Source: Paenibacillus pabuli
GTDB lineage: Bacteria > Bacillota > Bacilli > Paenibacillales > Paenibacillaceae
Length of the DNA stretch: 64,000 bases
Reading direction: 5' to 3'
NCBI RefSeq assembly: GCF_023101145.1
Contig: NZ_CP073714.1
Coordinates: 4,650,001-4,714,000 of the forward strand
In this document: positions 1 to 64,000 of the stretch, piece by piece
Position numbering within the stretch: position 1 is the first letter of the stretch
Layout of the letters: every line of letters starts with the position of its first letter
Program-made: the position numbers and the translations under genes
The notes under the pieces: generated by a model
What the model was told of the DNA's origin: nothing
Database searches by the model: none
The model's input: only the letters and a program-made list of their open reading frames with translations

Positions 1-1618
1 GCATCGTAATGTAACCCACGTTTTTAAGTCTTTCAATTGTTGCTGCACGAGTCGCCGGTGTACCCAGTCCACTGTCTTTCATTGCATCACGCAGCTCTTC
101 ATTCTCAATCTGTTTCCCTGCACTCTCCATTGCTTTTAACAACGTTCCCTCAGTATAACTCTTGGGAGGCTGTGTCGCCTTCTCCTTGAATTCACTTTTG
201 GTACATTGAACAGGCAATTCAGGTTGAACGGCAAATGCCTTGTCCGTCCATTCCTCCGCTTCCTCTTCTTCGTTGCTGTTCTTCTTTGTCTTTTTCTTGC
301 CTGTCTGCTCCTGATCTGACGAGCCCAGTACCACCTTCCACCCCAGTGAAAGCAGCTCTTTCACAGATGTTTTGAACTGGTGCTTCTCAACGTCAGTGAG
401 CACGGTATGCTGCTTATACTCTGCTGGCGGATAGAAATGGGATAAGAAACGCCTTACTATCAGATCATAAATATTCTGTTCATCCTTGGATAACGTACCC
501 GGTCGTTTCAATGTAGGCAGAATCGCATGGTGATCCTCAACTCTGGACGGGTTACATACACCCTTGTTATTTTTATGAACGAGTTCAGGCTTCGCTCCTT
601 GCGCCAGTTCACTGTATGATCCATTCTTAAGCAAATTCAGCGTTTTGTGCATACCTTCAATATTCTGTTCCGTAACATAGTTCGAATTGGTTCTAGGATA
701 AGAGATCACCTTATGTTTCTCATAAAGCGCCTGTGCAATATCCAACGTTTTCTTCGCCCCATATCCATACTTGGCATTTGCTTCACGTTGCAAAAGGGTC
801 AGATCATACAACCGATATGGATACTCCTTGGTCTGTTTTGCTTCGTACTTGGTAATCTGTCCCGTCTTCCCCTTCACGCTGGTCGCAATTGATTCAGCAA
901 CGGCGGGGTCGGTTAGCTTGTCCCCTTGACGCAAACCCCTGTACTCCACTCCTTCTTGACGAAACCATGCGGCTACTTCATAAAAGGTCTGGGACTGGAA
1001 CGCTTCAATTTCGATTTCCCGATCATAGATCAAGGCCAGCACCGGAGTCTGCACCCGGCCTACAGAGAGCAAAGCATTGTGTCGGGTGGTAAAAGCCCGG
1101 GATGCATTCATGCCAATGAGCCAATCCGCTTCACTACGAGCCCGGGCAGCATGAGTCAAATTCTCAAATTCAGACGCATCTTTCAAACCGTCAAAACCAC
1201 GTTTAATACTCTCTGCCGTCAGATCCGATATCCACAGGCGTTTTACAGGCTGACGGAGCTTCAACTGTTGTTGAATTAAGGCAAAAATATACTGTCCCTC
1301 TCGCCCTGCATCACAAGCATTAACGATGGCCGATGCCCTTTTCGCAAGTTCTCCGATTATTTTCAGTTGATCTTTCGTTCTGGGGTTGGGTACAATCTTG
1401 AACTGATCCGGAATGATTGGCAGGTCGCCGATATTCCAGCGCTTATACTTTGAATCATAGGCGTCCGGTTCAGCAAGTCCCAATAGATGACCAATCGCCC
1501 AGGTGATAATGTAATGCTCACCTTCCAAATAACTGCGATTGTTCTTGGCTCTTGGTTCTATGACGGCGGCAATGGTTCGTCCCATGTCGGGCTTTTCCGC
1601 AATAACCAATGTCTTCAT
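1..1618 (-). CDS. topB: DNA topoisomerase III, C-terminal part cut off by the window edge
   Basis: Type IA topoisomerase that passes DNA strands through a transient tyrosine-linked break and helps decatenate replication intermediates in the cytoplasm. The N-terminus MKTLVIAEKPDMGR is the TOPRIM start, with the acidic DAGREG motif near residue 100, and the catalytic tyrosine lies in ISYPRTNSNYVTE near residue 310. The start at 1618 follows AGGAGGAGAG on the minus strand. The last visible residues (GTPATRAATIERL) show the conserved GxPATRA motif, so only the C-terminal tail is missing at position 1. No neighbour in the window suggests a special role. It could be a plasmid-type TopB paralogue, but nothing seen argues for that. 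Confidence 0.95.
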   Translation of the reverse strand, partial: MKTLVIAEKPDMGRTIAAVIEPRAKNNRSYLEGEHYIITWAIGHLLGLAEPDAYDSKYKRWNIGDLPIIPDQFKIVPNPRTKDQLKIIGELAKRASAIVNACDAGREGQYIFALIQQQLKLRQPVKRLWISDLTAESIKRGFDGLKDASEFENLTHAARARSEADWLIGMNASRAFTTRHNALLSVGRVQTPVLALIYDREIEIEAFQSQTFYEVAAWFRQEGVEYRGLRQGDKLTDPAVAESIATSVKGKTGQITKYEAKQTKEYPYRLYDLTLLQREANAKYGYGAKKTLDIAQALYEKHKVISYPRTNSNYVTEQNIEGMHKTLNLLKNGSYSELAQGAKPELVHKNNKGVCNPSRVEDHHAILPTLKRPGTLSKDEQNIYDLIVRRFLSHFYPPAEYKQHTVLTDVEKHQFKTSVKELLSLGWKVVLGSSDQEQTGKKKTKKNSNEEEEAEEWTDKAFAVQPELPVQCTKSEFKEKATQPPKSYTEGTLLKAMESAGKQIENEELRDAMKDSGLGTPATRAATIERLKNVGYITM

Positions 1619-1655
1619 CCGTCCATCTCTCCTCCTTCACCGTCCACATGACGGC

Positions 1656-1687
1656 AAAAAGGGGCCTTCCGCCCACGGAAGCCCCTT
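1656..1687 (-). terminator. Intrinsic terminator downstream of fur
   Basis: Perfect inverted repeat GGGGCTTCCG / CGGAAGGCCCC (one-base bulge) at 1661-1685, followed on the minus strand by a run of five T. It sits between the fur stop and the topB start, so fur and topB are separate transcription units. Confidence 0.85.
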
Positions 1688-1743
1688 GCTTCTGAAACTT
1701 ATTATATCAGATTTTGATTGCGGGAGCATCCTCCCTCTTGGAT

Positions 1744-2235
1744 TTACCCTGCTGCCTGTTCATTCAAAGCCTGCTTCGCTCTGCATTCTTTGCATACGCC
1801 CTGAAAATCAAGCCGATGGTCTGTAACGGCAAAGCCATACTGACGCTCGATTTGTTGTTCCAAACGAAGCAAGCCATCTTCCATAATCTCTTCCACAGTG
1901 CCACACTCTGTGCAAATCAAATGATGATGGTGATGTGAGCCATCCGTACTTCGCAGGTCAAAACGCGCAGCACCGTCCCCAAAATTAATCTTTTCCACGA
2001 CCTGAAGATCACTAAGCAGTTCAAGCGTACGATATACTGTAGCTAAGCCAATCTCGGGGAATTGTTCCTTTACCAGCAGAAATACTTCCTCTGCGCTAAA
2101 ATGATCCTTTTCATGTTCAAGTAACACACGTACCGTCACTTCTCGTTGCTGTGTCAGCTTATAACCTTTTGCAACCAATTGTTTCTTAATGTCATCAATT
2201 TGTTCTGAAATGCATTTGCCCCGGTTACTTGCCAT
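1744..2235 (-). CDS. fur: Ferric uptake regulator, Fur family
   Basis: Iron-responsive DNA-binding repressor of uptake genes, 163 aa. The winged-helix part carries the Fur signature GLATVYRTLELL, followed by INFGDGAARFDLR. The metal-binding half has a His-rich HHHHHLIC stretch, then CTEC and CKEC pairs for a structural zinc. The match in memory to Bacillus subtilis Fur (KLTPQREATVRVL, EIGLATVYRTLELL) is closer than to PerR or Zur. The ATG at 2235 follows GGAGGTGCAACCTT. It is monocistronic, with a terminator at 1656-1687 and a PerR-type operator upstream. The N-terminus is a little longer than the usual 149 aa. Confidence 0.9.
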   Translation of the reverse strand: MASNRGKCISEQIDDIKKQLVAKGYKLTQQREVTVRVLLEHEKDHFSAEEVFLLVKEQFPEIGLATVYRTLELLSDLQVVEKINFGDGAARFDLRSTDGSHHHHHLICTECGTVEEIMEDGLLRLEQQIERQYGFAVTDHRLDFQGVCKECRAKQALNEQAAG

Positions 2236-2307
2236 AAGGTTGCACCTCCGGATATTATAATTTCACCATTCGTGTAGTTGTAGATTAATTGACATTACAC
2301 TTCTTAT

Positions 2308-2322
2308 TTATAATTATTATAA
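2308..2322. promoter_or_regulatory. PerR-type operator upstream of fur
   Basis: The sequence TTATAATTATTATAA is a perfect 7-1-7 palindrome and an exact match to the published Bacillus Per box consensus TTATAATNATTATAA. It lies 73 bp upstream of the fur start in an AT-rich region that also carries TATAAT on the minus strand (2317-2322), so the operator would overlap the -10. In B. subtilis fur is known to be repressed by PerR, which supports the assignment; a Fur autoregulatory box is the alternative. Confidence 0.65.
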
Positions 2323-2420
2323 TCTAATAATAAATCTTTATGAGTTAAAAAGCAATGCTCTACCTCACACTTGCCTAAAATAATCGTTGATAATTCGTCT
2401 CCGAATGTTGTCAAAACAAC

Positions 2421-2446
2421 AAAAACCCCCGCATAATGCGAGGGTT
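2421..2446 (-). terminator. Intrinsic terminator downstream of gltD
   Basis: On the minus strand AACCCTCGCATTATGCGGGGGTT forms a hairpin followed by TTTTTGTTGTTTTG. It ends the gltD transcript and separates it from fur. Confidence 0.85.
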
Positions 2447-2526
2447 TCACTTTATCAATTTCATATTTTTATTCTTGTTACTCAAGTGTTGCTGATGCAA
2501 GTCCATGCATGCCTCTTATCCACTCG

Positions 2527-4014
2527 TTATACGAGAACTGTAGAACCCATCAAGTATTTGTCCACTTCACGAGCAGCTTCACGGCCTTCATTAATTGCCC
2601 ATACAACCAGACTTTGACCACGACGCATGTCACCTGCTGCAAATACTTTATCCACATTAGTATTGTATTTGCCATAACGTGCCTTAACGTTGGTACGCCG
2701 GTCTGTTGCAAGTCCAAGTTGCTCAACCAGAGTCTGTTCCGGTCCGTCAAAACCAATAGCAATCAGAGCCATTTGAGCTGGGAAGACACGTTCTGTACCC
2801 GGAATCGGCTGATAGATTTTACGTCCAGTCTCATCTACAATACGCTCGATTTGAACGGTATGAAGTTCTTTGAGATTCCCCTCATCGTCACCCACAAATT
2901 TGGTCGTCATGATAGAGAACTCACGTGGATCATCACCAAACAGTGCTTTTGCCTCTTCTTGCGCATAATCCAGAGTATATACATTCGGGAATTGAGGCCA
3001 AGGGTTATTAATACGATCACGTTCCATAGGAGCCTGAGTATGTGTACCAAATTGTGTAATGCTCCGACATCCATGACGAAGCGATGTAGCTACACAGTCG
3101 GAACCTGTATCCCCGCCACCGATGACGATAACATCCTTGTCCTGTGCTGACAGGTAGTTACCATCCTCCAGGTTGGAGTCCAGGTAACTTTTGATGCTGC
3201 CGTTCAGGAAATCCATGGCGTAGTGCACGCCTTTCAAATCACTGCCTTCAATGTTGAACTCACGTGGTTTGGTTGCACCACCGCACAGGACAACGGCATC
3301 ATAATCATCCACCAGTTGCTGGGCAGCAATATCTTTACCGATCTCCGTGTTGGTTACAAATTGAATGCCTTCTGCTTCAAGCAAATCAACACGACGCTGA
3401 ACGACGTTTTTGTCCAATTTCATCGTAGGGATGCCATACATCAGCAAACCACCGACACGATCGGAGCGCTCGTATACGGTTACCGAGTGACCTGCTTTGT
3501 TCAACTGAGCTGCCGTAGCCAGTCCTGCAGGACCTGAACCTACAACTGCTACACGTTTACCCGTACGTTTCTCCGGAGGCTGGGGAACAACCCATCCTTC
3601 TTCAAAACCTTTTTCAATAATTGCTTCTTCAATCGTTTTAATGGTTACAGGTTCACCGATAAGTCCAACTGTACATGATCCTTCACAAGGAGCAGGACAG
3701 ACACGACCTGTAAACTCAGGGAAATTATTCGTTTTGTGCAGACGGTCAAGTGCTTCTCTCCACAAACCACGATACACCAGATTATTCCATTCTGGAATCA
3801 GGTTATGCACAGGACAGCCCGATGTTCCGCCAATCATGTCTATACCTGTATGGCAATACGGGGTACCACAATCCATGCATCGTGCACCTTGTGTTCTGAG
3901 CTCTTCTTCAGCCATATGTTTATGAAACTCTTCCCAATCCTTAACCCGTTCCGCTGGTTGGCGGTCCGCAGGCAGCTGCCGTTTGTATTCCATAAATCCA
4001 GTAGGTGTAGACAT
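2527..4014 (-). CDS. gltD: Glutamate synthase (NADPH) small subunit
   Basis: Iron-sulfur flavoprotein (495 aa) that passes electrons from NADPH to the large GltA/GltB subunit, which makes glutamate from glutamine and 2-oxoglutarate. The N-terminal domain has the cysteine pattern CMDCGTPYC, CPVHNLIPEWN and CPAPCEGSC for 4Fe-4S clusters. A first dinucleotide-binding motif (VAVVGSGPAGLATA, about residue 155) binds FAD and a second (VIVIGGGDTGSDC, about residue 300) binds NADPH. The start is preceded by a rather weak GGGGGA. No large-subunit gene flanks it: 600 bp of non-coding DNA lies upstream and a terminator downstream. A stand-alone GltD-like oxidoreductase is possible, but the length and motifs fit a true GltD. 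Confidence 0.9.
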   Translation of the reverse strand: MSTPTGFMEYKRQLPADRQPAERVKDWEEFHKHMAEEELRTQGARCMDCGTPYCHTGIDMIGGTSGCPVHNLIPEWNNLVYRGLWREALDRLHKTNNFPEFTGRVCPAPCEGSCTVGLIGEPVTIKTIEEAIIEKGFEEGWVVPQPPEKRTGKRVAVVGSGPAGLATAAQLNKAGHSVTVYERSDRVGGLLMYGIPTMKLDKNVVQRRVDLLEAEGIQFVTNTEIGKDIAAQQLVDDYDAVVLCGGATKPREFNIEGSDLKGVHYAMDFLNGSIKSYLDSNLEDGNYLSAQDKDVIVIGGGDTGSDCVATSLRHGCRSITQFGTHTQAPMERDRINNPWPQFPNVYTLDYAQEEAKALFGDDPREFSIMTTKFVGDDEGNLKELHTVQIERIVDETGRKIYQPIPGTERVFPAQMALIAIGFDGPEQTLVEQLGLATDRRTNVKARYGKYNTNVDKVFAAGDMRRGQSLVVWAINEGREAAREVDKYLMGSTVLV

Positions 4015-4540
4015 CTTACGTTTTCCCCCATCCGTTCTTGTCTTAATCCCTTCATCTGCATGGTTCTATATGAAATGGATTACTCATGTTTGAGTTTTTT
4101 GTATATTGTATCACAAAATCTTCTCGAAGATATTTCAATTATAGTAGCACTTTGCTTGCCGAATATTAAATGGATTATCCGCATAATTATTTGTATTTTA
4201 TACATCATATCGTCCATGTCTACTCATGGTCAATACCCTTAAATTGGTTATTTCTCAGGTGTGGCTATACGAAATCAGGTGTTTAATAAAAGAAAAAACG
4301 CTAGAAACGTCATTTAAATGTAAGGTAATTTGTCATTGAAAACAACCCTTTTTGCTGTTTTACACTCCCAATTCCGAACAATATCTTATTTTAGGGCTTT
4401 ACAACGGTGAAATCCTACAAACTTTATACTTTTTTACCACAGGGTGATAAGTAGCTATGGATTAAAATCATTTTTCCGGTTAATTCAACGTCATATTCAT
4501 GTAAATTATATGTTACTTCATATTTTTTTAGTTAATTTCT
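4015..4540. other. Non-coding region upstream of gltD
   Basis: AT-rich gap of about 525 bp with no open frame showing coding character on either strand. It must hold the gltD promoter, but no convincing -35/-10 pair or perfect TnrA/GlnR box (TGTNAN7TNACA) was found. Nothing else recognised. Confidence 0.5.
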
Positions 4541-4582
4541 AAAGAAAAGACGCTGTTCACGAATATTTCGTAAATCAGCGCC
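4541..4582 (-). terminator. Intrinsic terminator downstream of folA
   Basis: Stem GGCGCTGATTTACGAA / TTCGTGAACAGCGTC on the minus strand at 4549-4582, with small mismatches, followed by a TTTTCTTT tail. It closes the thyA-folA unit. Confidence 0.8.
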
Positions 4583-4639
4583 TCTATATTTCGTTTATAA
4601 CGTGAGTTTTGGGCTCTTCTACTTCATCTTATGTTCCTT

Positions 4640-5128
4640 TTACCGTTTTCGTTCATAAAACTCAAACGTATACGCATAAACATTTTTTTCATCTTGATCG
4701 CCTTCGATCTGTTCTGTTAGCTCCCACTCCGACCAATCCACTTCCGGGAAAAAGGTATCCCCTTCAAAATCCTCATGGATTTTGGTCACCACCAGACGAT
4801 CTGCGAGCGGTAAAAATTCACGATAGACCTGGGAACCACCAATGACGCAAAGCTCTTCCCCTTTTGTCAGTTCCAACCCCTCTTCAATCGTGTGCACCAC
4901 TTCAGCCTGATCCGCTTTATAGTCCAGATCTCTGGTTACGACAATATTCCGACGTTGTGGAAGTGGCTTGGCCCCAAAGGATTCCCATGTATTACGTCCC
5001 ATAATAATCGTTTTGTTCAACGTGCGCTGCTTGAAAAAGGCCATATCTTTAGGTAAACGCCACGGAATGGAATTATTCAATCCAATGACGCCGTTCTCGC
5101 CCATCGCCCATACCAGTTCAATGCTCAA
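4640..5128 (-). CDS. folA: Dihydrofolate reductase
   Basis: Reduces dihydrofolate to tetrahydrofolate with NADPH, restoring the cofactor oxidised by thymidylate synthase; cytoplasmic, 162 aa. Family motifs are visible: IGLNNSIPWRLPKDMAFFK, including the substrate-binding acidic residue, then IIMGRNTWES and the cofactor loop CVIGGSQVYREFLP. The start is TTG, with GGGAG ten bases upstream and no better alternative. It follows thyA by 24 bp and shares its terminator, so the two are co-transcribed, as in many Bacillota (B. subtilis calls it dfrA). Confidence 0.95.
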   Translation of the reverse strand: MSIELVWAMGENGVIGLNNSIPWRLPKDMAFFKQRTLNKTIIMGRNTWESFGAKPLPQRRNIVVTRDLDYKADQAEVVHTIEEGLELTKGEELCVIGGSQVYREFLPLADRLVVTKIHEDFEGDTFFPEVDWSEWELTEQIEGDQDEKNVYAYTFEFYERKR

Positions 5129-5152
5129 AGATTACACACTCCCTCAGTCTGT

Positions 5153-5947
5153 TTATACTGCAATCGGGGCTTTAATAGCCGGATGATGCTGATAGTTCTC
5201 AAACTCAAAATCTTCAAACGTATAATCAAAAATGGAATCCGGCTTGCGCTTGATCACCAGTTTAGGCAACGCGTATGGCTCACGTTCCAACTGGGTTTTC
5301 ACTTGTTCCACATGATTAGAGTAGATGTGCACATCCCCACCGGACCAGATGAACTCTCCAACTTCAAGATCACACTGCTGGGCAATCATATGTGTCAGCA
5401 ATGCGTAGCTTGCAATATTAAATGGCAGCCCGAGGAACGTATCTACAGAACGCATCGTAAGCATACACGATAGTTTACCCTCAGCCACATAGAACTGAAA
5501 CGCGAAATGGCAAGGAGGCAATTTCATGTTGTTAATCTCTGCCACATTCCAGGCGCTAACGAGATGACGCCGCGAATCCGGGTTATTTTTGATCGAATCA
5601 ATAACGGCAGCAATCTGATCAATCTTTTCCCCGTTAGGCGCTTCCCAAGTACGCCATTGTGATCCATAAACCGGACCCAAATCACCGTTTTCGTCAGCCC
5701 AATCATCCCAGATTTTCACACCGTTTTCTTTCAGGTAGGATATATTCGTATCCCCGCTCAAAAACCACAACAACTCATGAATGACTGATTTCAGATGAAT
5801 TCGCTTGGTTGTTACCAGCGGGAACCCTTCGGACAGGTCATATCGAAGTTGTCTGCCAAATACCGACTGTGTTCCAGTTCCGGTACGATCTCCCTTATGC
5901 ACGCCTGTATCCAGAATATCCTGTAATAAATCGAGATAGTTTTTCAA
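5153..5947 (-). CDS. thyA: Thymidylate synthase ThyA
   Basis: Methylates dUMP to dTMP using methylenetetrahydrofolate and releases dihydrofolate, which the adjacent FolA recycles. The 264 aa match the usual short ThyA length. Motifs include [13 protein letters not shown] near the N-terminus, the catalytic-cysteine stretch [12 protein letters not shown], and [15 protein letters not shown] followed by [10 protein letters not shown]. The start is TTG, with GAGGGG eight bases upstream. It is the first gene of the thyA-folA pair. The roughly 200 bp upstream hold its promoter and the lpd terminator. Confidence 0.97.
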
Positions 5948-6150
5948 ATTATAATCCCCTCACACTTCTAATTTCATAGCAATAAAAAACAAACGAGAAC
6001 ATTCACATAGCTTGTGTTTGCTCCAATTTGTCTTATTTAAAGAACAGCATCGACCTAAGCCCTCCGCTGTCATATTGGTTGTTCCAGTGTACCACATTGA
6101 GCTTCTGATTGCATGATGAACAGGCTCTCAATTTAGTTGTTTACATAAAA

Positions 6151-6188
6151 AAGGGACAGACAACGCTGTAACACGTTATCCATCCCTT
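6151..6188 (-). terminator. Intrinsic terminator of the pdh operon
   Basis: On the minus strand AAGGGATGGATAACG pairs with CGTTGTCTGTCCCTT across a short loop and is followed by TTTTTT. It lies just downstream of lpd, the last gene of the pyruvate dehydrogenase operon. Confidence 0.85.
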
Positions 6189-6233
6189 CTTGATTTACGT
6201 ATAATGCCGGACGAATCCGATGCTTAGACGATA

Positions 6234-7649
6234 TTAGCGGGAAATGATGTGGATCGGGTGACCCATAACCAGTTCCGCAGCTTCCATCACGATTTCGCCC
6301 AAAGTAGGGTGAGCGTGAATAGTCAGCGCCAAATCTTCCAGAGTAGCACCCATTTCAATTGCGAGACCAAGCTCAGCAATCAGGTTGGAAGCTTCCAGAC
6401 CTACGATTTGGCAACCCAATACGAGGCCGCTTTCTTCGTCAGCAACGATTTTCACGAAGCCTTCAGCATGATTCAAAGATACAGCACGGCCATTACCCGC
6501 ATAAGGGAATTTGCCAGCTTTTACTTTGTAGCCTTTTTCTTTTGCTTCTTTCTCCGTGTAACCTACGCTGGAGCACTCAGGATCTGTGAACACAACTGCC
6601 GGCATACATTTGTAGTCAACTACAGATGGTTGTCCTGCGATCGCTTCAGCAGCCACTTTACCTTCATAAGAAGCTTTGTGGGCAAGTGCCAGACCGGATA
6701 CGATATCACCGATTGCAAAGATGTGAGGAATGCTAGTACGGCCTTGGTGATCAACTTTAACGAATCCACGCTCGTCAACGTCTACGCCAATCAGATCCAG
6801 ACCAAGCTCTCCGTCTGTATTTGGACGACGTCCAACCGTAACGAGCAGGTAATCTGCAGTTACTTCTTTAGATTCACCATTTACGGAATATTTAACAGTT
6901 ACATCTTTATCCGTTTGCTCAGCACTTTCAGCTTTTGCACCCGTTACGATTTCGATGCCTGTTTTCTTCATGTTTTTAGCTACGAGGCTAGTCATGTCTT
7001 TATCAAAACCTGGCAGTACCGTATCCAAACCTTCGATGATGGTTACTTTAGCACCGAATTTGGAGTACATTTGACCAAGCTCAGCACCGATATAACCGCC
7101 ACCGATAACGATCAGACTTTTCGGTACTTCAGGCAAGTTCAATGCTTCTGTCGAAGACAGAATGCGTCCGCCAAACGGGAAAGGTTTCAGTTCGATTGGA
7201 CGGGAACCTGTTGCAATGATTGCATTTTTAAATTTGTAACGTGGTGACTCGTGATCGTTAAATACACGAGCTTCGTTTTCATTGATGAACATGCACTCAC
7301 CATTGAAAACTTCAACTTTGTTGCCTTTGAGCAAACCAGCTACGCCGCCAGTCATTTTCTTAACAACGCCGTTTTTGAATTCTTGAGTTTTGCTGAAGTC
7401 TACTTTTACGTTCTCAGCGGAGATACCGAAAGCATCGCCGTGAAGTGCAGACTCGTATTGGTGTGCAGCAGAGATCAGAGCTTTGGATGGGATACATCCG
7501 CGGTTCAAACATACGCCGCCCAGCTCGGATTTGTCTACGATCAATACGCTTTGGCCCAGTTGTGCAGCACGGATGGCAGCTACATAGCCGCCAGGTCCTG
7601 CACCAATTACTAATGTGTCGATATTGAGAGAAGCGTCGCCTACTACCAT
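6234..7649 (-). CDS. lpdA: Dihydrolipoyl dehydrogenase, E3 of pyruvate dehydrogenase
   Basis: FAD enzyme (471 aa) that reoxidises the dihydrolipoyl groups of E2 and reduces NAD. The FAD-binding motif [19 protein letters not shown] lies near residue 15, the redox disulfide is in [15 protein letters not shown] near residue 50, the NAD motif is [12 protein letters not shown] near residue 185, and the C-terminal catalytic histidine is in AHPTLGE. The start at 7649 follows GGAGGTGTAAGAT. It comes 3 bp after pdhC, so it is translated from the same mRNA and is most likely the E3 of this complex (pdhD in B. subtilis). It may also serve 2-oxoglutarate dehydrogenase. Confidence 0.96.
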
Positions 7650-7652
7650 ATC

Positions 7653-8966
7653 TTACACCTCCATAACAAGCAGCTCAGGGTTAGCGAGCAGCTGTTTAAT
7701 GTAATTCATAAAGTTTTGTGCTGTAGCACCATCGATAATACGGTGGTCGAAGCTCAAGGAAAGAGCCATTACAGGTGCTGCAACGATTTCTCCGTTTTTC
7801 ACAACGGCTTTTTCGCTGATACGTCCAGTTCCGAGGATTGCAACCTCAGGGAAGTTGATGATCGGAGTGAAGAACATACCGCCAGCGGAACCGATGTTAG
7901 TGATGGAGATCGTGCTGCCTTTCATTTCATTAGGACCCAACTTGCCTTCGCGTCCACGAGCTGCAAGATCACGGATGGAATCAGCGATCATCCAGATGGA
8001 TTTGCGATCAGCATCTTTGATTACAGGAACGATCAAGCCGTTGTCTGTATCTGTAGCGATACCGATGTTGTAGTATTTTTTGTATACAATTTCATTTGCT
8101 TCTTCATCGATCATTGCGTTCAAAGCAGGGAATTGACGGGAAGCCGCAACCAATGCTTTAACGATGAATGGCAAGTAAGTAACTTTTGTACCTTTTTTCT
8201 CTGCAATAGGTTTCATGCGAGTACGGAAAGCAACCAGTTCAGTTACGTCCACTTCGTCCATGATTGTAACGTGAGGTGCTGTGTAAGCCGATTTAACCAT
8301 AGCATTGGAGATAGCTTTACGGATACCTTTGAATGGTACGCGTTCTTCTTCAAGGCGTTGATCAGCTGCAGCCGCTGCTGGTGCTGCGGATTTTTTCTCT
8401 TCTTGAGCAGGAGCTTCGGAAGATGCCGCTGCGGATTGACCGCCACCATTTTTGAAGGATTCAACATCTTCTTTGGTAACTTTACCGTTGTTGCCAGTAC
8501 CGTTAACCTGAGCGATGTCTACGCCTTGTTCGCGAGCAAACTTACGCACGCTAGGTGTTGCCAGAACGTCTTTGGCAGGTACTGCCGGAACGCTGTTGTT
8601 TCCGCCTTCTTTGGCTGCATCCGAGCTGGAAGCTGCTTCTGAAGAACCGCTTGTGTCAGCGCCACCTTGAGCTGCATCTTTTTCTTGCTCGCTTGCAGGA
8701 GCATCGTCTTGCTCAGGAAGTTCACCTTCTGCATCAATAATGGCAACTACTTCACCAACATGGCAAATTTGACCGTCTTTAGCGAACACTTCTGTAACCG
8801 TTCCGTTAACCGGACAAGGTACTTCCACTACCGCTTTGTCATTCTGTACTTCCATGATGATATCGTCGTCAGTTACTTTGTCACCGACTTTGATGTGCAT
8901 CTTGATAATTTCGCCTTCGTGTAGGCCTTCGCCCAGTTCAGGGAATTTGTATTCAAATTTAGCCAA
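7653..8966 (-). CDS. pdhC: Dihydrolipoamide acetyltransferase, E2 of pyruvate dehydrogenase
   Basis: Forms the core of the complex and transfers acetyl from lipoyl-lysine to CoA; 437 aa. A single lipoyl domain (lysine in [10 protein letters not shown], about residue 44) is followed by an Ala/Ser/Glu-rich flexible linker. Then come the peripheral subunit-binding domain ([16 protein letters not shown], about residues 135-175), a second linker, and a catalytic domain ending in [10 protein letters not shown] with the catalytic HxxxD. The start is TTG, eight bases after AAGGAGG. A gap of 176 bp separates it from pdhB; it contains short GC-rich hairpins but no obvious terminator. Confidence 0.96.
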
Positions 8967-9142
8967 CTGAAAAACCTCCTTGATTATGTCTCAATCCTGA
9001 AAACAACCCTTAACTCCAAGAAACAACCGTTACTGCTAGTGCAATAAACTGTTACTCAAGGGGCTAATGGCTGTTTACAGTGCAGCTTGCGCTGCGGTGT
9101 GGATCACCATACTGCGCCTTGCGGCATGTCAGATGATTAAAT

Positions 9143-10120
9143 TTAGAAATTTACGACTTTATTAACCGCAGCAACGATACGCGCTGGGTTAGGAAGCCAT
9201 GTATCTTCGATTTGTGCAAATGGATATACAGTATCCGGACCAGCTACACGCAGAACCGGTGCTTCCAGGTGCAGAATTGCTTTTTCATTGATTTGGGCAA
9301 TGACTTCAGCTGCAACACCTGCGCTCTTTTGAGCTTCCTGTACAACGATTGCACGGTTTGTTTTCTTAATGGAAGCAACGATAGTATCGATGTCGATCGG
9401 GCTAACCGTACGAAGGTCGATAACTTCAACTTTGATTCCTTGTTTTTCGAGTTCTTCTGCTGCTTTCACAGAAGTGTGAACCATCATACCGTAAGTAATG
9501 ATAGTTACATCGGAACCTTCACGAACAACATTCGCTTTACCCAGCTCAACGATGTAATCTTCTTCAGGTACTTCTGCACGGAATGCATGGTACAAGTTCA
9601 AGTGCTCCATGAAGAATACAGGGTCGTTGTCGCGAATAGAAGCGATCATCAAACCTTTTGCATCGTAAGGGTTAGAAGGAACTACCACTTTGATACCCGG
9701 AGTTTGCGTAAGCAAACCTTCAAGGGAATCTGTGTGCAATTCTGCCGCTTTTACACCGCCACCGAATGGTGTACGGAATACGATTGGAGAATTGTATTTA
9801 CCGCCAGAGCGGAAACGCATACGAGCTGCTTGAACTACCATTTGGTCAAGGGCTTCGAAGATAAAACCAACGAATTGAATCTCGGCAACCGGACGGAAGC
9901 CTTGAACACCCAGACCTACAGCCAGACCGCCAATAGCGGATTCAGCCAGTGGAGTATCAAATACACGCTCTTCGCCAAACTCTTTTTGCAGACCTTCCGT
10001 TACACGGAAAACGCCGCCTACATTACCTACGTCTTCACCGAAAAGCAGAACGTTAGGATCACGTTTCAACTCAACGCGAAGCGCATCACGGATTGCTTCT
10101 TTCATGTTCATTTGTGCCAT
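9143..10120 (-). CDS. pdhB: Pyruvate dehydrogenase E1 component, beta subunit
   Basis: Together with PdhA it decarboxylates pyruvate with thiamine diphosphate and reductively acetylates E2. I chose the ATG at 10120 ([15 protein letters not shown]), which lies 11 bases after AAGGAGG and gives the family-typical 325 aa. The open frame runs further upstream, but the ATG only two bases from the ribosome site is too close. Visible motifs are LFGEDVG, the [12 protein letters not shown] stretch, and the C-terminal [11 protein letters not shown] characteristic of E1 beta. Order pdhA-pdhB-pdhC-lpd as in Bacillus. Confidence 0.95.
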
Positions 10121-10225
10121 TTGCTTCATTTCCTCCTTAAACATTGACAGTTCACATTTGAATTCATACATGTATACCGGGACACCGGAACCCCTCCCGG
10201 ATGTTTATGCTTTATCGGAAAAAAC

Positions 10226-11293
10226 TTATTGGAAATCAGCTTTTTGCTCTTCCAAGTGCTTAGGCGTTTGTTCGAACATGCTGTCGATCAAGCCTGAAAT
10301 CGTCATTTTCTCGGTTTTTTCCGCTTTTTTGATCTCTTCATTCACTTTTGCTTTTGCTTCTTCTTTCACACGTGCTGTATCTTCTTCAGTCCACAGACCT
10401 TTTTTCTCCAGATATTTAGCAAAACGTGCGATTGGATCTTTTACGCTCCACTCAGCCTCTTCTTCTTTCGTACGATACTTGGAAGCATCATCAGAAAGGG
10501 AGTGTGGACGGAAACGATAAGTAACAGCTTCGATCAACGTTGCGCCTTCGCCATTACGTCCGCGTTCAGCAGCTTCCTGAACCGCTTTGATAACAGCAAA
10601 GATGTCCATACCGTCAACTTTAACACCTTTGATACCTGCTGCTACCGCTTTGTGAGCGATGGACAGAGCTGCTGTTTGTTTAGCAAAAGGAGTTGTGATG
10701 GCATAACCGTTGTTTTGTACAAAGAAGATTACAGGCAGTTTGTATACACCAGCGTAGTTCAGACCTTCATAGAAGTCACCTTCGGAAGAACCGCCATCAC
10801 CTGTGTATGTGATAACTACTTGTTTTTGTTTTTTCAATTTGTAACCCATAGCAATACCCATTGCGTGCAGAATTTGTGCACCAATGATGATTTGCGGCAT
10901 TAATACGTTAACGCCATCTGGAATTTGTCCACCATGCTGGTGTCCACGGGAGTACAGGAATGCTTGATAAAGAGGAAGTCCGTGCCACACGAGTTGCGGA
11001 ATGTCGCGATAGCCTGGAGCGATGAAATCTTCTTTTTCAAGGGCAAACTCACTACCTACCATTGTAGCTTCTTGACCAGATACTGGAGCATAGAAACCAA
11101 GACGACCTTGACGGCCAAGGTTTACTGCACGGTCATCCCAAGTACGGGTAAATACCATGCGATACATAATTTCTTTTAATTGATCGTCGGAAAGCTTAGG
11201 CATCATGTCTTTGTTAACAATTTCGCCGTCAGGAGACAGCACGGACAGAGCTTCTACATCCTCCGTATATACTTCATAAGGAACCTTGCTCAT
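10226..11293 (-). CDS. pdhA: Pyruvate dehydrogenase E1 component, alpha subunit
   Basis: Thiamine-diphosphate-binding subunit of E1, 355 aa from the ATG at 11293, which follows GAGGTGAAG. The TPP-binding signature GDGGSSEGDFYEGLNYAG and the following NNGYAI are at about residues 175-210, and the regulatory-loop-like YRFRPHSLSDD lies near residue 275. It is the first gene of the operon, with a strong sigma-A promoter 55-85 bp upstream. A further 105-bp gap separates it from pdhB, wider than normal for such subunit pairs. Confidence 0.96.
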   Translation of the reverse strand: MSKVPYEVYTEDVEALSVLSPDGEIVNKDMMPKLSDDQLKEIMYRMVFTRTWDDRAVNLGRQGRLGFYAPVSGQEATMVGSEFALEKEDFIAPGYRDIPQLVWHGLPLYQAFLYSRGHQHGGQIPDGVNVLMPQIIIGAQILHAMGIAMGYKLKKQKQVVITYTGDGGSSEGDFYEGLNYAGVYKLPVIFFVQNNGYAITTPFAKQTAALSIAHKAVAAGIKGVKVDGMDIFAVIKAVQEAAERGRNGEGATLIEAVTYRFRPHSLSDDASKYRTKEEEAEWSVKDPIARFAKYLEKKGLWTEEDTARVKEEAKAKVNEEIKKAEKTEKMTISGLIDSMFEQTPKHLEEQKADFQ

Positions 11294-11348
11294 TTTTTTC
11301 TTCACCTCAACAAAAAATTTGAATATCAAGTTCCGCTGTTATATTATT

Positions 11349-11378
11349 ATTATACACCTGTTTCACTGCATACGTCAA
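11349..11378 (-). promoter_or_regulatory. Sigma-A promoter of the pdh operon
   Basis: TTGACG (11373-11378) and TATAAT (11349-11354) on the minus strand with an 18-bp spacer, about 55 bp upstream of pdhA. A near-consensus vegetative promoter. Confidence 0.8.
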
Positions 11379-11547
11379 AGAAATCCGTAATTTTTTTATG
11401 TTTCCTTTGGGATTGTATGTATAACAGGGGGCTAATATTGGTATAACAGCATAATACATGATTGCGTGTTTGACCCATCCCCGCACCAGGTTAATCTTAC
11501 CGTATTGCGCGGTCGAATGCAAAAATAACCCGGAAAGGTGACGTTTT

Positions 11548-12282
11548 ATGACGGATTCCCGCTATTTGAAACGGACAATTGTTAAGGAAGAGATTGAAAG
11601 CCGTTATCTCGGTGAAAAACGGACCCTTCGCATCTATCTTCCCCCAGGCTACAACGAACTGCTTAGCTACCCTGTGGTGTACTGCCAGGATGGCGAAGAA
11701 TTTTTTAACTTTGGACGAATCGCCACAACAGCCAACCGCATCATTCTGGATGAAGGTGCCGAACCTTTCATTATAGTAGGGGTTCAAGTGGACGTATCCG
11801 TAAGAACTCAGGAGTACGCTCCTTTTGGCAGTCGATTCACAGCCTACACCAAGTGCTTTGCAGAAGAGATTATTCCCTATGTAGAAGAGAAATATCCTGT
11901 GCGCCGCTCTCCGCAGGAACGTATACTTGCTGGCGACTCACTGGGTGGTAGTGTTTCACTGCATCTTGCTCTTCTCTATCCTGACCTGTTTACACGTGTC
12001 ATCAGTATGTCTGGGGCCTTCTACACTGCCTCGCAGGAAATCTATGCTGCAGAGCAAGACTTGTCTTGGCTCACAATCTGGATGATTGTTGGTTTGCAGG
12101 AAACTTCCTTTAAAGCCGATACAGGTACCTATAATTTTGTTCAATTAAACCGGGATACCCGTGATTTACTGGAAAAACGAGGTGCACTCGTCTCCTATCA
12201 GGAGAAAGACGGGCATCACCAGTGGGGTTTCTGGCAGAAAGAACTGCCGGATGCATTGCTCTACTTTCTTCAGGAAAATTAA
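11548..12282 (+). CDS. Putative esterase, alpha/beta hydrolase fold (esterase D type)
   Basis: Protein of 244 aa without a signal peptide, so probably cytoplasmic. It resembles the esterase-D-like family (ferri-siderophore esterase and YjcH types). The nucleophile elbow is GDSLGGSVSLH at about residue 130 (GxSxG), LRIYLPPGY near residue 30 is typical of the family's N-terminal strand, and the terminal GHHQWGFWQKELP supplies the likely catalytic histidine. The start follows AAGGTGACGTTTT. It is transcribed alone, divergent from the pdh operon, with a terminator downstream. The natural substrate cannot be read from sequence; acyl-ester hydrolysis is the family-level call. Confidence 0.75.
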   Translation: MTDSRYLKRTIVKEEIESRYLGEKRTLRIYLPPGYNELLSYPVVYCQDGEEFFNFGRIATTANRIILDEGAEPFIIVGVQVDVSVRTQEYAPFGSRFTAYTKCFAEEIIPYVEEKYPVRRSPQERILAGDSLGGSVSLHLALLYPDLFTRVISMSGAFYTASQEIYAAEQDLSWLTIWMIVGLQETSFKADTGTYNFVQLNRDTRDLLEKRGALVSYQEKDGHHQWGFWQKELPDALLYFLQEN

Positions 12283-12298
12283 ATTCAATCATTGAACA

Positions 12299-12325
12299 GG
12301 CGGCTGAAATGCCGCTTTTGTTTTA
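12299..12325 (+). terminator. Intrinsic terminator downstream of the esterase gene
   Basis: GCGGC-TGAAAT-GCCGC hairpin followed by TTTTGTTTT on the plus strand, 17 bp after the stop codon. Confidence 0.75.
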
Positions 12326-12356
12326 CAATCATTTGATACCGCTTACAAATAAACTC

Positions 12357-12381
12357 AAAAAAGAAGCAGGCACACCTGCTT
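12357..12381 (-). terminator. Intrinsic terminator of the phosphatase operon
   Basis: AAGCAGG-TGTG-CCTGCTT on the minus strand, followed by a short T-rich tail (TCTTTTTT). It ends the TRIC/phosphatase transcript. Confidence 0.75.
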
Positions 12382-12430
12382 GTCCATTTCGGCTTCTTCT
12401 CTTGTATCACACATATCATTACTACAAACA

Positions 12431-12910
12431 TTATCCGATGTTATTCAATGAATGGTGCTTTTCAATCCGTTCCAATAACACATCGCAGCCTGCATCAAGC
12501 AGCCTGTAAACTTCTTCAAAATTCCCAGTATAATACGGGTCGGGAACTTCGCGGAGTGTTTCGTCTGGCAGGAGATCCATCATCTTGATAATTTCTGCTT
12601 CTTCACCGCCTGCAACACTCTTTACGTTAGCGGCGTTGGAATCATCCATGCATATAATGTAGTTAAACTGTACGAAGTCTTCACTTCCAAATTGTCTTGC
12701 AGCCATATCGGCATATGAAATTTGACGCGAATCAAGCAATTTCCGAGTCCCCTCATGCGGAGGTTTACCGACATGCCAGTCTCCTGTACCTGCCGAGTCC
12801 ACACGAATCTGCTGAGCTAGTCCTCTTTCATTAACTTTGTGGCGCAGGATGGCTTCAGCCATCGGCGATCGGCAAATATTGCCTAAACATACAAACAAAA
12901 CATTAATCAT
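12431..12910 (-). CDS. Low-molecular-weight protein tyrosine phosphatase
   Basis: Cytoplasmic cysteine-based phosphatase, 159 aa. The P-loop VCLGNICRSPMAEA near the N-terminus holds the catalytic CX5R, and DPYYTG in the C-terminal third carries the general-acid aspartate. The start at 12910 has AAGGGGG six bases upstream, overlapping the end of the TRIC gene, so the two are coupled. B. subtilis YfkJ and YwlE are homologues of this size, and the context does not say which this is. There is no tyrosine kinase or capsule gene nearby, so a role in exopolysaccharide control is not supported here. Confidence 0.9.
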   Translation of the reverse strand: MINVLFVCLGNICRSPMAEAILRHKVNERGLAQQIRVDSAGTGDWHVGKPPHEGTRKLLDSRQISYADMAARQFGSEDFVQFNYIICMDDSNAANVKSVAGGEEAEIIKMMDLLPDETLREVPDPYYTGNFEEVYRLLDAGCDVLLERIEKHHSLNNIG

Positions 12911-12911
12911 G

Positions 12912-13586
12912 TTAATCCCCCTTACTCAAGGTGCGGTTAAGTGGCGCTCTTGCTGGCTGAGGTTTCACACTCTCCGTTTGCACCAGAGAGCGACGTGGCA
13001 GCTTCCATTTATAATGAACAGAACACATCCGGAAGATCACAACTAACGCGAAACATATTAACAATCCCACGTTTGTAGTGAACCAGCCCATACCCACGGC
13101 AAAACCAGCGATTATGGCCCAAACGGCATAGATTTCATCCCGCAGCACCAGTGGTTTCCTTCCTGCCAGCAGATCACGGATAATCCCTCCGCCTATACCG
13201 GTCATCATTGCGGCAACAATAACGGCACTGATGGGATGGCCCATATTTACCGCGTATAACGCTCCTTGAATCGCAAACGCTGCAAGTCCTATCGCATCAA
13301 ACAGCGCCTCTGTCCGCTTCCAGTGACCAATCCACTTAAGAGGTAATACAAACGCAACGGCAACAGAGACTAGAGCGAGCATAATTAGCGCTCCCTGGCT
13401 CCACAGCATGGTTACGGGTACACCAATGAGAACATTACGAATAACTCCGCCTCCAAATGCGGTTACGAGTCCCAACACCAGTACGCCCAAAATATCATAT
13501 TCCTCTTCCATTGCCACGAAAGCTCCGGACATTGCAAATGCAATGGTGCCTATAATGCTGAACACTTCAAAAATGTGCAAGTCCAA
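12912..13586 (-). CDS. TRIC / UPF0126 family membrane protein
   Basis: Integral membrane protein of about 224 aa with seven predicted hydrophobic segments in two repeats. Both repeats carry the glycine-rich family motif (AFGGGVIRNVL and GIGGGIIRDLL). Bacterial members of this family are homologues of trimeric intracellular cation channels; the physiological ion is not established from sequence. The open frame starts at a TTG (13595) almost on top of the ribosome site GTGAGG, so I prefer the next TTG at 13586, ten bases downstream. Its stop is one base from the phosphatase gene. The pairing with a phosphatase may be only operon convenience. Confidence 0.85.
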   Translation of the reverse strand: MDLHIFEVFSIIGTIAFAMSGAFVAMEEEYDILGVLVLGLVTAFGGGVIRNVLIGVPVTMLWSQGALIMLALVSVAVAFVLPLKWIGHWKRTEALFDAIGLAAFAIQGALYAVNMGHPISAVIVAAMMTGIGGGIIRDLLAGRKPLVLRDEIYAVWAIIAGFAVGMGWFTTNVGLLICFALVVIFRMCSVHYKWKLPRRSLVQTESVKPQPARAPLNRTLSKGD

Positions 13587-13768
13587 CCTGTTCAAACCTC
13601 ACTTTTCAAGTCATCTCCATGTCGCTCTACCCATTGTATCCGCGCAAGCCGAAATTGTGCAACCACATTTTGTGGATTATACTGGTTTTATGAATGATTT
13701 TTGCGTCAAAATAGCACCTTAAGTTAGAAGTGAATTGTTTCTTTATTGATCAGGAAGGATGAAATAGA

Positions 13769-14410
13769 ATGACCAAGAAACGAATTGTTATTTTTACAGG
13801 TGGAAATCTCTCTCCTCAATTTTTAAATGAAATCAGTAAGGATGACATTATTATCGCAGCCGATCGTGGGGCGTTATTCTTAATAGAACATGGAGTTCAG
13901 CCACATATCGCAGTAGGAGATTTCGATTCCATTACCGAACAGGAGCGAGAAAGTGTACGAGATAACAGCGAACGGATCATCACTTGCGATCCTGTGCATA
14001 AGGATTTAACGGATACCGAGATGGCATTTGAAACAGCTTTGGAACTTGAGCCTACTGACATTCTTATGTTGGGCGCAACGGGCACTCGCATGGATCATAC
14101 ACTGGCTAACGTACATATTATGGTCCGCGCTATGCAGCATCATATTTCCTGTATTTTGCAGGATGAACACAATTATATGATGTTAACGACCTCCGAAGCT
14201 TATGTTGAAGACCGTGGATATGAGTATGTTTCCCTGCTCCCACTCACTAATGAAGTGACAGGAATTACGCTTGAAGGTTTCATGTACCCACTAGATCAAG
14301 CCACGATACGGATGGGACAATCTTTAGGTATTAGTAACAAGCTGCTTGGAAAGTCTGGCACTGTCTCGATCAATAGTGGATTATTACTCATTATTCAGAG
14401 CAAAGATTAA
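13769..14410 (+). CDS. thiN: Thiamine diphosphokinase ThiN
   Basis: Converts thiamine to thiamine diphosphate with ATP, the last salvage step; cytoplasmic, 213 aa. Family motifs are AADRGALFLIEHG, the nucleotide/metal-binding GDFDSI, and the conserved KDLTDTEMA followed by GATGTRMDH. The start ATG has AGGAAGG ten bases upstream. It is monocistronic with its own terminator and lies about 2.4 kb from the thiazole operon that supplies the same cofactor, on the opposite strand. In B. subtilis it sits near rpe/spoVM; that context is absent here. Confidence 0.93.
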   Translation: MTKKRIVIFTGGNLSPQFLNEISKDDIIIAADRGALFLIEHGVQPHIAVGDFDSITEQERESVRDNSERIITCDPVHKDLTDTEMAFETALELEPTDILMLGATGTRMDHTLANVHIMVRAMQHHISCILQDEHNYMMLTTSEAYVEDRGYEYVSLLPLTNEVTGITLEGFMYPLDQATIRMGQSLGISNKLLGKSGTVSINSGLLLIIQSKD

Positions 14411-14479
14411 CCTCCTGCAACTACTTATTACGTTTTTGTAACCTATGATTCGGATTAAAAACAAACTCAAAAAATAACA

Positions 14480-14507
14480 AAGACCCTTGATACACAAGGG
14501 TCTTTTC
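14480..14507 (+). terminator. Intrinsic terminator downstream of thiN
   Basis: AAGACCCTT-GATACAC-AAGGGTCTT followed by TTCT on the plus strand; the A-rich left flank may allow some bidirectional use. Confidence 0.8.
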
Positions 14508-14691
14508 TATGTTTGAAACATTCTACATTCGTCAATGATTAATTTTTTGACATTTTTAATGGTATTTTAATAAACAAACCCAAACCATTGCGGCCCTAAG
14601 GACAATCAGGTTCCATCCAATTTCTAGGTTGTTACAAAGCTGTTATACTCGCTCTAGCAACTAAACGAAAACGAATTTTGGAGGTAACTAC

Positions 14692-15192
14692 ATGAAAACA
14701 AACATCTTTGTCCAAAAGGCCGTAACCGTCGGGTTGTGCGCTACACTAGGTTTTGGAGCTGTATTAATGACTAATGCACCTGTTGCACAGGCAGCAAGCG
14801 CGTCTGTATCCACAGGACAACAAATCGTGAACTATGGTAAAACTTTTACAGGAACTCCATATAAATTTGGCGCGTCAACTTCTACAACCAGAAATTTTGA
14901 CTGCTCTTCTTTTATGAAATACATCTTCAAAAAGTATGGTGTTGATTTGCCGCGTACATCCGTTAAGCAATCCAAAGAAGGCGTAGCTGTATCTAAAGCG
15001 AATCTGCGCGTTGGAGATTTGGTCTTCTTTTCTAGCGGTAGTCGCTCTACAGGCTCCAATATTACTCACGTAGCTGTATATGCAGGAAACGGAAAAATTC
15101 TGCACACGTACGGATCACCAGGTGTTACTCTCTCCGACTTAAACTCGGGTAATTGGAAAAAAACTTATATTAAAGCTCGCCGCGTACTGTAG
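14692..15192 (+). CDS. Secreted NlpC/P60 family peptidoglycan hydrolase
   Basis: Exported cell-wall endopeptidase of 166 aa. A Sec signal peptide covers roughly residues 1-34 (charged start, hydrophobic core, APVAQA-A cleavage-like end). A single NlpC/P60 domain follows with no SH3 or LysM targeting module, so it is a minimal enzyme. The catalytic cysteine is in NFDCSSFMKYIF, the histidine in THVAVYAG and the third polar residue in ILHTYGSPG. The start has GGAGGT six bases upstream. It is monocistronic with a terminator downstream. Family enzymes cut gamma-D-Glu-diaminopimelate bonds; that activity here is inferred. Confidence 0.88.
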   Translation: MKTNIFVQKAVTVGLCATLGFGAVLMTNAPVAQAASASVSTGQQIVNYGKTFTGTPYKFGASTSTTRNFDCSSFMKYIFKKYGVDLPRTSVKQSKEGVAVSKANLRVGDLVFFSSGSRSTGSNITHVAVYAGNGKILHTYGSPGVTLSDLNSGNWKKTYIKARRVL

Positions 15193-15221
15193 TTCATGCT
15201 TCAGAATAACGATGCGAGTAG

Positions 15222-15248
15222 GGCCGGATCTAATGATCCGGTCTTTTT
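15222..15248 (+). terminator. Intrinsic terminator downstream of the NlpC/P60 gene
   Basis: GGCCGGATC-TAAT-GATCCGGTC followed by TTTTT on the plus strand. Confidence 0.85.
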
Positions 15249-15333
15249 ATAATTACCCCATGAAGTTCTCTGTTCAAACTAGGAGTTATGTGGAAAACAG
15301 AAAAACAGAAATGGGTTCGGCGATATGACTTCT

Positions 15334-16029
15334 TTATTTGGTATGAAGCATATAGCCGATTCCACGAACGGTATGAATTAATTTGATGGCTTTGCCCTTA
15401 TCCACTTTCACGCGCAAGTGCTTGATGTACACATCCACGACATTGGTATCCATTGCAAAATCCAAATCATACCCCCACACTTCCCTTAAAATAACCCTCC
15501 GCGGACATGCCTCGTTCACATGACGAGCCAAAAACTCCAGCAATTCGTATTCTTTTGGAGTCAATACCAGATATTCTCCTGCACGACTTACCCGACGTGA
15601 ACGAAGATTCACTTTAAGATCATGCACCACAATGACTTCTTCATCTTCCTGTGATACATGTGCAAACAGACGTAACAGATTTCGTACCCTGGCCAACAGG
15701 ACATTACGATGTATAGGCTCTTCAATCACATCATTTGCACCATAATCCAGCCATTCCACGATTATTTCAGGAGATGTCTTTGGAGTTATGACAAGCAATG
15801 GAGAAAGGACCCCTTTTTTTACGAAATCCTCTAATCCATTTGTAAGAGTATCTTCCTGACATCCTTCATTCATTAATATAATCATATTGAGATTTGTTAA
15901 TGTTGATTCAGAAATACGGTTTAAATCTGTCCATTCCAATTGTTCGACCTGGTACCCTTCACCACACAATATTTCTTGGATAAAAGTAACCAGATCTCCC
16001 CTGCCAATCAGTAATATGGATGTTTTCAT
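15334..16029 (-). CDS. Orphan OmpR-type response regulator with degenerate receiver
   Basis: DNA-binding protein of 231 aa. The C-terminal half is a clear OmpR/PhoB winged helix (LTPKEYELLEFLARH, NVVDVYIKHLRVKVD, HTVRGIGYML). The N-terminal receiver keeps the fold but lacks key residues. The usual acidic pair after strand 1 is replaced by LLIGRGD, the phosphoacceptor position (about residue 53-54) reads IILMNEG with no Asp, and the conserved Lys region reads VIEEPI instead of a TKPF-like motif. No histidine kinase gene is adjacent. It probably works without phosphorylation, like other atypical response regulators. Its targets are unknown. Confidence 0.85.
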   Translation of the reverse strand: MKTSILLIGRGDLVTFIQEILCGEGYQVEQLEWTDLNRISESTLTNLNMIILMNEGCQEDTLTNGLEDFVKKGVLSPLLVITPKTSPEIIVEWLDYGANDVIEEPIHRNVLLARVRNLLRLFAHVSQEDEEVIVVHDLKVNLRSRRVSRAGEYLVLTPKEYELLEFLARHVNEACPRRVILREVWGYDLDFAMDTNVVDVYIKHLRVKVDKGKAIKLIHTVRGIGYMLHTK

Positions 16030-16152
16030 TTTCTCACCCGGCCTGTCTTATACGCTGCTACATCGGATGGTTTCAATTACACTTGTCCCCACATTTTTCT
16101 TGAGTTCACTTTGTATCACAGCGTTGTTGTATGTTTATCATGCCGTAAAATG

Positions 16153-16181
16153 AAAAAGTCCATTCCTGAAAGGAATGAACT
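16153..16181 (-). terminator. Intrinsic terminator of the thiazole operon
   Basis: GTTCATTCC-TTTCA-GGAATGGAC followed by TTTTT on the minus strand, just after the thiF stop. Confidence 0.85.
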
Positions 16182-16204
16182 CGAAACATTCATTTGTTTT
16201 TTCT

Positions 16205-17254
16205 CTAACCAAAGTAACGATGAACCAGTGTACGTGCCTCTGCCGTGTCTTTTGTTCCATGCACAAGGACGCGGCCATCCTGAAAAATGACCATCCTGTG
16301 GGCTCCGATTGTATAAGAAACCAAAAACGGATTAGCCTCCACTTTGCCTTCATCCAGCTTGCTGAGGCGATCAGCCGTGTGCTGTAGATCCAGGTTCATA
16401 CGTCGTGAAGGACGAATCTGTACCGTATCCCTGCCACATAATACGTCTGTTTTCTCTAGGTTTGAGGCAGAGAGGTACGGGTAGTTAGCCTTTACTCCGC
16501 AGGAAGGACAATCTTCTTTGCGGGCACCGTCGACGTTAATGGATATGTATTCATTTCTCCACACATCGAATGACAGCAATTTGTGTCTCAGCGCACCTAC
16601 ATTGCCGCTAAGAAATTTCATCGCTTCAGCAGTCTGGTTCGCCGTAACCATCTGCACCGCCTGAGGGATAATGCCTGAAGTATCACATGTGTCCCCACCT
16701 AATGGAATCTCACCCAACAAACAGTTTAAACAAGGGGTTTCTCCAGGCAGAAATGTGTAGGTAATTCCATAACTGCCCACACATCCACCATAAATCCAGG
16801 GGATACGATACTTCTGAGACATATCATTTATTAATAACCGGGTATCAAAATTATCTGTTGCATCCATGATCAGATCTGCGTTCTGAACCAATTCCTCAAG
16901 TTCATCCACCCTGACGTCCATCACTTTACCTATAACTTCAACGGTAGAGTTAATGTCAGACAGGCGCTTCTCGGCTGCCATCGCTTTGGGCATTCGTTGA
17001 ATGGCATCTTGCTCTACATATAACTGTTGCCGCTGCAGGTTACTCCACTCCACATAATCACGATCTGCAATGGTAATATGGCCAATACCTGAACGTACCA
17101 GTGTTTCCGCAATGCCCGTGCCAAGCGCGCCCGCTCCAACAATTAATACTCTGCTGTTATTCAATCGATGCTGACCATCCTTACCGATAGGTGCGTACCG
17201 TTCCTGTCTGGAATAGCGGTCTCCCTGCTCAGAGGATTGTGTCTGATTAGTCAT
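16205..17254 (-). CDS. thiF: ThiF/MoeB family adenylyltransferase for ThiS activation
   Basis: Activates the C-terminal glycine of ThiS with ATP so that sulfur can be added for the thiazole ring; 349 aa. The ATP-binding loop [15 protein letters not shown] is at about residue 40, followed by [16 protein letters not shown], then [15 protein letters not shown] zinc CxxC pair is seen as CLNCLL and again in CPSCGV. The C-terminal 60-70 residues are an extra, poorly conserved region. It starts within the last bases of thiG (ATGA overlap), so translation is coupled. MoeB-like dual use in molybdopterin synthesis cannot be excluded, but the operon says thiamine. Confidence 0.92.
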
Positions 17255-18018
17255 GTATGAACCATTCCTTCCACCGGACTACTCGCTGCTGCATAACGCT
17301 TTACGGGAATCATGCCTGCCTCATAAGCCAGTCTTCCTGCTTCAACCCCCATTCGCATTGCCTTCGCCATCTTCACTGGGTCTCCGGATCCGGAGACGGC
17401 TGTATTCAACAATACACCGTCTGCTCCCAGTTCCATTGCATGAGCAGCATCTTTAGGTGCACGAAGTCCTGCATCCACAATGACAGGAACGACAGCTTGT
17501 TCAATAATAATCTCCAGATTATAAGGATTAATAATTCCTCTCCCCGCCCCTATGGGCGAAGCCCCAGGCATGACAGCATGTACGCCGAGTAGCTGCAATC
17601 GCTTGGCCAAAATAACATCGTCCGAAATATAAGGCAGTACCGTAAAGCCCTTTTCAAGCAGGATCTCGCAAGCTTTATAGGTTTCAATCGGGTCAGGCAG
17701 CAAAGTGATTCCATCGCCGATGACTTCCACTTTTATCATATCACAAAGACCCGAAGCCCGAGCAAGTTCAGCAATTCGCACAGCTTCCTCTGCTGTTGAA
17801 GCACCAGCTGTATTGGGAAGCAGCGTATACCTTTTTAAGTCCAATGTGTCCAGAAAATGCTGTTTGTTCCGATCCTCCAGATTCAAACGCCGAACTGCAA
17901 ATGTTAATACTTCCGTACCTGAAGCTTCAACCGCCTGGCTTTGCACTTCCAAGTCCGAAAATTTGCCTGTACCCAAAAGCAATCTGGACTCAAATGTATA
18001 ATTTCCAATCCTCAACAT
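17251..18018 (-). CDS. thiG: Thiazole synthase ThiG
   Basis: Makes the thiamine thiazole from deoxyxylulose phosphate, dehydroglycine and ThiS thiocarboxylate; 255 aa TIM barrel. Motifs include [14 protein letters not shown] at the N-terminus, the lysine-containing [11 protein letters not shown] (probable Schiff-base lysine), [13 protein letters not shown] and [20 protein letters not shown]. The start at 18018 is preceded by GGGAGG, which is part of the thiS C-terminal glycine codons. It is tightly linked between its partners thiS and thiF. Confidence 0.96.
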
Positions 18019-18021
18019 AAT

Positions 18022-18225
18022 TCAACCGCCTCCCACAAAATGTACAATTTCAATTCGATCTCCGTCTCTTATGGCTGTTGTCTCATGATATTCACGTGTT
18101 AAAATTTGCCGATTCAATTCAACCACGACGGTTTTAACTTGCAAATTAAATGAATGGAGCAATTTGTCCACACGATCTATGCTATCTTCAATTTGCATGG
18201 TTTGTCCGTTGACAATGATATTCAC
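18022..18225 (-). CDS. thiS: Sulfur carrier protein ThiS
   Basis: Ubiquitin-like sulfur carrier of 67 aa ending in the required Gly-Gly (VHFVGGG). ThiF adenylates this tail and ThiG uses its thiocarboxylate. The beta-grasp pattern MNIIVNGQTMQIEDS is typical. The start is GTG at 18225, nine bases after AAAGGAGAT, and lies inside the end of thiO with a 38-base overlap in another frame. Confidence 0.95.
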   Translation of the reverse strand: MNIIVNGQTMQIEDSIDRVDKLLHSFNLQVKTVVVELNRQILTREYHETTAIRDGDRIEIVHFVGGG

Positions 18226-19450
18226 TGAGCATCTCCTTTCGGTTCATACGATTTGGACTAAGATCCTGAATTCCCAACTCTTCAGAAGTTTTACCGTAGA
18301 TCAAATCAGCCATTAAGCTGCCCGTAATCGCACTAAGCAGTATGCCATTACGATAGTGTCCAAAAGCAGCGAATAAGCCGGGAATACTATCACAAGCCCC
18401 TATATAGGGCAATCCATCCGGGGTCGAAGGTCTAACTCCTGCCCATGCCCGAAGAAAATGCGCTTCCTTCATGCCAGGTACCCAGCTTGTCGCAGCAGTA
18501 AGCAATTTCTGAATGCCTTGAACTGAGACTTTTGTATCTGTTTTTCCAGGAAGGCTGGTTGCACCGAGCCACACTTCTCCATTGGCTTTGGGCACAATAT
18601 ATATATCCTCTGCATAGACCGTTTTGTCAGGTCTGTAACCAACATGATGGGGTGAGAACTGCACCGCTGCAATTTCACCCTTCACAGGCAAAACAGGTAA
18701 ACCAATGTCCACTTGTTTCATCAACTCATCTCCATGTAATCCTGTTGCAACAATGACATTCTTCGATGTCATCGTTCCTATTGAAGTCTTGATTCCCTGC
18801 ACTCCGTTGAAATCCGTATGCAAGCGGACATCCTGAACACCTTCCACCACCCTTGCTCCCATGGCTTGGGCCGATCTGACATAAGCCTGAGTTAGATGGA
18901 CAGGAAGAACTTCGCTCTCGGAAGGTCTGTAATATGCACCGTACGTATTCCTGTTCAACCATGACGCTTCCTGTTGAACAGCGACACGATCCCACCAAAT
19001 GGGTTTTTCAGAGAAATTCGAAGATCGGCTATTTTTGTAATCGCTGACCTCACTGTATGAACGAAAAGGAGTAATAAAACCACTCTGTTGCAGCCCCATA
19101 TCTACTCCGCTAAGCGAACTGATTCGTTCCTTTTGCTCATGAAGCAGCGCTTTGCTTTGCCATGCAAGCTTCGCCATCACAGCATGAGTGAATTCCTCAC
19201 TGTCAGCAGCAAGCATTCCGGCGGCTGCGCTGGAAGTTCCCCCGGCAATTCGCGCACGCTCAACCAGAAGAACGTCATGGCCTCGGGTTGCGAGTTCACA
19301 TGCGATGGCACATCCGATAACTCCTCCGCCTACAATAATGGTTTCTGCATGCAGTTTTCCTCGAATTTCGGTTCCAGCTTTTCTCATGGGTACCGTTCCT
19401 TGATGAAAATTTGAACGATTCCCACTTCGATTTTTTGCTTCCTCACTCAT
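18188..19450 (-). CDS. thiO: Glycine oxidase ThiO
   Basis: FAD-dependent D-amino-acid oxidase-like enzyme that turns glycine into the dehydroglycine used by ThiG. It is 420 aa, about 50 longer than B. subtilis GoxB because of an N-terminal extension of roughly 30 residues before the FAD motif TIIVGGGVIGCAIACELATR. Downstream are GGTSSAAAGMLAAD and the C-terminal FAD signature FAAFGHYRNGILLSAITG. The ATG at 19450 has AAGGAGAT six bases upstream, so the extension appears real. Its end overlaps thiS. Alternative: another DadA-type oxidase, excluded by operon context. Confidence 0.93.
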   Translation of the reverse strand: MSEEAKNRSGNRSNFHQGTVPMRKAGTEIRGKLHAETIIVGGGVIGCAIACELATRGHDVLLVERARIAGGTSSAAAGMLAADSEEFTHAVMAKLAWQSKALLHEQKERISSLSGVDMGLQQSGFITPFRSYSEVSDYKNSRSSNFSEKPIWWDRVAVQQEASWLNRNTYGAYYRPSESEVLPVHLTQAYVRSAQAMGARVVEGVQDVRLHTDFNGVQGIKTSIGTMTSKNVIVATGLHGDELMKQVDIGLPVLPVKGEIAAVQFSPHHVGYRPDKTVYAEDIYIVPKANGEVWLGATSLPGKTDTKVSVQGIQKLLTAATSWVPGMKEAHFLRAWAGVRPSTPDGLPYIGACDSIPGLFAAFGHYRNGILLSAITGSLMADLIYGKTSEELGIQDLSPNRMNRKEMLSEYHCQRTNHAN

Positions 19451-19475
19451 GATCTCATCTCCTTGATTCGGCGTA

Positions 19476-20129
19476 CTACTCTGAATACACGATCGCCTGC
19501 CGCAATGAAGCTGCGGCCAGTTCTGGCCTATCGTTCGTCCAAATCGTTGAAATCACAGCCGCTCCTCTGGCACCAGCAGTCCGAATGGCAGCAATATGCT
19601 CAGGTCCAATCCCGCCAATCGCGATCACCGGAATCGAAACATTGGAGCACACCTCAGCCAATGCACTAAGCCCTCTGGGTTCACAATTTGGTTTACTACT
19701 TGAATGATAGACATGCCCATAGAAGAGATAGTCCGCACCACGTTCTTCAGCAACTTTTGCTTCTTCCAGCGAATGAACCGATATCCCTAAGCGGGGCCGA
19801 TCGACTATCCTCAACACATCCTTATCATAGCGGCGAATAACTGCTTGACCCCAATGCACACCACCAAACAAAGCATGTTGATCCAGCTGATCTAGGCCGT
19901 TCATAACAATTCGATTAGATGGAACACCTTGTGTTTTTAAATTTTGTGCCCAATCCATCTGCTGCTCAGGGGTCAGCTTTTTTTCCCGAATATGGATATA
20001 ATCGACCCACCTCCATATATCCTTAGCTGTATTCAGGAAAGAGTCCCTATCTCCTGTACCTGATGAAACCACATGCAGTTCAAATGATTGTGTTTTTACA
20101 TGTTTGTGGAAGTTTGCCGTCCTGTTCAC
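19476..20129 (-). CDS. tenI: TenI-type thiazole tautomerase / ThiE-like protein; start uncertain
   Basis: About 215 aa, TIM-barrel family shared by thiamine phosphate synthase ThiE and the thiazole tautomerase TenI. Its SVHSLEEAKVAEERGADYLF, FYGHVYHSSSK and IPVIAIGGI motifs are nearer to TenI, and the tenI-thiO-thiS-thiG-thiF order matches the Bacillus tenA-tenI-goxB-thiS-thiG-thiF cluster. The start is a problem. The open frame begins at GTG 20177 inside the riboswitch terminator stem, which cannot be right. The only later in-frame GTG, at 20129, directly abuts GAGGAGG with no spacer. Homology begins near FELHVV at about 20087, where no standard start codon is well placed. A non-standard start or sequencing error is possible. 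Confidence 0.8.
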   Translation of the reverse strand: MNRTANFHKHVKTQSFELHVVSSGTGDRDSFLNTAKDIWRWVDYIHIREKKLTPEQQMDWAQNLKTQGVPSNRIVMNGLDQLDQHALFGGVHWGQAVIRRYDKDVLRIVDRPRLGISVHSLEEAKVAEERGADYLFYGHVYHSSSKPNCEPRGLSALAEVCSNVSIPVIAIGGIGPEHIAAIRTAGARGAAVISTIWTNDRPELAAASLRQAIVYSE

Positions 20130-20165
20130 CCTCCTCTTGCATGATTTAAGCCGATCTAAAACAAC

Positions 20166-20194
20166 AAAAAAAGCCACTCCCGTAGGGAGTGGCC
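20166..20194 (-). terminator. Riboswitch-controlled terminator before tenI
   Basis: Perfect GCCACTCCC-TAC-GGGAGTGGC hairpin followed by seven T on the minus strand, between the TPP aptamer and the tenI ribosome site. This is the off-state terminator of the thi leader. Confidence 0.85.
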
Positions 20195-20375
20195 ACGAAT
20201 TTAAAATTCATGAATCAACTCAATGACTGTTGCATGCAATTACTCTATACATAACGCATAACCCACTATGAAACCACCCATAGTCGCAACGTAGTATACC
20301 TGGAAACCGCATGATTCATCTTGCAGGCAATATCGCAAAATCATCGATAACACCCTTTGTCATTAGCTGAAAACG

Positions 20376-20468
20376 CGCCACTTCCCTACGCTGGTATGAT
20401 CCAGATCAGGTGCAAAGGGTCCGGAATCGCATTCTTCCATCTCAGCCGCGTCGTGCGGCCCCCCTAGT
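20376..20468 (-). ncRNA. TPP riboswitch (THI element)
   Basis: On the minus strand the conserved THI-box blocks appear in order: GGGGGGCC, GCGGCTGAGATGG, GGACCCTTTGCACCTGATC, TGGATCATACCAGCG and TAGGGAAGTGG. These are the family core that binds thiamine diphosphate. The expression platform is a terminator about 180 nt downstream (20166-20194), so high TPP would stop transcription of the thiazole operon. The spacing between aptamer and terminator is long for this class; the antiterminator partner was not identified with certainty. Confidence 0.95.
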
Positions 20469-20489
20469 GTTCATATGAAGCTGAAGCCT

Positions 20490-20518
20490 ATGTTACCATA
20501 GACTCCATTTTTTGTCAC
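20490..20518 (-). promoter_or_regulatory. Probable promoter of the thi operon
   Basis: GTGACA (20513-20518) and TAACAT (20490-20495) on the minus strand with a 17-bp spacer, about 20 bp upstream of the TPP aptamer. Confidence 0.55.
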
Positions 20519-20608
20519 CGTACTTTTATTATATTCATTCATATCCCTAGTAAAAAGAAATATGGTTTTCGAAGTTGGTGTACTTGTGGGAAGAATAGCT
20601 CGAAGAAA

Positions 20609-22159
20609 CTATTGTTTCTCGGACCAAGCTTCAACATCCCACGTTTTGGTAACCCAACCCTCATAGAATTCAGGTTCATGGGATACGAGCAGTACGGTAC
20701 CCTTGAATTCTTGCAAGGCACGTTTCAGTTCTGCCTTGGCCGTCACATCCAAATGGTTTGTAGGCTCATCGAACAATATCCAATTGCTTTCACGCATCAG
20801 AAGTTTACACAAACGAACTTTAGCTTGTTCACCACCACTAAGTGCGTTAAGTGGACGGGTGATATGCTCATTTTTCAATCCGCAGCGTGCGAGATGGCCT
20901 CGAACTTCATTCTGTGTCAGATGAGAAAATTCATTCCACACATCTTCAATTGGGGTAATATTACCTGCACGTACTTCCTGTTCGAAATAGGCTGTTTCCA
21001 AATAGTCACCCAAGAAGGTCTTTCCGCTGATTGGCGGGATTTTACCCAAAATAGTTTTGAGCAGTGTGGATTTACCTACACCGTTACAGCCAACAATGGC
21101 AATTTTCTCACCACGCTCAATCGTCATCGTCATTTTGGGCAATAAGGCATACGTATACCCTATTTCAAAATCAATGCCCTCAAAGACGGTTTTACTACTC
21201 GCCCGGGCATCCTTGAATTTGAATGTGGGTTTGGCCGCTTCGTCTGGACGATCAATCCGTTCAATCTTGCCGAGCTGCTTTTCACGGCTCTTGGCACGAC
21301 CGGAAGTGGAAGCGCGGGCTTTGTTCCGCTGAATGAAATCTTCCTGCTTCTTGATATATTCCTGCTGTTTCTCATAAGCATCAATATGCTGAGCCTTATT
21401 CATGTCGGCCATTTCAAGGAATTTGTTATAGTTCGCTGAATAACGCGTCAATTTGGCAAATTCCAGATGATAAATAACGTTAACGACCTCATTCATAAAC
21501 TCCGTATCATGCGAAATCAGAATAAACGCATACGGATAATCCTTCAGGTAACGTGTCAGCCATTCAATGTGTTCTACATCAAGGTAGTTCGTCGGCTCAT
21601 CCAGCAGAAGTGCTGTGGGTTTCTCCAGTAAAAGCTTGGCAAGCAATACCTTTGTACGCTGACCACCACTAAGCGCGGCCACGTCACGATCCAGACCGAT
21701 GGCGGACAAGCCAAGACCATTTGCCATCTCTTCTACTTTCACATCAATCAGATAAAAATCACCTTGCTCCAATTGTTCCTGAATGTCACCCATTTCTTCC
21801 AGCAACGATTCGAGCTTATCTGGATCGGCGTCTGCCATCTGATCGGTGATGGACATCATTTCTTTCTCCAGCTCAAGCAATGGCAGGAACGCATCCTTCA
21901 ACACATCACGAATCGTTTTTCCAGGCGTGAGCTTGGTATGCTGATCCAGATATCCATAACGAACTTTGGGGGTCCATTCGACCTTCCCTTCGTCCTTTAA
22001 CAATTTCCCGGTAAGGATGTTCATCAATGTGGACTTACCCACACCATTTGCACCAACAAGGCCTACACGTTCTCCGGCAAGTAAACGAAAAGATACATTT
22101 TTAAATAACGTGCGGTCTCCAAAATTGTGACTCACGTTCTCTACTGACAATAAACTCAT
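20609..22159 (-). CDS. ABC-F family ATPase, YfmM type
   Basis: Soluble ATPase with two ABC domains and no membrane part (516 aa), of the translation-factor-like ABC-F group. Walker A motifs are GANGVGKSTL (about residue 40) and GCNGVGKSTL (about residue 350). Each is paired with an LSGG signature and a Walker B plus EPTN motif (LLLDEPTNYLD, ILFDEPTNHLD). The linker between them is Lys/Arg-rich (YEKQQEYIKKQEDF), as expected for insertion near the ribosomal E site. The N-terminus and linker remind me most of B. subtilis YfmM. Antibiotic resistance versus housekeeping ribosome rescue cannot be decided from sequence. Confidence 0.85.
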   Translation of the reverse strand: MSLLSVENVSHNFGDRTLFKNVSFRLLAGERVGLVGANGVGKSTLMNILTGKLLKDEGKVEWTPKVRYGYLDQHTKLTPGKTIRDVLKDAFLPLLELEKEMMSITDQMADADPDKLESLLEEMGDIQEQLEQGDFYLIDVKVEEMANGLGLSAIGLDRDVAALSGGQRTKVLLAKLLLEKPTALLLDEPTNYLDVEHIEWLTRYLKDYPYAFILISHDTEFMNEVVNVIYHLEFAKLTRYSANYNKFLEMADMNKAQHIDAYEKQQEYIKKQEDFIQRNKARASTSGRAKSREKQLGKIERIDRPDEAAKPTFKFKDARASSKTVFEGIDFEIGYTYALLPKMTMTIERGEKIAIVGCNGVGKSTLLKTILGKIPPISGKTFLGDYLETAYFEQEVRAGNITPIEDVWNEFSHLTQNEVRGHLARCGLKNEHITRPLNALSGGEQAKVRLCKLLMRESNWILFDEPTNHLDVTAKAELKRALQEFKGTVLLVSHEPEFYEGWVTKTWDVEAWSEKQ

Positions 22160-22278
22160 AAGATGAGGTTGCTCCTATCTATTGGACATTACTATCGTTC
22201 CGAAACCCTATTTTAGCACAGGTATCGCCTTTTCTGAAAGTAATGTAAACCTCTCACCAAACCTCAGTTTTTTATTAC

Positions 22279-22308
22279 AAAAAGACTGCCGTTAATTTAA
22301 CGAACAGT
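22279..22308 (-). terminator. Intrinsic terminator of the Tad-like operon
   Basis: ACTG-TT-CGTTAA / TTAACG-G-CAGT hairpin followed by CTTTTTG on the minus strand. The stop codon of the last gene (22292) lies inside the stem. Confidence 0.65.
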
Positions 22309-23275
22309 TAAACTCAAAATATCCTTGCGCTGCCGCTTGTTTGGCATTTGTAAACACTTCTTCGGCTCTATAACCATTGCTACATGTGGAAGGGTAATAA
22401 TATTTAATTCCACTTACCGGATCAACTCCGCCAACAATAGCTGTTTTCTTAACCAGTCTGCCACCACCGATAGCATAATTGTTAATTTTTTGGTTACCTA
22501 CAGGTATTCCCTGAATAAAAGCCATAAGGCCCGTGTCATTTAACGAATTGTACCAGTCTTCCTGTGAAATTAAAGGCATGGTAAAGGTATAGGAAACACC
22601 ATTCCTTCTTGCAAACTCATTATGCCGGTTGATTACATCTGCCAAATCTTCCTGCACACTTGTCACGATCCGACTTCGTCTGACCTGCTCAAACGTCTCG
22701 GCATTCTGAAGCAAAGGGATTTGCGTGCTGGAGGCCAGTTCTTTCTGAAAACCCTCCACCCACTTCCCCAAGCCGGCATCATAGGCATACACATACCCAT
22801 CGAGTGTGAAGTTAATACTGCTACCGTTTGAATCAAAATATGTATAGGGCTTTTTGGGACTCCACACCTGCCTAAATGAATCTTCAGTGTTTCCGGTAAG
22901 CTCTGTTTCATTCGCCAAAATATAGTAACCATCATAATCCAACATGACCAGTGCAGGAATGTAATTAAACATGGCCCGTATCGCAGCAGGATCATCCTGG
23001 ATTCCCATATTTAACGCCATGGTCTGGGTAAACGTAGTCAAAGCTAGCTCTTTATCCGCCTTTACAAATTTGGTCGAATCATATCCTGCTTCATCGTTTT
23101 GCTTCTCATTTTGATGCATCACGGCCCCTGCATCCAGTACAGCAGTCTGAAGTGCCATCTTATATCGACTGCTTAAATATTGGACCTCGTGAGCATTGTT
23201 TGTGTTGTGAGAGATCAGCCAGAATATAGGTAAAAAGATAAGCACAAACACAATGGAAAGATCAGTAATCTTCAT
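22292..23275 (-). CDS. Tad-locus single-span membrane protein, function unknown
   Basis: Protein of about 327 aa with one N-terminal membrane helix (LSIVFVLIFLPIFWLI) and a large extracellular or periplasm-equivalent domain. I choose the ATG at 23275 (MKITDLS), which follows GGGGGA and overlaps the previous gene by 14 bases; an ATG 18 bases earlier lacks a ribosome site. The topology and terminal position suggest a minor pilin-like or TadE/F-like surface component. Tyr/Gly-rich segments and a conserved-looking C-terminal CSNGYRAEEVF...CSLN region with two cysteines are visible. I recognise no named family. Confidence 0.7.
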   Translation of the reverse strand: MKITDLSIVFVLIFLPIFWLISHNTNNAHEVQYLSSRYKMALQTAVLDAGAVMHQNEKQNDEAGYDSTKFVKADKELALTTFTQTMALNMGIQDDPAAIRAMFNYIPALVMLDYDGYYILANETELTGNTEDSFRQVWSPKKPYTYFDSNGSSINFTLDGYVYAYDAGLGKWVEGFQKELASSTQIPLLQNAETFEQVRRSRIVTSVQEDLADVINRHNEFARRNGVSYTFTMPLISQEDWYNSLNDTGLMAFIQGIPVGNQKINNYAIGGGRLVKKTAIVGGVDPVSGIKYYYPSTCSNGYRAEEVFTNAKQAAAQGYFEFNCSLN

Positions 23276-23813
23276 TGAGTACCATTCCCCCATATGTGGT
23301 AAATACAGCTGCAGCCTGCGCAGTCCCGTTCAACCATTCACGAATCAACATGGCAGGCGTGCGATTCGTATTTTTGACGGTCACTGTGAAGAAATCCCCC
23401 ATGGCCAGTGTATACCTCCTCCCAGGATCGTCTAAAACCAGCGCACCGGACGAAGGAAACAGCTTTGCTTTAATTTGAGCTGAATAATAGCCATCTTGTA
23501 CAGTTTCATAGGTACCAGTGAATGTGTTTTGATCCATCGGATCAGAGTAATGAGGAACATATTTTTTGTGCAAATGCTCCATGGATATCTCATAGGCATT
23601 CCCCGTTCGGGCCAGCTGTTCTTCGAACTCTGCATACATGGCAGGGGTAATGTATCCCTTTGTTCTGACCGCATCAACAAAACGGGTAACCGTCTGAACA
23701 ACAATCATGCGTGCCATGTCATCCTGTCGATCAGCAGTTTCTGCTGCCGGGTATACATAAAGCAAAATCACTGCCAGCAAAACAGCAAGCAGCTTGGATG
23801 TGGCATTAATCAA
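23262..23813 (-). CDS. Tad-locus small membrane protein, function unknown
   Basis: About 183 aa with an N-terminal membrane helix (KLLAVLLAVILLYVYPA) and a soluble C-terminal domain. The best start is TTG at 23813, ten bases after AAGGAGG. It overlaps the stop of the preceding gene (CC-TTGA), giving translational coupling. An upstream in-frame TTG at 23834 covers the ribosome site itself. The size and single span fit a TadE/TadF-like minor pilin, but no family motif is recognised. Confidence 0.7.
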   Translation of the reverse strand: MINATSKLLAVLLAVILLYVYPAAETADRQDDMARMIVVQTVTRFVDAVRTKGYITPAMYAEFEEQLARTGNAYEISMEHLHKKYVPHYSDPMDQNTFTGTYETVQDGYYSAQIKAKLFPSSGALVLDDPGRRYTLAMGDFFTVTVKNTNRTPAMLIREWLNGTAQAAAVFTTYGGMVLNEDY

Positions 23814-24208
23814 GGTGTACTGCCCTCCTTCCAAAATGCAATCTTTAGCAGTTCGCCAGCCTCATTTCTTATGAACTCAGGTCTATACGAAGCAGCAAGC
23901 TGAACAGGTATGGTCTCTTTTCTGTTTACAAGAGGATCAATGACATATGCATTCCCGTCCACCTCAACGCTGACCATCGTTCCTGTCATTTGCCTTACAG
24001 TGTGTAAGACTTCCGCACCACTGTAAAGGGTTGGCTCGCTTATACGCAGAGTGGTATTTAATCTTCCTTCCATGTCTGCTGTCGTACGTACCAAATGATT
24101 CAAAGCGTCTGATAGAACTCTAACATTCTGCTGCCCGTACAGGCAGGCTGTCACAAATAGGACAACCGCCGTACAGAACAACATGAGCTGCTGTGTATTC
24201 CGGGACAT
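23810..24208 (-). CDS. Tad-locus small membrane protein, function unknown
   Basis: Protein of 132 aa with one N-terminal hydrophobic helix (LMLFCTAVVLFVTACLYG) and a short hydrophilic domain. It lies 16 bp after the 161-aa gene and overlaps the next gene by four bases. By position and topology it is a candidate minor pilin. No processing motif of type IV prepilins (a Gly before a Phe-Thr-Leu-like helix) is seen. Confidence 0.7.
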   Translation of the reverse strand: MSRNTQQLMLFCTAVVLFVTACLYGQQNVRVLSDALNHLVRTTADMEGRLNTTLRISEPTLYSGAEVLHTVRQMTGTMVSVEVDGNAYVIDPLVNRKETIPVQLAASYRPEFIRNEAGELLKIAFWKEGSTP

Positions 24209-24224
24209 GATAAACCAACTCCTG

Positions 24225-24710
24225 TCAGGATTGCTGGAAAATAAGTCCTCTTACTACGTTGGATTTGTCTTTTACGATAATCGCTTTGAATTTACCGCTT
24301 GGATTGACATATTGGTTATCTTTTTCGCTCATGGTCTGGTTGATTACGCCCACTTTCTCATCTGGTTTAATAACAGAGCCATAATCCTCATTATTGAGAT
24401 CCTGGGAAATGTTCAACTGATTTCCATACCATTGTCCTCCTTTATTTTTACCTGTAATAACTTGAATCCCGAACTGATCCTTGTCCGCATATTTACGCAA
24501 TGCATTCGTAACCTGCGATCCGCTAATAGTTGTTCCGTCATACACCGTAAATGCAGCTTGAGACAACTCGGTCTGGATATCAGCAAAATTGTTTTGCGCC
24601 GTTTTGGTCGCCTCCTGAGCTGAAATAAACAACAGAACTACAATCGTAATAAGGGCGATGGTCAAAAATATTCCTGCTGCCACCTTTAAAGCGCTTGATG
24701 CATTGTTCAT
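24225..24710 (-). CDS. Candidate Flp-like pilin or structural subunit of the Tad-like system
   Basis: Protein of 161 aa: short polar N-terminus, a long hydrophobic helix (LKVAAGIFLTIALITIVVLL, about residues 8-28) and then a soluble polar domain. It is the first of four small single-span proteins downstream of the TadBC fusion gene, the place where Flp or pseudopilin genes sit in Tad loci. A 60-bp gap with its own ribosome site separates it from that gene. The sequence lacks the short Flp length and the usual cleavage motif, so the pilin assignment is inference. Confidence 0.6.
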   Translation of the reverse strand: MNNASSALKVAAGIFLTIALITIVVLLFISAQEATKTAQNNFADIQTELSQAAFTVYDGTTISGSQVTNALRKYADKDQFGIQVITGKNKGGQWYGNQLNISQDLNNEDYGSVIKPDEKVGVINQTMSEKDNQYVNPSGKFKAIIVKDKSNVVRGLIFQQS

Positions 24711-24770
24711 GATAAATCCTCCTATAATGATTAGTTTTTAATATATTTCAGACTGTGACGTACATGCTCG

Positions 24771-26837
24771 TTACAGTTTCTGAATCTGTTCATAATAAAT
24801 GTTCATTTGCAGGAAACTCATACCTACCAGCGGAATGACCAGATAGAGGAAGATCAGGGCATACATCGGTGTAAATCCGATCATTCTTCCCCATGATGCT
24901 TTCACATCAATCATCTTGGTATACTCCTGCTTCCGTTGTTCAAAATAAAAGGCCATCATGCTGTCCAGATCATCAAAAGCTTCACGAATTGAAATTTTGC
25001 CTAGTGCAAGCTGCAGCTTTTCAACCAAACGCTGAAATTCAGGCAGGCCCGCATCCTCTTTCAATTGTTCAAGCGCATGCTCCGGTCCGTGTTCAAAGTG
25101 CAACAGACACTTTTGCAGCGGCCTTTTGAAAATGACAGCAAAACGATTCAGCCACTCTATTATTTCCTCTACAGACATACGATCCATCTCTCGCAAGATA
25201 GAGATAACCGTCTGAAACTGATAGATCTCATGCCTCATGTCCATGCTTCTCATCTTGCGTTGGAACACCATGAGCCAGATCGGTATGTGATACCCCGCAA
25301 TACCGATCATCACCGCAATAATGAACTCCCACCAGCGGAGGTATTGCTTGTTGTACACTTCAAGCTTTTGCAGGATGCGTGCAATGGTTGCAGTCTGTGT
25401 ATCATGGTCCAGTTGAACGGGATTTATGGACTGTAATGCATTGGAGATCTCATCAAAAGTTGCTCCTCGCTTCATTTCGATGCGTTCGAGCACGGCTTGA
25501 TCCAAACTTGACTTTTCGGTTGCCTGCTTCAATTCCGCCTCTCCCATCGTGCCAAACATCCGGTCATCTCTCACAGGATCATGTAAGATGTGATTTCGTT
25601 CAACCTGATGCAGCAGAAAGACACAGCCGAGGGTCAGGACAAAACAACTTGCAAATAACATCAGCCTTCGTATAGCCAGCCATTCGTATTTCAGTTCCGA
25701 GCTGCTTTCCCGCATCAGCCTTACGGTTTGGCTGTAATTAGCACTTCCAGGTTTGGCCGCGAACAACATCGCAACTTTACGAATGAACGTCTGCTTGTAC
25801 AGGAACTGATCTATCCTGGAGTGTTTGCGCCCAGTGCGATAACGGGTTTCATCATATTGCTGAAGTCTTTGCAAGAGAAGATAGGCAAGTATGATAATGA
25901 CGTAGATCGATATTTTGGTAACAAACCCGATTTTGCTGCGATAGAATTCATCCATCGTCGGAAAACTTCCTCTGGCCCAACGTTCAATTGGAGCTGTGAA
26001 CAGAACAGGGGCCAGGGCAATGATATTTAACCCTTTTAACAGATAATCCAATTTGTCCCGCCGCAAAATCTCAAGATGAATTTCCTGCGTCAGATTTCCA
26101 AGGCCTTTCAAGTAAATCGAACCCTGTGCTCTATCCTTATCCCCGAACTCCATCACCATATATGAAATACCGGCAAAACCTTTAAGAAAGCGATTTGGTG
26201 CAATCTCATAGTAACGTTCCAAAGCTTCATTAGGATCCGGAGAAGTTAATGCTTCATAGATCAACAGTACTTGCTCGGCAGCCTCTCCTTTCCCTGCTTC
26301 TGCTGCTTCATACAGTGCTTCCTCTACCATCCCATGCTGATGATACCGATGTCTCACGTCGGCAAACAGGTCCAACATCTGCACCAACAGTCGCTTTTCC
26401 ATACGATTCAAACACATATCCAGCACAAGACTGTTTAGAACTACAGCACATAGTACCGACAATATGACAAAGGCAATACCCGGCTGCAAGAGGAAAAGGA
26501 TTACACTGATACTGCCGTATCCTCCGGAGATCATTAGAACCACGTTCATCGTCATTCGCCTTAATGCTGGTTCGTCCCCGATATGCCGGAATGAGATTCG
26601 TTTCTGTACTTGCAAAATATACATGGAGAGCAGCGGCACTTTCATGCCCCAGCGATAGGACTTTAATAGGAAAGACCCCCACCGAAACGTACTTCTTACG
26701 TTCAGCTTAGCGCTTCCGATAGATCTGCTTGCAGTGTCAATTCCTCTATGACGTAACAGATTCAGTACAAGCAGTGTAATTACCAGGCCACCTGCACATA
26801 TGCCCAGCACCAAAACAAGTAACAGCTTAACGGTCAT
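24771..26837 (-). CDS. Fused TadB/TadC-like inner-membrane platform protein
   Basis: Protein of 688 aa with two type II secretion F-like (GSPF) cytoplasmic domains, at about residues 145-300 and 530-680, each flanked by hydrophobic helices. In classical Tad loci TadB and TadC are two separate genes; here both halves are in one chain. I chose the ATG at 26837 (MTVKLLLVLVLG), which follows GGGGTGAT and overlaps the ATPase gene by 11 bases. It should form the membrane platform driven by the CpaF-like ATPase encoded just upstream. Confidence 0.75.
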   Translation of the reverse strand: MTVKLLLVLVLGICAGGLVITLLVLNLLRHRGIDTASRSIGSAKLNVRSTFRWGSFLLKSYRWGMKVPLLSMYILQVQKRISFRHIGDEPALRRMTMNVVLMISGGYGSISVILFLLQPGIAFVILSVLCAVVLNSLVLDMCLNRMEKRLLVQMLDLFADVRHRYHQHGMVEEALYEAAEAGKGEAAEQVLLIYEALTSPDPNEALERYYEIAPNRFLKGFAGISYMVMEFGDKDRAQGSIYLKGLGNLTQEIHLEILRRDKLDYLLKGLNIIALAPVLFTAPIERWARGSFPTMDEFYRSKIGFVTKISIYVIIILAYLLLQRLQQYDETRYRTGRKHSRIDQFLYKQTFIRKVAMLFAAKPGSANYSQTVRLMRESSSELKYEWLAIRRLMLFASCFVLTLGCVFLLHQVERNHILHDPVRDDRMFGTMGEAELKQATEKSSLDQAVLERIEMKRGATFDEISNALQSINPVQLDHDTQTATIARILQKLEVYNKQYLRWWEFIIAVMIGIAGYHIPIWLMVFQRKMRSMDMRHEIYQFQTVISILREMDRMSVEEIIEWLNRFAVIFKRPLQKCLLHFEHGPEHALEQLKEDAGLPEFQRLVEKLQLALGKISIREAFDDLDSMMAFYFEQRKQEYTKMIDVKASWGRMIGFTPMYALIFLYLVIPLVGMSFLQMNIYYEQIQKL

Positions 26838-28653
26838 AGGTATCACCCCAATGTTGCTGGATGAACTGTTCGAACCGCTCAGCATCCTGTATGGTCATCT
26901 GATCCCGCATATCTGTGATACTCCCTATGGAGATCGGGGCTGTGACAATGTAATTGCCATCCCTGTACTCAATTACATTGCGAGACGTAAAGCCCGCCCG
27001 TTCTTCCACGCTGTCCCCTTTACTCGAAAGTGGCAGACACTCCGTGATTCGTTCGATATATCTTCTTCCCTCTGCGTCTTTTTTCATATGTACATCAAAA
27101 TTAATGACACTTACTACTTGCTCCTCGGCAATATGTTCATGTTGGAACATACCTGTTTTGAGCAGTGAATTACGGAGGGAGAAGACCAGATCACGAAACG
27201 TTTTGGCATGATGGGTAAACAGGGTGAACAGGCTGGCAACCTGGGACATCTGAATCATCCATGCTGCTACCTCGTCACTTGCGACCTCACCAAGTATATT
27301 TACAGTACCGTCCGTCTTTTTCTGTAAGTCCAGTCCCTGTTGACCTGAAATGTGCTCGGTCTCCCGGAAGCTTAGAATGTTACGCCGACTGTATATACGC
27401 CGCAGTTGTAGCTCGAAAGCCATTTCCTGCACACGCAGGGTATACGAAGCGTATATATGTTTCACCATCGCCATGAGCAGAGTCGTTTTACCCGACCCCT
27501 GTGCTCCTGTTACAGCTGTAATTCGACTTCCTTTCATCAAATATTGCAGTAAAGTGATTGGCAGTTCTGCGTTGTTTCCGGTAATCAGCTGCTCCAGTGA
27601 AGCATTGGGAATATCAAATTTCCGGACAAAGAATGCCCATGATTCAGCAAAGGGCGGGCGCACAACAACGACACGTGATCCATCCTTCATCTCGTTTACC
27701 TTGTATCCATTCGCTTCTGAAAGCTGTCCTGGATAGTTGTATTTATAAATATTTTGACATACCCTTTTCAGTTCACGGATACTGCCAAATGACAGAAAGG
27801 ACAGATGAATCGACTTACCTTTATAGAAAATCCATACACTTTCCATTCCGCTAAGTGGCTCTTCAAGGGCAGCATCTTCAAGTCCATCCTCCAAGAGATC
27901 GTTCCACGAAGCTGGCTGCCGTAGCCCAATATCCTGAACGGCATCCAGCATACCGCTCACTCCACCACTAACACCATCTATTCGTTGATCCCTTATTTCA
28001 TCAACCACTGAGAAACCTTTATAATGTTGATAGATGCGCTGAACGATGATATCTGTTTTTTCTCTGAATCCAAGCTCTCTGTACTCACACTCAAACACAT
28101 ATCGGATGTCCTCTTCGGAGATATAGTAACTTCCTCCATCGTCTGCACCTTCACCCAGCCTCAATCTGCCAAGATCATAGGTATCAATCATGCGGGACAA
28201 GGCATCGACACCAAATTGCTGCCGGTATAGATAAAACACGATTTCGAATTGATCTTGAACCGTCAGCAACTCCGTTTCCCCAAAATAAATAACCTCATCT
28301 ATATTCGTCTTATTCAGTCCTATGCTGCGGGTAAGCAGATCACCTATCAGATTTTTGACATACGTTTTGTCACTTATGCTTCCTGATACACAACCTTTAA
28401 GCGCCTTACGCATCTCGGCACGCTGATTAATTCTTCGACGATATTCTTCTTCATGCAATCCGGCATCAGCCAGTTGACTATGACTGAGCTCATGTAGCGA
28501 GTTTTTTACTTTCTCTGTCAGCACTTCAATCGTGAAGGATTCACGCTCAGGAGCACGTTTATTCTTTTCACGATGGGAAATACTGTATTTGAACCAAACA
28601 TATGCAAGGCATAACAGCAAAATTAAAATTAACCACAGGGTATTCCAGAGCAT
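26827..28653 (-). CDS. CpaF/TadA-like secretion ATPase with N-terminal membrane anchor
   Basis: Hexameric pilus or secretion ATPase, 608 aa. The Walker A motif is GAQGSGKTT at about residue 382. The Walker B/His-box region follows with NILGEVASDEV and TLFTHHAKT, the Tad counterpart of the usual GEVRG and HANS motifs. Unlike most CpaF proteins it begins with a membrane helix (LWLILILLLCLAYVWF) before a 250-residue N-terminal domain, so the motor is probably tethered to the membrane. It lies between TadZ-like and TadBC-like genes, the canonical neighbourhood. Confidence 0.8.
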   Translation of the reverse strand: MLWNTLWLILILLLCLAYVWFKYSISHREKNKRAPERESFTIEVLTEKVKNSLHELSHSQLADAGLHEEEYRRRINQRAEMRKALKGCVSGSISDKTYVKNLIGDLLTRSIGLNKTNIDEVIYFGETELLTVQDQFEIVFYLYRQQFGVDALSRMIDTYDLGRLRLGEGADDGGSYYISEEDIRYVFECEYRELGFREKTDIIVQRIYQHYKGFSVVDEIRDQRIDGVSGGVSGMLDAVQDIGLRQPASWNDLLEDGLEDAALEEPLSGMESVWIFYKGKSIHLSFLSFGSIRELKRVCQNIYKYNYPGQLSEANGYKVNEMKDGSRVVVVRPPFAESWAFFVRKFDIPNASLEQLITGNNAELPITLLQYLMKGSRITAVTGAQGSGKTTLLMAMVKHIYASYTLRVQEMAFELQLRRIYSRRNILSFRETEHISGQQGLDLQKKTDGTVNILGEVASDEVAAWMIQMSQVASLFTLFTHHAKTFRDLVFSLRNSLLKTGMFQHEHIAEEQVVSVINFDVHMKKDAEGRRYIERITECLPLSSKGDSVEERAGFTSRNVIEYRDGNYIVTAPISIGSITDMRDQMTIQDAERFEQFIQQHWGDTYDR

Positions 28654-28660
28654 CGGATGT

Positions 28661-29491
28661 TCAGGCTCCCCTTTCCAGCCTCTTTAGTACAGTACGCATC
28701 CCTGCCCCGTCCATAATGAGGCGAGCGAGTTCAGTCATACTTGCGGCAAAGCTCCCTTTACGAATATCTTTATTGTTGCTTAGACCTTCCAATTGCAAGT
28801 ACGCGGCCGCATCACGACGATTAAAGGCATCCAGAAATCCTGTAGTATACGGCAACACTGATATCGATCCCTTGTATCGAAAACGTCGACGAATATTAGT
28901 AATGCTTGTGCGTGAATGTGGATCATACTTATTCAGTACGACATGCAGCTTTTGATCACTCATACTCTCAGGTCTGATTTTTTCAAAAAAACACTCCAAA
29001 TCCCTCATATTTTGATTCAAGTTCACCACAACGAAGTCCGCGTGTTCCAGCAGAACCGGGGAACTTGTGCCTGCACGATCTGCATCCAGAAGAACCAAAT
29101 CATAATATTCATTGGCTACGTGCAGCAGCCTTTTTAATGTCTCCACATGCTCTTCTTTTGAACGTTCCAATCGGTTAATTCTTCCAGTCAACAAATCCAG
29201 ACGGTCTTTAAGGAGCGGCTTGGTATAATCCCTCAAATTATGCTTATTCAGACTACCGCTGATATGCAGCCGTTCAATCGCATCCCATCCCCCCTCTTCA
29301 AAATTAAAATCCGAACCTGTTTCCCCAATTTCATTGGGGGGAAGGGCAGCTTCTGTGCTACTCCCAACTGGACCAGTATTTACAAGCAAAATTCTTGTCC
29401 TATATTGAAGTGCCATGGCATAGGCGGCGATTAACGCACTTGAGGTGCTGCCTGTTCCAGCAAAAGGACTCCAAAACGTAATAGTGCTCAT
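28661..29491 (-). CDS. TadZ/CpaE-like P-loop protein with degenerate Walker A (second copy)
   Basis: 276 aa, ParA/MinD-like fold. The N-terminal strand-loop reads FWSPFAGTGSTSSALIAAYA, where a ParA member would have a lysine-containing KGGxGKT loop, so ATP binding is probably weak or absent. The later DLVLLDADRAGTSSPVLL resembles the Walker B region. TadZ proteins localise Tad machines to a pole or site. Its last bases overlap the start of the CpaF-like gene region by close spacing (7 bp). It is a paralogue of the preceding 237-aa protein. Confidence 0.65.
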   Translation of the reverse strand: MSTITFWSPFAGTGSTSSALIAAYAMALQYRTRILLVNTGPVGSSTEAALPPNEIGETGSDFNFEEGGWDAIERLHISGSLNKHNLRDYTKPLLKDRLDLLTGRINRLERSKEEHVETLKRLLHVANEYYDLVLLDADRAGTSSPVLLEHADFVVVNLNQNMRDLECFFEKIRPESMSDQKLHVVLNKYDPHSRTSITNIRRRFRYKGSISVLPYTTGFLDAFNRRDAAAYLQLEGLSNNKDIRKGSFAASMTELARLIMDGAGMRTVLKRLERGA

Positions 29492-30201
29492 GCCCTCATC
29501 CTTTCTGCTTCTTTAATAGCCCGCCGACTCTGAACATTTTCCCAACCGGTCAACTGCTCCACTAACCTGCATAGCGACTTTTTATAGTTCCGCGATAATG
29601 GCCCCAGGCGTATCCGGCGATGATGCTCGTTTTCCAGTTTGACTGCTGCGGTCAGTTCATCCCAAGGCAACATCAGCGATTCCCCTGTCCATACAAATGG
29701 ACTACCTTCCAGATACGCCCACAAATATCGAGCTTCCAGTTTGCAATCAACGGCATTGATCAAAATACGCTGGAATGGCAGTTCTGCAGGCAGGGACTGT
29801 TCTTCAAACAAACGCTTTAGCCAGCCTTTACCTCGTTCCAGATTGTAACGTTCATAATCACTGACCCAGACACGGATATCAGCCGTGAGCCATAGATCAC
29901 GTGATGCAAAGTGCGATGTTTCCATATCGTAAAGGACATAATCATAGGTCTCCAATTTCTCGCCACTCGCTTCAAGATGACTTTCAACCGCTGTTGAAGT
30001 TACGAACTGACAGGCAATATCAAAGCCCTCAAACTCTGTAATACGCAGAGATTGCTGACTTCCCCCTGTACCGTATCCATATTTTTGCTGCAATGTTCCA
30101 TCTACAAGTAAGACACGTTTACCGGAGGATGCCAATATTTTGCAAAGGTACAGCATCAGGTCATTTTTCTCGCATAACCCGGCAAAAATCCATATTTGCA
30201 T
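29488..30201 (-). CDS. TadZ/CpaE-like protein without Walker A (first copy)
   Basis: 237 aa from the ATG at 30201 (MQIWIFAGLC), which follows AGGGG; the in-frame TTG nine bases earlier lies almost on that site. The fold resembles the ParA family (VLLVDGTLQQ, DYVLYDMETSHFASRD), but the P-loop position reads FAGLCEKNDLMLYL with no glycine-rich loop or GKT. It overlaps the second TadZ-like gene by four bases. The pair may form a heteromeric localisation or assembly factor; that is inference. Confidence 0.6.
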   Translation of the reverse strand: MQIWIFAGLCEKNDLMLYLCKILASSGKRVLLVDGTLQQKYGYGTGGSQQSLRITEFEGFDIACQFVTSTAVESHLEASGEKLETYDYVLYDMETSHFASRDLWLTADIRVWVSDYERYNLERGKGWLKRLFEEQSLPAELPFQRILINAVDCKLEARYLWAYLEGSPFVWTGESLMLPWDELTAAVKLENEHHRRIRLGPLSRNYKKSLCRLVEQLTGWENVQSRRAIKEAERMRA

Positions 30202-30275
30202 AGCTATCAAAGCCCCTTTTAAATTCTTTTAATCGTTGTTACACGAAGAGAAGAAATGATTGTTTTTCTCGTGTT

Positions 30276-31298
30276 TTACTCCCCGCCCGTCAGCAAGCTT
30301 TTCTGCTCATCCGAACTCGAAGCTGATGCTGAAGAATCATTGCTTTCTGTACCCGTCGTACCGCCACTACCTGAACCGTCATTCCAGATGACCCCATCAG
30401 TAGATGAAGAGTTACTCGCTCCAGGGCGATTATTGTATGAGACGGAAGATTGTGCAACATCCTGCTCCACACCTTGAGATGGCGCAGAGATGGATGCGGA
30501 GAGTGAGCTTTCTAGCGAACTCCTTACTTGCCGTGCCAACTCCACTTCAGCCCGACGCACCAGATTAGGATCACTCTCCAACAGTTTTAACACTTCATTG
30601 TTAGCAGGGTATGTTGGGGTTGCTGGTGTCTGGAACTGTGGTTCTACATAGGTTAAGGCATAGATTGAAGCTTTATGTAAATAGGCATCTACAATTGCAC
30701 TTGAAAGGGACAAGATCTCCTCCTCCGTCATCGTAATCCATAGTGTAGCTGCATTTAATCTTTCGACTTTCTTTTTGGACAGGAGAACGTAGTCTTGACC
30801 CGTTGGAAACTGAATACGAATATCAATGATGTCTCCCTTAGCAAGTGAAGAAGGTAGTAATACAACCTGTAGTTCACGATTTCTTAAATCCGGCGAAGGC
30901 GGGGTATCCTCATACACCATTTCAGTTGTAATGGCTGTTCCTTTTTTTAATTCTATTTTCGCCACTTGACCATCCATCTGCTTGGAGCTCGACCACAGAT
31001 TCCTTGGTGCCTGTGCATCTGGAACGGCTATCAGTTTGATATCCTCGGGCAATATCGACTCTCCTGCTTCAACATCCCGTATAGTTACCCATCCCTGTGC
31101 CCCCGAGTTCCATTGTTGCATCAATTCAGCTTCTTTTTGTTCGTAGACTGATGAGTAACGAGCCTCCACTTCAGCCCTCGTATCACTCATGGTTTTGACA
31201 TTGTAAATGACATATGCCCCAAACAACAGACCAATTGCTCCTGCTCCCGTCAGTCCGGCATATATCAGTTGACGGCTTTGTTTTCGTAATTTAGACAA
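30276..31298 (-). CDS. CpaB/RcpC-like SAF-domain protein
   Basis: 340 aa: an N-terminal membrane helix (AGLTGAGAIGLLFGAYVIYNV), a coiled segment and a SAF domain at about residues 65-130 (VTIRDVEAGESILPEDIKL, VAKIELKKGTAITTEMV). A second RcpC-like domain follows, and then a long Ser/Gly-rich tail of about 100 residues. CpaB proteins are assembly factors of Tad pili; in a Gram-positive cell without a secretin the SAF domain may bind wall polymers, which is inference. It lies 26 bp downstream of the kinase-fusion gene. Confidence 0.75.
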   Translation of the reverse strand: MSKLRKQSRQLIYAGLTGAGAIGLLFGAYVIYNVKTMSDTRAEVEARYSSVYEQKEAELMQQWNSGAQGWVTIRDVEAGESILPEDIKLIAVPDAQAPRNLWSSSKQMDGQVAKIELKKGTAITTEMVYEDTPPSPDLRNRELQVVLLPSSLAKGDIIDIRIQFPTGQDYVLLSKKKVERLNAATLWITMTEEEILSLSSAIVDAYLHKASIYALTYVEPQFQTPATPTYPANNEVLKLLESDPNLVRRAEVELARQVRSSLESSLSASISAPSQGVEQDVAQSSVSYNNRPGASNSSSTDGVIWNDGSGSGGTTGTESNDSSASASSSDEQKSLLTGGE

Positions 31299-31324
31299 AA
31301 GAGGCTCTCCTTTCGCAATTTCTT

Positions 31325-32803
31325 CTAATCATGTACTCTTCTTCTTGCAAAGAGTGAACGTTTCTTGGGAAGCTGCCCCATCAAATGAGTCAGAATATGA
31401 GCAAAAACCTTATCCATCTGCGGTTCCCGATCAAAAGGATCGATATGTAAAGGCAGACCATAGACACTGGAAGTATCCAACGTTTTGCGCATCCGCTGAA
31501 CGGCGTCAGATGCTGCAAGTGGCAGGCAGTAAATCCATTTGTCTCTCGGGTACCGATTGTGTGAACGGACAAAAGCTCCAATCTCTGCTTGTCTCCATTC
31601 GGCACCAGAACCAATAACAATGGGCAGATCTGCTCTGAGAAACTCTTCGAGCCGGTTCTGATCTTGACCACTGCCCAGATCCATCACAATGAACTGATAG
31701 CTGCCTCCTAATAAAGACAGGATGTCTGCTCTTCCTGATTGTTTCCAATAATGCACGCCATCCACTGCAAACTGTCTGCCTGCTGGCACGGGTTTACCTG
31801 CATGCGCCACTTGTTGAATTCGTGCAAACGATTGGGAACGTGGTGACATCTCGATTATGGCTACTTTGAAATTCTGCCGCTCCAGATAGTGACTGATGGC
31901 TATGGCCGTATGCGTAACCCCAACTCCGGATGATGCCCCTGTCAAAGCGATCACTCTGGTCCCTCCGCTTATCGTCACCGTCGTTTCTAAACTACCAGCT
32001 GTTATTCCCGGTCTGCGCAGCATCTCCTTACGAACTTCATCAGCAGATTGAAAGCGCTCATTTGGATTCAGTCGTAACAACCTTCTCGCAACAGGAATAT
32101 AAGTACGAGGTACATCACTGCGAACGGAACTCTCTACTCCCTGAATCCATTCCGTATAAGCTCCACAAGTCATGAGATAGAGCAGCAATGCTCCAAGCCC
32201 ATACAGGTCAGAACGAGCATCCGTCTGTCCTGAACCATATTGTTCCGGTGCTGCGAAACCTGCCGTTCCCAATTTAACCGTATCATCGACGCTTTGTGCT
32301 TTATAGCTCCTTGCTATCCCAAAATCAATCAGTCTGACTTCATGTTCCGGAGTAATCATAATGTTGGATGGTTTTAAATCCCGATAGATGACAGGCGGGT
32401 CCAGACTGTGCAAATAACTTAATACATCCAGCAACTGGAGCACAAACTCCGTCATATGTTCAAGCGGAATCTTCCCTCGACATTGCTTGAAATACTCACC
32501 AAGTGTCAATCCCTCGATATACTCCATCACAAGATACGTATACCCGTGCTCATCCGGGACAAAAAAATCTACGATTTGTGGCAATCTGGGATGTCTCAGA
32601 GATGTAAGGAGAGCAGCTTCCGACTCCATACTGCCTTCGTATGGCATCGCCGTCACGCTTTCTTTGATCGCCCAGGTTTTACCCGGTAACTTCAAATCCT
32701 CCGCTTCATATACATGACTCATTCCACCCGATCCGAGAATGGACACGATACGATATCTTCCTCCCAGCAGGCTTCCGCGTTCGAGCCTGGCCGGATGTCT
32801 CAT
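31325..32803 (-). CDS. Hanks-type Ser/Thr kinase fused to a ParA-like P-loop domain
   Basis: 492 aa from the ATG at 32803, which follows AAGGAGGAGTACAT. Residues 15-270 are a kinase: glycine loop LGSGGMSHVY, Lys47 in WAIKES, catalytic loop IYRDLKPSN (Tyr for His) near residue 139, DFG in LIDFGIAR near 160, then AAPEQYG. From about residue 275 the chain continues as a ParA/TadZ-like NTPase domain starting VIALTGASSGVGVTHTAIA, a P-loop that lacks the usual lysine. No membrane helix or PASTA repeats. It is the first gene of the Tad-like operon and presumably controls or localises the machine. The domain boundary is approximate; the fusion itself is directly visible. Confidence 0.85.
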   Translation of the reverse strand: MRHPARLERGSLLGGRYRIVSILGSGGMSHVYEAEDLKLPGKTWAIKESVTAMPYEGSMESEAALLTSLRHPRLPQIVDFFVPDEHGYTYLVMEYIEGLTLGEYFKQCRGKIPLEHMTEFVLQLLDVLSYLHSLDPPVIYRDLKPSNIMITPEHEVRLIDFGIARSYKAQSVDDTVKLGTAGFAAPEQYGSGQTDARSDLYGLGALLLYLMTCGAYTEWIQGVESSVRSDVPRTYIPVARRLLRLNPNERFQSADEVRKEMLRRPGITAGSLETTVTISGGTRVIALTGASSGVGVTHTAIAISHYLERQNFKVAIIEMSPRSQSFARIQQVAHAGKPVPAGRQFAVDGVHYWKQSGRADILSLLGGSYQFIVMDLGSGQDQNRLEEFLRADLPIVIGSGAEWRQAEIGAFVRSHNRYPRDKWIYCLPLAASDAVQRMRKTLDTSSVYGLPLHIDPFDREPQMDKVFAHILTHLMGQLPKKRSLFARRRVHD

Positions 32804-32828
32804 ATGTACTCCTCCTTGTATGCATAAC

Positions 32829-32898
32829 AAAAAAGGGAAAGCTTCTCCGAAGCGGAACAGACCGGATATCCGGACTTTTCACTTCGGGATGCTTTCCC
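32829..32898 (-). terminator. Leader terminator/attenuator before the Tad-like operon
   Basis: Nested stem on the minus strand: outer GGGAAAGC/GCTTTCCC, middle CCGAAG/CTTCGG and an inner palindrome CCGGATATCCGG, followed by six T. The T-run ends only about 25 bases before the kinase start codon, whose AAGGAGG follows at once. The promoter at 32927-32956 lies upstream of the hairpin, so transcription of the whole operon must pass this terminator. Confidence 0.75.
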
Positions 32899-32926
32899 TC
32901 AACTTGTTATGGTTAATATTGGTATC

Positions 32927-32956
32927 ATTATAGTATAGACAATAAGGTATTGTAAA
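32927..32956 (-). promoter_or_regulatory. Promoter of the Tad-like operon
   Basis: TTTACA (32951-32956) and TATAAT (32927-32932) on the minus strand with an 18-bp spacer. It gives a leader of roughly 115 nt before the kinase start, containing the nested terminator. Confidence 0.65.
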
Positions 32957-32981
32957 GCATAAATTTAATGCCTTTAATAAC

Positions 32982-34031
32982 TTAATACTTAATCATATAT
33001 AGCGTTATTTCTTCACGGTTGTGAAACAACTGTTTGGAACGCTGGATCTGCATCCGGGAGCGCTCAAATGTATCAATGACTTCTTTAATCAACGCAAGTG
33101 GTTTTTTATGCAGTAACTTCACTGTCACAACGGCTGTTCCTCCCGATTGGAGGCTATACAACAGGTCCGATATAAGACGGCTCATCAGTTTGGGGCTCCA
33201 GCTCATATCACATACGAGCAGATCAAATTCCCCTTCACGGAAACGTACATCACCTGCATTTTTTTTCAAAAAGGTAAGTTTGGGCGATTCCAGCAGGGTC
33301 GCATCCATCTTGGCCGGATCAACAGCTGTAACTTCAAGCCCCCGCTCTAGCAGGAAAGAGGTCCAACCACCTGGTGCAGCACCGATGTCCAATGCTTTGT
33401 GAAAAGAAGTAAAGTCGATACCAAATGTCTGCTCCGCTTCAAGCAATTTGAATTTAGCCCGCGAGATTTGGCCCTCTTCCTTCTGAAAACGAACTGCTCC
33501 GCCACTCCAGTCCGACAGATTTTGATCAGGTCTGGATACACCGGCATATAACATGTCATCCGCAACGAAAACAGATATAACATGATCCGCATCACGGACA
33601 ACCCACTCACATCCAAGGTCATCCAGCTTATCGGTCAACACCTGTTTTAAAGAAGCAGCGTTCTCCTGCCAGAAGGCACCTTCGGTTTTACGAACTTGTA
33701 ATGCAACTTTAGTGCCTGTTAACTCCGTATGGTTCAACACAAATGAAATCAATTTTTCCATTGCTTGCGCTGATTCTTCCGTATTTTCCTGAAATTGAAC
33801 AGGTTGAATATGACGTAAAAACGTCGGGCTTTCTTCCAAAAGCTTGATCGCTACCTCTTCTTCCGCAATCGGAAGACCGGCAAGCAGAATCTCACCTGGT
33901 ACGAGTACCGTGCTCTTTACTGCCCCAAACGTACGGCGCAATTCCTCCTGAGCATAGGGCGCAAAGCCATGATTGGCTGTGCAGATAAAACGGGAGAAGT
34001 CTCCTTCACCCCAAGATGACTGTGTACTCAA
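32982..34031 (-). CDS. RlmM-like 2'-O-ribose RNA methyltransferase
   Basis: 349 aa, S-adenosylmethionine-dependent methylase with an N-terminal THUMP-like region (about residues 15-150) and an FtsJ/RrmJ-type catalytic domain. The SAM loop is ALDIGAAPGGWTSFL near residue 220. The catalytic K-D-K-E set is suggested by RAKFKLLE, VCDMSWSP, VTVKLLHK and the terminal EEITLYMI. The layout is that of RlmM, which modifies C2498 of 23S rRNA in gammaproteobacteria; the exact target here is not shown. It is the last gene of the repair operon, 6 bp after the ABC ATPase gene. Confidence 0.8.
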   Translation of the reverse strand: MSTQSSWGEGDFSRFICTANHGFAPYAQEELRRTFGAVKSTVLVPGEILLAGLPIAEEEVAIKLLEESPTFLRHIQPVQFQENTEESAQAMEKLISFVLNHTELTGTKVALQVRKTEGAFWQENAASLKQVLTDKLDDLGCEWVVRDADHVISVFVADDMLYAGVSRPDQNLSDWSGGAVRFQKEEGQISRAKFKLLEAEQTFGIDFTSFHKALDIGAAPGGWTSFLLERGLEVTAVDPAKMDATLLESPKLTFLKKNAGDVRFREGEFDLLVCDMSWSPKLMSRLISDLLYSLQSGGTAVVTVKLLHKKPLALIKEVIDTFERSRMQIQRSKQLFHNREEITLYMIKY

Positions 34032-34037
34032 ATTGTG

Positions 34038-34817
34038 TTACCCTCCAGAACGTACGCGGATCCAGGGACGTCCATCATGCCATTGAATATCAACCGGAAC
34101 ATCGTACGTATGCTTAATTGTATCTTGTGTTAAAACTTCATGTTTAGGCCCTGCCGCAGCAATACGTCCATCGCGGATCAAGGCCACATGTGTGAACAAA
34201 GGTACGATCTCTTCAACGTGATGCGTTACATAAACAACAGTAATATTACGCTTACGCAGACGATCGATTTCGGCCAACATTTTCTCACGTTCATACAGAT
34301 CGAGTCCGGCACAAGGCTCGTCCATAATCAACAGTTTGGGATCTGCCATCAATGAACGAGCCAGCATTACTTTTTTGCGCTCCCCTTGAGAAAGGGTGCC
34401 GAGCGGATGATTAGCCAGTTTTGCAAAGCCCATTTCATCAAGCAGATTCATCGCTTTGGCTTTCACATCATCAGGAATCGTTTGATAGAAACGCAAAAAA
34501 GCATAAGCTCCTGTTGCGACAACTTCCCATACAGGATCTCGGAGTGTCAGTTTCTCAATCAAGGTCTGACTGATATAACCAATTTCTTTCCGAACCTCCC
34601 GAACGTCGCATTGACCGTACAGGTTGCCTAATACTTCAATACGCCCCTGGCTTGGAAACATATATCCATTCATCATTTCCAGCAGCGTTGTTTTACCTGA
34701 ACCATTGCGCCCGAGAATCACCCAATGCTCGCCTTCTTTAACATGCAGTTGGACGTCATCCAGAATCTGATTGTCTTCCCGTCTTAGAGAGACATGCTCC
34801 ATCGAGATTATACTCAT
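34038..34817 (-). CDS. ABC transporter ATP-binding protein, YlmA type
   Basis: Single ABC ATPase domain, 259 aa. Walker A is GRNGSGKTTLLEMM, signature LSQGERKKVML, Walker B LLIMDEPCAGLD and the H-loop VTHHVEE. No permease gene is adjacent, so its membrane partner, if any, is elsewhere. Sequence and lone context resemble B. subtilis YlmA. It overlaps the thioredoxin gene by four bases and is part of the long repair operon. The function is not inferable beyond ATP hydrolysis. Confidence 0.85.
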   Translation of the reverse strand: MSIISMEHVSLRREDNQILDDVQLHVKEGEHWVILGRNGSGKTTLLEMMNGYMFPSQGRIEVLGNLYGQCDVREVRKEIGYISQTLIEKLTLRDPVWEVVATGAYAFLRFYQTIPDDVKAKAMNLLDEMGFAKLANHPLGTLSQGERKKVMLARSLMADPKLLIMDEPCAGLDLYEREKMLAEIDRLRKRNITVVYVTHHVEEIVPLFTHVALIRDGRIAAAGPKHEVLTQDTIKHTYDVPVDIQWHDGRPWIRVRSGG

Positions 34818-35131
34818 TTTAGCACCGCCTTCCGGATTTCCCCTAACAGATGCTCGACAGAGTTCATCCGATATACCATTCTGGGCACATCATGTTCCCC
34901 ATCAAACAGCATAACCGCAGGCACGCTCGAAATCTGAAATTGCTGCACAAGTTCAGGGATATCGTGAATATTCATCTCGGTCAAAATCCCCTCGGGCAGC
35001 AAATGCTCGGCAATCTCAAGCATTCGACGTGCTGCTGCACAAGTTCCGCATAGCGGAGTATAAATAAATACAGCCTGAGGCATGCCTTCCCATACACCAC
35101 GCATTAACATTTTGGTCGTTATCGGCTTCAT
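34814..35131 (-). CDS. Thioredoxin family protein
   Basis: 105 aa, single thioredoxin-like domain, no signal peptide. The active site TPLCGTCAAARRML has a CGTC pair instead of the WCGPC of true thioredoxin, and SVPAVMLF supplies the cis-proline loop. It could reduce cytoplasmic disulfides or protect operon partners from oxidation; the substrate is unknown. Start and stop overlap both neighbours by one to four bases. Confidence 0.85.
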   Translation of the reverse strand: MKPITTKMLMRGVWEGMPQAVFIYTPLCGTCAAARRMLEIAEHLLPEGILTEMNIHDIPELVQQFQISSVPAVMLFDGEHDVPRMVYRMNSVEHLLGEIRKAVLK

Positions 35132-35469
35132 CAGCTTTCTTCTCCTGCAGCAACACGAAGCATAACCTCACCCGACATCGGACCGTTATGGACGGTAACA
35201 GAGTCTGGTTTATTGCTGTACAACAATTCGTACATTTGACGTTTGCCATACATGCTGGACGTGTGCAAATAGATCTGGCGTGGAAACAAACCTTCCCGGA
35301 CGATCGAAGCAGCAACTTCTCCTCCATTCGGGGAGTCTGGGCCCAGTTCATAATCCAGGGATAGAATATCCACGTCACCTTCTCTAAGCAGCATCAGGCA
35401 TTCTTCTGCATTGGTAGCCAGAACAAACCCTTTCGGACATGACCGGTAATCATCCAAAAAAACATGCAT
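35131..35469 (-). CDS. Cyclic-phosphate-processing receiver-like (cREC) protein
   Basis: 112 aa from the ATG at 35469 (MHVFLDDYR), which has GGAG eight bases upstream. The fold is receiver-like: acidic pair in FLDDYRSCP, Asp in ILSLDYELG, and the late strand QIYLHTSS. There is no output domain. It matches the small stand-alone receiver family that comparative genomics linked to cyclic-phosphate RNA end processing; biochemical proof for this member is lacking. It lies in an operon with DNA repair and thioredoxin genes, and no histidine kinase is nearby. Confidence 0.7.
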   Translation of the reverse strand: MHVFLDDYRSCPKGFVLATNAEECLMLLREGDVDILSLDYELGPDSPNGGEVAASIVREGLFPRQIYLHTSSMYGKRQMYELLYSNKPDSVTVHNGPMSGEVMLRVAAGEES

Positions 35470-35490
35470 TACAATCGCTCCTCTCCCCAT

Positions 35491-36339
35491 TTAAAGCCAG
35501 GAACGCATGAGCTCAATGTCACCACGATGTGTTCCATCTTCGCCTGATTCGGTCTCCAGCACAACGACAGCTTGCCGAAATTCAGGCGCACTTAAAAGTT
35601 CCTGCATCGCTTCTGTTCCTATAAAACCCTGTCCGATCCTTGCATGTCTGTCCTTGCATGAACCGGAAGGATATTTTGAATCATTAAAGTGAACAGCCGC
35701 AAGAGCATCCCAGTATCCAAGCAGTCTGCCATTCTCAAGCATCGATGCCTCATTACCTGTCGTCCACATGCCTGAAGCAAAAGCATGACACGTGTCAAAA
35801 CAAAAAGCAATATGTTCGGGGTACCGGCTTAGCTTCCGAATCTGAATCAATTCTTCCATCGTCGTACCCATGGAGCCATGATCTCCAGCCTGATTTTCAA
35901 GCAGAACCTTTGCCTGTCCATTCCAATCTGCTAAGGCAGTGTCCAGACAGGATATGAGATTCTGATATCCTTCGAGTGGTTCATTACTCTTGAGATGTCC
36001 AAAGTGAACTACAGTCCCAACTGAACCGCAGGCATCTGCAATAAGCAAATCATTTTGAATCGATGCGATGGTTGCATGAAAACCCGCCTCTCCTCGGGTT
36101 TTACCCAAAGCCGGATTCGTCGGATAGGGTGAGTGGGCAATGGAAGAAATCCCCTGCTTTTCACACCAATCCCGACACTGTTCAGCATCTTTGAGGTCCA
36201 GCTCTTTTAAGCCAAGGCTCCGTGGGTTCTTCGGAAAATATTGAAATGCTGTAGCTCCCATCTCATATGCCCGCTTGGCTGCCTGAAGAAATCCGCCTCT
36301 GGTGCTGACATGTGCCCCGATTCCGCTTTTAGGCCTCAT
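35491..36339 (-). CDS. nfo: Endonuclease IV-like AP endonuclease
   Basis: 282 aa from the ATG at 36339; the open frame extends further but overlaps the glycosylase gene deeply. AP endonucleases of this class cut 5' of abasic sites with three zinc ions. Metal ligands are visible: HFGHLKS, LLENQAGDHGSM, FCFDTCHAFASG, HFNDSKYPSGSCKDRH and VLETESG. The start overlaps the glycosylase gene stop by 11 bases with no strong ribosome site, so translation is probably coupled to it. Glycosylase plus AP endonuclease make a natural base-excision pair. Confidence 0.92.
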   Translation of the reverse strand: MRPKSGIGAHVSTRGGFLQAAKRAYEMGATAFQYFPKNPRSLGLKELDLKDAEQCRDWCEKQGISSIAHSPYPTNPALGKTRGEAGFHATIASIQNDLLIADACGSVGTVVHFGHLKSNEPLEGYQNLISCLDTALADWNGQAKVLLENQAGDHGSMGTTMEELIQIRKLSRYPEHIAFCFDTCHAFASGMWTTGNEASMLENGRLLGYWDALAAVHFNDSKYPSGSCKDRHARIGQGFIGTEAMQELLSAPEFRQAVVVLETESGEDGTHRGDIELMRSWL

Positions 36340-37150
36340 GCTGGCAATCCGGACAGAAGAAAGCCTTCTTGCCCGTAATTTCCACGCGCGTAATCGTTCC
36401 CCCACAGCGAGGGCAAGTTTCCCCTTCACGATCATATACTCGGCACTGCTCATCAAAACTTCCCGTCTTGGTATCTCCCTGCATCAGCGGCATTTCCATA
36501 TACCCGCCCTCCGATGCAGCTTCCCGCAGCACGGATTGCACAGAATGGTACAAACGTGCTGTGAGTTCAGGCGAAGCAGCAATATTTTGCGTCTTGGAGC
36601 TTGGTCTCAGACCTGCTGCAAAGGCAATCTCATCCGAATAACAATTTCCAATGCCTGCAATAATGTGCTGGTTTACCAGTGTCGTTTTGAGTGTGCCCCT
36701 ACGTCCTTTCAACAGGGCAGCAAAACGTTCTGCATTCATGCGCCGATCAAGTGGTTCAGGTCCAAGATCAGACATGGCTTCTTCCGTTTCTTTGGAAGTA
36801 AGCAGATGCAAATAGCCCAAACGGAGGCCAATAAAGAATAACGTATATTCTCCAAACTGAAGTTCCACTTGAGTGGAACGATCAGGACGTTCAGCTTCCG
36901 TACCCCAGAAAATCATTCCGCCCAGCATTAGGTGCAGCACAAGCCGCTTCCCATTAGCCAGATGAAAGATCAGATGTTTGGCCCGGCGCTCTACAAATAT
37001 GATACGATTCCCTGTCAGTTCACGGGTGAACACTTCAGGATCAATATTAATCGACTTTTCACGGTTAACCACCACACCTGTAATCGGCAAATCCAGTATC
37101 TTCTCGGACAGCAAGGTCCGGTAGTTTTCCATTTCCGGCAATTCCGGCAT
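36329..37150 (-). CDS. mutM: Fpg/Nei family DNA glycosylase
   Basis: Removes oxidised purines and nicks the abasic site; 273 aa from the ATG at 37150, which has AGGGG ten bases upstream. The N-terminal proline nucleophile and glutamate are in MPELPEMENYR, the phosphate-binding lysine in ERRAKHLIFHL, the helix-two-turn-helix in GIGNCYSDEI, and the zinc finger is CPRCGG...CPDCQ at the end. Some loop residues differ from standard MutM, so it may be a second Fpg-like paralogue with a different lesion preference. It is co-transcribed with the endonuclease IV gene. Confidence 0.85.
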   Translation of the reverse strand: MPELPEMENYRTLLSEKILDLPITGVVVNREKSINIDPEVFTRELTGNRIIFVERRAKHLIFHLANGKRLVLHLMLGGMIFWGTEAERPDRSTQVELQFGEYTLFFIGLRLGYLHLLTSKETEEAMSDLGPEPLDRRMNAERFAALLKGRRGTLKTTLVNQHIIAGIGNCYSDEIAFAAGLRPSSKTQNIAASPELTARLYHSVQSVLREAASEGGYMEMPLMQGDTKTGSFDEQCRVYDREGETCPRCGGTITRVEITGKKAFFCPDCQHEA

Positions 37151-37157
37151 CGTACAT

Positions 37158-37967
37158 CTACCCCTTCTTGGATGCTTGGCCTGTCTTCTGCGACAGCCAC
37201 TCAATCAGTTTATGCAAATCTTCAAACACATGATCAGGACGAACCTTGGTCGCCTGGATGTGGCTATCCATATTGTCCCGTGTCGTTATTCCGGTAAGAA
37301 CCAGCAGAGTCTCACATCCCGCTGCTGCTCCTGCCGCAATATCTGTACGCATATTGTCTCCGATTACAGCAACTTCATTAGAATTTAAGTTCAATCGGCT
37401 AATAGCAGACTTCATAATAATACTTGACGGTTTACCAATAACGGTAGGGTGAACCCCGGTTGCCGCTTCGATCGCTGCCCCAATCGTTCCCGCTCCCGGC
37501 GTAAGTCCATCATCAGAAGGAAGCTGCAAATCAGGGTTGGTCATGACAGATTTAGAGCCGCTGTTGATCCAGCGGAGCGCTTTGGTCAATTTATGATAGG
37601 AAAATTCACGATCAATTCCTTGTATAACGTATTCAGGTTCATCATCCGTTAGGGTAAGTCCTGCCGATTCAATCGCTTGCAGCAGTCCTTCTTCTCCAAT
37701 ACAAGCCACTTTGGCTCCTGGAGTCTCTTTGGCCACGTATTCCGCAGCCGCTACCGCAGAAGTACATACCTGAGAAGCATCGGCGGGGATACCCATCCCG
37801 TTCAGATGATCCGCCACACCTTGTGGCGTACGCGAAGAATTATTAGTCACAAACAAATAAGGCATCTCTTGTTCATTCAATGTCCGAATAAGTTTATCGG
37901 CTCCTTCAATACGATGTCTGCCATGATAGAGCGTACCGTCCAGATCAATCAGATAGGCCTTAATCAT
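37158..37967 (-). CDS. HAD-superfamily phosphatase, NagD/YutF type
   Basis: 269 aa from the ATG at 37967 (AAGGAAG eight bases upstream). Haloacid-dehalogenase motifs are all present: DLDGTLY near residue 8, FVTNNSSRTPQ near 45, the lysine in VIGKPSSIIMK and the C-terminal VIGDNMRTDIAAG with acidic pair. Cap type IIA. Members dephosphorylate sugar phosphates or nucleotides; the substrate is not set by sequence. It is the first gene of the operon that continues into the glycosylase gene 7 bp later. Confidence 0.85.
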   Translation of the reverse strand: MIKAYLIDLDGTLYHGRHRIEGADKLIRTLNEQEMPYLFVTNNSSRTPQGVADHLNGMGIPADASQVCTSAVAAAEYVAKETPGAKVACIGEEGLLQAIESAGLTLTDDEPEYVIQGIDREFSYHKLTKALRWINSGSKSVMTNPDLQLPSDDGLTPGAGTIGAAIEAATGVHPTVIGKPSSIIMKSAISRLNLNSNEVAVIGDNMRTDIAAGAAAGCETLLVLTGITTRDNMDSHIQATKVRPDHVFEDLHKLIEWLSQKTGQASKKG

Positions 37968-38044
37968 ATACAGCACTTCCTTTCTTTATTCCATTAACAG
38001 TTCATGCCCTTAATTAACCATTTGCAATGATCGTCAATGCTAAC

Positions 38045-38320
38045 CTATGTATACACTACAAAAAATGGCTTGCTCGCATCAGCACGCAACTCGTCGAACC
38101 GAATCGAACAAGGACGTCTGGATTCACGCGTCTTCTGTACAAGCTTGTCATTTCCTGCGCTTTCCCGGAAAATAATTTGCATCATTTCCCCGCTCATATT
38201 GCCCATCCTACACGCTTTTTGTCCAGATTGCAAAAGGGACCTCGGGAGTAACTTTCCCCTCAGTCCCGTGCAATTAACGGCTTCTTCTTCCGTCGTGTTT
38301 GGTTGTACTGTTTCGCACAT
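38045..38320 (-). CDS. Possible small protein after rnz
   Basis: Open frame of 91 aa that begins 6 bp after the rnz stop. Ribosome site is weak. Codon choice in the second half (ESRRPCSIRFDELRADASKP) looks protein-like, and no other gene occupies this 330-bp gap. I recognise no family, and there is no signal peptide or membrane segment. It could be a chance frame. Confidence 0.35.
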   Translation of the reverse strand: MCETVQPNTTEEEAVNCTGLRGKLLPRSLLQSGQKACRMGNMSGEMMQIIFRESAGNDKLVQKTRESRRPCSIRFDELRADASKPFFVVYT

Positions 38321-38326
38321 CCACCA

Positions 38327-39265
38327 TTAGGATTCGCCCTTGCGGTGAACAACTGGAATAAGCTCGTGTTCAATCGCAAGTTTTGTATTCGGGAATATCG
38401 ACTGCGCCTCTTCCAGGAGCGGCTGCAATTGAGCCTCATCTTTGTAGCGAGAGCTGAAGTGGGTCATGATCAGCTGTCCTGCATTTGCCGCTCTCGCCGC
38501 CTCAGCCGCTTCCTTCGATGTACTATGATAGTACTCATGAGCCGTGTCAGCCAAATCATGCAAAAACGTAGCTTCGTGCACAAGAACATCCGCATGAATA
38601 GCAAGTGGCTGTACATTGTCACATGGGCGTGTATCGCCCAAGATGGTAATGACCATGCCTCGCTTCGGTGCACCCAACACATCTTCTGGACGAAGGAATT
38701 CCCCGCTATCGAGGGTAATCGTCTCTCCCCGCTTCAAGCGACCGAATAACGGCCCTGGCTTCAAGCCATATTCAGCCATTTTGGCAGGGTCAAGACTACC
38801 CGGACGATCCTTTTCGGTAATCCGGTATCCATAACTGTCGATACGATGTTCCAGCAACGCGGATTCCACCATGAAGCTCTCATCTTCGAAAAGTACTCCG
38901 CCTGTATGTTCCACAATGCTTAGATCATAGTTTAGACGTGATTGACTAAGGTCCATAGTTGTCTTGATCATTCGTTCAATGCCTGGCGGGCCATACACCG
39001 TTAACGGTGTAGTGCCACCCTGATATGCTCTGCTGGAGAGCAGACCTGGAAGTCCAAATACATGATCTCCATGTAAATGGGTGATAAATATTTTCTCCAA
39101 TTTGCTCAATTTAAGCGGAGAACTTAAAATCTGATGTTGGGTTCCTTCCCCGCAGTCAAACAACCACAATGCTCTGCGCTCATCCAACATGCGCAGCCCT
39201 ATGGACGTTACATTCCGCTGAAGCGTAGGTACACCAGCGTTAGTTCCCAGGAAATATAGTTCCAC
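38327..39265 (-). CDS. rnz: Ribonuclease Z
   Basis: Endonuclease that trims 3' ends of tRNA precursors; 312 aa. I chose the GTG at 39265 (VELYFLGTNAGVP), which has AGAGGTG nine bases upstream and matches the family N-terminus. The frame further upstream runs through a terminator. The metallo-beta-lactamase HLHGDHVFGLPG motif, GTNAGVPTLQRN and the later HEATFLHDLAD and MTHFSSRYKDE carry the zinc ligands. It lies directly downstream of the metH terminator. Confidence 0.93.
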   Translation of the reverse strand: MELYFLGTNAGVPTLQRNVTSIGLRMLDERRALWLFDCGEGTQHQILSSPLKLSKLEKIFITHLHGDHVFGLPGLLSSRAYQGGTTPLTVYGPPGIERMIKTTMDLSQSRLNYDLSIVEHTGGVLFEDESFMVESALLEHRIDSYGYRITEKDRPGSLDPAKMAEYGLKPGPLFGRLKRGETITLDSGEFLRPEDVLGAPKRGMVITILGDTRPCDNVQPLAIHADVLVHEATFLHDLADTAHEYYHSTSKEAAEAARAANAGQLIMTHFSSRYKDEAQLQPLLEEAQSIFPNTKLAIEHELIPVVHRKGES

Positions 39266-39295
39266 TCTGGATCGCACCTCTTTCTGCTGCCAGCA

Positions 39296-39323
39296 AAAAG
39301 CCTCCGACAATGCGGAGGGCTTT
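39296..39323 (-). terminator. Intrinsic terminator between metH and rnz
   Basis: AAAGCCCTCCGCATTGTCGGAGGC hairpin followed by TTTTT on the minus strand, 17 bp after the metH stop and about 30 bp before the rnz start. Confidence 0.8.
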
Positions 39324-39339
39324 GCCTGACCTTTTACTT

Positions 39340-42300
39340 TTATGCCTTATCCACGTTAAAATACTTCGCTTGCGGATGGCTGAATACCATTGCTGATACG
39401 GATGCTTCAGGTTCCATCATGAAACCTTCAGTCAGTTCCACACCAATATCCTCCGGCTGTAACAACTTGAACAGCGGCCCTTGGTCTTCTAAATCAGGAC
39501 ATGCCGGATATCCGAAGGATACCCTGATTCCCTGATAGCGCGCTCCATGACGCTGCTTCATGGTCATCTGTGCTGGATCCGGGAATCCCCAGATATCTCT
39601 CATCATATGATGAACCCGCTCAGCTAATCCCTCTGCTACTTCAAGCGCTACGGATTGCAGAGCATGTGAACGAAGATAATCACCTTGTTCCTTCCAAGCT
39701 GTTGATAATTCTCGTACACCGTGCCCAGCAGTTACAACCATGAATCCAACGTAATCCATTTGTCCGGATTCCACTGGCTTTAAGAAATCGGACAGACACA
39801 GGTATGGTTCAACTTTTTGACGAGGGAACGTGAACGTATGCAAGATATTGCTTGTATTCTCAGGGTCATAGATGATGACACTGTTACCACTGGACTGAGC
39901 CGGGAAGAAACGATACATCGCATGCGCCTGAATAATCCCGTCACGAACAGCCTCCTGCATAATATTATCTACTACCGCTTTTAGGTCTGTGGCTTTCTGG
40001 TCGCCCGAGGCAAGCAGCTGCTCTACCGACCCCCGCAAACCCAGATGATGTCCGAGCAGCATCTGCATATTTACATACGGTAATATGTGTGAAAGCGGGT
40101 AGTTCCGCATAACATGTCGTTCCAGATCCGGTGGAACGAGAACAGGGTTGTCTATTGCGATATCCGAACGCTCTACCCGAGTAAGCTCGGGAAGTGATTT
40201 AACAGTGTCTGCACCAGCTGCGTCCGCCTCTTTTTCAGCGTCCATCTCCAGCTGCATCGCTTCACGTGTGCTTGGGTTCATCAGCTTGTTGGCCAAATCC
40301 AGGCCGTCCATCGCATCTTTTGCATATACAACCATTCCGTTATATTCCGGGCGGATACGATTTTTGGTGAATTTACGTGTCAATGCCGCTCCACCAACCA
40401 TAATAGGTACATCGATACCCGCTGTGCGCAAGTCCTGAGCGGTAAGAATCATCTGCTGCGCCGATTTTACCAACAGACCGGATAGACCGATCGCATCGAC
40501 TTTTTCTTCTCTGTACGCCTCGATAATTCGCTCTGGTGGTACTTTTATACCCAAATTTATGATCCGGTAACCGTTATTGGAAAGGATGATCTCCACCAGG
40601 TTTTTGCCGATATCGTGCACATCGCCCTTGACCGTCGCCAGAATAATCTTTCCTTTAACTGACGTCTCATTTTTCTCCATGAACTGCTCCAAATAAGCTA
40701 CTGAAGCTTTCATGACTTCCGCACTCTGCAGCACCTCTGCTACAATCAGCTCATTGTTGTTAAACAGTCGCCCTACTTCTTCCATCCCCCGCATCAGCGG
40801 GCCATTGATTACCTCAAGGGCTGTATATTTGGTGAGTGCCTGCTCCAGATCGGGCAGCAAGCCTTCTTTGCTTCCTTCAACAACATACGATGCGAGGCGT
40901 TCTTCCAATGACAGGTTCGAAATTTTCTCTTTTTTCTCAACCTTTTTGTTACGGAACGCCGCTACGAAAGCAGCCAGTGTTTCGTCATTCGTATTATATA
41001 ACAGGTCTTCCGAGAGTCTGCGCTCTTCCTCCGGAATGGATGCATAACGCTCCAATTTCTCTGTGTTAACGATGGCATAATCGAGACCCGCTTTGGTACA
41101 TTCATACAAAAATACAGAGTTCAGCACTTCACGCCCTGCTTCAGGCAATCCAAATGAAATGTTACTGATCCCTAGGATCGTATGACATTCAGGCATCGCT
41201 TCTTTAATGATACGAATACCTTCAATGGTTTCTTTGGCCGAACCGATATATTGTTCATCACCCGTACCTACTGGAAACACCAGGGTATCAAAAATCAGAT
41301 CTTCGGCTTTTAATCCATATTTGTTCACCAGCAAATCGTAAGATCGCTTCGCTACCTCAAGCTTGTCCTCACGACTAATAGCCTGACCGCGTTCATCAAT
41401 CGTTCCGACAACGACAGCACCGCCGTATTTATGCAACAACGGAGTGACCAGCTCGAACTTTTCCTCGCCGTCCTCAAGGTTAATGGAGTTAATTATGGCT
41501 TTACCTTGAGAGTATTGCAGTGCAAGGTCGATGACGGCTGCATCTGTTGTATCGATCATGAGCGGCACCTTTACTTTTTTAACAACAAGCTCAAGGAACT
41601 TCTCCATGTCTTCGGCTTCTTCACGGTCTGGGTCCTGAACACAAACATCGACAACATGTGCCCCGTTTTTCACCTGAGCCCGAGCAATTTCCGAAGCTTC
41701 TTCATATTTCCCTTCAACAATAAGACGCTTGAATTTCCGTGATCCAAGTACGTTCGTACGTTCCCCAACCATGTATGGGCGATTGTCCTGTTCAATGTAG
41801 ACTGGATCAATTCCAGACAAAGCTGGTGGATGTGTTCCGTTCATTTCTCTTGGAGGGTACTTGGCTAGTGTGTCCCGCATAGCCCGAATATGCGCAGGGG
41901 TTGTTCCACAACAACCACCCGCGATGTTCAACCAGCCCTGTTCTGCAAATGCACCGATCTTCTGAGCAAGTGAATCCGGGGATTCATGATAATTACCGTT
42001 TTCATCCGGAAGACCTGCATTGGGATAACAACTAACAGCAACCGAAGCCATCCCGGAAAGAGAGCGAATATGGTCACGCATGAATTCCGGACCTGTAGCA
42101 CAGTTTAGTCCCACCGAAATTGGGTTAAGGTGTTCTAAGGATATATAAAAAGACTCAATGTTTTGACCAGCGAGGGTGGTACCCATCGGTTCGATCGTTC
42201 CTGAGATCATCAAAGGAAGCTTGATACCGCTTTGCTCAAATGCCTGTTGAATCCCAATGCTGCCTGCTTTTACATTAAGCGTATCTTGTGAAGTTTCGAG

Positions 42301-42789
42301 CAGCAGCGCATCAACGCCTCCCTCAATTAAAGCAAGCGCTTGCTCGAAATAACTGTCGATGAGCTCTTGAAACGTTACTCCGCCTGTTACAGACAGCGTT
42401 TTGGTTGTGGGTCCCATGGCCCCCACCACATAGCGCGGTGACTCCGGCGTCGAGAATCGATCCACCGCTGCTTTTGCAATTCTGGCTGCTTCGAGATTGA
42501 TTTCACGTGCACGGTCCTGAATGTCATATTCAGCAAGTACAACAGAAGTTGCACCAAACGTATTTGTTTCAATTAAGTCAGCACCGGCTTCCAGATATTC
42601 CTCATGAATACGCTGGATTAAATCTGGACGTGTAAGTACAAGCATTTCATTACATCCATCCAGATCGTCTCCACCAAAATCTGCGCCTGTGAGATCAACT
42701 TGTTGAATCATGGTCCCCATTGCACCGTCGAGGATCAATATTCGTTGTTTTAATGCATCATGTAGGCTAAGCTTGTCCAATATCGTCAC
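39340..42789 (-). CDS. metH: Cobalamin-dependent methionine synthase
   Basis: Methylates homocysteine from methyltetrahydrofolate through B12; 1149 aa. Domains run in order. The homocysteine/zinc domain has GLNCATGPE and GGCCGTTPAHI near residue 293. The pterin-binding domain starts at GERTNVLGSRKFK near 338. The B12 cap and Rossmann domains carry GDVHDIGKNL near 721, with the cobalt-ligating His. The C-terminal activation domain follows, with YRFFPAQSSG and the SFGYPACPDLEDQ stretch. The N-terminus reads MTILDKLSLHDALKQRILILDGAMGT. It is divergent from mtnD, so methionine synthesis and salvage share the intergenic space. No B12 or SAM riboswitch is seen upstream. Confidence 0.97.
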   Translation of the reverse strand: MTILDKLSLHDALKQRILILDGAMGTMIQQVDLTGADFGGDDLDGCNEMLVLTRPDLIQRIHEEYLEAGADLIETNTFGATSVVLAEYDIQDRAREINLEAARIAKAAVDRFSTPESPRYVVGAMGPTTKTLSVTGGVTFQELIDSYFEQALALIEGGVDALLLETSQDTLNVKAGSIGIQQAFEQSGIKLPLMISGTIEPMGTTLAGQNIESFYISLEHLNPISVGLNCATGPEFMRDHIRSLSGMASVAVSCYPNAGLPDENGNYHESPDSLAQKIGAFAEQGWLNIAGGCCGTTPAHIRAMRDTLAKYPPREMNGTHPPALSGIDPVYIEQDNRPYMVGERTNVLGSRKFKRLIVEGKYEEASEIARAQVKNGAHVVDVCVQDPDREEAEDMEKFLELVVKKVKVPLMIDTTDAAVIDLALQYSQGKAIINSINLEDGEEKFELVTPLLHKYGGAVVVGTIDERGQAISREDKLEVAKRSYDLLVNKYGLKAEDLIFDTLVFPVGTGDEQYIGSAKETIEGIRIIKEAMPECHTILGISNISFGLPEAGREVLNSVFLYECTKAGLDYAIVNTEKLERYASIPEEERRLSEDLLYNTNDETLAAFVAAFRNKKVEKKEKISNLSLEERLASYVVEGSKEGLLPDLEQALTKYTALEVINGPLMRGMEEVGRLFNNNELIVAEVLQSAEVMKASVAYLEQFMEKNETSVKGKIILATVKGDVHDIGKNLVEIILSNNGYRIINLGIKVPPERIIEAYREEKVDAIGLSGLLVKSAQQMILTAQDLRTAGIDVPIMVGGAALTRKFTKNRIRPEYNGMVVYAKDAMDGLDLANKLMNPSTREAMQLEMDAEKEADAAGADTVKSLPELTRVERSDIAIDNPVLVPPDLERHVMRNYPLSHILPYVNMQMLLGHHLGLRGSVEQLLASGDQKATDLKAVVDNIMQEAVRDGIIQAHAMYRFFPAQSSGNSVIIYDPENTSNILHTFTFPRQKVEPYLCLSDFLKPVESGQMDYVGFMVVTAGHGVRELSTAWKEQGDYLRSHALQSVALEVAEGLAERVHHMMRDIWGFPDPAQMTMKQRHGARYQGIRVSFGYPACPDLEDQGPLFKLLQPEDIGVELTEGFMMEPEASVSAMVFSHPQAKYFNVDKA

Positions 42790-42896
42790 CTCCGCAAAAC
42801 GTTAAATCTTAGTTTAACAGAAACTAACTTAATGTGAAAGATCGGGTTTGATCAGTCTCCTGGCGGTTTTCATTGAAGGTCGAATGAATTTGTGAA

Positions 42897-42925
42897 TCGA
42901 CAAAAATAGGGGAATCCGATATAAT
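42897..42925 (+). promoter_or_regulatory. Promoter of mtnD
   Basis: TCGACA (42897-42902) and TATAAT (42920-42925) with a 17-bp spacer, 35 bp upstream of the mtnD start. Confidence 0.65.
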
Positions 42926-42959
42926 AGCGATTAAACCAAGTGGAAAAGAGGGGAAGAGC

Positions 42960-43505
42960 ATGGCTGAAATTGTAATCCGAAATACGAACGAACGTATCAC
43001 TGGAGACGAAAATGTTCGAAATTTCTTAAACAAATATGAAGTATTATTTGAAAAATGGGACGCGTCCAAATTAAGCACTGACCTGCAAAACAACTTTGGA
43101 CTCACCGATGAACAAAAAGAAGAAGTGCTCAAAACATATGACTATGAAATCAGAGACTTGGCTGCACGTCGCGGGTACCAAATCTGGGATGTTATTACGC
43201 TGTCTGAACAAACACCCGATATTGAAGAGAAGCTTGCCAAATTCGAAGAAATTCATACTCATGCCGAAGATGAAATCCGAGCAATTGTAGCCGGCAAAGG
43301 AATCTTTGTCATTAAAGCTACAGATGATGTAGGTTACTTTAATGTAGAATTGTCTCCTGGAGACGTTATCTCGGTACCTGAGAACACACCACACTTCTTT
43401 ACTTTGATGGAGAACAAACAAATTATTGCCGTACGTCTGTTTATTGAAAAAGATGGCTGGATCGCAGATCCATACCCGGATCCAACATTTATCAAACAAG
43501 CATAA
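42960..43505 (+). CDS. mtnD: Acireductone dioxygenase
   Basis: Cupin-fold metal dioxygenase of the methionine salvage pathway, 181 aa. It oxidises acireductone to the keto acid precursor of methionine and formate. Metal ligands are seen in EIHTHAEDE (HxHxxxxE near residue 100) and NTPHFF (second-motif histidine). The ATG follows GAGGGGAAGAGC. No other mtn genes flank it, so salvage genes are dispersed. The terminator at 43532-43560 closes the unit. Confidence 0.92.
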   Translation: MAEIVIRNTNERITGDENVRNFLNKYEVLFEKWDASKLSTDLQNNFGLTDEQKEEVLKTYDYEIRDLAARRGYQIWDVITLSEQTPDIEEKLAKFEEIHTHAEDEIRAIVAGKGIFVIKATDDVGYFNVELSPGDVISVPENTPHFFTLMENKQIIAVRLFIEKDGWIADPYPDPTFIKQA

Positions 43506-43531
43506 TAAGCAAATTTTATTATTTGCTCAAC

Positions 43532-43560
43532 AAACCCCTGTTCATTTCGAACAGGGGTTT
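43532..43560. terminator. Bidirectional terminator between mtnD and the GntR gene
   Basis: Twelve-base stem AAACCCCTGTTC / GAACAGGGGTTT with a short loop between convergent genes. The T-run is poor on both strands, but the arms start and end with AAA/TTT. Confidence 0.65.
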
Positions 43561-43595
43561 CTGCATATTTTAAATAGTATACAACATTCTATGCT

Positions 43596-44270
43596 TTATA
43601 TAAAATAATGCGGATATTTTGCCTTCATCTTCTCTTGTTCAACAACAACTAGTCTGAGATGAGCTTCCATAACCTTAACGGCCTGATCAGTCTCACGTTC
43701 CATAATGAGCCGGTATATTTCTTTATGTTGTGAAATAATAACCTCTGCATCGGAATCTTCAGATAACCGTAATAAACGAAGGCGATTAAAGGGAATATTG
43801 AGCTGCTGAAGCATCTTCCATGTTCTCATTTTTCCTGTTCCTTGAAACAAAATCTGATGAAACTCTTCATCCAGTTCAAAAAGCCGATAGAAATTATTTT
43901 TTCCTATACATACTTCCTGCATCGCAATATTGGTTTCCAGTCTGAATCTGAATTCTTCCGGAAAAGAAGCACATGCCAGCGTGACAATTTCCTTCTCCAT
44001 CTTCTCTCGCATAAACCGGCCTTCTTCAACATGCTCCAGATTAATATGGGAGACAATGGTTCCACTCTGTGGAATGATATCCAGTAATTCTTCTTCGGCA
44101 AGTTTCATGAATGCTTCACGAACTGGCGTTCTGCTTACTTGCAGTTCATCCGCGATTTCCTTCTCGGAAATCTTGGTGCCAGGCTCAAGTTCAAGGTGCA
44201 GAATGCGTTCCTTTATCAGATTGTATGAATAAGCCCGGGTCGATCCTCTAATCTTTTGATTAAGTGACAT
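43596..44270 (-). CDS. GntR family transcriptional regulator, FadR subfamily
   Basis: 224 aa. The N-terminal winged helix (ISEKEIADELQVSRTPVREAFMKL) is GntR-type, and the C-terminal all-helical FCD domain has the Asp/His-rich helices of FadR-like ligand binders. It lies downstream of the sugar importer and in the same orientation, so it probably controls it; a hairpin separates them. Ligand unknown, possibly a sugar acid or sugar derivative. Confidence 0.85.
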   Translation of the reverse strand: MSLNQKIRGSTRAYSYNLIKERILHLELEPGTKISEKEIADELQVSRTPVREAFMKLAEEELLDIIPQSGTIVSHINLEHVEEGRFMREKMEKEIVTLACASFPEEFRFRLETNIAMQEVCIGKNNFYRLFELDEEFHQILFQGTGKMRTWKMLQQLNIPFNRLRLLRLSEDSDAEVIISQHKEIYRLIMERETDQAVKVMEAHLRLVVVEQEKMKAKYPHYFI

Positions 44271-44316
44271 GCCTTAACCTCTTCCTCTCAGCCGTATTCA
44301 TCCATCTTAGCACAAT

Positions 44317-44353
44317 TTGCCGCTTCACTAAAATTCCCTAAGTGAAACGGCAA
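44317..44353. terminator. Hairpin between the importer and the GntR gene
   Basis: Stem TTGCCGCTTCACT / AGTGAAACGGCAA with one mismatch and an 11-base loop. It may end or attenuate the importer transcript before the regulator gene. Confidence 0.5.
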
Positions 44354-44374
44354 TGGGCAAATTTCAGTTTACAA

Positions 44375-46006
44375 CTACTGTTGCTTGTTTTCTTTGTATT
44401 TCTTATACGTGTCGTTGGCAAGCTGCATATATTGAGACAATCCTTGGCTCTCCAATTCTTTTACAAATGCATCAAACTCGGTAAGACTGCGTTCTCCCAG
44501 AATGAATTTGAGGGTATTTTGATCCGAAAAATCCTTGAGTGGTGTGCTGAGCAACGTGACCTGTTCACGATCGATATCCGAGTAAGGAATTGGCGGCTCA
44601 GCAGGAATCACTTCTTTTGTATCTTTCATGTCTTGTTGGAATTTCAGTTCTTCTTCACTAAACATGGATTGAAGCAAATCTGTTGTGCCTCCATATGCAA
44701 ACACACCACCAGAGAAGCCGTAATCTATACGCAAATCTTTTGTGCCCTTCGGATTCAGTCCGTTATAATTCACGTCTTCTGCCAGTTTACGAACGCCGTC
44801 CTTTTTGGTGAAGGTTTCCCCTTCAACACCCCATTTGGCAAATTCCTGACCTTCATCACTATAATATAACCAGTCAATAAATTGCATGGTTGCTTTAAAA
44901 TTTTCGCTGTCTTTAATTTTCCCGGAAATCATGACACCGTTTTCAAGTCTGGAGCCAGACATCAGTTGGCCTTTTGGACCACCAGGTACCGTAATTTTGG
45001 CGATAGAGAAATTCCCTTCTCCCAATGTTTTGTTCATGTCATTGCGGTGCAGTACTAACGTTTGCGAGTTACCATTAATCATGAATGATTTTCCAGAAAC
45101 GAATTTTTGTGTAGCCTGATCATCGTCTTGGGTGAAGCTTTCCTTATCCAAAAGTCCTTCGGATACCAGTTTGTTAAAGTAAGTCAACATATCTTTATAT
45201 TCCGGTGTTGTAGATGTGTACACAAATTCATCCTTGTCTGCCTGATATGTCAGACCATTCCCGAATCCCCATCCCGCTTTTGTTCCAAAACCGATAGCTG
45301 TAATACCTAGCGTACTATTGAACTTGAATCGATCTGAAAATGGAATGGAATCCGGATAAATTTCCTTCAGCTTTTTGGCTGCATTATACAATTCATCCCA
45401 TGTCTTGGGAATGGCAATATTATTTTTTTCGAAAATATCAGTTCTCACAATAAGGGTATAGTCCGGCCAAACCTCTTCATGCAAACCTGGAAGCACATAA
45501 TATTTCCCATCTTCTTGTCGAAGGCCCTCCAGCTCATCCTGAAGTCCCCATTTCTCTACTTTGTCCTTGAAATTAGGCATCAAATCAACATAATCACTCA
45601 CTGGCAAAATCGCACCAGACGATACAAAGGCAGATTCTTCACCCGGATAGGTTTTTGGAATAATTAGCGGAGCATCACCGGAACTGATCAAAAGGGATCT
45701 TTTCTGGGGATAGTCACTCATCGGTACGATGGTAGGATCCAGTGTGACTCCAGTTTTTTCGGTGATTTTTTGGAATAGGAGCCAATCCTTCTTGTACGGG
45801 TATGCAGGCTGGTCACTGTATAGAATAGATAGATTAAACGGTTCAGTGGCTTTGAAGGTCTCCCCTACACCATAGGATTCCATGGCTCCCTTGGATTCTG
45901 GTTCGACTTTCTCACCACCAGCACCGCTGCTACATGCTGCCAATACGACACTCATCATTGTTGCCAATACCAACTTGCCTACCAGCTTACGTGGTCTTTG
46001 TTTCAT
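44375..46006 (-). CDS. Lipoprotein solute-binding protein of an ABC sugar importer (LplA type)
   Basis: 543 aa, exported and lipid-anchored: signal MKQRPRKLVGKLVLATMMSV with lipobox LAAC at about residue 24. It has the large two-lobe organisation of CUT1 oligosaccharide binders of the LplA group. The binding gene is 3' of the two permease genes and 77 bp from the second. The ligand is unknown; such systems in Paenibacillus often take up plant-polymer oligosaccharides. Confidence 0.85.
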   Translation of the reverse strand: MKQRPRKLVGKLVLATMMSVVLAACSSGAGGEKVEPESKGAMESYGVGETFKATEPFNLSILYSDQPAYPYKKDWLLFQKITEKTGVTLDPTIVPMSDYPQKRSLLISSGDAPLIIPKTYPGEESAFVSSGAILPVSDYVDLMPNFKDKVEKWGLQDELEGLRQEDGKYYVLPGLHEEVWPDYTLIVRTDIFEKNNIAIPKTWDELYNAAKKLKEIYPDSIPFSDRFKFNSTLGITAIGFGTKAGWGFGNGLTYQADKDEFVYTSTTPEYKDMLTYFNKLVSEGLLDKESFTQDDDQATQKFVSGKSFMINGNSQTLVLHRNDMNKTLGEGNFSIAKITVPGGPKGQLMSGSRLENGVMISGKIKDSENFKATMQFIDWLYYSDEGQEFAKWGVEGETFTKKDGVRKLAEDVNYNGLNPKGTKDLRIDYGFSGGVFAYGGTTDLLQSMFSEEELKFQQDMKDTKEVIPAEPPIPYSDIDREQVTLLSTPLKDFSDQNTLKFILGERSLTEFDAFVKELESQGLSQYMQLANDTYKKYKENKQQ

Positions 46007-46082
46007 TCAATTCTCCCCCTGCATGTGGTTTAGATTGGCCTTACAAACAAGATGTTGAACTATATCGGGTTAGGATTACTGT

Positions 46083-46952
46083 TTACTGTTTAACAGATCC
46101 CAACATGATACCGGTTACAAAGTACCTTTGAACAAATGGATAAATCGTTAAAATAGGCAGAATGGTGAGTACCATTGTAACCGATTTGATATTTGCAGCG
46201 ATCTGAGTCAAATTATCTGCAGATGCTCCGGCTGAAGCCCCACCAGTCGCGCCGGCGATCATATTACGCAAGTAGATTGTTACTGGGAACAGTTCCTTTT
46301 TGTCGAGATACAGAAATGCGGGGAACCATGAATTCCAGTGTCCTACAGCGTAAAACAAAACCATTGTTGCCATGACAGCCTTACTCAGCGGTAGAATGAT
46401 CCGCAACAAAATGCCGTACGTATTCAAACCGTCGATAGCTGCTGCTTCCTCAAGCTCCTCAGGCATGTTTTCGAAAAATGATTTCATAATTAACATGTTA
46501 TAAATACTGATTGCACCTGGAACAACCAATGCCCACATCGTATTGTTGAAGCCCAGAGAGTTAATCAGGACGTAGTTTGGAATTAAGCCCCCACTGAAAA
46601 ACATGGTGAACACCGCGAACATCGTCAAAAATTTTCGTCCCATCAATCTTTTCTTAGATAAGGCATACGCGAAAATAGTCGTCATGAACATGGAAATCAA
46701 AGTACCTACAACGGTATATATAATTGTGTTTTTATAATTGGTCCAGAACATGCTGTCGCGAGAGATAGTCTTGTAAGTCTCTACATTAAAACCTCTCGGG
46801 ATAATGCTTACCTTGCCTGAGTTGATATAAGCTTCGCTGCTAAAGGATTGAGCCACAACATTTAGAAACGGATAGAGCGTGATGAATACCACAAGCAGCA
46901 AAAAGATCGCATTGAAAACTTTAAATACTTTGTATGATTTTGATTCCAGCAT
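46083..46952 (-). CDS. ABC sugar transporter permease (LplC/YtcP type)
   Basis: 289 aa with six predicted membrane segments and the EAA loop LEEAAAIDGLNTYGILLRII near residue 180, which docks the ATPase. It starts after AAAGGAGGAGCAAT, 12 bp after the other permease gene. Forms a heterodimeric CUT1-type channel with that protein. Confidence 0.9.
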   Translation of the reverse strand: MLESKSYKVFKVFNAIFLLLVVFITLYPFLNVVAQSFSSEAYINSGKVSIIPRGFNVETYKTISRDSMFWTNYKNTIIYTVVGTLISMFMTTIFAYALSKKRLMGRKFLTMFAVFTMFFSGGLIPNYVLINSLGFNNTMWALVVPGAISIYNMLIMKSFFENMPEELEEAAAIDGLNTYGILLRIILPLSKAVMATMVLFYAVGHWNSWFPAFLYLDKKELFPVTIYLRNMIAGATGGASAGASADNLTQIAANIKSVTMVLTILPILTIYPFVQRYFVTGIMLGSVKQ

Positions 46953-46964
46953 ATTGCTCCTCCT

Positions 46965-47927
46965 TTACCACAAGCTTCGTTGTGTCAGTCTGCGTGAAAT
47001 TGCATTAACCGAGAATACCAGGATCAGTCCAATAATCGATTCGAACAAACCAATGGCGGTGGCATAGCTGAAATTGCTCGACTGCAAACCTACCCGGTAC
47101 AGATAAGTGGAAATCACGTCAGATGTCTCATAGATCAGCGGATTGTAAAGGAGCAAGATTTTCTCAAATCCAACCGCAAGGAAATTACCCATGTTCAAAA
47201 TTAGCAGTGTAACGATTGTTGGCAAAATCCCCGGTATGGTTATATGCAGGGTTTGCTTCCAGCGGTTTGCACCATCGATTCGTGCAGCTTCATACAAAGA
47301 ATCATCAATGGTTGTCAATGCAGCTAAATATAGAATGGCTCCCCACCCCATACCTTGCCAAACCTCAGAGGTGATGTAGATTGTTCTGAACCATTCCGCT
47401 CGCTGCATGAAAGGAATGCTGTCTCCGGTAAAAAATGAAACGATCCCGTTAATGGAGCCATTAACTGCTGTTAATTGCAGAATCATTCCGGCAACGATGA
47501 CGATCGATAAGAAGTGCGGAAGATAAGATGCGGTCTGTACAAACTTTTTGAAACGTTTGCTTTTCACCTCATTCAGCATCAATGCAAAAATAATCGGAAC
47601 TGGAAAAGTGAAAAGTAACGCAAGTCCACCCAGCATAAGTGTGTTTCCAAATACCTTCCAAAAGGTTGGGTCTTGAATGAACATCTGAAAATATCTGAAT
47701 CCAACCCACGTCTCTCCAAAAATACTGCCTCCTGGTACAAATCGTCTAAAGGCGATTACATTACCGAGCATTGGCCCGTATTTGAAAATAATAAGATAGA
47801 TAATTGGAAGAATTAACAGTGAGTACAGCTGCCAATCTTTGCGAAGCAGAGCTCCGGCCGTTCTTAACCTGCTTTCTTTGCGTAATGATGTCATCGTTAG
47901 CGTGGTTTTAGCGGTTTCCGACTCCAT
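46965..47927 (-). CDS. ABC sugar transporter permease (LplB type)
   Basis: 320 aa with a charged N-terminus, six membrane segments and the EAA motif LYEAARIDGANRWKQTLHIT near residue 220. It is the first gene of the importer operon. No ATP-binding gene is present, so a shared MsmX-like ATPase must serve the system. The 540 bp upstream hold a perfect cre site. Confidence 0.9.
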   Translation of the reverse strand: MESETAKTTLTMTSLRKESRLRTAGALLRKDWQLYSLLILPIIYLIIFKYGPMLGNVIAFRRFVPGGSIFGETWVGFRYFQMFIQDPTFWKVFGNTLMLGGLALLFTFPVPIIFALMLNEVKSKRFKKFVQTASYLPHFLSIVIVAGMILQLTAVNGSINGIVSFFTGDSIPFMQRAEWFRTIYITSEVWQGMGWGAILYLAALTTIDDSLYEAARIDGANRWKQTLHITIPGILPTIVTLLILNMGNFLAVGFEKILLLYNPLIYETSDVISTYLYRVGLQSSNFSYATAIGLFESIIGLILVFSVNAISRRLTQRSLW

Positions 47928-48059
47928 ATGTTATTTCACTCCGATCCTTAGCTTAATAAAATAAAATCGTTTTCGATCAAATCTCACCATCTCTTCTTTT
48001 GTAGAAGATAAGTACTCAGATGAACTTCACCCCCACCTGCAGAATAAACAAAATTTACA

Positions 48060-48075
48060 TTGTAAGCGATATCAA
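48060..48075 (+). promoter_or_regulatory. CcpA cre site upstream of the importer
   Basis: TTGTAAGCGATATCAA fits the cre consensus WTGNAARCGNWWWCAW at every position. It lies 133 bp upstream of the permease start and suggests carbon catabolite repression. Confidence 0.7.
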
Positions 48076-48178
48076 TTCTGGCGATTATTAGAGACTCATA
48101 TCGGTTAAGATACTTATTGTCATTTTGTTACTAACGACTGTTTGTCGGTTTTCCAGAATTAAATGGTTTATTCAACTA

Positions 48179-48194
48179 TATAAAGCGCTTACAA
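48179..48194 (-). promoter_or_regulatory. Weak second cre-like site
   Basis: TTGTAAGCGCTTTATA on the minus strand matches the cre consensus except in the last CA pair, with the core AAGCGCTT fully palindromic. Confidence 0.35.
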
Positions 48195-48391
48195 TGGAAT
48201 GTGAAAATAATAGCGAATAACTCCCGCCTCTACTTCATTCGAGTAAGTCAACAGATATTCGCTGCATTCATTCGCATACTAGTCATACTAGTATGTTAGT
48301 TATATTCTAAATCAGCCGTTCTATAATTTCAATAACTTTTAATAAAAATTTTTAGAATACGTTATTACGTTATAATCAAGCTTTCCCTAAT

Positions 48392-48448
48392 AAAAAAAAC
48401 ATTGTTAGGTTCATGGATGAAAACATCTCATAGAACCTAACAATGTTT
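48392..48448 (-). terminator. Intrinsic terminator downstream of the HAD gene
   Basis: Sixteen-base perfect stem (48397-48412 with 48433-48448, arms AAACATTGTTAGGTTC and its complement) followed by eight T on the minus strand. Confidence 0.85.
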
Positions 48449-48471
48449 GGACAGAACACAAAAAATACGAT

Positions 48472-49287
48472 TTATGATGCATTAATTGAGAATTCGGCAA
48501 TAATGCGTTCCAATTCGGATAAATGCTTGATTTCATGGTCAGGCACATACGATTCGGTATTCTCTTTATTCTCACGGTTGATCCAAACAGACTTAATGCC
48601 AGCCGATAGTGCTCCACGAATGTCAGTCGTAAGTTTATCTCCAACCATCATACTTTCCTCAGGTTGTACTCCAAGCTTACTCAATGCGTGCTCGAAGATC
48701 GAAGGATCAGGTTTTCCTTTGCCGAACGTACCTGAGATGATAATTTCATCAAAAAAAGGAGCCAATTCAGGAACGCCATCAAGCTTCTCTTGTTGTAAAG
48801 CAGGACAGCCGTTGGTTAAAAGCAAAAGCTTGAACTTCCCTTGTAGATGACTCAATGTTTCCATCGTTTCTTCATAGACATGAGGTCTTGATCTCCGCTC
48901 TGCCCCAAATTGTGAGGCAAGTCGTTCCGCCAGATCTTCACGATCAACACCAAGCTTCAATAAGCCACGACGCCATGACTCTTTACGATATGCAGGTGCA
49001 AGCTGCTCCAACTGGCGAAACTCCGGTTGATCCCCACCCGTAAAGTTGGCCCAAAGACCTTCAAACGGGTTAATGCCAATCATTTTCGTAAACGAAAAAG
49101 TTTCATAAGACTCATACAGATTGCGTGCCTCATTACGAACAGCATCTTCAAGTTCTTCTGGTTTAATACCCGTTTCTTGAGCAGCGATTAGGCAAGTCTC
49201 ATGAAAGGCTTCTCGAACACTGCGCTCATCCCACAGCAAAGTATCATCCAGGTCGAACAAAATCGCTTTTAACGCCATTTCGGTCAT
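48472..49287 (-). CDS. HAD hydrolase, YjjG/YfnB-like
   Basis: 271 aa, HAD superfamily with C1-type cap. Motif I is ILFDLDDTLLWDE, motif II LLLTNGCPALQQ, motif III lysine GKGKPDPSIFE and motif IV MVGDKLTTDIRGA. Such proteins often hydrolyse nucleotide or sugar phosphates. It is monocistronic, with the terminator just downstream; the start ATG follows AAAGGGGAAG. Confidence 0.85.
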   Translation of the reverse strand: MTEMALKAILFDLDDTLLWDERSVREAFHETCLIAAQETGIKPEELEDAVRNEARNLYESYETFSFTKMIGINPFEGLWANFTGGDQPEFRQLEQLAPAYRKESWRRGLLKLGVDREDLAERLASQFGAERRSRPHVYEETMETLSHLQGKFKLLLLTNGCPALQQEKLDGVPELAPFFDEIIISGTFGKGKPDPSIFEHALSKLGVQPEESMMVGDKLTTDIRGALSAGIKSVWINRENKENTESYVPDHEIKHLSELERIIAEFSINAS

Positions 49288-49306
49288 CTTCCCCTTTATG
49301 CAATAA

Positions 49307-49819
49307 TTACTTTTTCTCGTATGTTTCCACAGTGATCTGATGTGCTTTGGCGAATTTCAAAAGACGTTCAGTAATGGCATCTGTATCATAACGATTGAGC
49401 AGTTTGGTAAACACCCATCTCTTACCCCGTGCATTATGCTCAATCACAACCGTACCTGGCTCAATTCTGAATTTCACAATATCGTCGACTCCGATTGAAC
49501 GCTCACGGTTCCCCTTGGTCGTCAAAATCCGATTACTTCCTATTTTGACATAAGGACGACGAAGCATGAAGATAACTGCCAAAAATACATACAGCAACAT
49601 GGTCACCCAGTCCCAGGTGGTCATCGGAGCTTTGACAAGAAACGTACTCATAAAGAGGTACAGGAATGCTAGTCCGATCAGAAAAATAGGAAACAGAAGG
49701 CTGCGTCCTTTAAATACGTCTTCACCTGGTGTCCCGGAAACCGGTTGACCGTTCTTTTTCCGTTGCTGATTCAACTGCTTAGAATTTTTCCGAACCGTTC
49801 TCTCGAACGAACGCGACAT
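49307..49819 (-). CDS. Hypothetical membrane protein, two segments
   Basis: 170 aa from the ATG at 49819 (MSRSFERTVRKNSKQ), which is six bases after AAGGGGG. A basic N-terminus rich in Lys/Gln is followed by two hydrophobic segments (LFPIFLIGLAFLYLFMSTF and LLYVFLAVIFML). A C-terminal cytoplasmic domain follows with VFTKLLNRYDTDAITERLL. It looks like a PH-like membrane protein, but I do not recognise a named family. It lies 19 bp upstream of the HAD gene in the same direction and may be co-transcribed. Confidence 0.65.
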   Translation of the reverse strand: MSRSFERTVRKNSKQLNQQRKKNGQPVSGTPGEDVFKGRSLLFPIFLIGLAFLYLFMSTFLVKAPMTTWDWVTMLLYVFLAVIFMLRRPYVKIGSNRILTTKGNRERSIGVDDIVKFRIEPGTVVIEHNARGKRWVFTKLLNRYDTDAITERLLKFAKAHQITVETYEKK

Positions 49820-49902
49820 GAGAATCCCCCTTAGATGTTCTTTGTATCGGCTTACATTACTGTAAACCAACATTTCCCCCTATAGTTTGCAATCTCTAAA
49901 TA

Positions 49903-49953
49903 ACATTAAGGAAACCTAAATATCATATTGATATCATTAGGTTTCCTTAATGT
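49903..49953 (-). terminator. Long hairpin overlapping the ynzC stop
   Basis: Seventeen-base perfect stem, arms ACATTAAGGAAACCTAA and its complement at 49903-49919 and 49937-49953, followed on the minus strand by TTATTTAG. It is the likely ynzC terminator. Confidence 0.6.
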
Positions 49954-50156
49954 TTGAGTTTGCCTTGGTGGCCTTGATCATTCTCATCATCTACAATTTC
50001 AATCGAATCCAGTTGTTGTCTGAAATTGCTTCGAATGTTATTCAAATAGATTTCTCTAAGCTTGGCACGTTCAGTGAGTTCTTCCTCTGTCAATCCAGTG
50101 GATTTTTGCTTACGGGCCAATTCATTAATACGTGCTACCAGACTATCTATATCCAA
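49947..50156 (-). CDS. ynzC: DUF896 / UPF0291 small protein, YnzC type
   Basis: 69 aa, charged helical protein of the DUF896 family, recognised by ARINELARKQKSTGLTEEELTERAKLREIYL. I choose the TTG at 50156, six bases after GGAGGGG; an upstream TTG is part of the ribosome site itself. In B. subtilis ynzC follows yneB in the SOS-linked yneA operon, and here it lies 95 bp after yneA on the same strand, so SOS control is likely. The function is unknown. Confidence 0.85.
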   Translation of the reverse strand: MDIDSLVARINELARKQKSTGLTEEELTERAKLREIYLNNIRSNFRQQLDSIEIVDDENDQGHQGKLKH

Positions 50157-50251
50157 GCTTGTCCCCTCCAAAAATACAAAGTCATATTAACTTTGACATG
50201 ATAAGGGCAGCTTGTCAAGCTGACACGCATTAGCGCGTATGGATGTGCAGT

Positions 50252-50629
50252 TTATTCTGTGAATTGAGGCAGTGTTAAGACTTGCCCCACCTGTATTGAA
50301 GTTGAGTGAAGTTGATTCACTTTCTTAATTGCTTCTATATATATACGTGTATCCATACTTTCAGGTTTGTGATTCAGCGATATGCTCCACAGCGTATCGC
50401 CTTCTGAGACTGCAACCTTACTTCCAGGCAACAGATCGCTCTCGTTACCTGCGAACACAGTAAGTACTGTGCTGCACCCAACGAATATAATTAACGATAC
50501 AATTACCAATTTCAAAATCCATGTTGGAGTTTTACCTTTCGTAAACAGCTTCTTGAAGTTCCCTATGTTTGTTTTAACCACTTCTGTATTAACCGGTTCG
50601 TAAATACTTTGATAAGTAGAATATCTCAT
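50252..50629 (-). CDS. yneA: Cell division suppressor YneA, LysM protein
   Basis: 125 aa with one membrane helix (LVIVSLIIFVGCSTVLTVFA) and a C-terminal LysM domain (VSEGDTLWSISLNHK, VGQVLTLPQF). In B. subtilis YneA blocks septation during the SOS response and is made when LexA is cleaved. It is divergent from lexA as there. A promoter TTGTAC-17-TATATT with LexA boxes precedes it. Confidence 0.88.
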   Translation of the reverse strand: MRYSTYQSIYEPVNTEVVKTNIGNFKKLFTKGKTPTWILKLVIVSLIIFVGCSTVLTVFAGNESDLLPGSKVAVSEGDTLWSISLNHKPESMDTRIYIEAIKKVNQLHSTSIQVGQVLTLPQFTE

Positions 50630-50643
50630 TATTATTGACCTCC

Positions 50644-50655
50644 AAACGTTTGTTC
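50644..50655. promoter_or_regulatory. LexA-box-like site near yneA start
   Basis: AAACGTTTGTTC differs at one base from GAAC-N4-GTTC; it lies just downstream of the yneA promoter. Confidence 0.4.
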
Positions 50656-50670
50656 CTATCTGTTGAAATC

Positions 50671-50699
50671 AATATAACACGAACATCTGTTTTGTACAA
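50671..50699 (-). promoter_or_regulatory. yneA promoter
   Basis: TTGTAC (50694-50699) and TATATT (50671-50676) on the minus strand with a 17-bp spacer. A LexA box fills the spacer. Confidence 0.65.
50681..50692. promoter_or_regulatory. LexA box in the yneA promoter spacer
   Basis: GAACATCTGTTT, one mismatch from GAAC-N4-GTTC, placed between -35 and -10. Confidence 0.6.
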
Positions 50700-50710
50700 T
50701 AACTTTTTTA

Positions 50711-50722
50711 GAACAATTGTTC
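50711..50722. promoter_or_regulatory. LexA box upstream of yneA
   Basis: GAACAATTGTTC, exact GAAC-N4-GTTC (Cheo box) and fully palindromic, just upstream of the yneA -35. Confidence 0.7.
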
Positions 50723-50858
50723 GCTTTTTTTTCAGATCCTATCTTCTATTATCTTTCCTTTATTGTATGGAAACTGTCATTTGCAGTATTTGATTGGACT
50801 CGAAGAACATTTTTATCTCAATTTGCAAAAAAACATTGATTTTATGGCAGTTTATTTA

Positions 50859-50870
50859 GAACTTATGTTT
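50859..50870. promoter_or_regulatory. LexA-box-like site upstream of the lexA -35
   Basis: GAACTTATGTTT, one mismatch from the box, overlapping the start of the lexA -35. Confidence 0.5.
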
Positions 50871-50897
50871 GTACGAACGGAGGTTCTATGTTATAAT
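50869..50897 (+). promoter_or_regulatory. lexA promoter
   Basis: TTGTAC (50869-50874) and TATAAT (50892-50897) with a 17-bp spacer that contains a perfect LexA box. Confidence 0.7.
50875..50886. promoter_or_regulatory. LexA box in the lexA promoter spacer
   Basis: GAACGGAGGTTC, exact GAAC-N4-GTTC, between -35 and -10 of lexA. It fits negative autoregulation. Confidence 0.75.
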
Positions 50898-50932
50898 TTT
50901 CCCAAACGTTACTAAAATGGGGTTGATACGGT

Positions 50933-51559
50933 ATGTCGAAGATATCCAGCAGGCAGCAGGCTATACTGGAGTTTATACGCAATGAAGTCCGGTTGAAGGG
51001 GTATCCTCCTTCCGTACGCGAAATTGGTGAAGCCGTTGGATTGGCTTCCAGCTCTACAGTACATGGACATCTGGATCGTTTGGAGAAGAAAGGTCTGATT
51101 AGACGTGACCCAACCAAACCAAGAGCCATTGAACTTCTCAGCCAGGAAGAGTCAGAGCATTCACATCAGTTTGCTCACAGCGTTGCCCGCATTCCTGTCG
51201 TGGGTAAAGTTACTGCAGGGGTCCCGATCACAGCAACAGAAAATATCGAAGATTACTTCCCCCTTCCTACACATTATGTAGGCGAACAGAAAGTATTTAT
51301 GCTTTCGGTCGTGGGAGACAGTATGGTTGAAGCAGGTATTGTTAACGGAGATTATGTTATCGTACGTCAGCAGCAAACTGCGGATAACGGCGATATCGTA
51401 GTAGCCATGACTGAAGATGATGAAGCGACTGTGAAAACATTCTACAAAGAGAAAGATCATATTCGTCTTCAACCGGAAAATTCGACTTTTGAACCGTTGC
51501 GTTTGAAACACGTTAGCATTCTGGGCAAAGTCATTGGCCTTTTCCGTGATATTCATTAA
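50933..51559 (+). CDS. lexA: SOS repressor LexA
   Basis: 208 aa. The N-terminal winged helix ([20 protein letters not shown]) binds the SOS box. The Ala-Gly cleavage site is in [11 protein letters not shown] near residue 90. The self-cleavage serine is in [11 protein letters not shown] and the lysine in [11 protein letters not shown]. RecA-stimulated autocleavage frees SOS genes. It is divergent from yneA with shared LexA boxes and has a strong terminator downstream. Confidence 0.97.
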
Positions 51560-51605
51560 TAGGGATTAAAGTTGGCCAGATGGTTCGTATCATAGTGAAA
51601 TACAC

Positions 51606-51642
51606 AAAGAGGTTGTCCTGTTCATCAGGACAACCTCTTTTT
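51606..51642 (+). terminator. Intrinsic terminator downstream of lexA
   Basis: Perfect 15-base stem AAAGAGGTTGTCCTG / CAGGACAACCTCTTT with a five-base loop and T-run. Confidence 0.9.
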
Positions 51643-51978
51643 CTGCGTATAGCTTATCATGATTTATTTGCTGCGTTTGAGCACGCTCTTATGATGAGAG
51701 AAAAATCGAACTCTGCTGACCATGGTAAGAACCCCTTCCACTTAGCGCAAAGATAGCGCATATGTGGGCAGTCCATCCATCGATATCACAAACATTGGAT
51801 TCAGGAGCAAACTACCATGTTGGAATGAACAGTTAAAAGGTTTTTGAAGATACAAGTAAGGTTGTTTTTTTGATTGATGCTACCATGGAATGTGATTGTT
51901 CCGACTCCAAAGTAGAGTGTATCAAGTCGCCACTTAGAGCGTCTGAAAATGTTTCTGTCATTTTGGCCCGGTGTCACT
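51643..51978. other. Non-coding region between lexA and the DinB module
   Basis: About 335 bp with no convincing gene. A short forward open frame of 67 codons from 51870 has Cys/Ser-rich composition, no ribosome site and runs through the promoter block, so I leave it out. Confidence 0.4.
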
Positions 51979-52066
51979 TAATCAACACAGGGTCTTTAAT
52001 GTTTATTGACCTTCTAATCACAATTATTCATAATTGGTTTTATGGCCTTTATAAACACGTGTTCAG
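51979..52066 (+). promoter_or_regulatory. Promoter/operator block of the DinB-like gene (copy A of 88-bp repeat)
   Basis: Contains TTGACC (52006-52011) and CATAAT (52029-52034) with a 17-bp spacer. Upstream is the half-site TAATCAACAC with TGTTTATTGA, and downstream AACACGTGTTCA. The 88 bp align without gaps to 53325-53412 (about 72% identity by eye), with promoter and motifs in the same places. Confidence 0.65.
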
Positions 52067-52157
52067 CTTTTGAATAGTTGAAATTCTTTTGTTTGATAAT
52101 AATTACTTTATTTGGCTTAAGTAAAGAAGTAGCCAGGTTCTATGGGGAGGGTTATAT

Positions 52158-52616
52158 GTGAGAGAGGATTTTGTATTTAATACATTGGATAAACATCGGG
52201 GTCGATTTCTCGAATTAGCTGAGAGTTGTCCAGAAGATAAGCGCTACATAGTGCCTGAACATTTTAACAATACCCTACATTGGCAGATCGGACACGTCCT
52301 TACAATGACCGAACACTTGATTTTCGGGCTTACGAAAAAAAATTCAAACCTTCCTGTGTATTACAAAGACCTTTTTGGAAGTGGTACCCGGCCAACGGAA
52401 TGGCGGGAAAACGCTCCTGAATGGGATTTTTTAATGGCTCAATTGAGGGAGCAGCCAGATCGGATCCATGATTTATTTACTAATAAACTTGGAGTGTCTG
52501 TAGAGGGGAATTTTTTAAAAGCCGAATCCGTAGGAGAGTTAATTCTTTCGAGTGTGATGCATGAAATCAGTCATGTAGGGACTGTTTCTGCAATGCTTAA
52601 ACTGCTACATTCTTAA
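52158..52616 (+). CDS. DinB superfamily protein
   Basis: 152 aa four-helix-bundle protein of the DinB/YfiT group. Likely metal ligands are the His in HWQIGHV (about residue 46) and the two in MHEISHVG near the C-terminus. Family members include bacillithiol-dependent transferases and many uncharacterised proteins. The start is GTG with GGGGAGGG six bases upstream. It lies in a TetR-linked cluster with an aldo/keto reductase gene, suggesting a detoxification or stress role (inference). Confidence 0.8.
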   Translation: MREDFVFNTLDKHRGRFLELAESCPEDKRYIVPEHFNNTLHWQIGHVLTMTEHLIFGLTKKNSNLPVYYKDLFGSGTRPTEWRENAPEWDFLMAQLREQPDRIHDLFTNKLGVSVEGNFLKAESVGELILSSVMHEISHVGTVSAMLKLLHS

Positions 52617-52630
52617 AGTCATTAATAATG

Positions 52631-52665
52631 AGAGCACCAGTTCAAAAATTGAACTGGTGCTCTTC
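52631..52665. terminator. Bidirectional terminator between DinB and TetR genes
   Basis: Fifteen-base stem AGAGCACCAGTTCAA / TTGAACTGGTGCTCT with a short A-rich loop, between convergent genes. Confidence 0.75.
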
Positions 52666-52689
52666 AAATTTGAAATTCTTCAGTAATCC

Positions 52690-53265
52690 TCATTGAACAA
52701 GACACGGAGATTTGCGGATAAATCCGGTTAATATCCTCGCTATATCTTCTGGTGAAATTGCACGGTTTGTCATAAACCAGTGCTGAATAATTCCAAACTG
52801 TGCATTTCCTAAATAAGCAATTGCATAGTCAGAAAACATATAGGCTGGATCTTTTGTTAAATTTTCAAACATTCGTGTGCCCACCAAATATTGGAGTCGC
52901 TCTCTTAATTCTGTTGGAGCTCCCGAACAAATTAGTGTTTTAAAGAAGCTAGCATGAATATGCAAGTACTGAAAGGCTTTCGTGATTGGAGGGTAAGCTG
53001 CATCATCATACTCGTGGCTCATTAACTCTTGAAGATTAATGGGTTCGAATACACTCAATAATCCTTGAACAAACTCAGTTTCCTCTATCAGATGAAAAAT
53101 ATCATTAAAATGCAAATAAAATGTTCCTCGATTAATTCCTGCTATTTTACATAGGTTTTTAACGGACAACCCTTTAATACCTTCCTTTTCTAATATAAAT
53201 ATCAATGCATTCTCCATTAGTGTGCGACTACGGATCACTCTCATATCAGTACTATTTTTGATCAC
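52690..53265 (-). CDS. TetR family transcriptional regulator
   Basis: 191 aa from the GTG at 53265 with AGGAGG six bases upstream; the open frame further upstream lacks a ribosome site and runs into the reductase promoter. The N-terminal helix-turn-helix is seen in LSVKNLCKIAGINRGTFYLHF; the C-terminal ligand domain is divergent, as usual. It is divergent from the aldo/keto reductase and convergent with the DinB gene. The shared operator-like block in front of both neighbours makes it their likely repressor. Confidence 0.85.
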   Translation of the reverse strand: MIKNSTDMRVIRSRTLMENALIFILEKEGIKGLSVKNLCKIAGINRGTFYLHFNDIFHLIEETEFVQGLLSVFEPINLQELMSHEYDDAAYPPITKAFQYLHIHASFFKTLICSGAPTELRERLQYLVGTRMFENLTKDPAYMFSDYAIAYLGNAQFGIIQHWFMTNRAISPEDIARILTGFIRKSPCLVQ

Positions 53266-53324
53266 TATTTTCCTCCTAGTGTGAAATTGTATATATTTGT
53301 GAACAATTTTCACGTCGTATCTAT

Positions 53325-53412
53325 TAATCAACACGTAGCCTTTTGTGTTTATTGATCATCCATTAATGCTCAATTATAATAGGTTCTACAGCATTAATCA
53401 ACACGTGTTCAT
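53325..53412 (+). promoter_or_regulatory. Promoter/operator block of the aldo/keto reductase gene (copy B of 88-bp repeat)
   Basis: Contains TTGATC (53352-53357) and TATAAT (53375-53380), 17-bp spacer. The flanking TAATCAACAC...GTGTTTATTGA and AACACGTGTTCA motifs match copy A at 51979-52066 in order and spacing. Confidence 0.65.
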
Positions 53413-53446
53413 TATGTTTAAACTATTTAAATTTTAGGAGGGTACC

Positions 53447-54478
53447 ATGGAATATCGATATCTTGGGAAGACAGGTACAAAAGTTAGTGCGTTTGCATTA
53501 GGCGGATCAAGTTTTGGAACTAGAGCAAGCGAAGATGAGAGCATAAAAATCATTGATGAAGCTTTAGACTTCGGAATCAACTTGATTGATACATCTAATA
53601 TCTACGGAAAGGGGGAATCAGAGCGTATTATCGGCAAAGCGATTAAGAATAAACGGCAGAATGTCATATTAGCTTCTAAATTTGGAGCGGAAGCTGCTGA
53701 TAAAATAAACCAAAATGGTGCCTCACGAGGATGGATACGAACCGCTGTTGAACAAAGCCTGTTACGTTTGCAAACCGATTATATAGATCTTTATCAACTT
53801 CATCTTCCTTTTGAATTCGTTGCTTACGAAGAGATTCTAGTGACATTAAACGATTTGGTGAAAGAAGGGAAAATTCATCATATCGGAACATCCAATCATC
53901 TGGGATGGCAAATGGTTCACGCACAAAACATTAGCGATCGATATCATATTCAACGTTTCGTAAGTGAGCAAACGCCATATTCTATTATTAATCGAAGAAT
54001 GGAGTTTGAACTCGCTGAGATAGCAAAACTGTATGACCTATCCCTGTTTGTGTACAGCCCCTTATCTGGTGGCCTACTAACTGGAAAATACAAAGCTTGT
54101 CAGGCTGCACAGAGCGATTCACGTGCTGCTACATTAAAAGGCTATGCAGATACATTAGATCCAGAATTGGCTGAAAATGAATATAAGTTTAAGGTCATTG
54201 AGAAGTTGCAGCAATTGGCAAATGAAGTGGGGATTTCATTAGCGGATATGGCGATTGCTTTTACGCAAAGTCATCCGTTTGTCACATCAACCCTATGGGG
54301 ACCACGTACCATAGATCAATTAAAAGCCTATATCTCTGGGTCAAAGGTGAAACTCGATACAAATATGTTGGATGCAATTGATGCAATTAATCCACCAGGC
54401 AAACGTATTGATGATAAAGAACAAAGCTGGACTCCTGAGTGGATGAGCACTGAACGGCGAAGAAAACAAATTTATTAA
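53447..54478 (+). CDS. Aldo/keto reductase
   Basis: 343 aa NADPH-dependent TIM-barrel oxidoreductase. The catalytic tyrosine is in LIDTSNIYGKGESE (about residue 55), the lysine in LASKFG and the active-site His in YQLHLPFE. The cofactor-binding end includes SPLSGGLLTGKY. Similar to B. subtilis YhdN-type and channel-beta-like reductases. Start ATG with AGGAGG upstream. It reduces aldehydes or ketones, with the natural substrate unknown. Probably TetR-controlled, perhaps induced by a reactive carbonyl. Confidence 0.9.
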   Translation: MEYRYLGKTGTKVSAFALGGSSFGTRASEDESIKIIDEALDFGINLIDTSNIYGKGESERIIGKAIKNKRQNVILASKFGAEAADKINQNGASRGWIRTAVEQSLLRLQTDYIDLYQLHLPFEFVAYEEILVTLNDLVKEGKIHHIGTSNHLGWQMVHAQNISDRYHIQRFVSEQTPYSIINRRMEFELAEIAKLYDLSLFVYSPLSGGLLTGKYKACQAAQSDSRAATLKGYADTLDPELAENEYKFKVIEKLQQLANEVGISLADMAIAFTQSHPFVTSTLWGPRTIDQLKAYISGSKVKLDTNMLDAIDAINPPGKRIDDKEQSWTPEWMSTERRRKQIY

Positions 54479-54869
54479 GAGACCGGGAAACGCTAAATCA
54501 ACCCAAATAACGACAATCTTTGACTTTACTTTCACTTCACTGGCTGTCGCTGTTTCATTCTCTAAGGCCAGTCGAAGGCTTGATGGAGTCTAAAATATGA
54601 TAGTTCGAGAAATCACTTGGAAAAAGATAGGGATCTAAGGCTTTTCTTTTTCCACTGCTATCTAAACTGAACTCATACCCCATTGTAAGTTATTTTAGTC
54701 GATCACAGTTACCGTTCTGTATCGTCACTTTGCCGAATTTGATCCTTACATCTATTGCCGTTAACCTCACTTTTAAACACGAATGAAAGCCGCCAGTAAT
54801 GACGACTTTCATTCCCCTGTTTATTCTCAGTACCTACCTACTATTGGGGGTTTTCACCAATCGTAATCA
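54479..54869. other. Non-coding region downstream of the aldo/keto reductase
   Basis: No gene recognised. It contains two inverted repeats: GGAAAAAG...CTTTTTCC at about 54615-54651, and GAATGAAAG...CTTTCATTC at 54781-54814. The second is a plausible terminator for an element formerly present. Confidence 0.4.
54781..54814. repeat. Hairpin-forming inverted repeat
   Basis: GAATGAAAGCCG / CGACTTTCATTC, with one internal mismatch, ahead of a CCCCTGTTT tail. Terminator-like but not attached to a recognised gene. Confidence 0.45.
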
Positions 54870-55185
54870 TTGAAAAGAACACAATGGATATCTGGAATTT
54901 TTCTCAATGCCTTCCAGCGCATACTTAAGCATGCGGAAATAAGTGAAAATTACGTATCCATTCTCTCAGGAACACCTATGCCCTCCTCATGCTTGAAGCT
55001 GGTGCAGACATTAAATTTGTTCAAGAACAACTCGGTCATGGAAGTGTACAAATTACTTCTGATATATATGCCATATCCCCAAAAAGTTAGAGCAACAGGA
55101 TATAGACAGATATGAACAAAATATCTCCAGCATTCTTGGATCAAAAAATCAAAATGGGGGACGTTTGGGGGACACTCCTCAATAG
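54870..55185 (+). pseudogene. Tyrosine recombinase (phage/ICE integrase) C-terminal remnant, frameshifted
   Basis: Three frames read together give the end of an integrase. FLNAFQRILKHAEISENY (frame of 54870) is followed by RIHSLRNTYALLMLEAG, VQEQLGHGSVQIT and SDIYAISPK from 54953 in a second frame. Then KLEQQDIDRYEQ runs from 55084 to a stop at 55185 in a third frame. The catalytic HxLR, the LGH histidine and the tyrosine in DIYAI are all recognisable. The second shift lies in an A-run. The N-terminal domain is missing, so the gene is dead. The HNLR-type signature identifies it better than the surrounding sequence does. Confidence 0.75.
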
Positions 55186-55215
55186 AAGTATAGTCCCCTT
55201 TCAAACGTCCCCCAT
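55154..55215. repeat. Long inverted repeat next to the integrase remnant
   Basis: ATGGGGGACGTTTG / CAAACGTCCCCCAT form a 14-base perfect stem, extended by GGGGAC / GTCCCC after a small bulge, with a 19-base loop. No T-run follows. It overlaps the end of the integrase remnant and may be an old attachment or element end. Confidence 0.55.
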
Positions 55216-55221
55216 CTAAAC

Positions 55222-55253
55222 CCTCAAAAACCCCGTAGTTACAAGGTTTTTTC
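55222..55253 (-). terminator. Intrinsic terminator downstream of glnA
   Basis: AACCTTGT / ACGGGGTT (with G-U pairs in RNA) on the minus strand, followed by a short T stretch, directly after the glnA stop. Confidence 0.6.
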
Positions 55254-55255
55254 AA

Positions 55256-56584
55256 TTAGTACAACGTGATATATTGATCGCGTTCCCATTGGTGGACTTG
55301 TGTACGGTACATGTCCCACTCAATTTCTTTCAGCTCGTAGAAGTGAGCCAAGGCGTGATCGCCAAGTGCATCACAGATAACTTCGCTGCGGATCAATTCG
55401 TTCAATGCTTCTTTCAGGTCAGCCGGCAAGCTTGGAATGCCTTCTTCCACACGCTCTTCTTCTGACATGATGTAGATGTTACGGTCAATCGGAGCTGGTA
55501 AGGAAAGCTCACGTTTGATTCCATCCAGACCTGCTTTCAACAAAACAGCCAAAGCCAAGTAAGGGTTAGCAGCCGGATCCGGGTTACGAACCTCAACACG
55601 TGTACTCAGACCACGGGAAGCTGGAATACGGATCATTGGGCTACGGTTACTGGCGGACCATGCTACATAACAAGGGGCTTCATAACCTGGTACAAGACGT
55701 TTGTATGAGTTCACAGTTGGGTTCGTAATTGCTGCAAACGCACGCGCATGTTTCAAAGTTCCAGCCATGAAGTGACGTGCAGTTTTGCTCAGACCCAGCT
55801 CGTCCGACTCGTCTACGAATGCGTTCTCTTTGCCTTGGAACAAGGATTGGTTACAGTGCATACCGGAACCGTTCATACCAAACAGCGGTTTCGGCATAAA
55901 GGTAGCATGTAGACCATGCTGACGTGCAATCGTTTTAACAACAAGTTTGAACGTTTGGATCTGGTCTGCTGCTTTTAGAGCATCAGCATATTTAAAGTCG
56001 ATCTCATGCTGACCTGGAGCTACCTCATGGTGGGAAGCTTCGATCTCAAAGCCCATTTCTTCAAGTGTGATAACGATGTCACGACGACAGTTTTCACCAA
56101 GATCCGTAGGCGCAAGGTCGAAATATCCACCTTGGTCATTCAGTTCGTTAGTCGGGTTTCCTTTTTCGTCTGTTTTGAACAAGAAGAACTCTGGTTCAGG
56201 ACCAACGTTGAAGGAAGTGAATCCCATTTCTTCGGCTTCTTTCAGGTTTCGTTTCAAGATGCCACGCGGATCTCCTGGGAACGGATTACCATCCGGAAGA
56301 TATACGTCGCAAATCAGTCGAGCAACACGGTTCTCGGCTACCCAAGGGAAAATCAGCCAAGAATCAAGATCAGGATAGAGGTACATGTCGGATTCTTCGA
56401 TACGCACGTAACCTTCAATGGAAGAACCATCAAACATCATTTTATTGTCCAGAGCCTTGGTAAGTTGGCTCACAGGAATTTCAACGTTTTTGATTGCTCC
56501 AAGCAGATCGGTAAATTGCAAACGAACGAATCGTACATTTTCTTCTTTTGAGATGCGTAGTATGTCTTCTTTAGTAAAACTCAC
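55256..56584 (-). CDS. glnA: Glutamine synthetase type I
   Basis: 442 aa, alpha-type GSI of Bacillota; makes glutamine from glutamate and ammonium and, in Bacillus, also controls TnrA/GlnR. Metal and substrate motifs include [52 protein letters not shown] and [21 protein letters not shown]. The start is GTG with GAGAGGG just upstream. It lies 129 bp downstream of glnR in the same direction, as in the Bacillus glnRA operon. The adenylylation-loop tyrosine of proteobacterial enzymes is not expected in this type. Confidence 0.97.
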
Positions 56585-56713
56585 GATACCCTCTCCCTTT
56601 CTTCTCTGCGTATTTGGCTTGCCTGTTATATTTGTACATTAGAATATTGCATGGGTCAAGGAGTCCTCCTACCCAAAAGCAGGATTTCCCCTGACCTGCG
56701 AGGTTATACGAAC

Positions 56714-57130
56714 TTATTTTTTATTAAAGAAACGGGAAAGCTCTCCCTGTATGAGAGATACTTGTCCAGGTCTCTTACCTGACACCAGTTGTTGTTTAAG
56801 CAAACGATGCAGTTGGGAGTCCGACAGCTCTCTACGTTTGACTTCTGTATCGGCTGTAATAACAGTCGCTTCTTCTGACTCTTTGGATACAGGATTCATC
56901 ACTTGTTTAATGCCTGCGATGTTAACTCCTTTTTCAATCAGAGCCTTAATTTCCAGCAATCGTTCTACGTCATTGAAAGAGAACAAACGCTGATTACCTG
57001 ACGTTCTCGCAGGAACAATCAAACTGTGCTGCTCATAATAACGAATCTGACGCGCGGACAGATCCGTAAGCTTCATTACAATACCTATCGGGAATAAGGC
57101 CATATTTCTGCGAATTTCGTCACCCATCAT
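56714..57130 (-). CDS. glnR: GlnR, MerR-family regulator of nitrogen genes
   Basis: 138 aa. The MerR-type N-terminal domain (KLTDLSARQIRYYEQHSLI, NQRLFSFNDVERLLEI) binds TGTNAN7TNACA-type operators. The C-terminal tail (VSLIQGELSRFFNKK) is the glutamine-synthetase-interacting end known in GlnR. Starts at the ATG at 57130, seven bases after GAAGG. Forms the glnR-glnA operon. A GlnR box lies upstream of its promoter. Confidence 0.93.
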   Translation of the reverse strand: MMGDEIRRNMALFPIGIVMKLTDLSARQIRYYEQHSLIVPARTSGNQRLFSFNDVERLLEIKALIEKGVNIAGIKQVMNPVSKESEEATVITADTEVKRRELSDSQLHRLLKQQLVSGKRPGQVSLIQGELSRFFNKK

Positions 57131-57163
57131 TCATCAACCTTCCAGTCATCTTTTCTTCACTCT

Positions 57164-57193
57164 ATTGTACATTTAGTTATTACTAAGTGTCAA
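57164..57193 (-). promoter_or_regulatory. glnRA promoter
   Basis: TTGACA (57188-57193) and TACAAT (57164-57169) on the minus strand with an 18-bp spacer. Confidence 0.65.
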
Positions 57194-57198
57194 TGATG

Positions 57199-57215
57199 TG
57201 TTAGATAAACTCACA
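57199..57215. promoter_or_regulatory. GlnR/TnrA box upstream of glnR
   Basis: TGTTAGATAAACTCACA exactly fits TGTNAN7TNACA. It lies just upstream of the glnR -35 and overlaps the stop codon of the upstream ynbB-like gene. Confidence 0.65.
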
Positions 57216-58464
57216 ATAATTTGCGTTCTTTCATGGTCTGTAATGCCATCAAAACGCCATATTTAACATGAGAGTACGTTAAACCGCCCTGCATATAGCC
57301 AATATAAGGCTCTCGGATAGGCGCATCTGCAGACAATTCAAGACTCCCGCCCTGTATAAAAGTACCTGCCGCCATGATGACAGGATGCTCGTAACCCGGC
57401 ATGTCCCACGGCTCAGGAACAACATGGCTATCTACTGCAGCGGCCCGCTGTATTCCTTGTACAAAGGCAATTAAGTGCTCTGCCGAACTAAATTGAACAG
57501 CCTGAATCAGATCTGTACGTATCTCATTCCATGCCGGTTTGGTTACAAATCCGGATGCAGCAAACATCGCCGCAGCGAATGTACTTCCTTTAATGGCCTG
57601 TCCTACAATTGTCGGAGCCATGTAAAGTCCTTGGTAGATGCCACGAGTTGTTCCCAACATCGCGCCAACCTCACCACCAATTCCGGGAGCAGTCAAACGA
57701 TAGGCTGCCAATTGTACGTATTTTTCCTTCCCGCATATGTATCCTCCGGTTTCCGCCAGACCTCCACCGGGATTCTTAATCAGAGAACCTGCCATCAGGT
57801 CTACTCCGACTTCAGTTGGTTCACGTTCCTCCGTGAATTCACCATAACAGTTATCCACAAATACGATGACATCTTCCTTGATTGCCTTTACACGTGAAAC
57901 CATATCAGCGATTTCTTCAATACAGAAGGAAGATCTCCAATCATATCCTCTGGAGCGCTGAATACCAATGACTTTTGTTGCTGCATGGATATTTTTCTCT
58001 ACCGCTGTCCAATCTACTGCGCCATCTTCCAACAGAGCCGTCTCCTGATAGCCAATGCCAAAATCGCGTAACGATCCTGTGCCATCGCCAGGTTTGCCAA
58101 TGACCTTATGCAGCGTGTCATAGGGCTTACCCGTGATGTATAACAACTCGTCACCCGGACGGAGCACACCGAACAAAGCTGTAGCTATGGTATGTGTACC
58201 TGATGCAAAATGGGGACGCACCAGTGCTGCCTCTGCACCAAACACATCGGCATACACTTCATCAAGTACTTCACGCCCCCGATCGTTATAAGCGTAACCC
58301 GTTGACCCCGCAAAGTGAAAATCGCTGACTTTTCTATGTTGAAAAGCATTAATTACTTTCCACTGGTTATGATCCGTGATACGGTCAATCTGTTGCAATT
58401 GCCCCTCAATCTGACGTTCAACCTGTTGTTGAAGTTCAATAATCTCTGAATCAAAGCTTGCCAT
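57211..58464 (-). CDS. ynbB: YnbB-like PLP enzyme (methionine gamma-lyase / aluminium-resistance family)
   Basis: 417 aa, fold type I pyridoxal phosphate protein. The conserved DNCYGEFTEEREPTE and the lysine-containing DLMAGSLIKNPGGGLAETGG (probable Schiff-base Lys) are visible. It is related to cystathionine-type lyases, but its substrate is not established; database names like aluminium resistance are historic. Its position between hflX and glnR is the same as in B. subtilis. Confidence 0.88.
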   Translation of the reverse strand: MASFDSEIIELQQQVERQIEGQLQQIDRITDHNQWKVINAFQHRKVSDFHFAGSTGYAYNDRGREVLDEVYADVFGAEAALVRPHFASGTHTIATALFGVLRPGDELLYITGKPYDTLHKVIGKPGDGTGSLRDFGIGYQETALLEDGAVDWTAVEKNIHAATKVIGIQRSRGYDWRSSFCIEEIADMVSRVKAIKEDVIVFVDNCYGEFTEEREPTEVGVDLMAGSLIKNPGGGLAETGGYICGKEKYVQLAAYRLTAPGIGGEVGAMLGTTRGIYQGLYMAPTIVGQAIKGSTFAAAMFAASGFVTKPAWNEIRTDLIQAVQFSSAEHLIAFVQGIQRAAAVDSHVVPEPWDMPGYEHPVIMAAGTFIQGGSLELSADAPIREPYIGYMQGGLTYSHVKYGVLMALQTMKERKLL

Positions 58465-58548
58465 CTTGCTTCATTCCCCTTCATAGCACGAATCTGACGT
58501 CAAATATCAATTATCGTGTCAACTTATCATACAAATATGTCATCGATG

Positions 58549-59835
58549 TTACAGTTGTATGAAATCTTCAAGTAAATAACCGAATTTCTCATATTCACCT
58601 TTTTGCAGCTCTACTTCATAAATTACATCATTATCTTCAAATGTGGTCTCAACAACATCACCAATTTTGTAAAGTACTGATGTAAGATCCCCACGCTCAG
58701 CCGGAATACGGAACCGTTTGGTGTCACCAGTCAATTCAGCCTGGATGAGCTCTCGAATTTTCAACAAGTCATCCGCATCCAGTGCGCTCACTTTGATGTG
58801 CTCTTTATCTAAAGGAAGCATTTCAAGCTGCTCCGGTGTACAAGCATCCTTTTTGTTATATAACACCAATTGCGGCTTGTCCCCTGAACCCAGCTGCTGC
58901 AAAATCGTTTGAACCGTTTTCATCTGATCTTCACGCATCGCAGACGATGCATCGACCACATGTAAGATAAGGTCCGCTTCATTCACTTCCTCCAGCGTTG
59001 CACGGAATGCTGCAATCAGATCATGAGGGAGGTTTTGTATAAACCCAACCGTATCGGTAAGTACGATTTCTTTACCACTTGGCAGTTCCATCGTCCGTGA
59101 AGTTGGATCCAGTGTGGCAAACAGCTGGTCTTGAATGTATACATCTGCTGCCGTTAATTGTTTAAGCAAGGTGGATTTACCCGCATTCGTGTAGCCTACA
59201 AGAGCTACCTGAACGATCCCCGTCTTTTTGCGACGCTCCCGATGCAGCTTGCGGTGACGTGTCACTTCTTCCAAATGACGCTTCAAGTCATCAATGCGAC
59301 CCCGGATATGACGACGATCCGTCTCCAGTTTGCTTTCACCTGGACCCCGCGTTCCAATTCCACCACCGAGTCTTGATAAATTTTTCCCGTGACCCGACAA
59401 ACGTGGTAACAAATAACTCAACTGAGCCAATTCGACCTGAATAATACCTTCTCTGGTGTTGGCCCGCTGCGCGAAGATATCCAAAATCAGCTGGGTACGG
59501 TCAATAATTTTGAGATCCAACGCTTCTTCCAGGTTACGTACCTGAGCACCAGACAGTTCCTGGTCAAAGATAGCTGTTGTTGCTCCCATTTCTTCAGCTA
59601 TGGCCCGGAGTTCTTCCACTTTCCCCTTACCAATGAACCATTTGGTGTCCCGGGTTTCCCGATTTTGTGACAATACACTTAGCACTTCCACGCCTGCTGT
59701 CTCGGCGAGTTTCACCAACTCCTCAAGAGAGTACTCCGGGTTAATACCCGAACGTTTGACCTCATCGGTGATCAGACTCACCAATACGGCGCGATCCTTC
59801 TTCACCATATCTGTATCATGTGTGCCATTTGTCAT
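58549..59835 (-). CDS. hflX: Ribosome-associated GTPase HflX
   Basis: 428 aa GTPase that binds the 50S subunit and helps rescue stalled ribosomes. The N-terminal HflX domain has FIGKGKVEEL and GIGTRGPGESKLETDRR; the G domain has VGYTNAGKSTLL (G1), DTVGFIQNLP (G3) and NKKD (G4). The start at 59835 follows AAGGAGTG. Same neighbours as Bacillus YnbA, between spoVK and ynbB. Confidence 0.95.
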   Translation of the reverse strand: MTNGTHDTDMVKKDRAVLVSLITDEVKRSGINPEYSLEELVKLAETAGVEVLSVLSQNRETRDTKWFIGKGKVEELRAIAEEMGATTAIFDQELSGAQVRNLEEALDLKIIDRTQLILDIFAQRANTREGIIQVELAQLSYLLPRLSGHGKNLSRLGGGIGTRGPGESKLETDRRHIRGRIDDLKRHLEEVTRHRKLHRERRKKTGIVQVALVGYTNAGKSTLLKQLTAADVYIQDQLFATLDPTSRTMELPSGKEIVLTDTVGFIQNLPHDLIAAFRATLEEVNEADLILHVVDASSAMREDQMKTVQTILQQLGSGDKPQLVLYNKKDACTPEQLEMLPLDKEHIKVSALDADDLLKIRELIQAELTGDTKRFRIPAERGDLTSVLYKIGDVVETTFEDNDVIYEVELQKGEYEKFGYLLEDFIQL

Positions 59836-59953
59836 CGTGTATATTCACTCCTTCTACTACGTTTCCGCATATATTCTGTACACCATGCTTACATGGCATG
59901 CTTTAAGCCGAACCGGTTAACCCGGCCGGCTGCTTCAAAAATTATATTATCGC

Positions 59954-60925
59954 TTACTTTTGATCAAACTTCAAATCCTCTGTGCGAATGGTCATCAGCT
60001 CCAGTTTTCCCGGATTCCCCTGGGTATACTGCTCCAATAGTCGAACTGCCTGATGACGAATGGATCGTTCAATGGCATTTCGAACATATCGGGCGTTGCT
60101 GAATGCATGAAGAGACTCATTTTTTTCCTGAAGCAAATGCTGCTTTAGTTTGAGTATGGTCTGTGGCATGAGAATATAGTCACGTTCCTTGGCCATAATC
60201 TCCGAGATTTGAATCAATTGATCAATGCTATAGTCTGGAAATTCAACCTGGATTGGAAAACGGGAAGGTAATCCGGGATTTGTCTGCAGGAAAAAATCAA
60301 TCTCTTCCGAGTATCCTGCCAGGATAAGGATAAATTGATTCTTGTTATCTTCCATTGACTTTACCAATGTATCAATAGCTTCCTTCCCAAAATCCTTCTC
60401 GCCCCCGCGAGCCAGACTGTACGCCTCGTCAATAAACAGGATTCCACCCAATGCCTTCTTGACCAGATCTCTCGTTTTCTGTGCCGTATGTCCGATGTAT
60501 TCCCCGACCAAGTCTGCACGTTCCACTTCAATCAAATGCCCTTTACTCAATACACCCATCTTCTGAAACAGCTTCGCAACAATTCGTGCTACCGTTGTTT
60601 TTCCGGTTCCCGGATTGCCTTTAAAAATCATATGATACACGTGCGCCCCACTCATTAGTCCAGCTTCAGAACGCATCTGGGCAATCTGTAAGAAAGCATA
60701 GATCTCAAATACTAGATCCTTGATATTTTCGAGACCAACCAGCTGCTCCAGTTCACCTTGTATCTCCTGAAAATGAGCATGTTTGGCTACACCTTTTGCT
60801 GCTTGTATTACTGCTTCATCTTCTTTGACCAGCATCTGAGGTTCCTGGTTACGCAAAATAACATTAATTTGTCTGGATGGTCTGCCTCCCGGTTGCCCTC
60901 CTGCAGCCATGACCCGTCCGTTCAT
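59954..60925 (-). CDS. spoVK: Stage V sporulation protein K, AAA ATPase
   Basis: 323 aa single-AAA protein of the CbxX/CfxQ-like group. Walker A is GNPGTGKTTVARIVA, Walker B ILFIDEAYSLARGG, and the arginine-finger region FPDYS...RFPIQVEF is present. In B. subtilis it is needed for late spore maturation. The start follows GAGGTG. Its presence next to hflX supports a sporulating host. The downstream 118 bp contain a GC-rich hairpin but no clear T-run. Confidence 0.9.
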   Translation of the reverse strand: MNGRVMAAGGQPGGRPSRQINVILRNQEPQMLVKEDEAVIQAAKGVAKHAHFQEIQGELEQLVGLENIKDLVFEIYAFLQIAQMRSEAGLMSGAHVYHMIFKGNPGTGKTTVARIVAKLFQKMGVLSKGHLIEVERADLVGEYIGHTAQKTRDLVKKALGGILFIDEAYSLARGGEKDFGKEAIDTLVKSMEDNKNQFILILAGYSEEIDFFLQTNPGLPSRFPIQVEFPDYSIDQLIQISEIMAKERDYILMPQTILKLKQHLLQEKNESLHAFSNARYVRNAIERSIRHQAVRLLEQYTQGNPGKLELMTIRTEDLKFDQK

Positions 60926-61034
60926 TCGCCATCACCTCTATTTTATCGGGCTGAACTCTCCTGATTATTAATGTATTCTATCAGGTGCTCTAATATTAGA
61001 AGGATGGCAAAGAATTCTGCGACTGTTCCCTGAC

Positions 61035-61598
61035 TTAAATCTGAATATTTTTCCTGAACTCCCCGTTCTCAAAAAGGTTTTGCCTATGCTTCAAAGACAA
61101 CTGAAAATATGGAAACACATGTGCATCAATGGCATGCAGTAATTCCTTTGCTGTACGGGTAGCCAGATCATAATCCCCCGTCGTAATGTGCTTGCGTGAA
61201 AGAGCATCTTCAAGTTCATCCTCGTCCAGCAAAAATATTTCTCCATCCTTCAGGACAACGACATCCAGATACAGATCATCAAACCACGGAACCCCCTGAT
61301 CGGTTATGCCCTGGCTGCGACATGTGTCAATATACCACTCAACAATCCGCTCCTGATCGTCAAACATGGCCGTAACAACAAAATGCTCACCTTTCGGATA
61401 ATACTGCAACCAGGAATAACCTTTATCTGCAATGCAGAAGGTGCTTCCTCCATAGGTTTTCCACAATGGCTCTTTCAAATCTTGTATCGTATACAACGTA
61501 ATGTACCCCGTAAAAATTTTGGATTGAACGAACCGGCATGTAAATTGTCGGTTCGTAATCCGGCGCCAGTTCGCGCGGTCCCCGAATTTCCGTTTCAT
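61035..61598 (-). CDS. DUF402 family protein
   Basis: 187 aa from the ATG at 61598 (MKRKFGDRANWRRI), which follows AGAGGGG. The DUF402 core is seen in TFCIADKGYSWLQYYP, FVVTAMFDDQERIVEWYID and FDDLYLDVVVLKDGEIFLLDEDELEDAL, with the acidic residues of the YgaC/nucleoside-diphosphatase-like fold. A related phosphatase activity has been shown for one family member; here it is only inferred. It is separate from spoVK (109 bp) and from the PBP gene. Confidence 0.8.
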   Translation of the reverse strand: MKRKFGDRANWRRITNRQFTCRFVQSKIFTGYITLYTIQDLKEPLWKTYGGSTFCIADKGYSWLQYYPKGEHFVVTAMFDDQERIVEWYIDTCRSQGITDQGVPWFDDLYLDVVVLKDGEIFLLDEDELEDALSRKHITTGDYDLATRTAKELLHAIDAHVFPYFQLSLKHRQNLFENGEFRKNIQI

Positions 61599-61811
61599 AC
61601 GAACCCCTCTTTGCCGACCACAGGTCCGTGACCTGCTGATATTGGTGAACAGCGAATAACGTCGCATTACCGATTCCATAAGTCCTAGAATCCGATTTGC
61701 ACACGTATTACGAATAGTTACAGCTTACCATATTTAAGTTATACACTCAAAATCAAGCTTTGCCCCATCCTATTGAATAGCCTTGGCTAATTTTCGTAAG
61801 GTACACAAACC

Positions 61812-61848
61812 AAAAAACCTGCTTCCCTAACATCAGGGAGCAGGTTTT
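61812..61848 (-). terminator. Intrinsic terminator of the PBP gene
   Basis: AAAACCTGCTCCCT / AGGGAAGCAGGTTTT stem, with one bulged A, followed by a T-run on the minus strand. Confidence 0.8.
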
Positions 61849-61880
61849 AGGTTGCAATTATTTAATATGGTTTATTCTCG

Positions 61881-64000
61881 TTACCCACCAGTACCAGCTT
61901 GTGAATCTGTCGGTGTATCAGTCTCTCCAGCGTTACCGTTGCTTCCATTATCAGGCGGCGTGACAACCTCACCCGGTGTCGTAACGGAACCATCATTGGA
62001 ACCCTCCCCTGTTGTACCTCCAGGTTCTGTTGTTCCCTGCCCAGGCGATGTATTACCTTCTCCGTTCTGTCCGTTACCTTGACCTGGACCGCTGTTGTTA
62101 CCATTATTTCCGTTGCCATTATTCCCATTACCATTGTTGCCATTACCATTGTTGCCATTATTCCCGTTACCATTGTTACCCTCAGAATTTCCATTTCCCT
62201 GCGAACCGTTGTCTGGATTTTCTGTTCCTGGCTGTTCTGTGCCCGGTTCCGTTCCTGGCTCTGTGCCCGTATCTGGCTGTTCCGGTTCCAGTTCCTCCGC
62301 TTCAATCATCAGCGATATAGTGTTGGATGGATCCGTCTCCTGTCCGGAAGCAGGGTCAACAGCAGTCACATAGTATTCATAGGTAAGACCTGGAAGTGCA
62401 CTTAAATCCTGCGCACTCGTCGAACCCACCGCATCTAAGAGATGAGTGTACTGTCCCTCAGATGTTTCTTTTCTGTAAATCCGATACTGAGTCGAGGAAT
62501 CCCCCGTTGCTGTCCAATTCAACGATACAGTTTGCGTAGATGGATCATACGACCCATTCAAACTACTCACTGAAAGCGTTGACTGCTCTGGTTCTTTTTC
62601 CGGCGGAGGAGTCTGGGCTCCTGCTGGAGCTTTGAAGTCCTTCACAGGAACTCCTTTCAACGCATCCCCCATTACTTTGGCAAAGAATGCTGCCGACAAC
62701 TTGCTGCTATTCTTGAGCATATGGTTTGCATCGGGATTGTCGTAACCCATCCATACGGCAGCTGTCCATTCTGGAGTGTATCCGACGAACCAAACATCAC
62801 GGTTGGCACTGTTGCCGGAAATGCCACTTTGAACAGTTCCCGTCTTACCAGCAACTGGTCGATCCAAACGTGCTGAACGACCTGTACCGTCGTTTACCAC
62901 GTTTTGCAGCATCTGAGTCATGGAATAAGCATTTTGCTCACTCATGACACGCGTTGTATCCGATTTATCGTGTTTATAAGTCGTTTTCCCTGCACTATCC
63001 TTAATTTCCTTAATGGAATAAGCCTGCTGGTATTCACCCAGATTAGCAAATGCACTATAGGCTTGCGCCATTTCCAGCGTATTCGTACCTTTGCTAAGGC
63101 CACCCAACGCAATCGCCAGGTTTTTGTCTTCATCCGTAAGCTGGATCCCTACGCTTTTCGCAAACTGAACACCTGTATTCACACCAATTTTGCTTAATAG
63201 CCATACTGCCGGAATATTTTCCGATTTTGTAATGGCATCCGTCATGCTAATGGTAGAAGAATAACCGTGCAAGTTCCCTGGGCAGTAGTTGCCAAAACAT
63301 TGCTTTTCATTACTAAGCGACGAGTTTGCATTGTAATCACCCGATTCAAGAGCAGGTGCATAAGACACAATTGGTTTAAACGCCGAGCCAGGCTGTCTGC
63401 GGCTCTGTGTTACCCGGCTGTACCCCTTCGTTTGATAATCCCGTCCGCCAAGCAAGGCGACGAGACTGCCATTTTCATGATTCATGATTACCATGGAGCC
63501 TTGAACCGGCTGATCATCTTTGCTTGACTCGAACAAGCTATCATCCGAAAACGCACTCTCCATGGCTGTTTGGGCCTGAGCATCCATCGTCGTGTAAATC
63601 TTGTACCCGCCGATATTCAAATCATCCTCCGTTTTACCTGTCACTTTTTCAGCTTCACGAAGAACATAATCGATAAAGGCTTGGTACTTTTGCTCTTTTT
63701 CTGGCGGTGTATAGTCATAATCCACTTCTTTGGCTTCATCCATTTCCGCCTTGGTGATGTATCCTTGCTCATACATCAGCTGCAATACCACACCGCGACG
63801 TGCCTTGGAATCATTGGGATTGCTCAGCGGGTTATAGGCAGAAGGCCCTTTAGGCATCGCTGCCAACGTGGCAATTTGCCAGATCTTCAAGTTGTTAAGG
63901 TTAGACTCCCCGAAATAAAATTCAGATGCTGCCTTAATTCCGTAACGCTGATGACCAAAGAAAATTCGGTTCAGATACATCGTTAGAATTTCGTCTTTTG
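61881..64000 (-). CDS. Class A penicillin-binding protein, 3' part (N-terminus beyond the window)
   Basis: About 706 residues visible of a membrane-bound peptidoglycan synthase. The first visible part is the end of the glycosyltransferase domain (DEILTMYLNRIFFG, AATLAAMPKGPSAYNPL). The transpeptidase domain has the acyl-serine motif GSAFK near visible residue 204, SEN in TKSENIPAVW, and KTG in VAGKTGTVQSG near 383. A fibronectin-III-like domain follows at about residues 480-560. The last 130 residues are Pro/Glu-rich and then a long Asn/Gly repeat tail. Function: wall synthesis at the outer face of the membrane. It resembles PBP1 (PonA) of Bacillota. Confidence 0.9.
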   Translation of the reverse strand, partial: KDEILTMYLNRIFFGHQRYGIKAASEFYFGESNLNNLKIWQIATLAAMPKGPSAYNPLSNPNDSKARRGVVLQLMYEQGYITKAEMDEAKEVDYDYTPPEKEQKYQAFIDYVLREAEKVTGKTEDDLNIGGYKIYTTMDAQAQTAMESAFSDDSLFESSKDDQPVQGSMVIMNHENGSLVALLGGRDYQTKGYSRVTQSRRQPGSAFKPIVSYAPALESGDYNANSSLSNEKQCFGNYCPGNLHGYSSTISMTDAITKSENIPAVWLLSKIGVNTGVQFAKSVGIQLTDEDKNLAIALGGLSKGTNTLEMAQAYSAFANLGEYQQAYSIKEIKDSAGKTTYKHDKSDTTRVMSEQNAYSMTQMLQNVVNDGTGRSARLDRPVAGKTGTVQSGISGNSANRDVWFVGYTPEWTAAVWMGYDNPDANHMLKNSSKLSAAFFAKVMGDALKGVPVKDFKAPAGAQTPPPEKEPEQSTLSVSSLNGSYDPSTQTVSLNWTATGDSSTQYRIYRKETSEGQYTHLLDAVGSTSAQDLSALPGLTYEYYVTAVDPASGQETDPSNTISLMIEAEELEPEQPDTGTEPGTEPGTEQPGTENPDNGSQGNGNSEGNNGNGNNGNNGNGNNGNGNNGNGNNGNNSGPGQGNGQNGEGNTSPGQGTTEPGGTTGEGSNDGSVTTPGEVVTPPDNGSNGNAGETDTPTDSQAGTGG

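Follow-up and report, generated by a model that had tools for sequence, protein, structure and literature searches.

What kind of machine is encoded by a compact run of ten genes in Paenibacillus pabuli, which the preliminary description read as a Tad-like surface fibre or protein export machine with its own regulatory kinase? The window, that is, the whole stretch of DNA that was analysed, covers 64,000 nucleotides of contig NZ_CP073714.1, and the genes occupy it from 22292 to about 32803 as ten minus-strand ORFs, with neighbours that overlap or lie short gaps apart. The ORFs are intact, and the single strand and tight spacing noted earlier are confirmed. Following the direction of the genes, the features are these:

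32927..32956, minus strand: promoter-like sequence 5' of g1, TTTACA-18-TATAAT, 11/12
31325..32803, minus strand: g1, Ser/Thr kinase and TadZ/MinD-like fusion, P-loop degenerate, 492 aa counted from its ATG
30276..31298, minus strand: g2, SAF-domain protein, CpaB/RcpC-like, 340 aa (PF08666, 9.5e-7)
29488..30201, minus strand: g3, TadZ/MinD-like with a degenerate P-loop (ATG chosen at 30201; the ORF opens with TTG at 30210)
28661..29491, minus strand: g4, TadZ/MinD-like protein by hhalign, 276 aa
26827..28653, minus strand: g5, CpaF/TadA-like motor ATPase with an N-terminal hydrophobic segment, 608 aa
24771..26885, minus strand: g6, multi-span protein of 704 aa, candidate platform in which a helical module is repeated twice
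24225..24710, minus strand: g7, candidate major filament subunit by conservation, model and codon use, 161 aa
23810..24208, minus strand: g8, fast-evolving g7 paralogue, candidate minor subunit, 132 aa
23262..23834, minus strand: g9, conserved protein of 190 aa with one span, candidate minor subunit
22292..23293, minus strand: g10, conserved protein of 333 aa with one span, candidate minor or tip subunit

The promoter-like sequence is a lead only, since such sites are not commoner than in shuffled sequence (23 versus a mean of 26.5). The gene set itself is stable, with all ten genes on one strand and in the same order at 73 of 80 retained loci. Among the remaining 7, genes at the locus end are missing in L062, L071 and L108, a g1 match is missing in L090, L092 and L097, with g7 additionally moved in L097, and L106 has its best g1 match elsewhere. 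For all ten genes dN/dS lies between 0.01 and 0.13 wherever it could be computed against five relatives. The ten genes are real and are under purifying selection.

The motor is encoded by g5, which hhalign pairs with the canonical CpaF at 99.6% (E = 6.3e-25) and whose best solved relatives by profile matching are the CpaF structures 8rkd (2.9e-12) and 9e24 (4e-12). Among family models, Pfam T2SSE scores 24.8 bits in one scan and 25.3 in another, just under and just over the cut-off of 24.9, and TIGR03819 matches at 3.4e-10, under its cut-off. Judged by these alignments, g5 is genuinely, though distantly, homologous to CpaF; with its N-terminal hydrophobic segment it answers to the CpaF-like ATPase with a membrane anchor that had been described, and it supplies both the CpaF/TadA-type motor of a Tad system and the family secretion ATPase of the type IV filament superfamily.

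Before the motor come g1 to g4. The g1 ATG is preceded by AAGGAGG, and its product joins a kinase domain (Pkinase, 2.1e-35) to a C-terminal half with a weak CbiA match in Pfam, as expected of the kinase-P-loop fusion. That C-terminal part aligns with the canonical TadZ-like protein at 96.5% (E = 8.9e-10); g4 aligns with the same protein at 75.5% and with g1 at 94.3%, and g3 with the canonical protein at 69.6%. A TadZ/CpaE-like protein, as looked for in Tad, is present in the g1 C-terminal part, g4 and g3, so the two TadZ-like proteins named earlier are there as g3 and g4, but with the C-terminal half of g1 included the domains number three. The SAF assignment of g2 stands on its PF08666 match; against TIGR03177 CpaB it reaches 7.4e-9 and 35 bits, under the cut-off of 71. 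Not every g1 homologue has a kinase domain: Pfam detects no Pkinase in any of the four tested that are of non-chromosomal type, although the g1 of L118 retains it. The N-terminal part of the plasmid-type g1 resembles what we take, by eye, to be a degenerate receiver domain, for which Pfam gives nothing.

The platform is less easily named. The preliminary description called g6 a fused TadB/C, and for this sequence comparison offers no support: Pfam does not find T2SSF in g6, whereas canonical TadB and TadC of the same genome do match it, and hhalign gives 4.0% to TadB and 1.6% to TadC against 94.7% for the TadB-TadC control. The g6 sequence finds nothing better than E = 0.33 in the PDB, and its two halves aligned to each other by hhalign score 0.4%. 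The predicted model (pLDDT 78.5, pTM 0.67) is weakly supportive. Foldseek returns no match to it at E up to 0.001; fold comparison ranks first a type IVa pilus machine chain (3jc8 chain Ca, which we take to be PilC) at Z = 7.8, rmsd 9.5 and 222 aligned residues, followed by SpoIIIAB, presumably GspF-like, at Z = 7.3, rmsd 3.7 and 111 aligned, both under Z = 8. The HMM check for TadA and GspF that had been suggested divides, with a TadA/CpaF relationship found in g5 and none to GspF/T2SSF shown by sequence.

Next come the proteins that the machine would assemble. Pfam and NCBIfam give g6 to g10 weak, uninformative rows only, and g9, which is conserved across the loci, matches no family in either. 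The best candidate for a major subunit is g7, which is better conserved than the other nine (median 77% against the window copy across L055-L112) and has the highest codon adaptation, and whose predicted model has a pilin-like outline, a helix at 2-55 followed by an alpha/beta domain (pLDDT 78.6). Against solved structures that model finds no significant fold match, and the rows include no pilin, a result that rules nothing out; the g7 sequence reaches E = 0.27 at best in the PDB. Its paralogue g8 aligns with it at 97.3% (E = 1.6e-11). The statement that there is no obvious Flp was right, but this paralogous pair is a pilin-like candidate; of the four small single-span proteins, each does have one clear span, but g10, at 333 aa, is not small. 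A conserved MKIT lies six codons inside the g10 ORF, at about 23275 (alignment A3), and by this conservation g10 probably starts there; MKIT followed by D/E, with an acidic residue five positions in, presumably resembles a mature pilin start, as read by eye.

Pfam finds no Flp, prepilin peptidase or secretin among the ten proteins, as had been noted, whereas the canonical Flp of the same genome matches PF16982. Alignment by hhalign of g7 to g10 with Flp gives at most 3.0% and with canonical TadE at most 1.7%; PF07811 is in none of the ten, and the TadE/TadF pseudopilins of Tad are not found. Within their first 35 residues, none of the 94 g7 rows (82 distinct) has the pattern [GAS]xxxxE, which leaves g7 without the class III signal that marks Tad Flp and the pilins of the type IV filament superfamily. 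A loose pattern of this type occurs in 9 of 94 g8, 11 of 94 g9 and 20 of 92 g10 rows, and in most of the examples viewed it sits within or behind the hydrophobic segment.

As for processing, the TadV that a Tad locus would encode is missing from the operon, and the genome's single PF01478 match is in its canonical Tad locus (L113). Counted in system-bearing genomes only, 31 of 31 have a prepilin peptidase somewhere, so its use in trans could be accommodated. In the available text of one review the prepilin peptidase is one of four proteins universal to type IV filament systems (PMC10191384). With a g7 that lacks the processing pattern, that rule comes within direct test.

Partners of the operon appear in its relatives. 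The same gene set, in the same order, is found on four large Bacillota plasmids, where it is followed by an S-layer-homology (SLH) gene and a DUF5704 gene, and among plasmid records 25 have g6, 22 have DUF5704 and 21 have both. The gene set is thus common to large plasmids and Paenibacillus chromosomes. In the class, the g6 model and DUF5704 mark the identical 31 of 348 sampled genomes, and in the genus 75 of 75 genomes have DUF5704. An SLH/DUF5704 pair stands directly behind chromosomal g10 in L069, L070, L102 and L112; in the present genome the two DUF5704 genes are more than 1 Mb from the operon. Much of the co-occurrence is linkage, since DUF5704 is near g6 in 12 of the 15 matching genomes outside the genus. 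G025 retains DUF5704 despite a broken g5. The DUF5704 and SLH proteins that we examined begin with what we take, by eye, to be signal-peptide-like segments. The literature searched contains no paper naming DUF5704, and the link found here is a first functional context for that protein family.

All 25 g6 plasmid records are typed as non-mobilizable by MOB-suite. Replication-relaxation proteins are near 3 of the 4 inspected plasmid operons and a coupling protein near 2 of 4, and pTHECO01 also carries genes annotated as TcpE, conjugal transfer protein, ATP-binding protein and glucosaminidase. One study, in its available text, describes transfer of pBsph and pBsph-2 as not seen (PMC4363355), but pBsph and p1593 are termed conjugative in a later one (PMC13239906).

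Some other identities were also compared. VirB4, a coupling protein and a relaxase, as would mark a type IV secretion or conjugation system, are not among the ten proteins, and g5 has generic P-loop and weak VirB11-like matches only. For anti-phage defence, PADLOC has a strong match for the g1 kinase domain only, with weak partial matches for g5 and g7 and none for the other seven. For a prophage or phage module, PHROGs matches are limited to the kinase and a single weak P-loop row, and g6 matches no phage record; both the defence-island and the prophage reading are rejected.

Taken together, we lean toward reading the operon as a divergent type IV filament machine, remotely related to Tad, with an SLH/DUF5704 surface module. 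The g5 ATPase would drive the g6 platform candidate, drawing membrane-anchored subunits from the membrane, with g7 as the major subunit and g8 to g10 in minor or tip roles. An alignment ring may be formed by the SAF protein g2, the TadZ-like domains of g1, g3 and g4 may set place or timing, and the g1 kinase domain could act as a switch. Assembly would probably proceed without a prepilin peptidase, because the subunits show no leader to cleave. Display of the filament, across the wall or on it, would involve an SLH protein together with a giant exported DUF5704 protein; the genes for both adjoin the operon on plasmids but lie at other sites of this chromosome. The likely use is contact. A plasmid-borne copy would keep mating partners together, and a chromosomal one would serve contact with other cells or with surfaces. 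The surface fibre or export machine with a kinase thus survives as the best reading, as does its Tad ancestry, but the kinase is not general, and neither the plasmid relatives nor the SLH and DUF5704 partners had been foreseen. We put forward only tentatively the stronger proposal of a separate branch of type IV filaments with never-cleaved pilins and a wall-spanning or adhesive module of SLH and giant DUF5704 proteins, a mating-contact device of plasmids that Paenibacillus would have domesticated at a fixed chromosomal place, where its TadZ-like protein bears a Ser/Thr kinase instead of a different N-terminal part. The plasmid relatives suggest one way that Gram-positive plasmids might bring partner cells together.

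A rival reading is a type II-secretion-like exporter, with g7 to g10 as a short piston for driving DUF5704 proteins or other exoproteins across the cell wall. The g6/DUF5704 co-occurrence fits this, as do the several DUF5704 genes of some genomes (8 in G048, 7 in G051), but the Sec route could carry DUF5704 and SLH proteins over the membrane, given their signal-peptide-like starts as we read them by eye, and a single-membrane cell has little evident need for a piston. We regard this exporter as unlikely, even though a survey, as far as its available text goes, includes exporters among type IV filament machines and treats peptidases as exchangeable among systems (PMC6668835). That exchangeability bears also on a diverged but ordinary monoderm Tad pilus served in trans by the TadV of the canonical locus, where the genome's one peptidase sits; the peptidase count in the 31 genomes agrees with it, but the missing g7 pattern and the lack of Flp or TadE similarity in g7 to g10 make it improbable.

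A machine for DNA transfer or uptake, with plasmid copies as a mating channel and the chromosomal copy as a domesticated DNA exporter or importer, would account for the replication-relaxation and coupling proteins near the plasmid operons. The further conjugation module of pTHECO01 means that another channel is at hand, which lowers the mating-channel reading, and VirB4, VirD4 and VirB6 homologues are reported for pBsph-like plasmids (PMC4363355); with relaxase and coupling protein absent among the ten window proteins, we doubt this reading strongly. As for the decayed or untranscribed remnant, by which the preliminary description would have been refuted, broken copies of g5 do occur in relatives G025, G026 and G054, and g5 is split across contigs in G042 and G057, but the dN/dS values, intact ORFs and conserved order exclude decay for the window copy and make a remnant scarcely credible.

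How far does a divergent type IV filament machine resemble systems already described? The tip locus of pXO16 in Bacillus thuringiensis sv. israelensis is similar by its description, as an unusual transfer system of a large plasmid associated with aggregation (PMC9673590), but in a comparison at the level of plasmid records no Bacillus record is among the 25 with g6. In Paenibacillus sp. NAIST15-1, deletion of two pili loci, one of which could be this operon, is reported to leave motility unaffected (PMC5072692). With SpoIIIA the likeness is that one module of the g6 model aligns to SpoIIIAB at the middling Z of 7.3, but no other SpoIIIA-like gene is named among the ten. The monoderm Com pilus, as reviewed, is likewise a type IV filament that works in a single membrane, with a single ATPase gene and a single platform gene, and has its own peptidase (PMC10191384); in contrast, the ATPase of the operon is of the CpaF/TadA kind and is accompanied by TadZ-like and SAF proteins. 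The Tad pilus, for example L113 of the same genome, shares the CpaF-type ATPase, the TadZ-like and SAF/CpaB-like proteins and single-span subunits. Unlike Tad, the operon is without an Flp- or TadE-like subunit and without a peptidase in the locus, and has instead of separate TadB and TadC a single long g6, together with a kinase fusion and SLH and DUF5704 partners.

The ten genes, here g1 to g10 in order of transcription, are minus-strand ORFs that begin near 32803, end at 22292 and either overlap or are separated by short gaps, which bears out the preliminary description of a one-strand, tightly spaced operon. The features at its start are:

32803, minus strand, ATG start of g1 with AAGGAGG in front
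32956-32927, minus strand, promoter-like sequence before g1, of a kind no commoner here than in shuffles

Further downstream, past an ABC-F gene (20609-22159), ORFs at 17251-20177 resemble by eye a thiamine biosynthesis group and are ordinary. The operon is maintained: in pairwise comparison with five relatives, each of the ten genes has a dN/dS of 0.01-0.13 in every computable case, 7 of 50 comparisons being saturated. The g1 of the window and of close relatives joins a kinase, with the RDLKPSN and DFG motifs, to a TadZ-like domain. The g1 homologues of loci L117, L123, L124, and L126 give no kinase match in Pfam, whereas the g1 of L118 retains the domain; the system therefore does not always include a kinase.

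A strong relative of g5, the CpaF-like ATPase, is present in each of the 75 genomes of the genus that were searched (best E ≤ 4.8e-176), a count that is not one of 75 intact chromosomal operons. Genomes G017, G022, and G074 have g5 copies of about 50% identity only, and G042 and G057 have g5 split between contigs. In G025, G026, and G054 the chromosomal-type g5 is disrupted or fragmented, so the operon can be lost within the genus. From 149 confirmed loci 80 were kept. In 73 of these the complete set of ten is collinear and on a single strand, and 74 have the methyltransferase-like gene found upstream in the window. Across the class, a model of g6, the multi-span platform candidate, matches 31 of 348 genomes, in 7 of 134 genera.

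Descent was examined in a tree of 93 ATPases with 4 canonical CpaF rows, leaving out L033-L035, L062, L113, and L123. Of the 72 rows sharing the window's upstream neighbor, 70 form one clade with support 100, the other two (L102 and L105) falling just outside. The 17 remaining copies include some on plasmids (L114, L115, L124-L126), some on contigs of unknown kind, and one (L117, genome G051) on a chromosome-sized contig. The simplest reading would be that a plasmid module was captured by the chromosome once or twice; it is not firmly supported, because the forks nesting the chromosomal clade within the diversity of the other copies have support 91-94, below the 95 that earns a star, the tree method was a quick one, and long branches come together close to the root. 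Two records may be mislabelled: L073, titled Neobacillus mesonae MER 107, has a full Paenibacillus-type locus and lies inside Paenibacillus in the tree, and L044, under the title P. polymyxa ISL-58, clusters with P. xylanexedens and P. amylolyticus.

By tblastn, g6 occurs on 25 of 72,556 plasmid records: 11 from Paenibacillus, 7 from Lysinibacillus, 2 from Butyrivibrio, and one each from Thermobacillus, Cohnella, Sporosarcina, Alkalihalophilus, and Cytobacillus. Four plasmids read closely have the ten genes in the same order (g1 is short in L124), followed directly or past one small gene by an S-layer-homology (SLH) domain gene and a gene for a DUF5704 (PF18964) protein. GGDEF, HD phosphohydrolase or diguanylate cyclase annotations after the DUF5704 gene on two plasmids (L124:29989-31779 and L125:28924-29928) hint at cyclic-di-GMP control there, and on two (L126 and L123) g1 has a gene of plasmid replication or FtsZ/TubZ-like type a short way upstream. 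In Paenibacillus sp. IHB B 3084, the ends of two "plasmids", NZ_CP013205.1 and NZ_CP013206.1, have g5 and separate portions of g6 at 48-78% identity; the two resemble fragments of a single chromosomal-type operon that assembly broke up.

A link to conjugation has points on both sides. A replication-relaxation protein is encoded near 3 of the 4 operons and a coupling protein near 2, the stretch read in L125 having neither. MOB-suite types all 25 g6 records as non-mobilizable, and plasmid pTHECO01, which has a related operon, carries a separate gene set annotated as conjugal transfer, both of which count against the link. For pBsph-2, the pBsph-like plasmid of strain SSII-1, one study reports VirD4, VirB4, and VirB6 homologs together with a pilus assembly ATPase, and that transfer was not seen (PMC4363355); pBsph and p1593 are called conjugative in a later paper (PMC13239906). 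We therefore infer that the operon is a companion of plasmid transfer and not its channel.

The window operon itself has no SLH or DUF5704 genes, and the genome of the window encodes two such pairs elsewhere on its chromosome:

G000:C1 ~2037594-2042611 (L162:7595-12612), SLH/DUF5704 pair 1, at ~2.04 Mb, with 46% and 54% identity to the pair of pTHECO01
G000:C1 ~5958303-5963229 (L163:6304-11230), SLH/DUF5704 pair 2, at ~5.96 Mb

A pair does stand behind chromosomal g10 in L069, L070, L102, and L112. PF18964 matches 31 of the 348 class genomes, the same 31 as the g6 model when the two lists are compared by reading, and all 75 in the genus search. In the neighboring genus labelled g2 (a genus label), DUF5704 is present in both genomes with g6 and in none of the 7 listed without it. 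Among 358 genomes of the phylum, the g6 model has 5 matches, that in G484 short and weak, and DUF5704 has 4, the same four strong ones. On plasmids, g6 is found in 25 records, DUF5704 in 22, and both in 21, the exceptions being two Butyrivibrio plasmids, the two IHB B 3084 records, and one 16.9 kb record with DUF5704 only. Because a DUF5704 domain follows g6 at a distance of about 5-6 kb in 12 of the 15 matching genomes outside the genus, which points to linkage, the weight of the co-occurrence is carried by the unlinked cases, namely the genome of the window, five single-contig genomes of its genus (G002, G015, G034, G052, and G072), and G176, G223, and G365. The chromosomal type is missing from G017 and G022, each of which has a single DUF5704 gene adjoining its other copy, and G025 keeps DUF5704 despite its broken g5. 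Those DUF5704 and SLH proteins that were inspected have, by eye, signal-peptide-like N-terminal segments, with SLH domains or, in some DUF5704 proteins, Ig-like domains, and so are probably located outside the membrane. The DUF5704 proteins also have 600-800 conserved C-terminal residues with no named domain.

The candidate for major filament subunit is g7, the most conserved product, with a median identity to the window of 77% over loci L055-L112, as against 23-63% for the other nine. Its prediction (pLDDT 78.6, pTM 0.59) has a helix at residues 2-55 and then an alpha/beta domain, an outline like that of a type IV pilin, and the model has no significant match among solved structures. The codon adaptation index of g7 is the highest of the ten (0.61, others 0.46-0.55, against a reference of 32 ORFs of the ribosomal region, some not ribosomal) and is unremarkable for the whole window (mean 0.57, sd 0.08); the canonical Flp likewise ranks top among five canonical Tad genes tested. 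The pattern [G/A/S]xxxxE is absent from the first 35 residues of all 94 g7 rows (82 distinct), and, in the same loose form, is present in 9 of 94 g8, 11 of 94 g9, and 20 of 92 g10 rows. Canonical TadE and Flp have it in 17 of 17 each, a rough control, since the ranges were wider (60 and 110 residues) and several of the first matches are not the cleavage site. The single-span protein g8 is a fast-evolving g7 paralog by profile comparison (97.3%, E = 1.6e-11). The N-terminus of g10 (22292-23293) has a conserved MKIT, then D or E in many rows, by eye like a mature pilin start.

The mechanism we propose is that uncleaved g7 would be polymerized into a thin filament with power from g5 acting through g6, that the SAF protein g2 would serve as guide, that g1 and the TadZ/MinD-like g3 and g4 would set timing or placement, and that the SLH and DUF5704 proteins would present the filament at the wall for cell-to-cell or surface contact. 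As a whole we consider this slightly more likely than not. Its weakest steps are filament formation and peptidase independence, the latter because all 31 genomes with the system encode a peptidase somewhere. The RcpC ring (PMC12307814) is the model for the role of g2. In the open-licence PMC literature, no paper found names DUF5704, and no title or abstract on Tad in Paenibacillus, Tad-like conjugation, or type IV filament classification describes the system.

How far the parts are those of Tad can be judged within the same genome, a single contig of 7.6 Mb whose two T2SSE-family ATPases are g5 and the CpaF of a canonical locus at 1.71 Mb:

G000:C1 ~1711007-1721886 (L113:7008-17886), canonical monoderm Tad locus, with Flp1-like pilin, TadB, TadC, peptidase, DUF5702 protein, and FHA/DUF6382 protein

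As an internal control, Pfam recognizes all of its TadZ-like protein, CpaF, TadB, TadC, Flp1-like pilin, TadE-like proteins, and peptidase; from the ten window proteins it recognizes the kinase and the SAF domain, with the ATPase a borderline case at the cut-off. Profiles were compared between families from the window and 94 loci and canonical families from 18 loci, with 17 or 18 members each. The CpaF-like assignment of g5 holds (99.6%, E = 6.3e-25 to CpaF), as does the TadZ-like domain of g1, whose C-terminal part matches the canonical TadZ-like protein at 96.5%, E = 8.9e-10. To that protein g4 scores 75.5% and g3 69.6%, and g4 scores 94.3% to g1. The "fused TadB/C" proposed for g6 lacks demonstration in sequence, since g6 scores 4.0% to TadB and 1.6% to TadC where the TadB-TadC positive control gives 94.7%.

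The g6 prediction (pLDDT 78.5, pTM 0.67) has, from its element list, long and short helices in the same order at about 137-307 and 518-703. In a second-look structure alignment the first row, at Z = 7.8 (rmsd 9.5, 222 aligned), is one chain from a model of a type IVa pilus machine, and SpoIIIAB follows at Z = 7.3 (rmsd 3.7, 111 aligned), both presumably GspF-like. As both are below Z = 8 and an unrelated protein comes third at Z = 7.2, the apparent likeness to GspF-like proteins is a lead and not proof. With several tested Tad features and one general type IV filament feature not found, we class the system not as a Tad pilus but as a divergent variant of the type IV filament kind.
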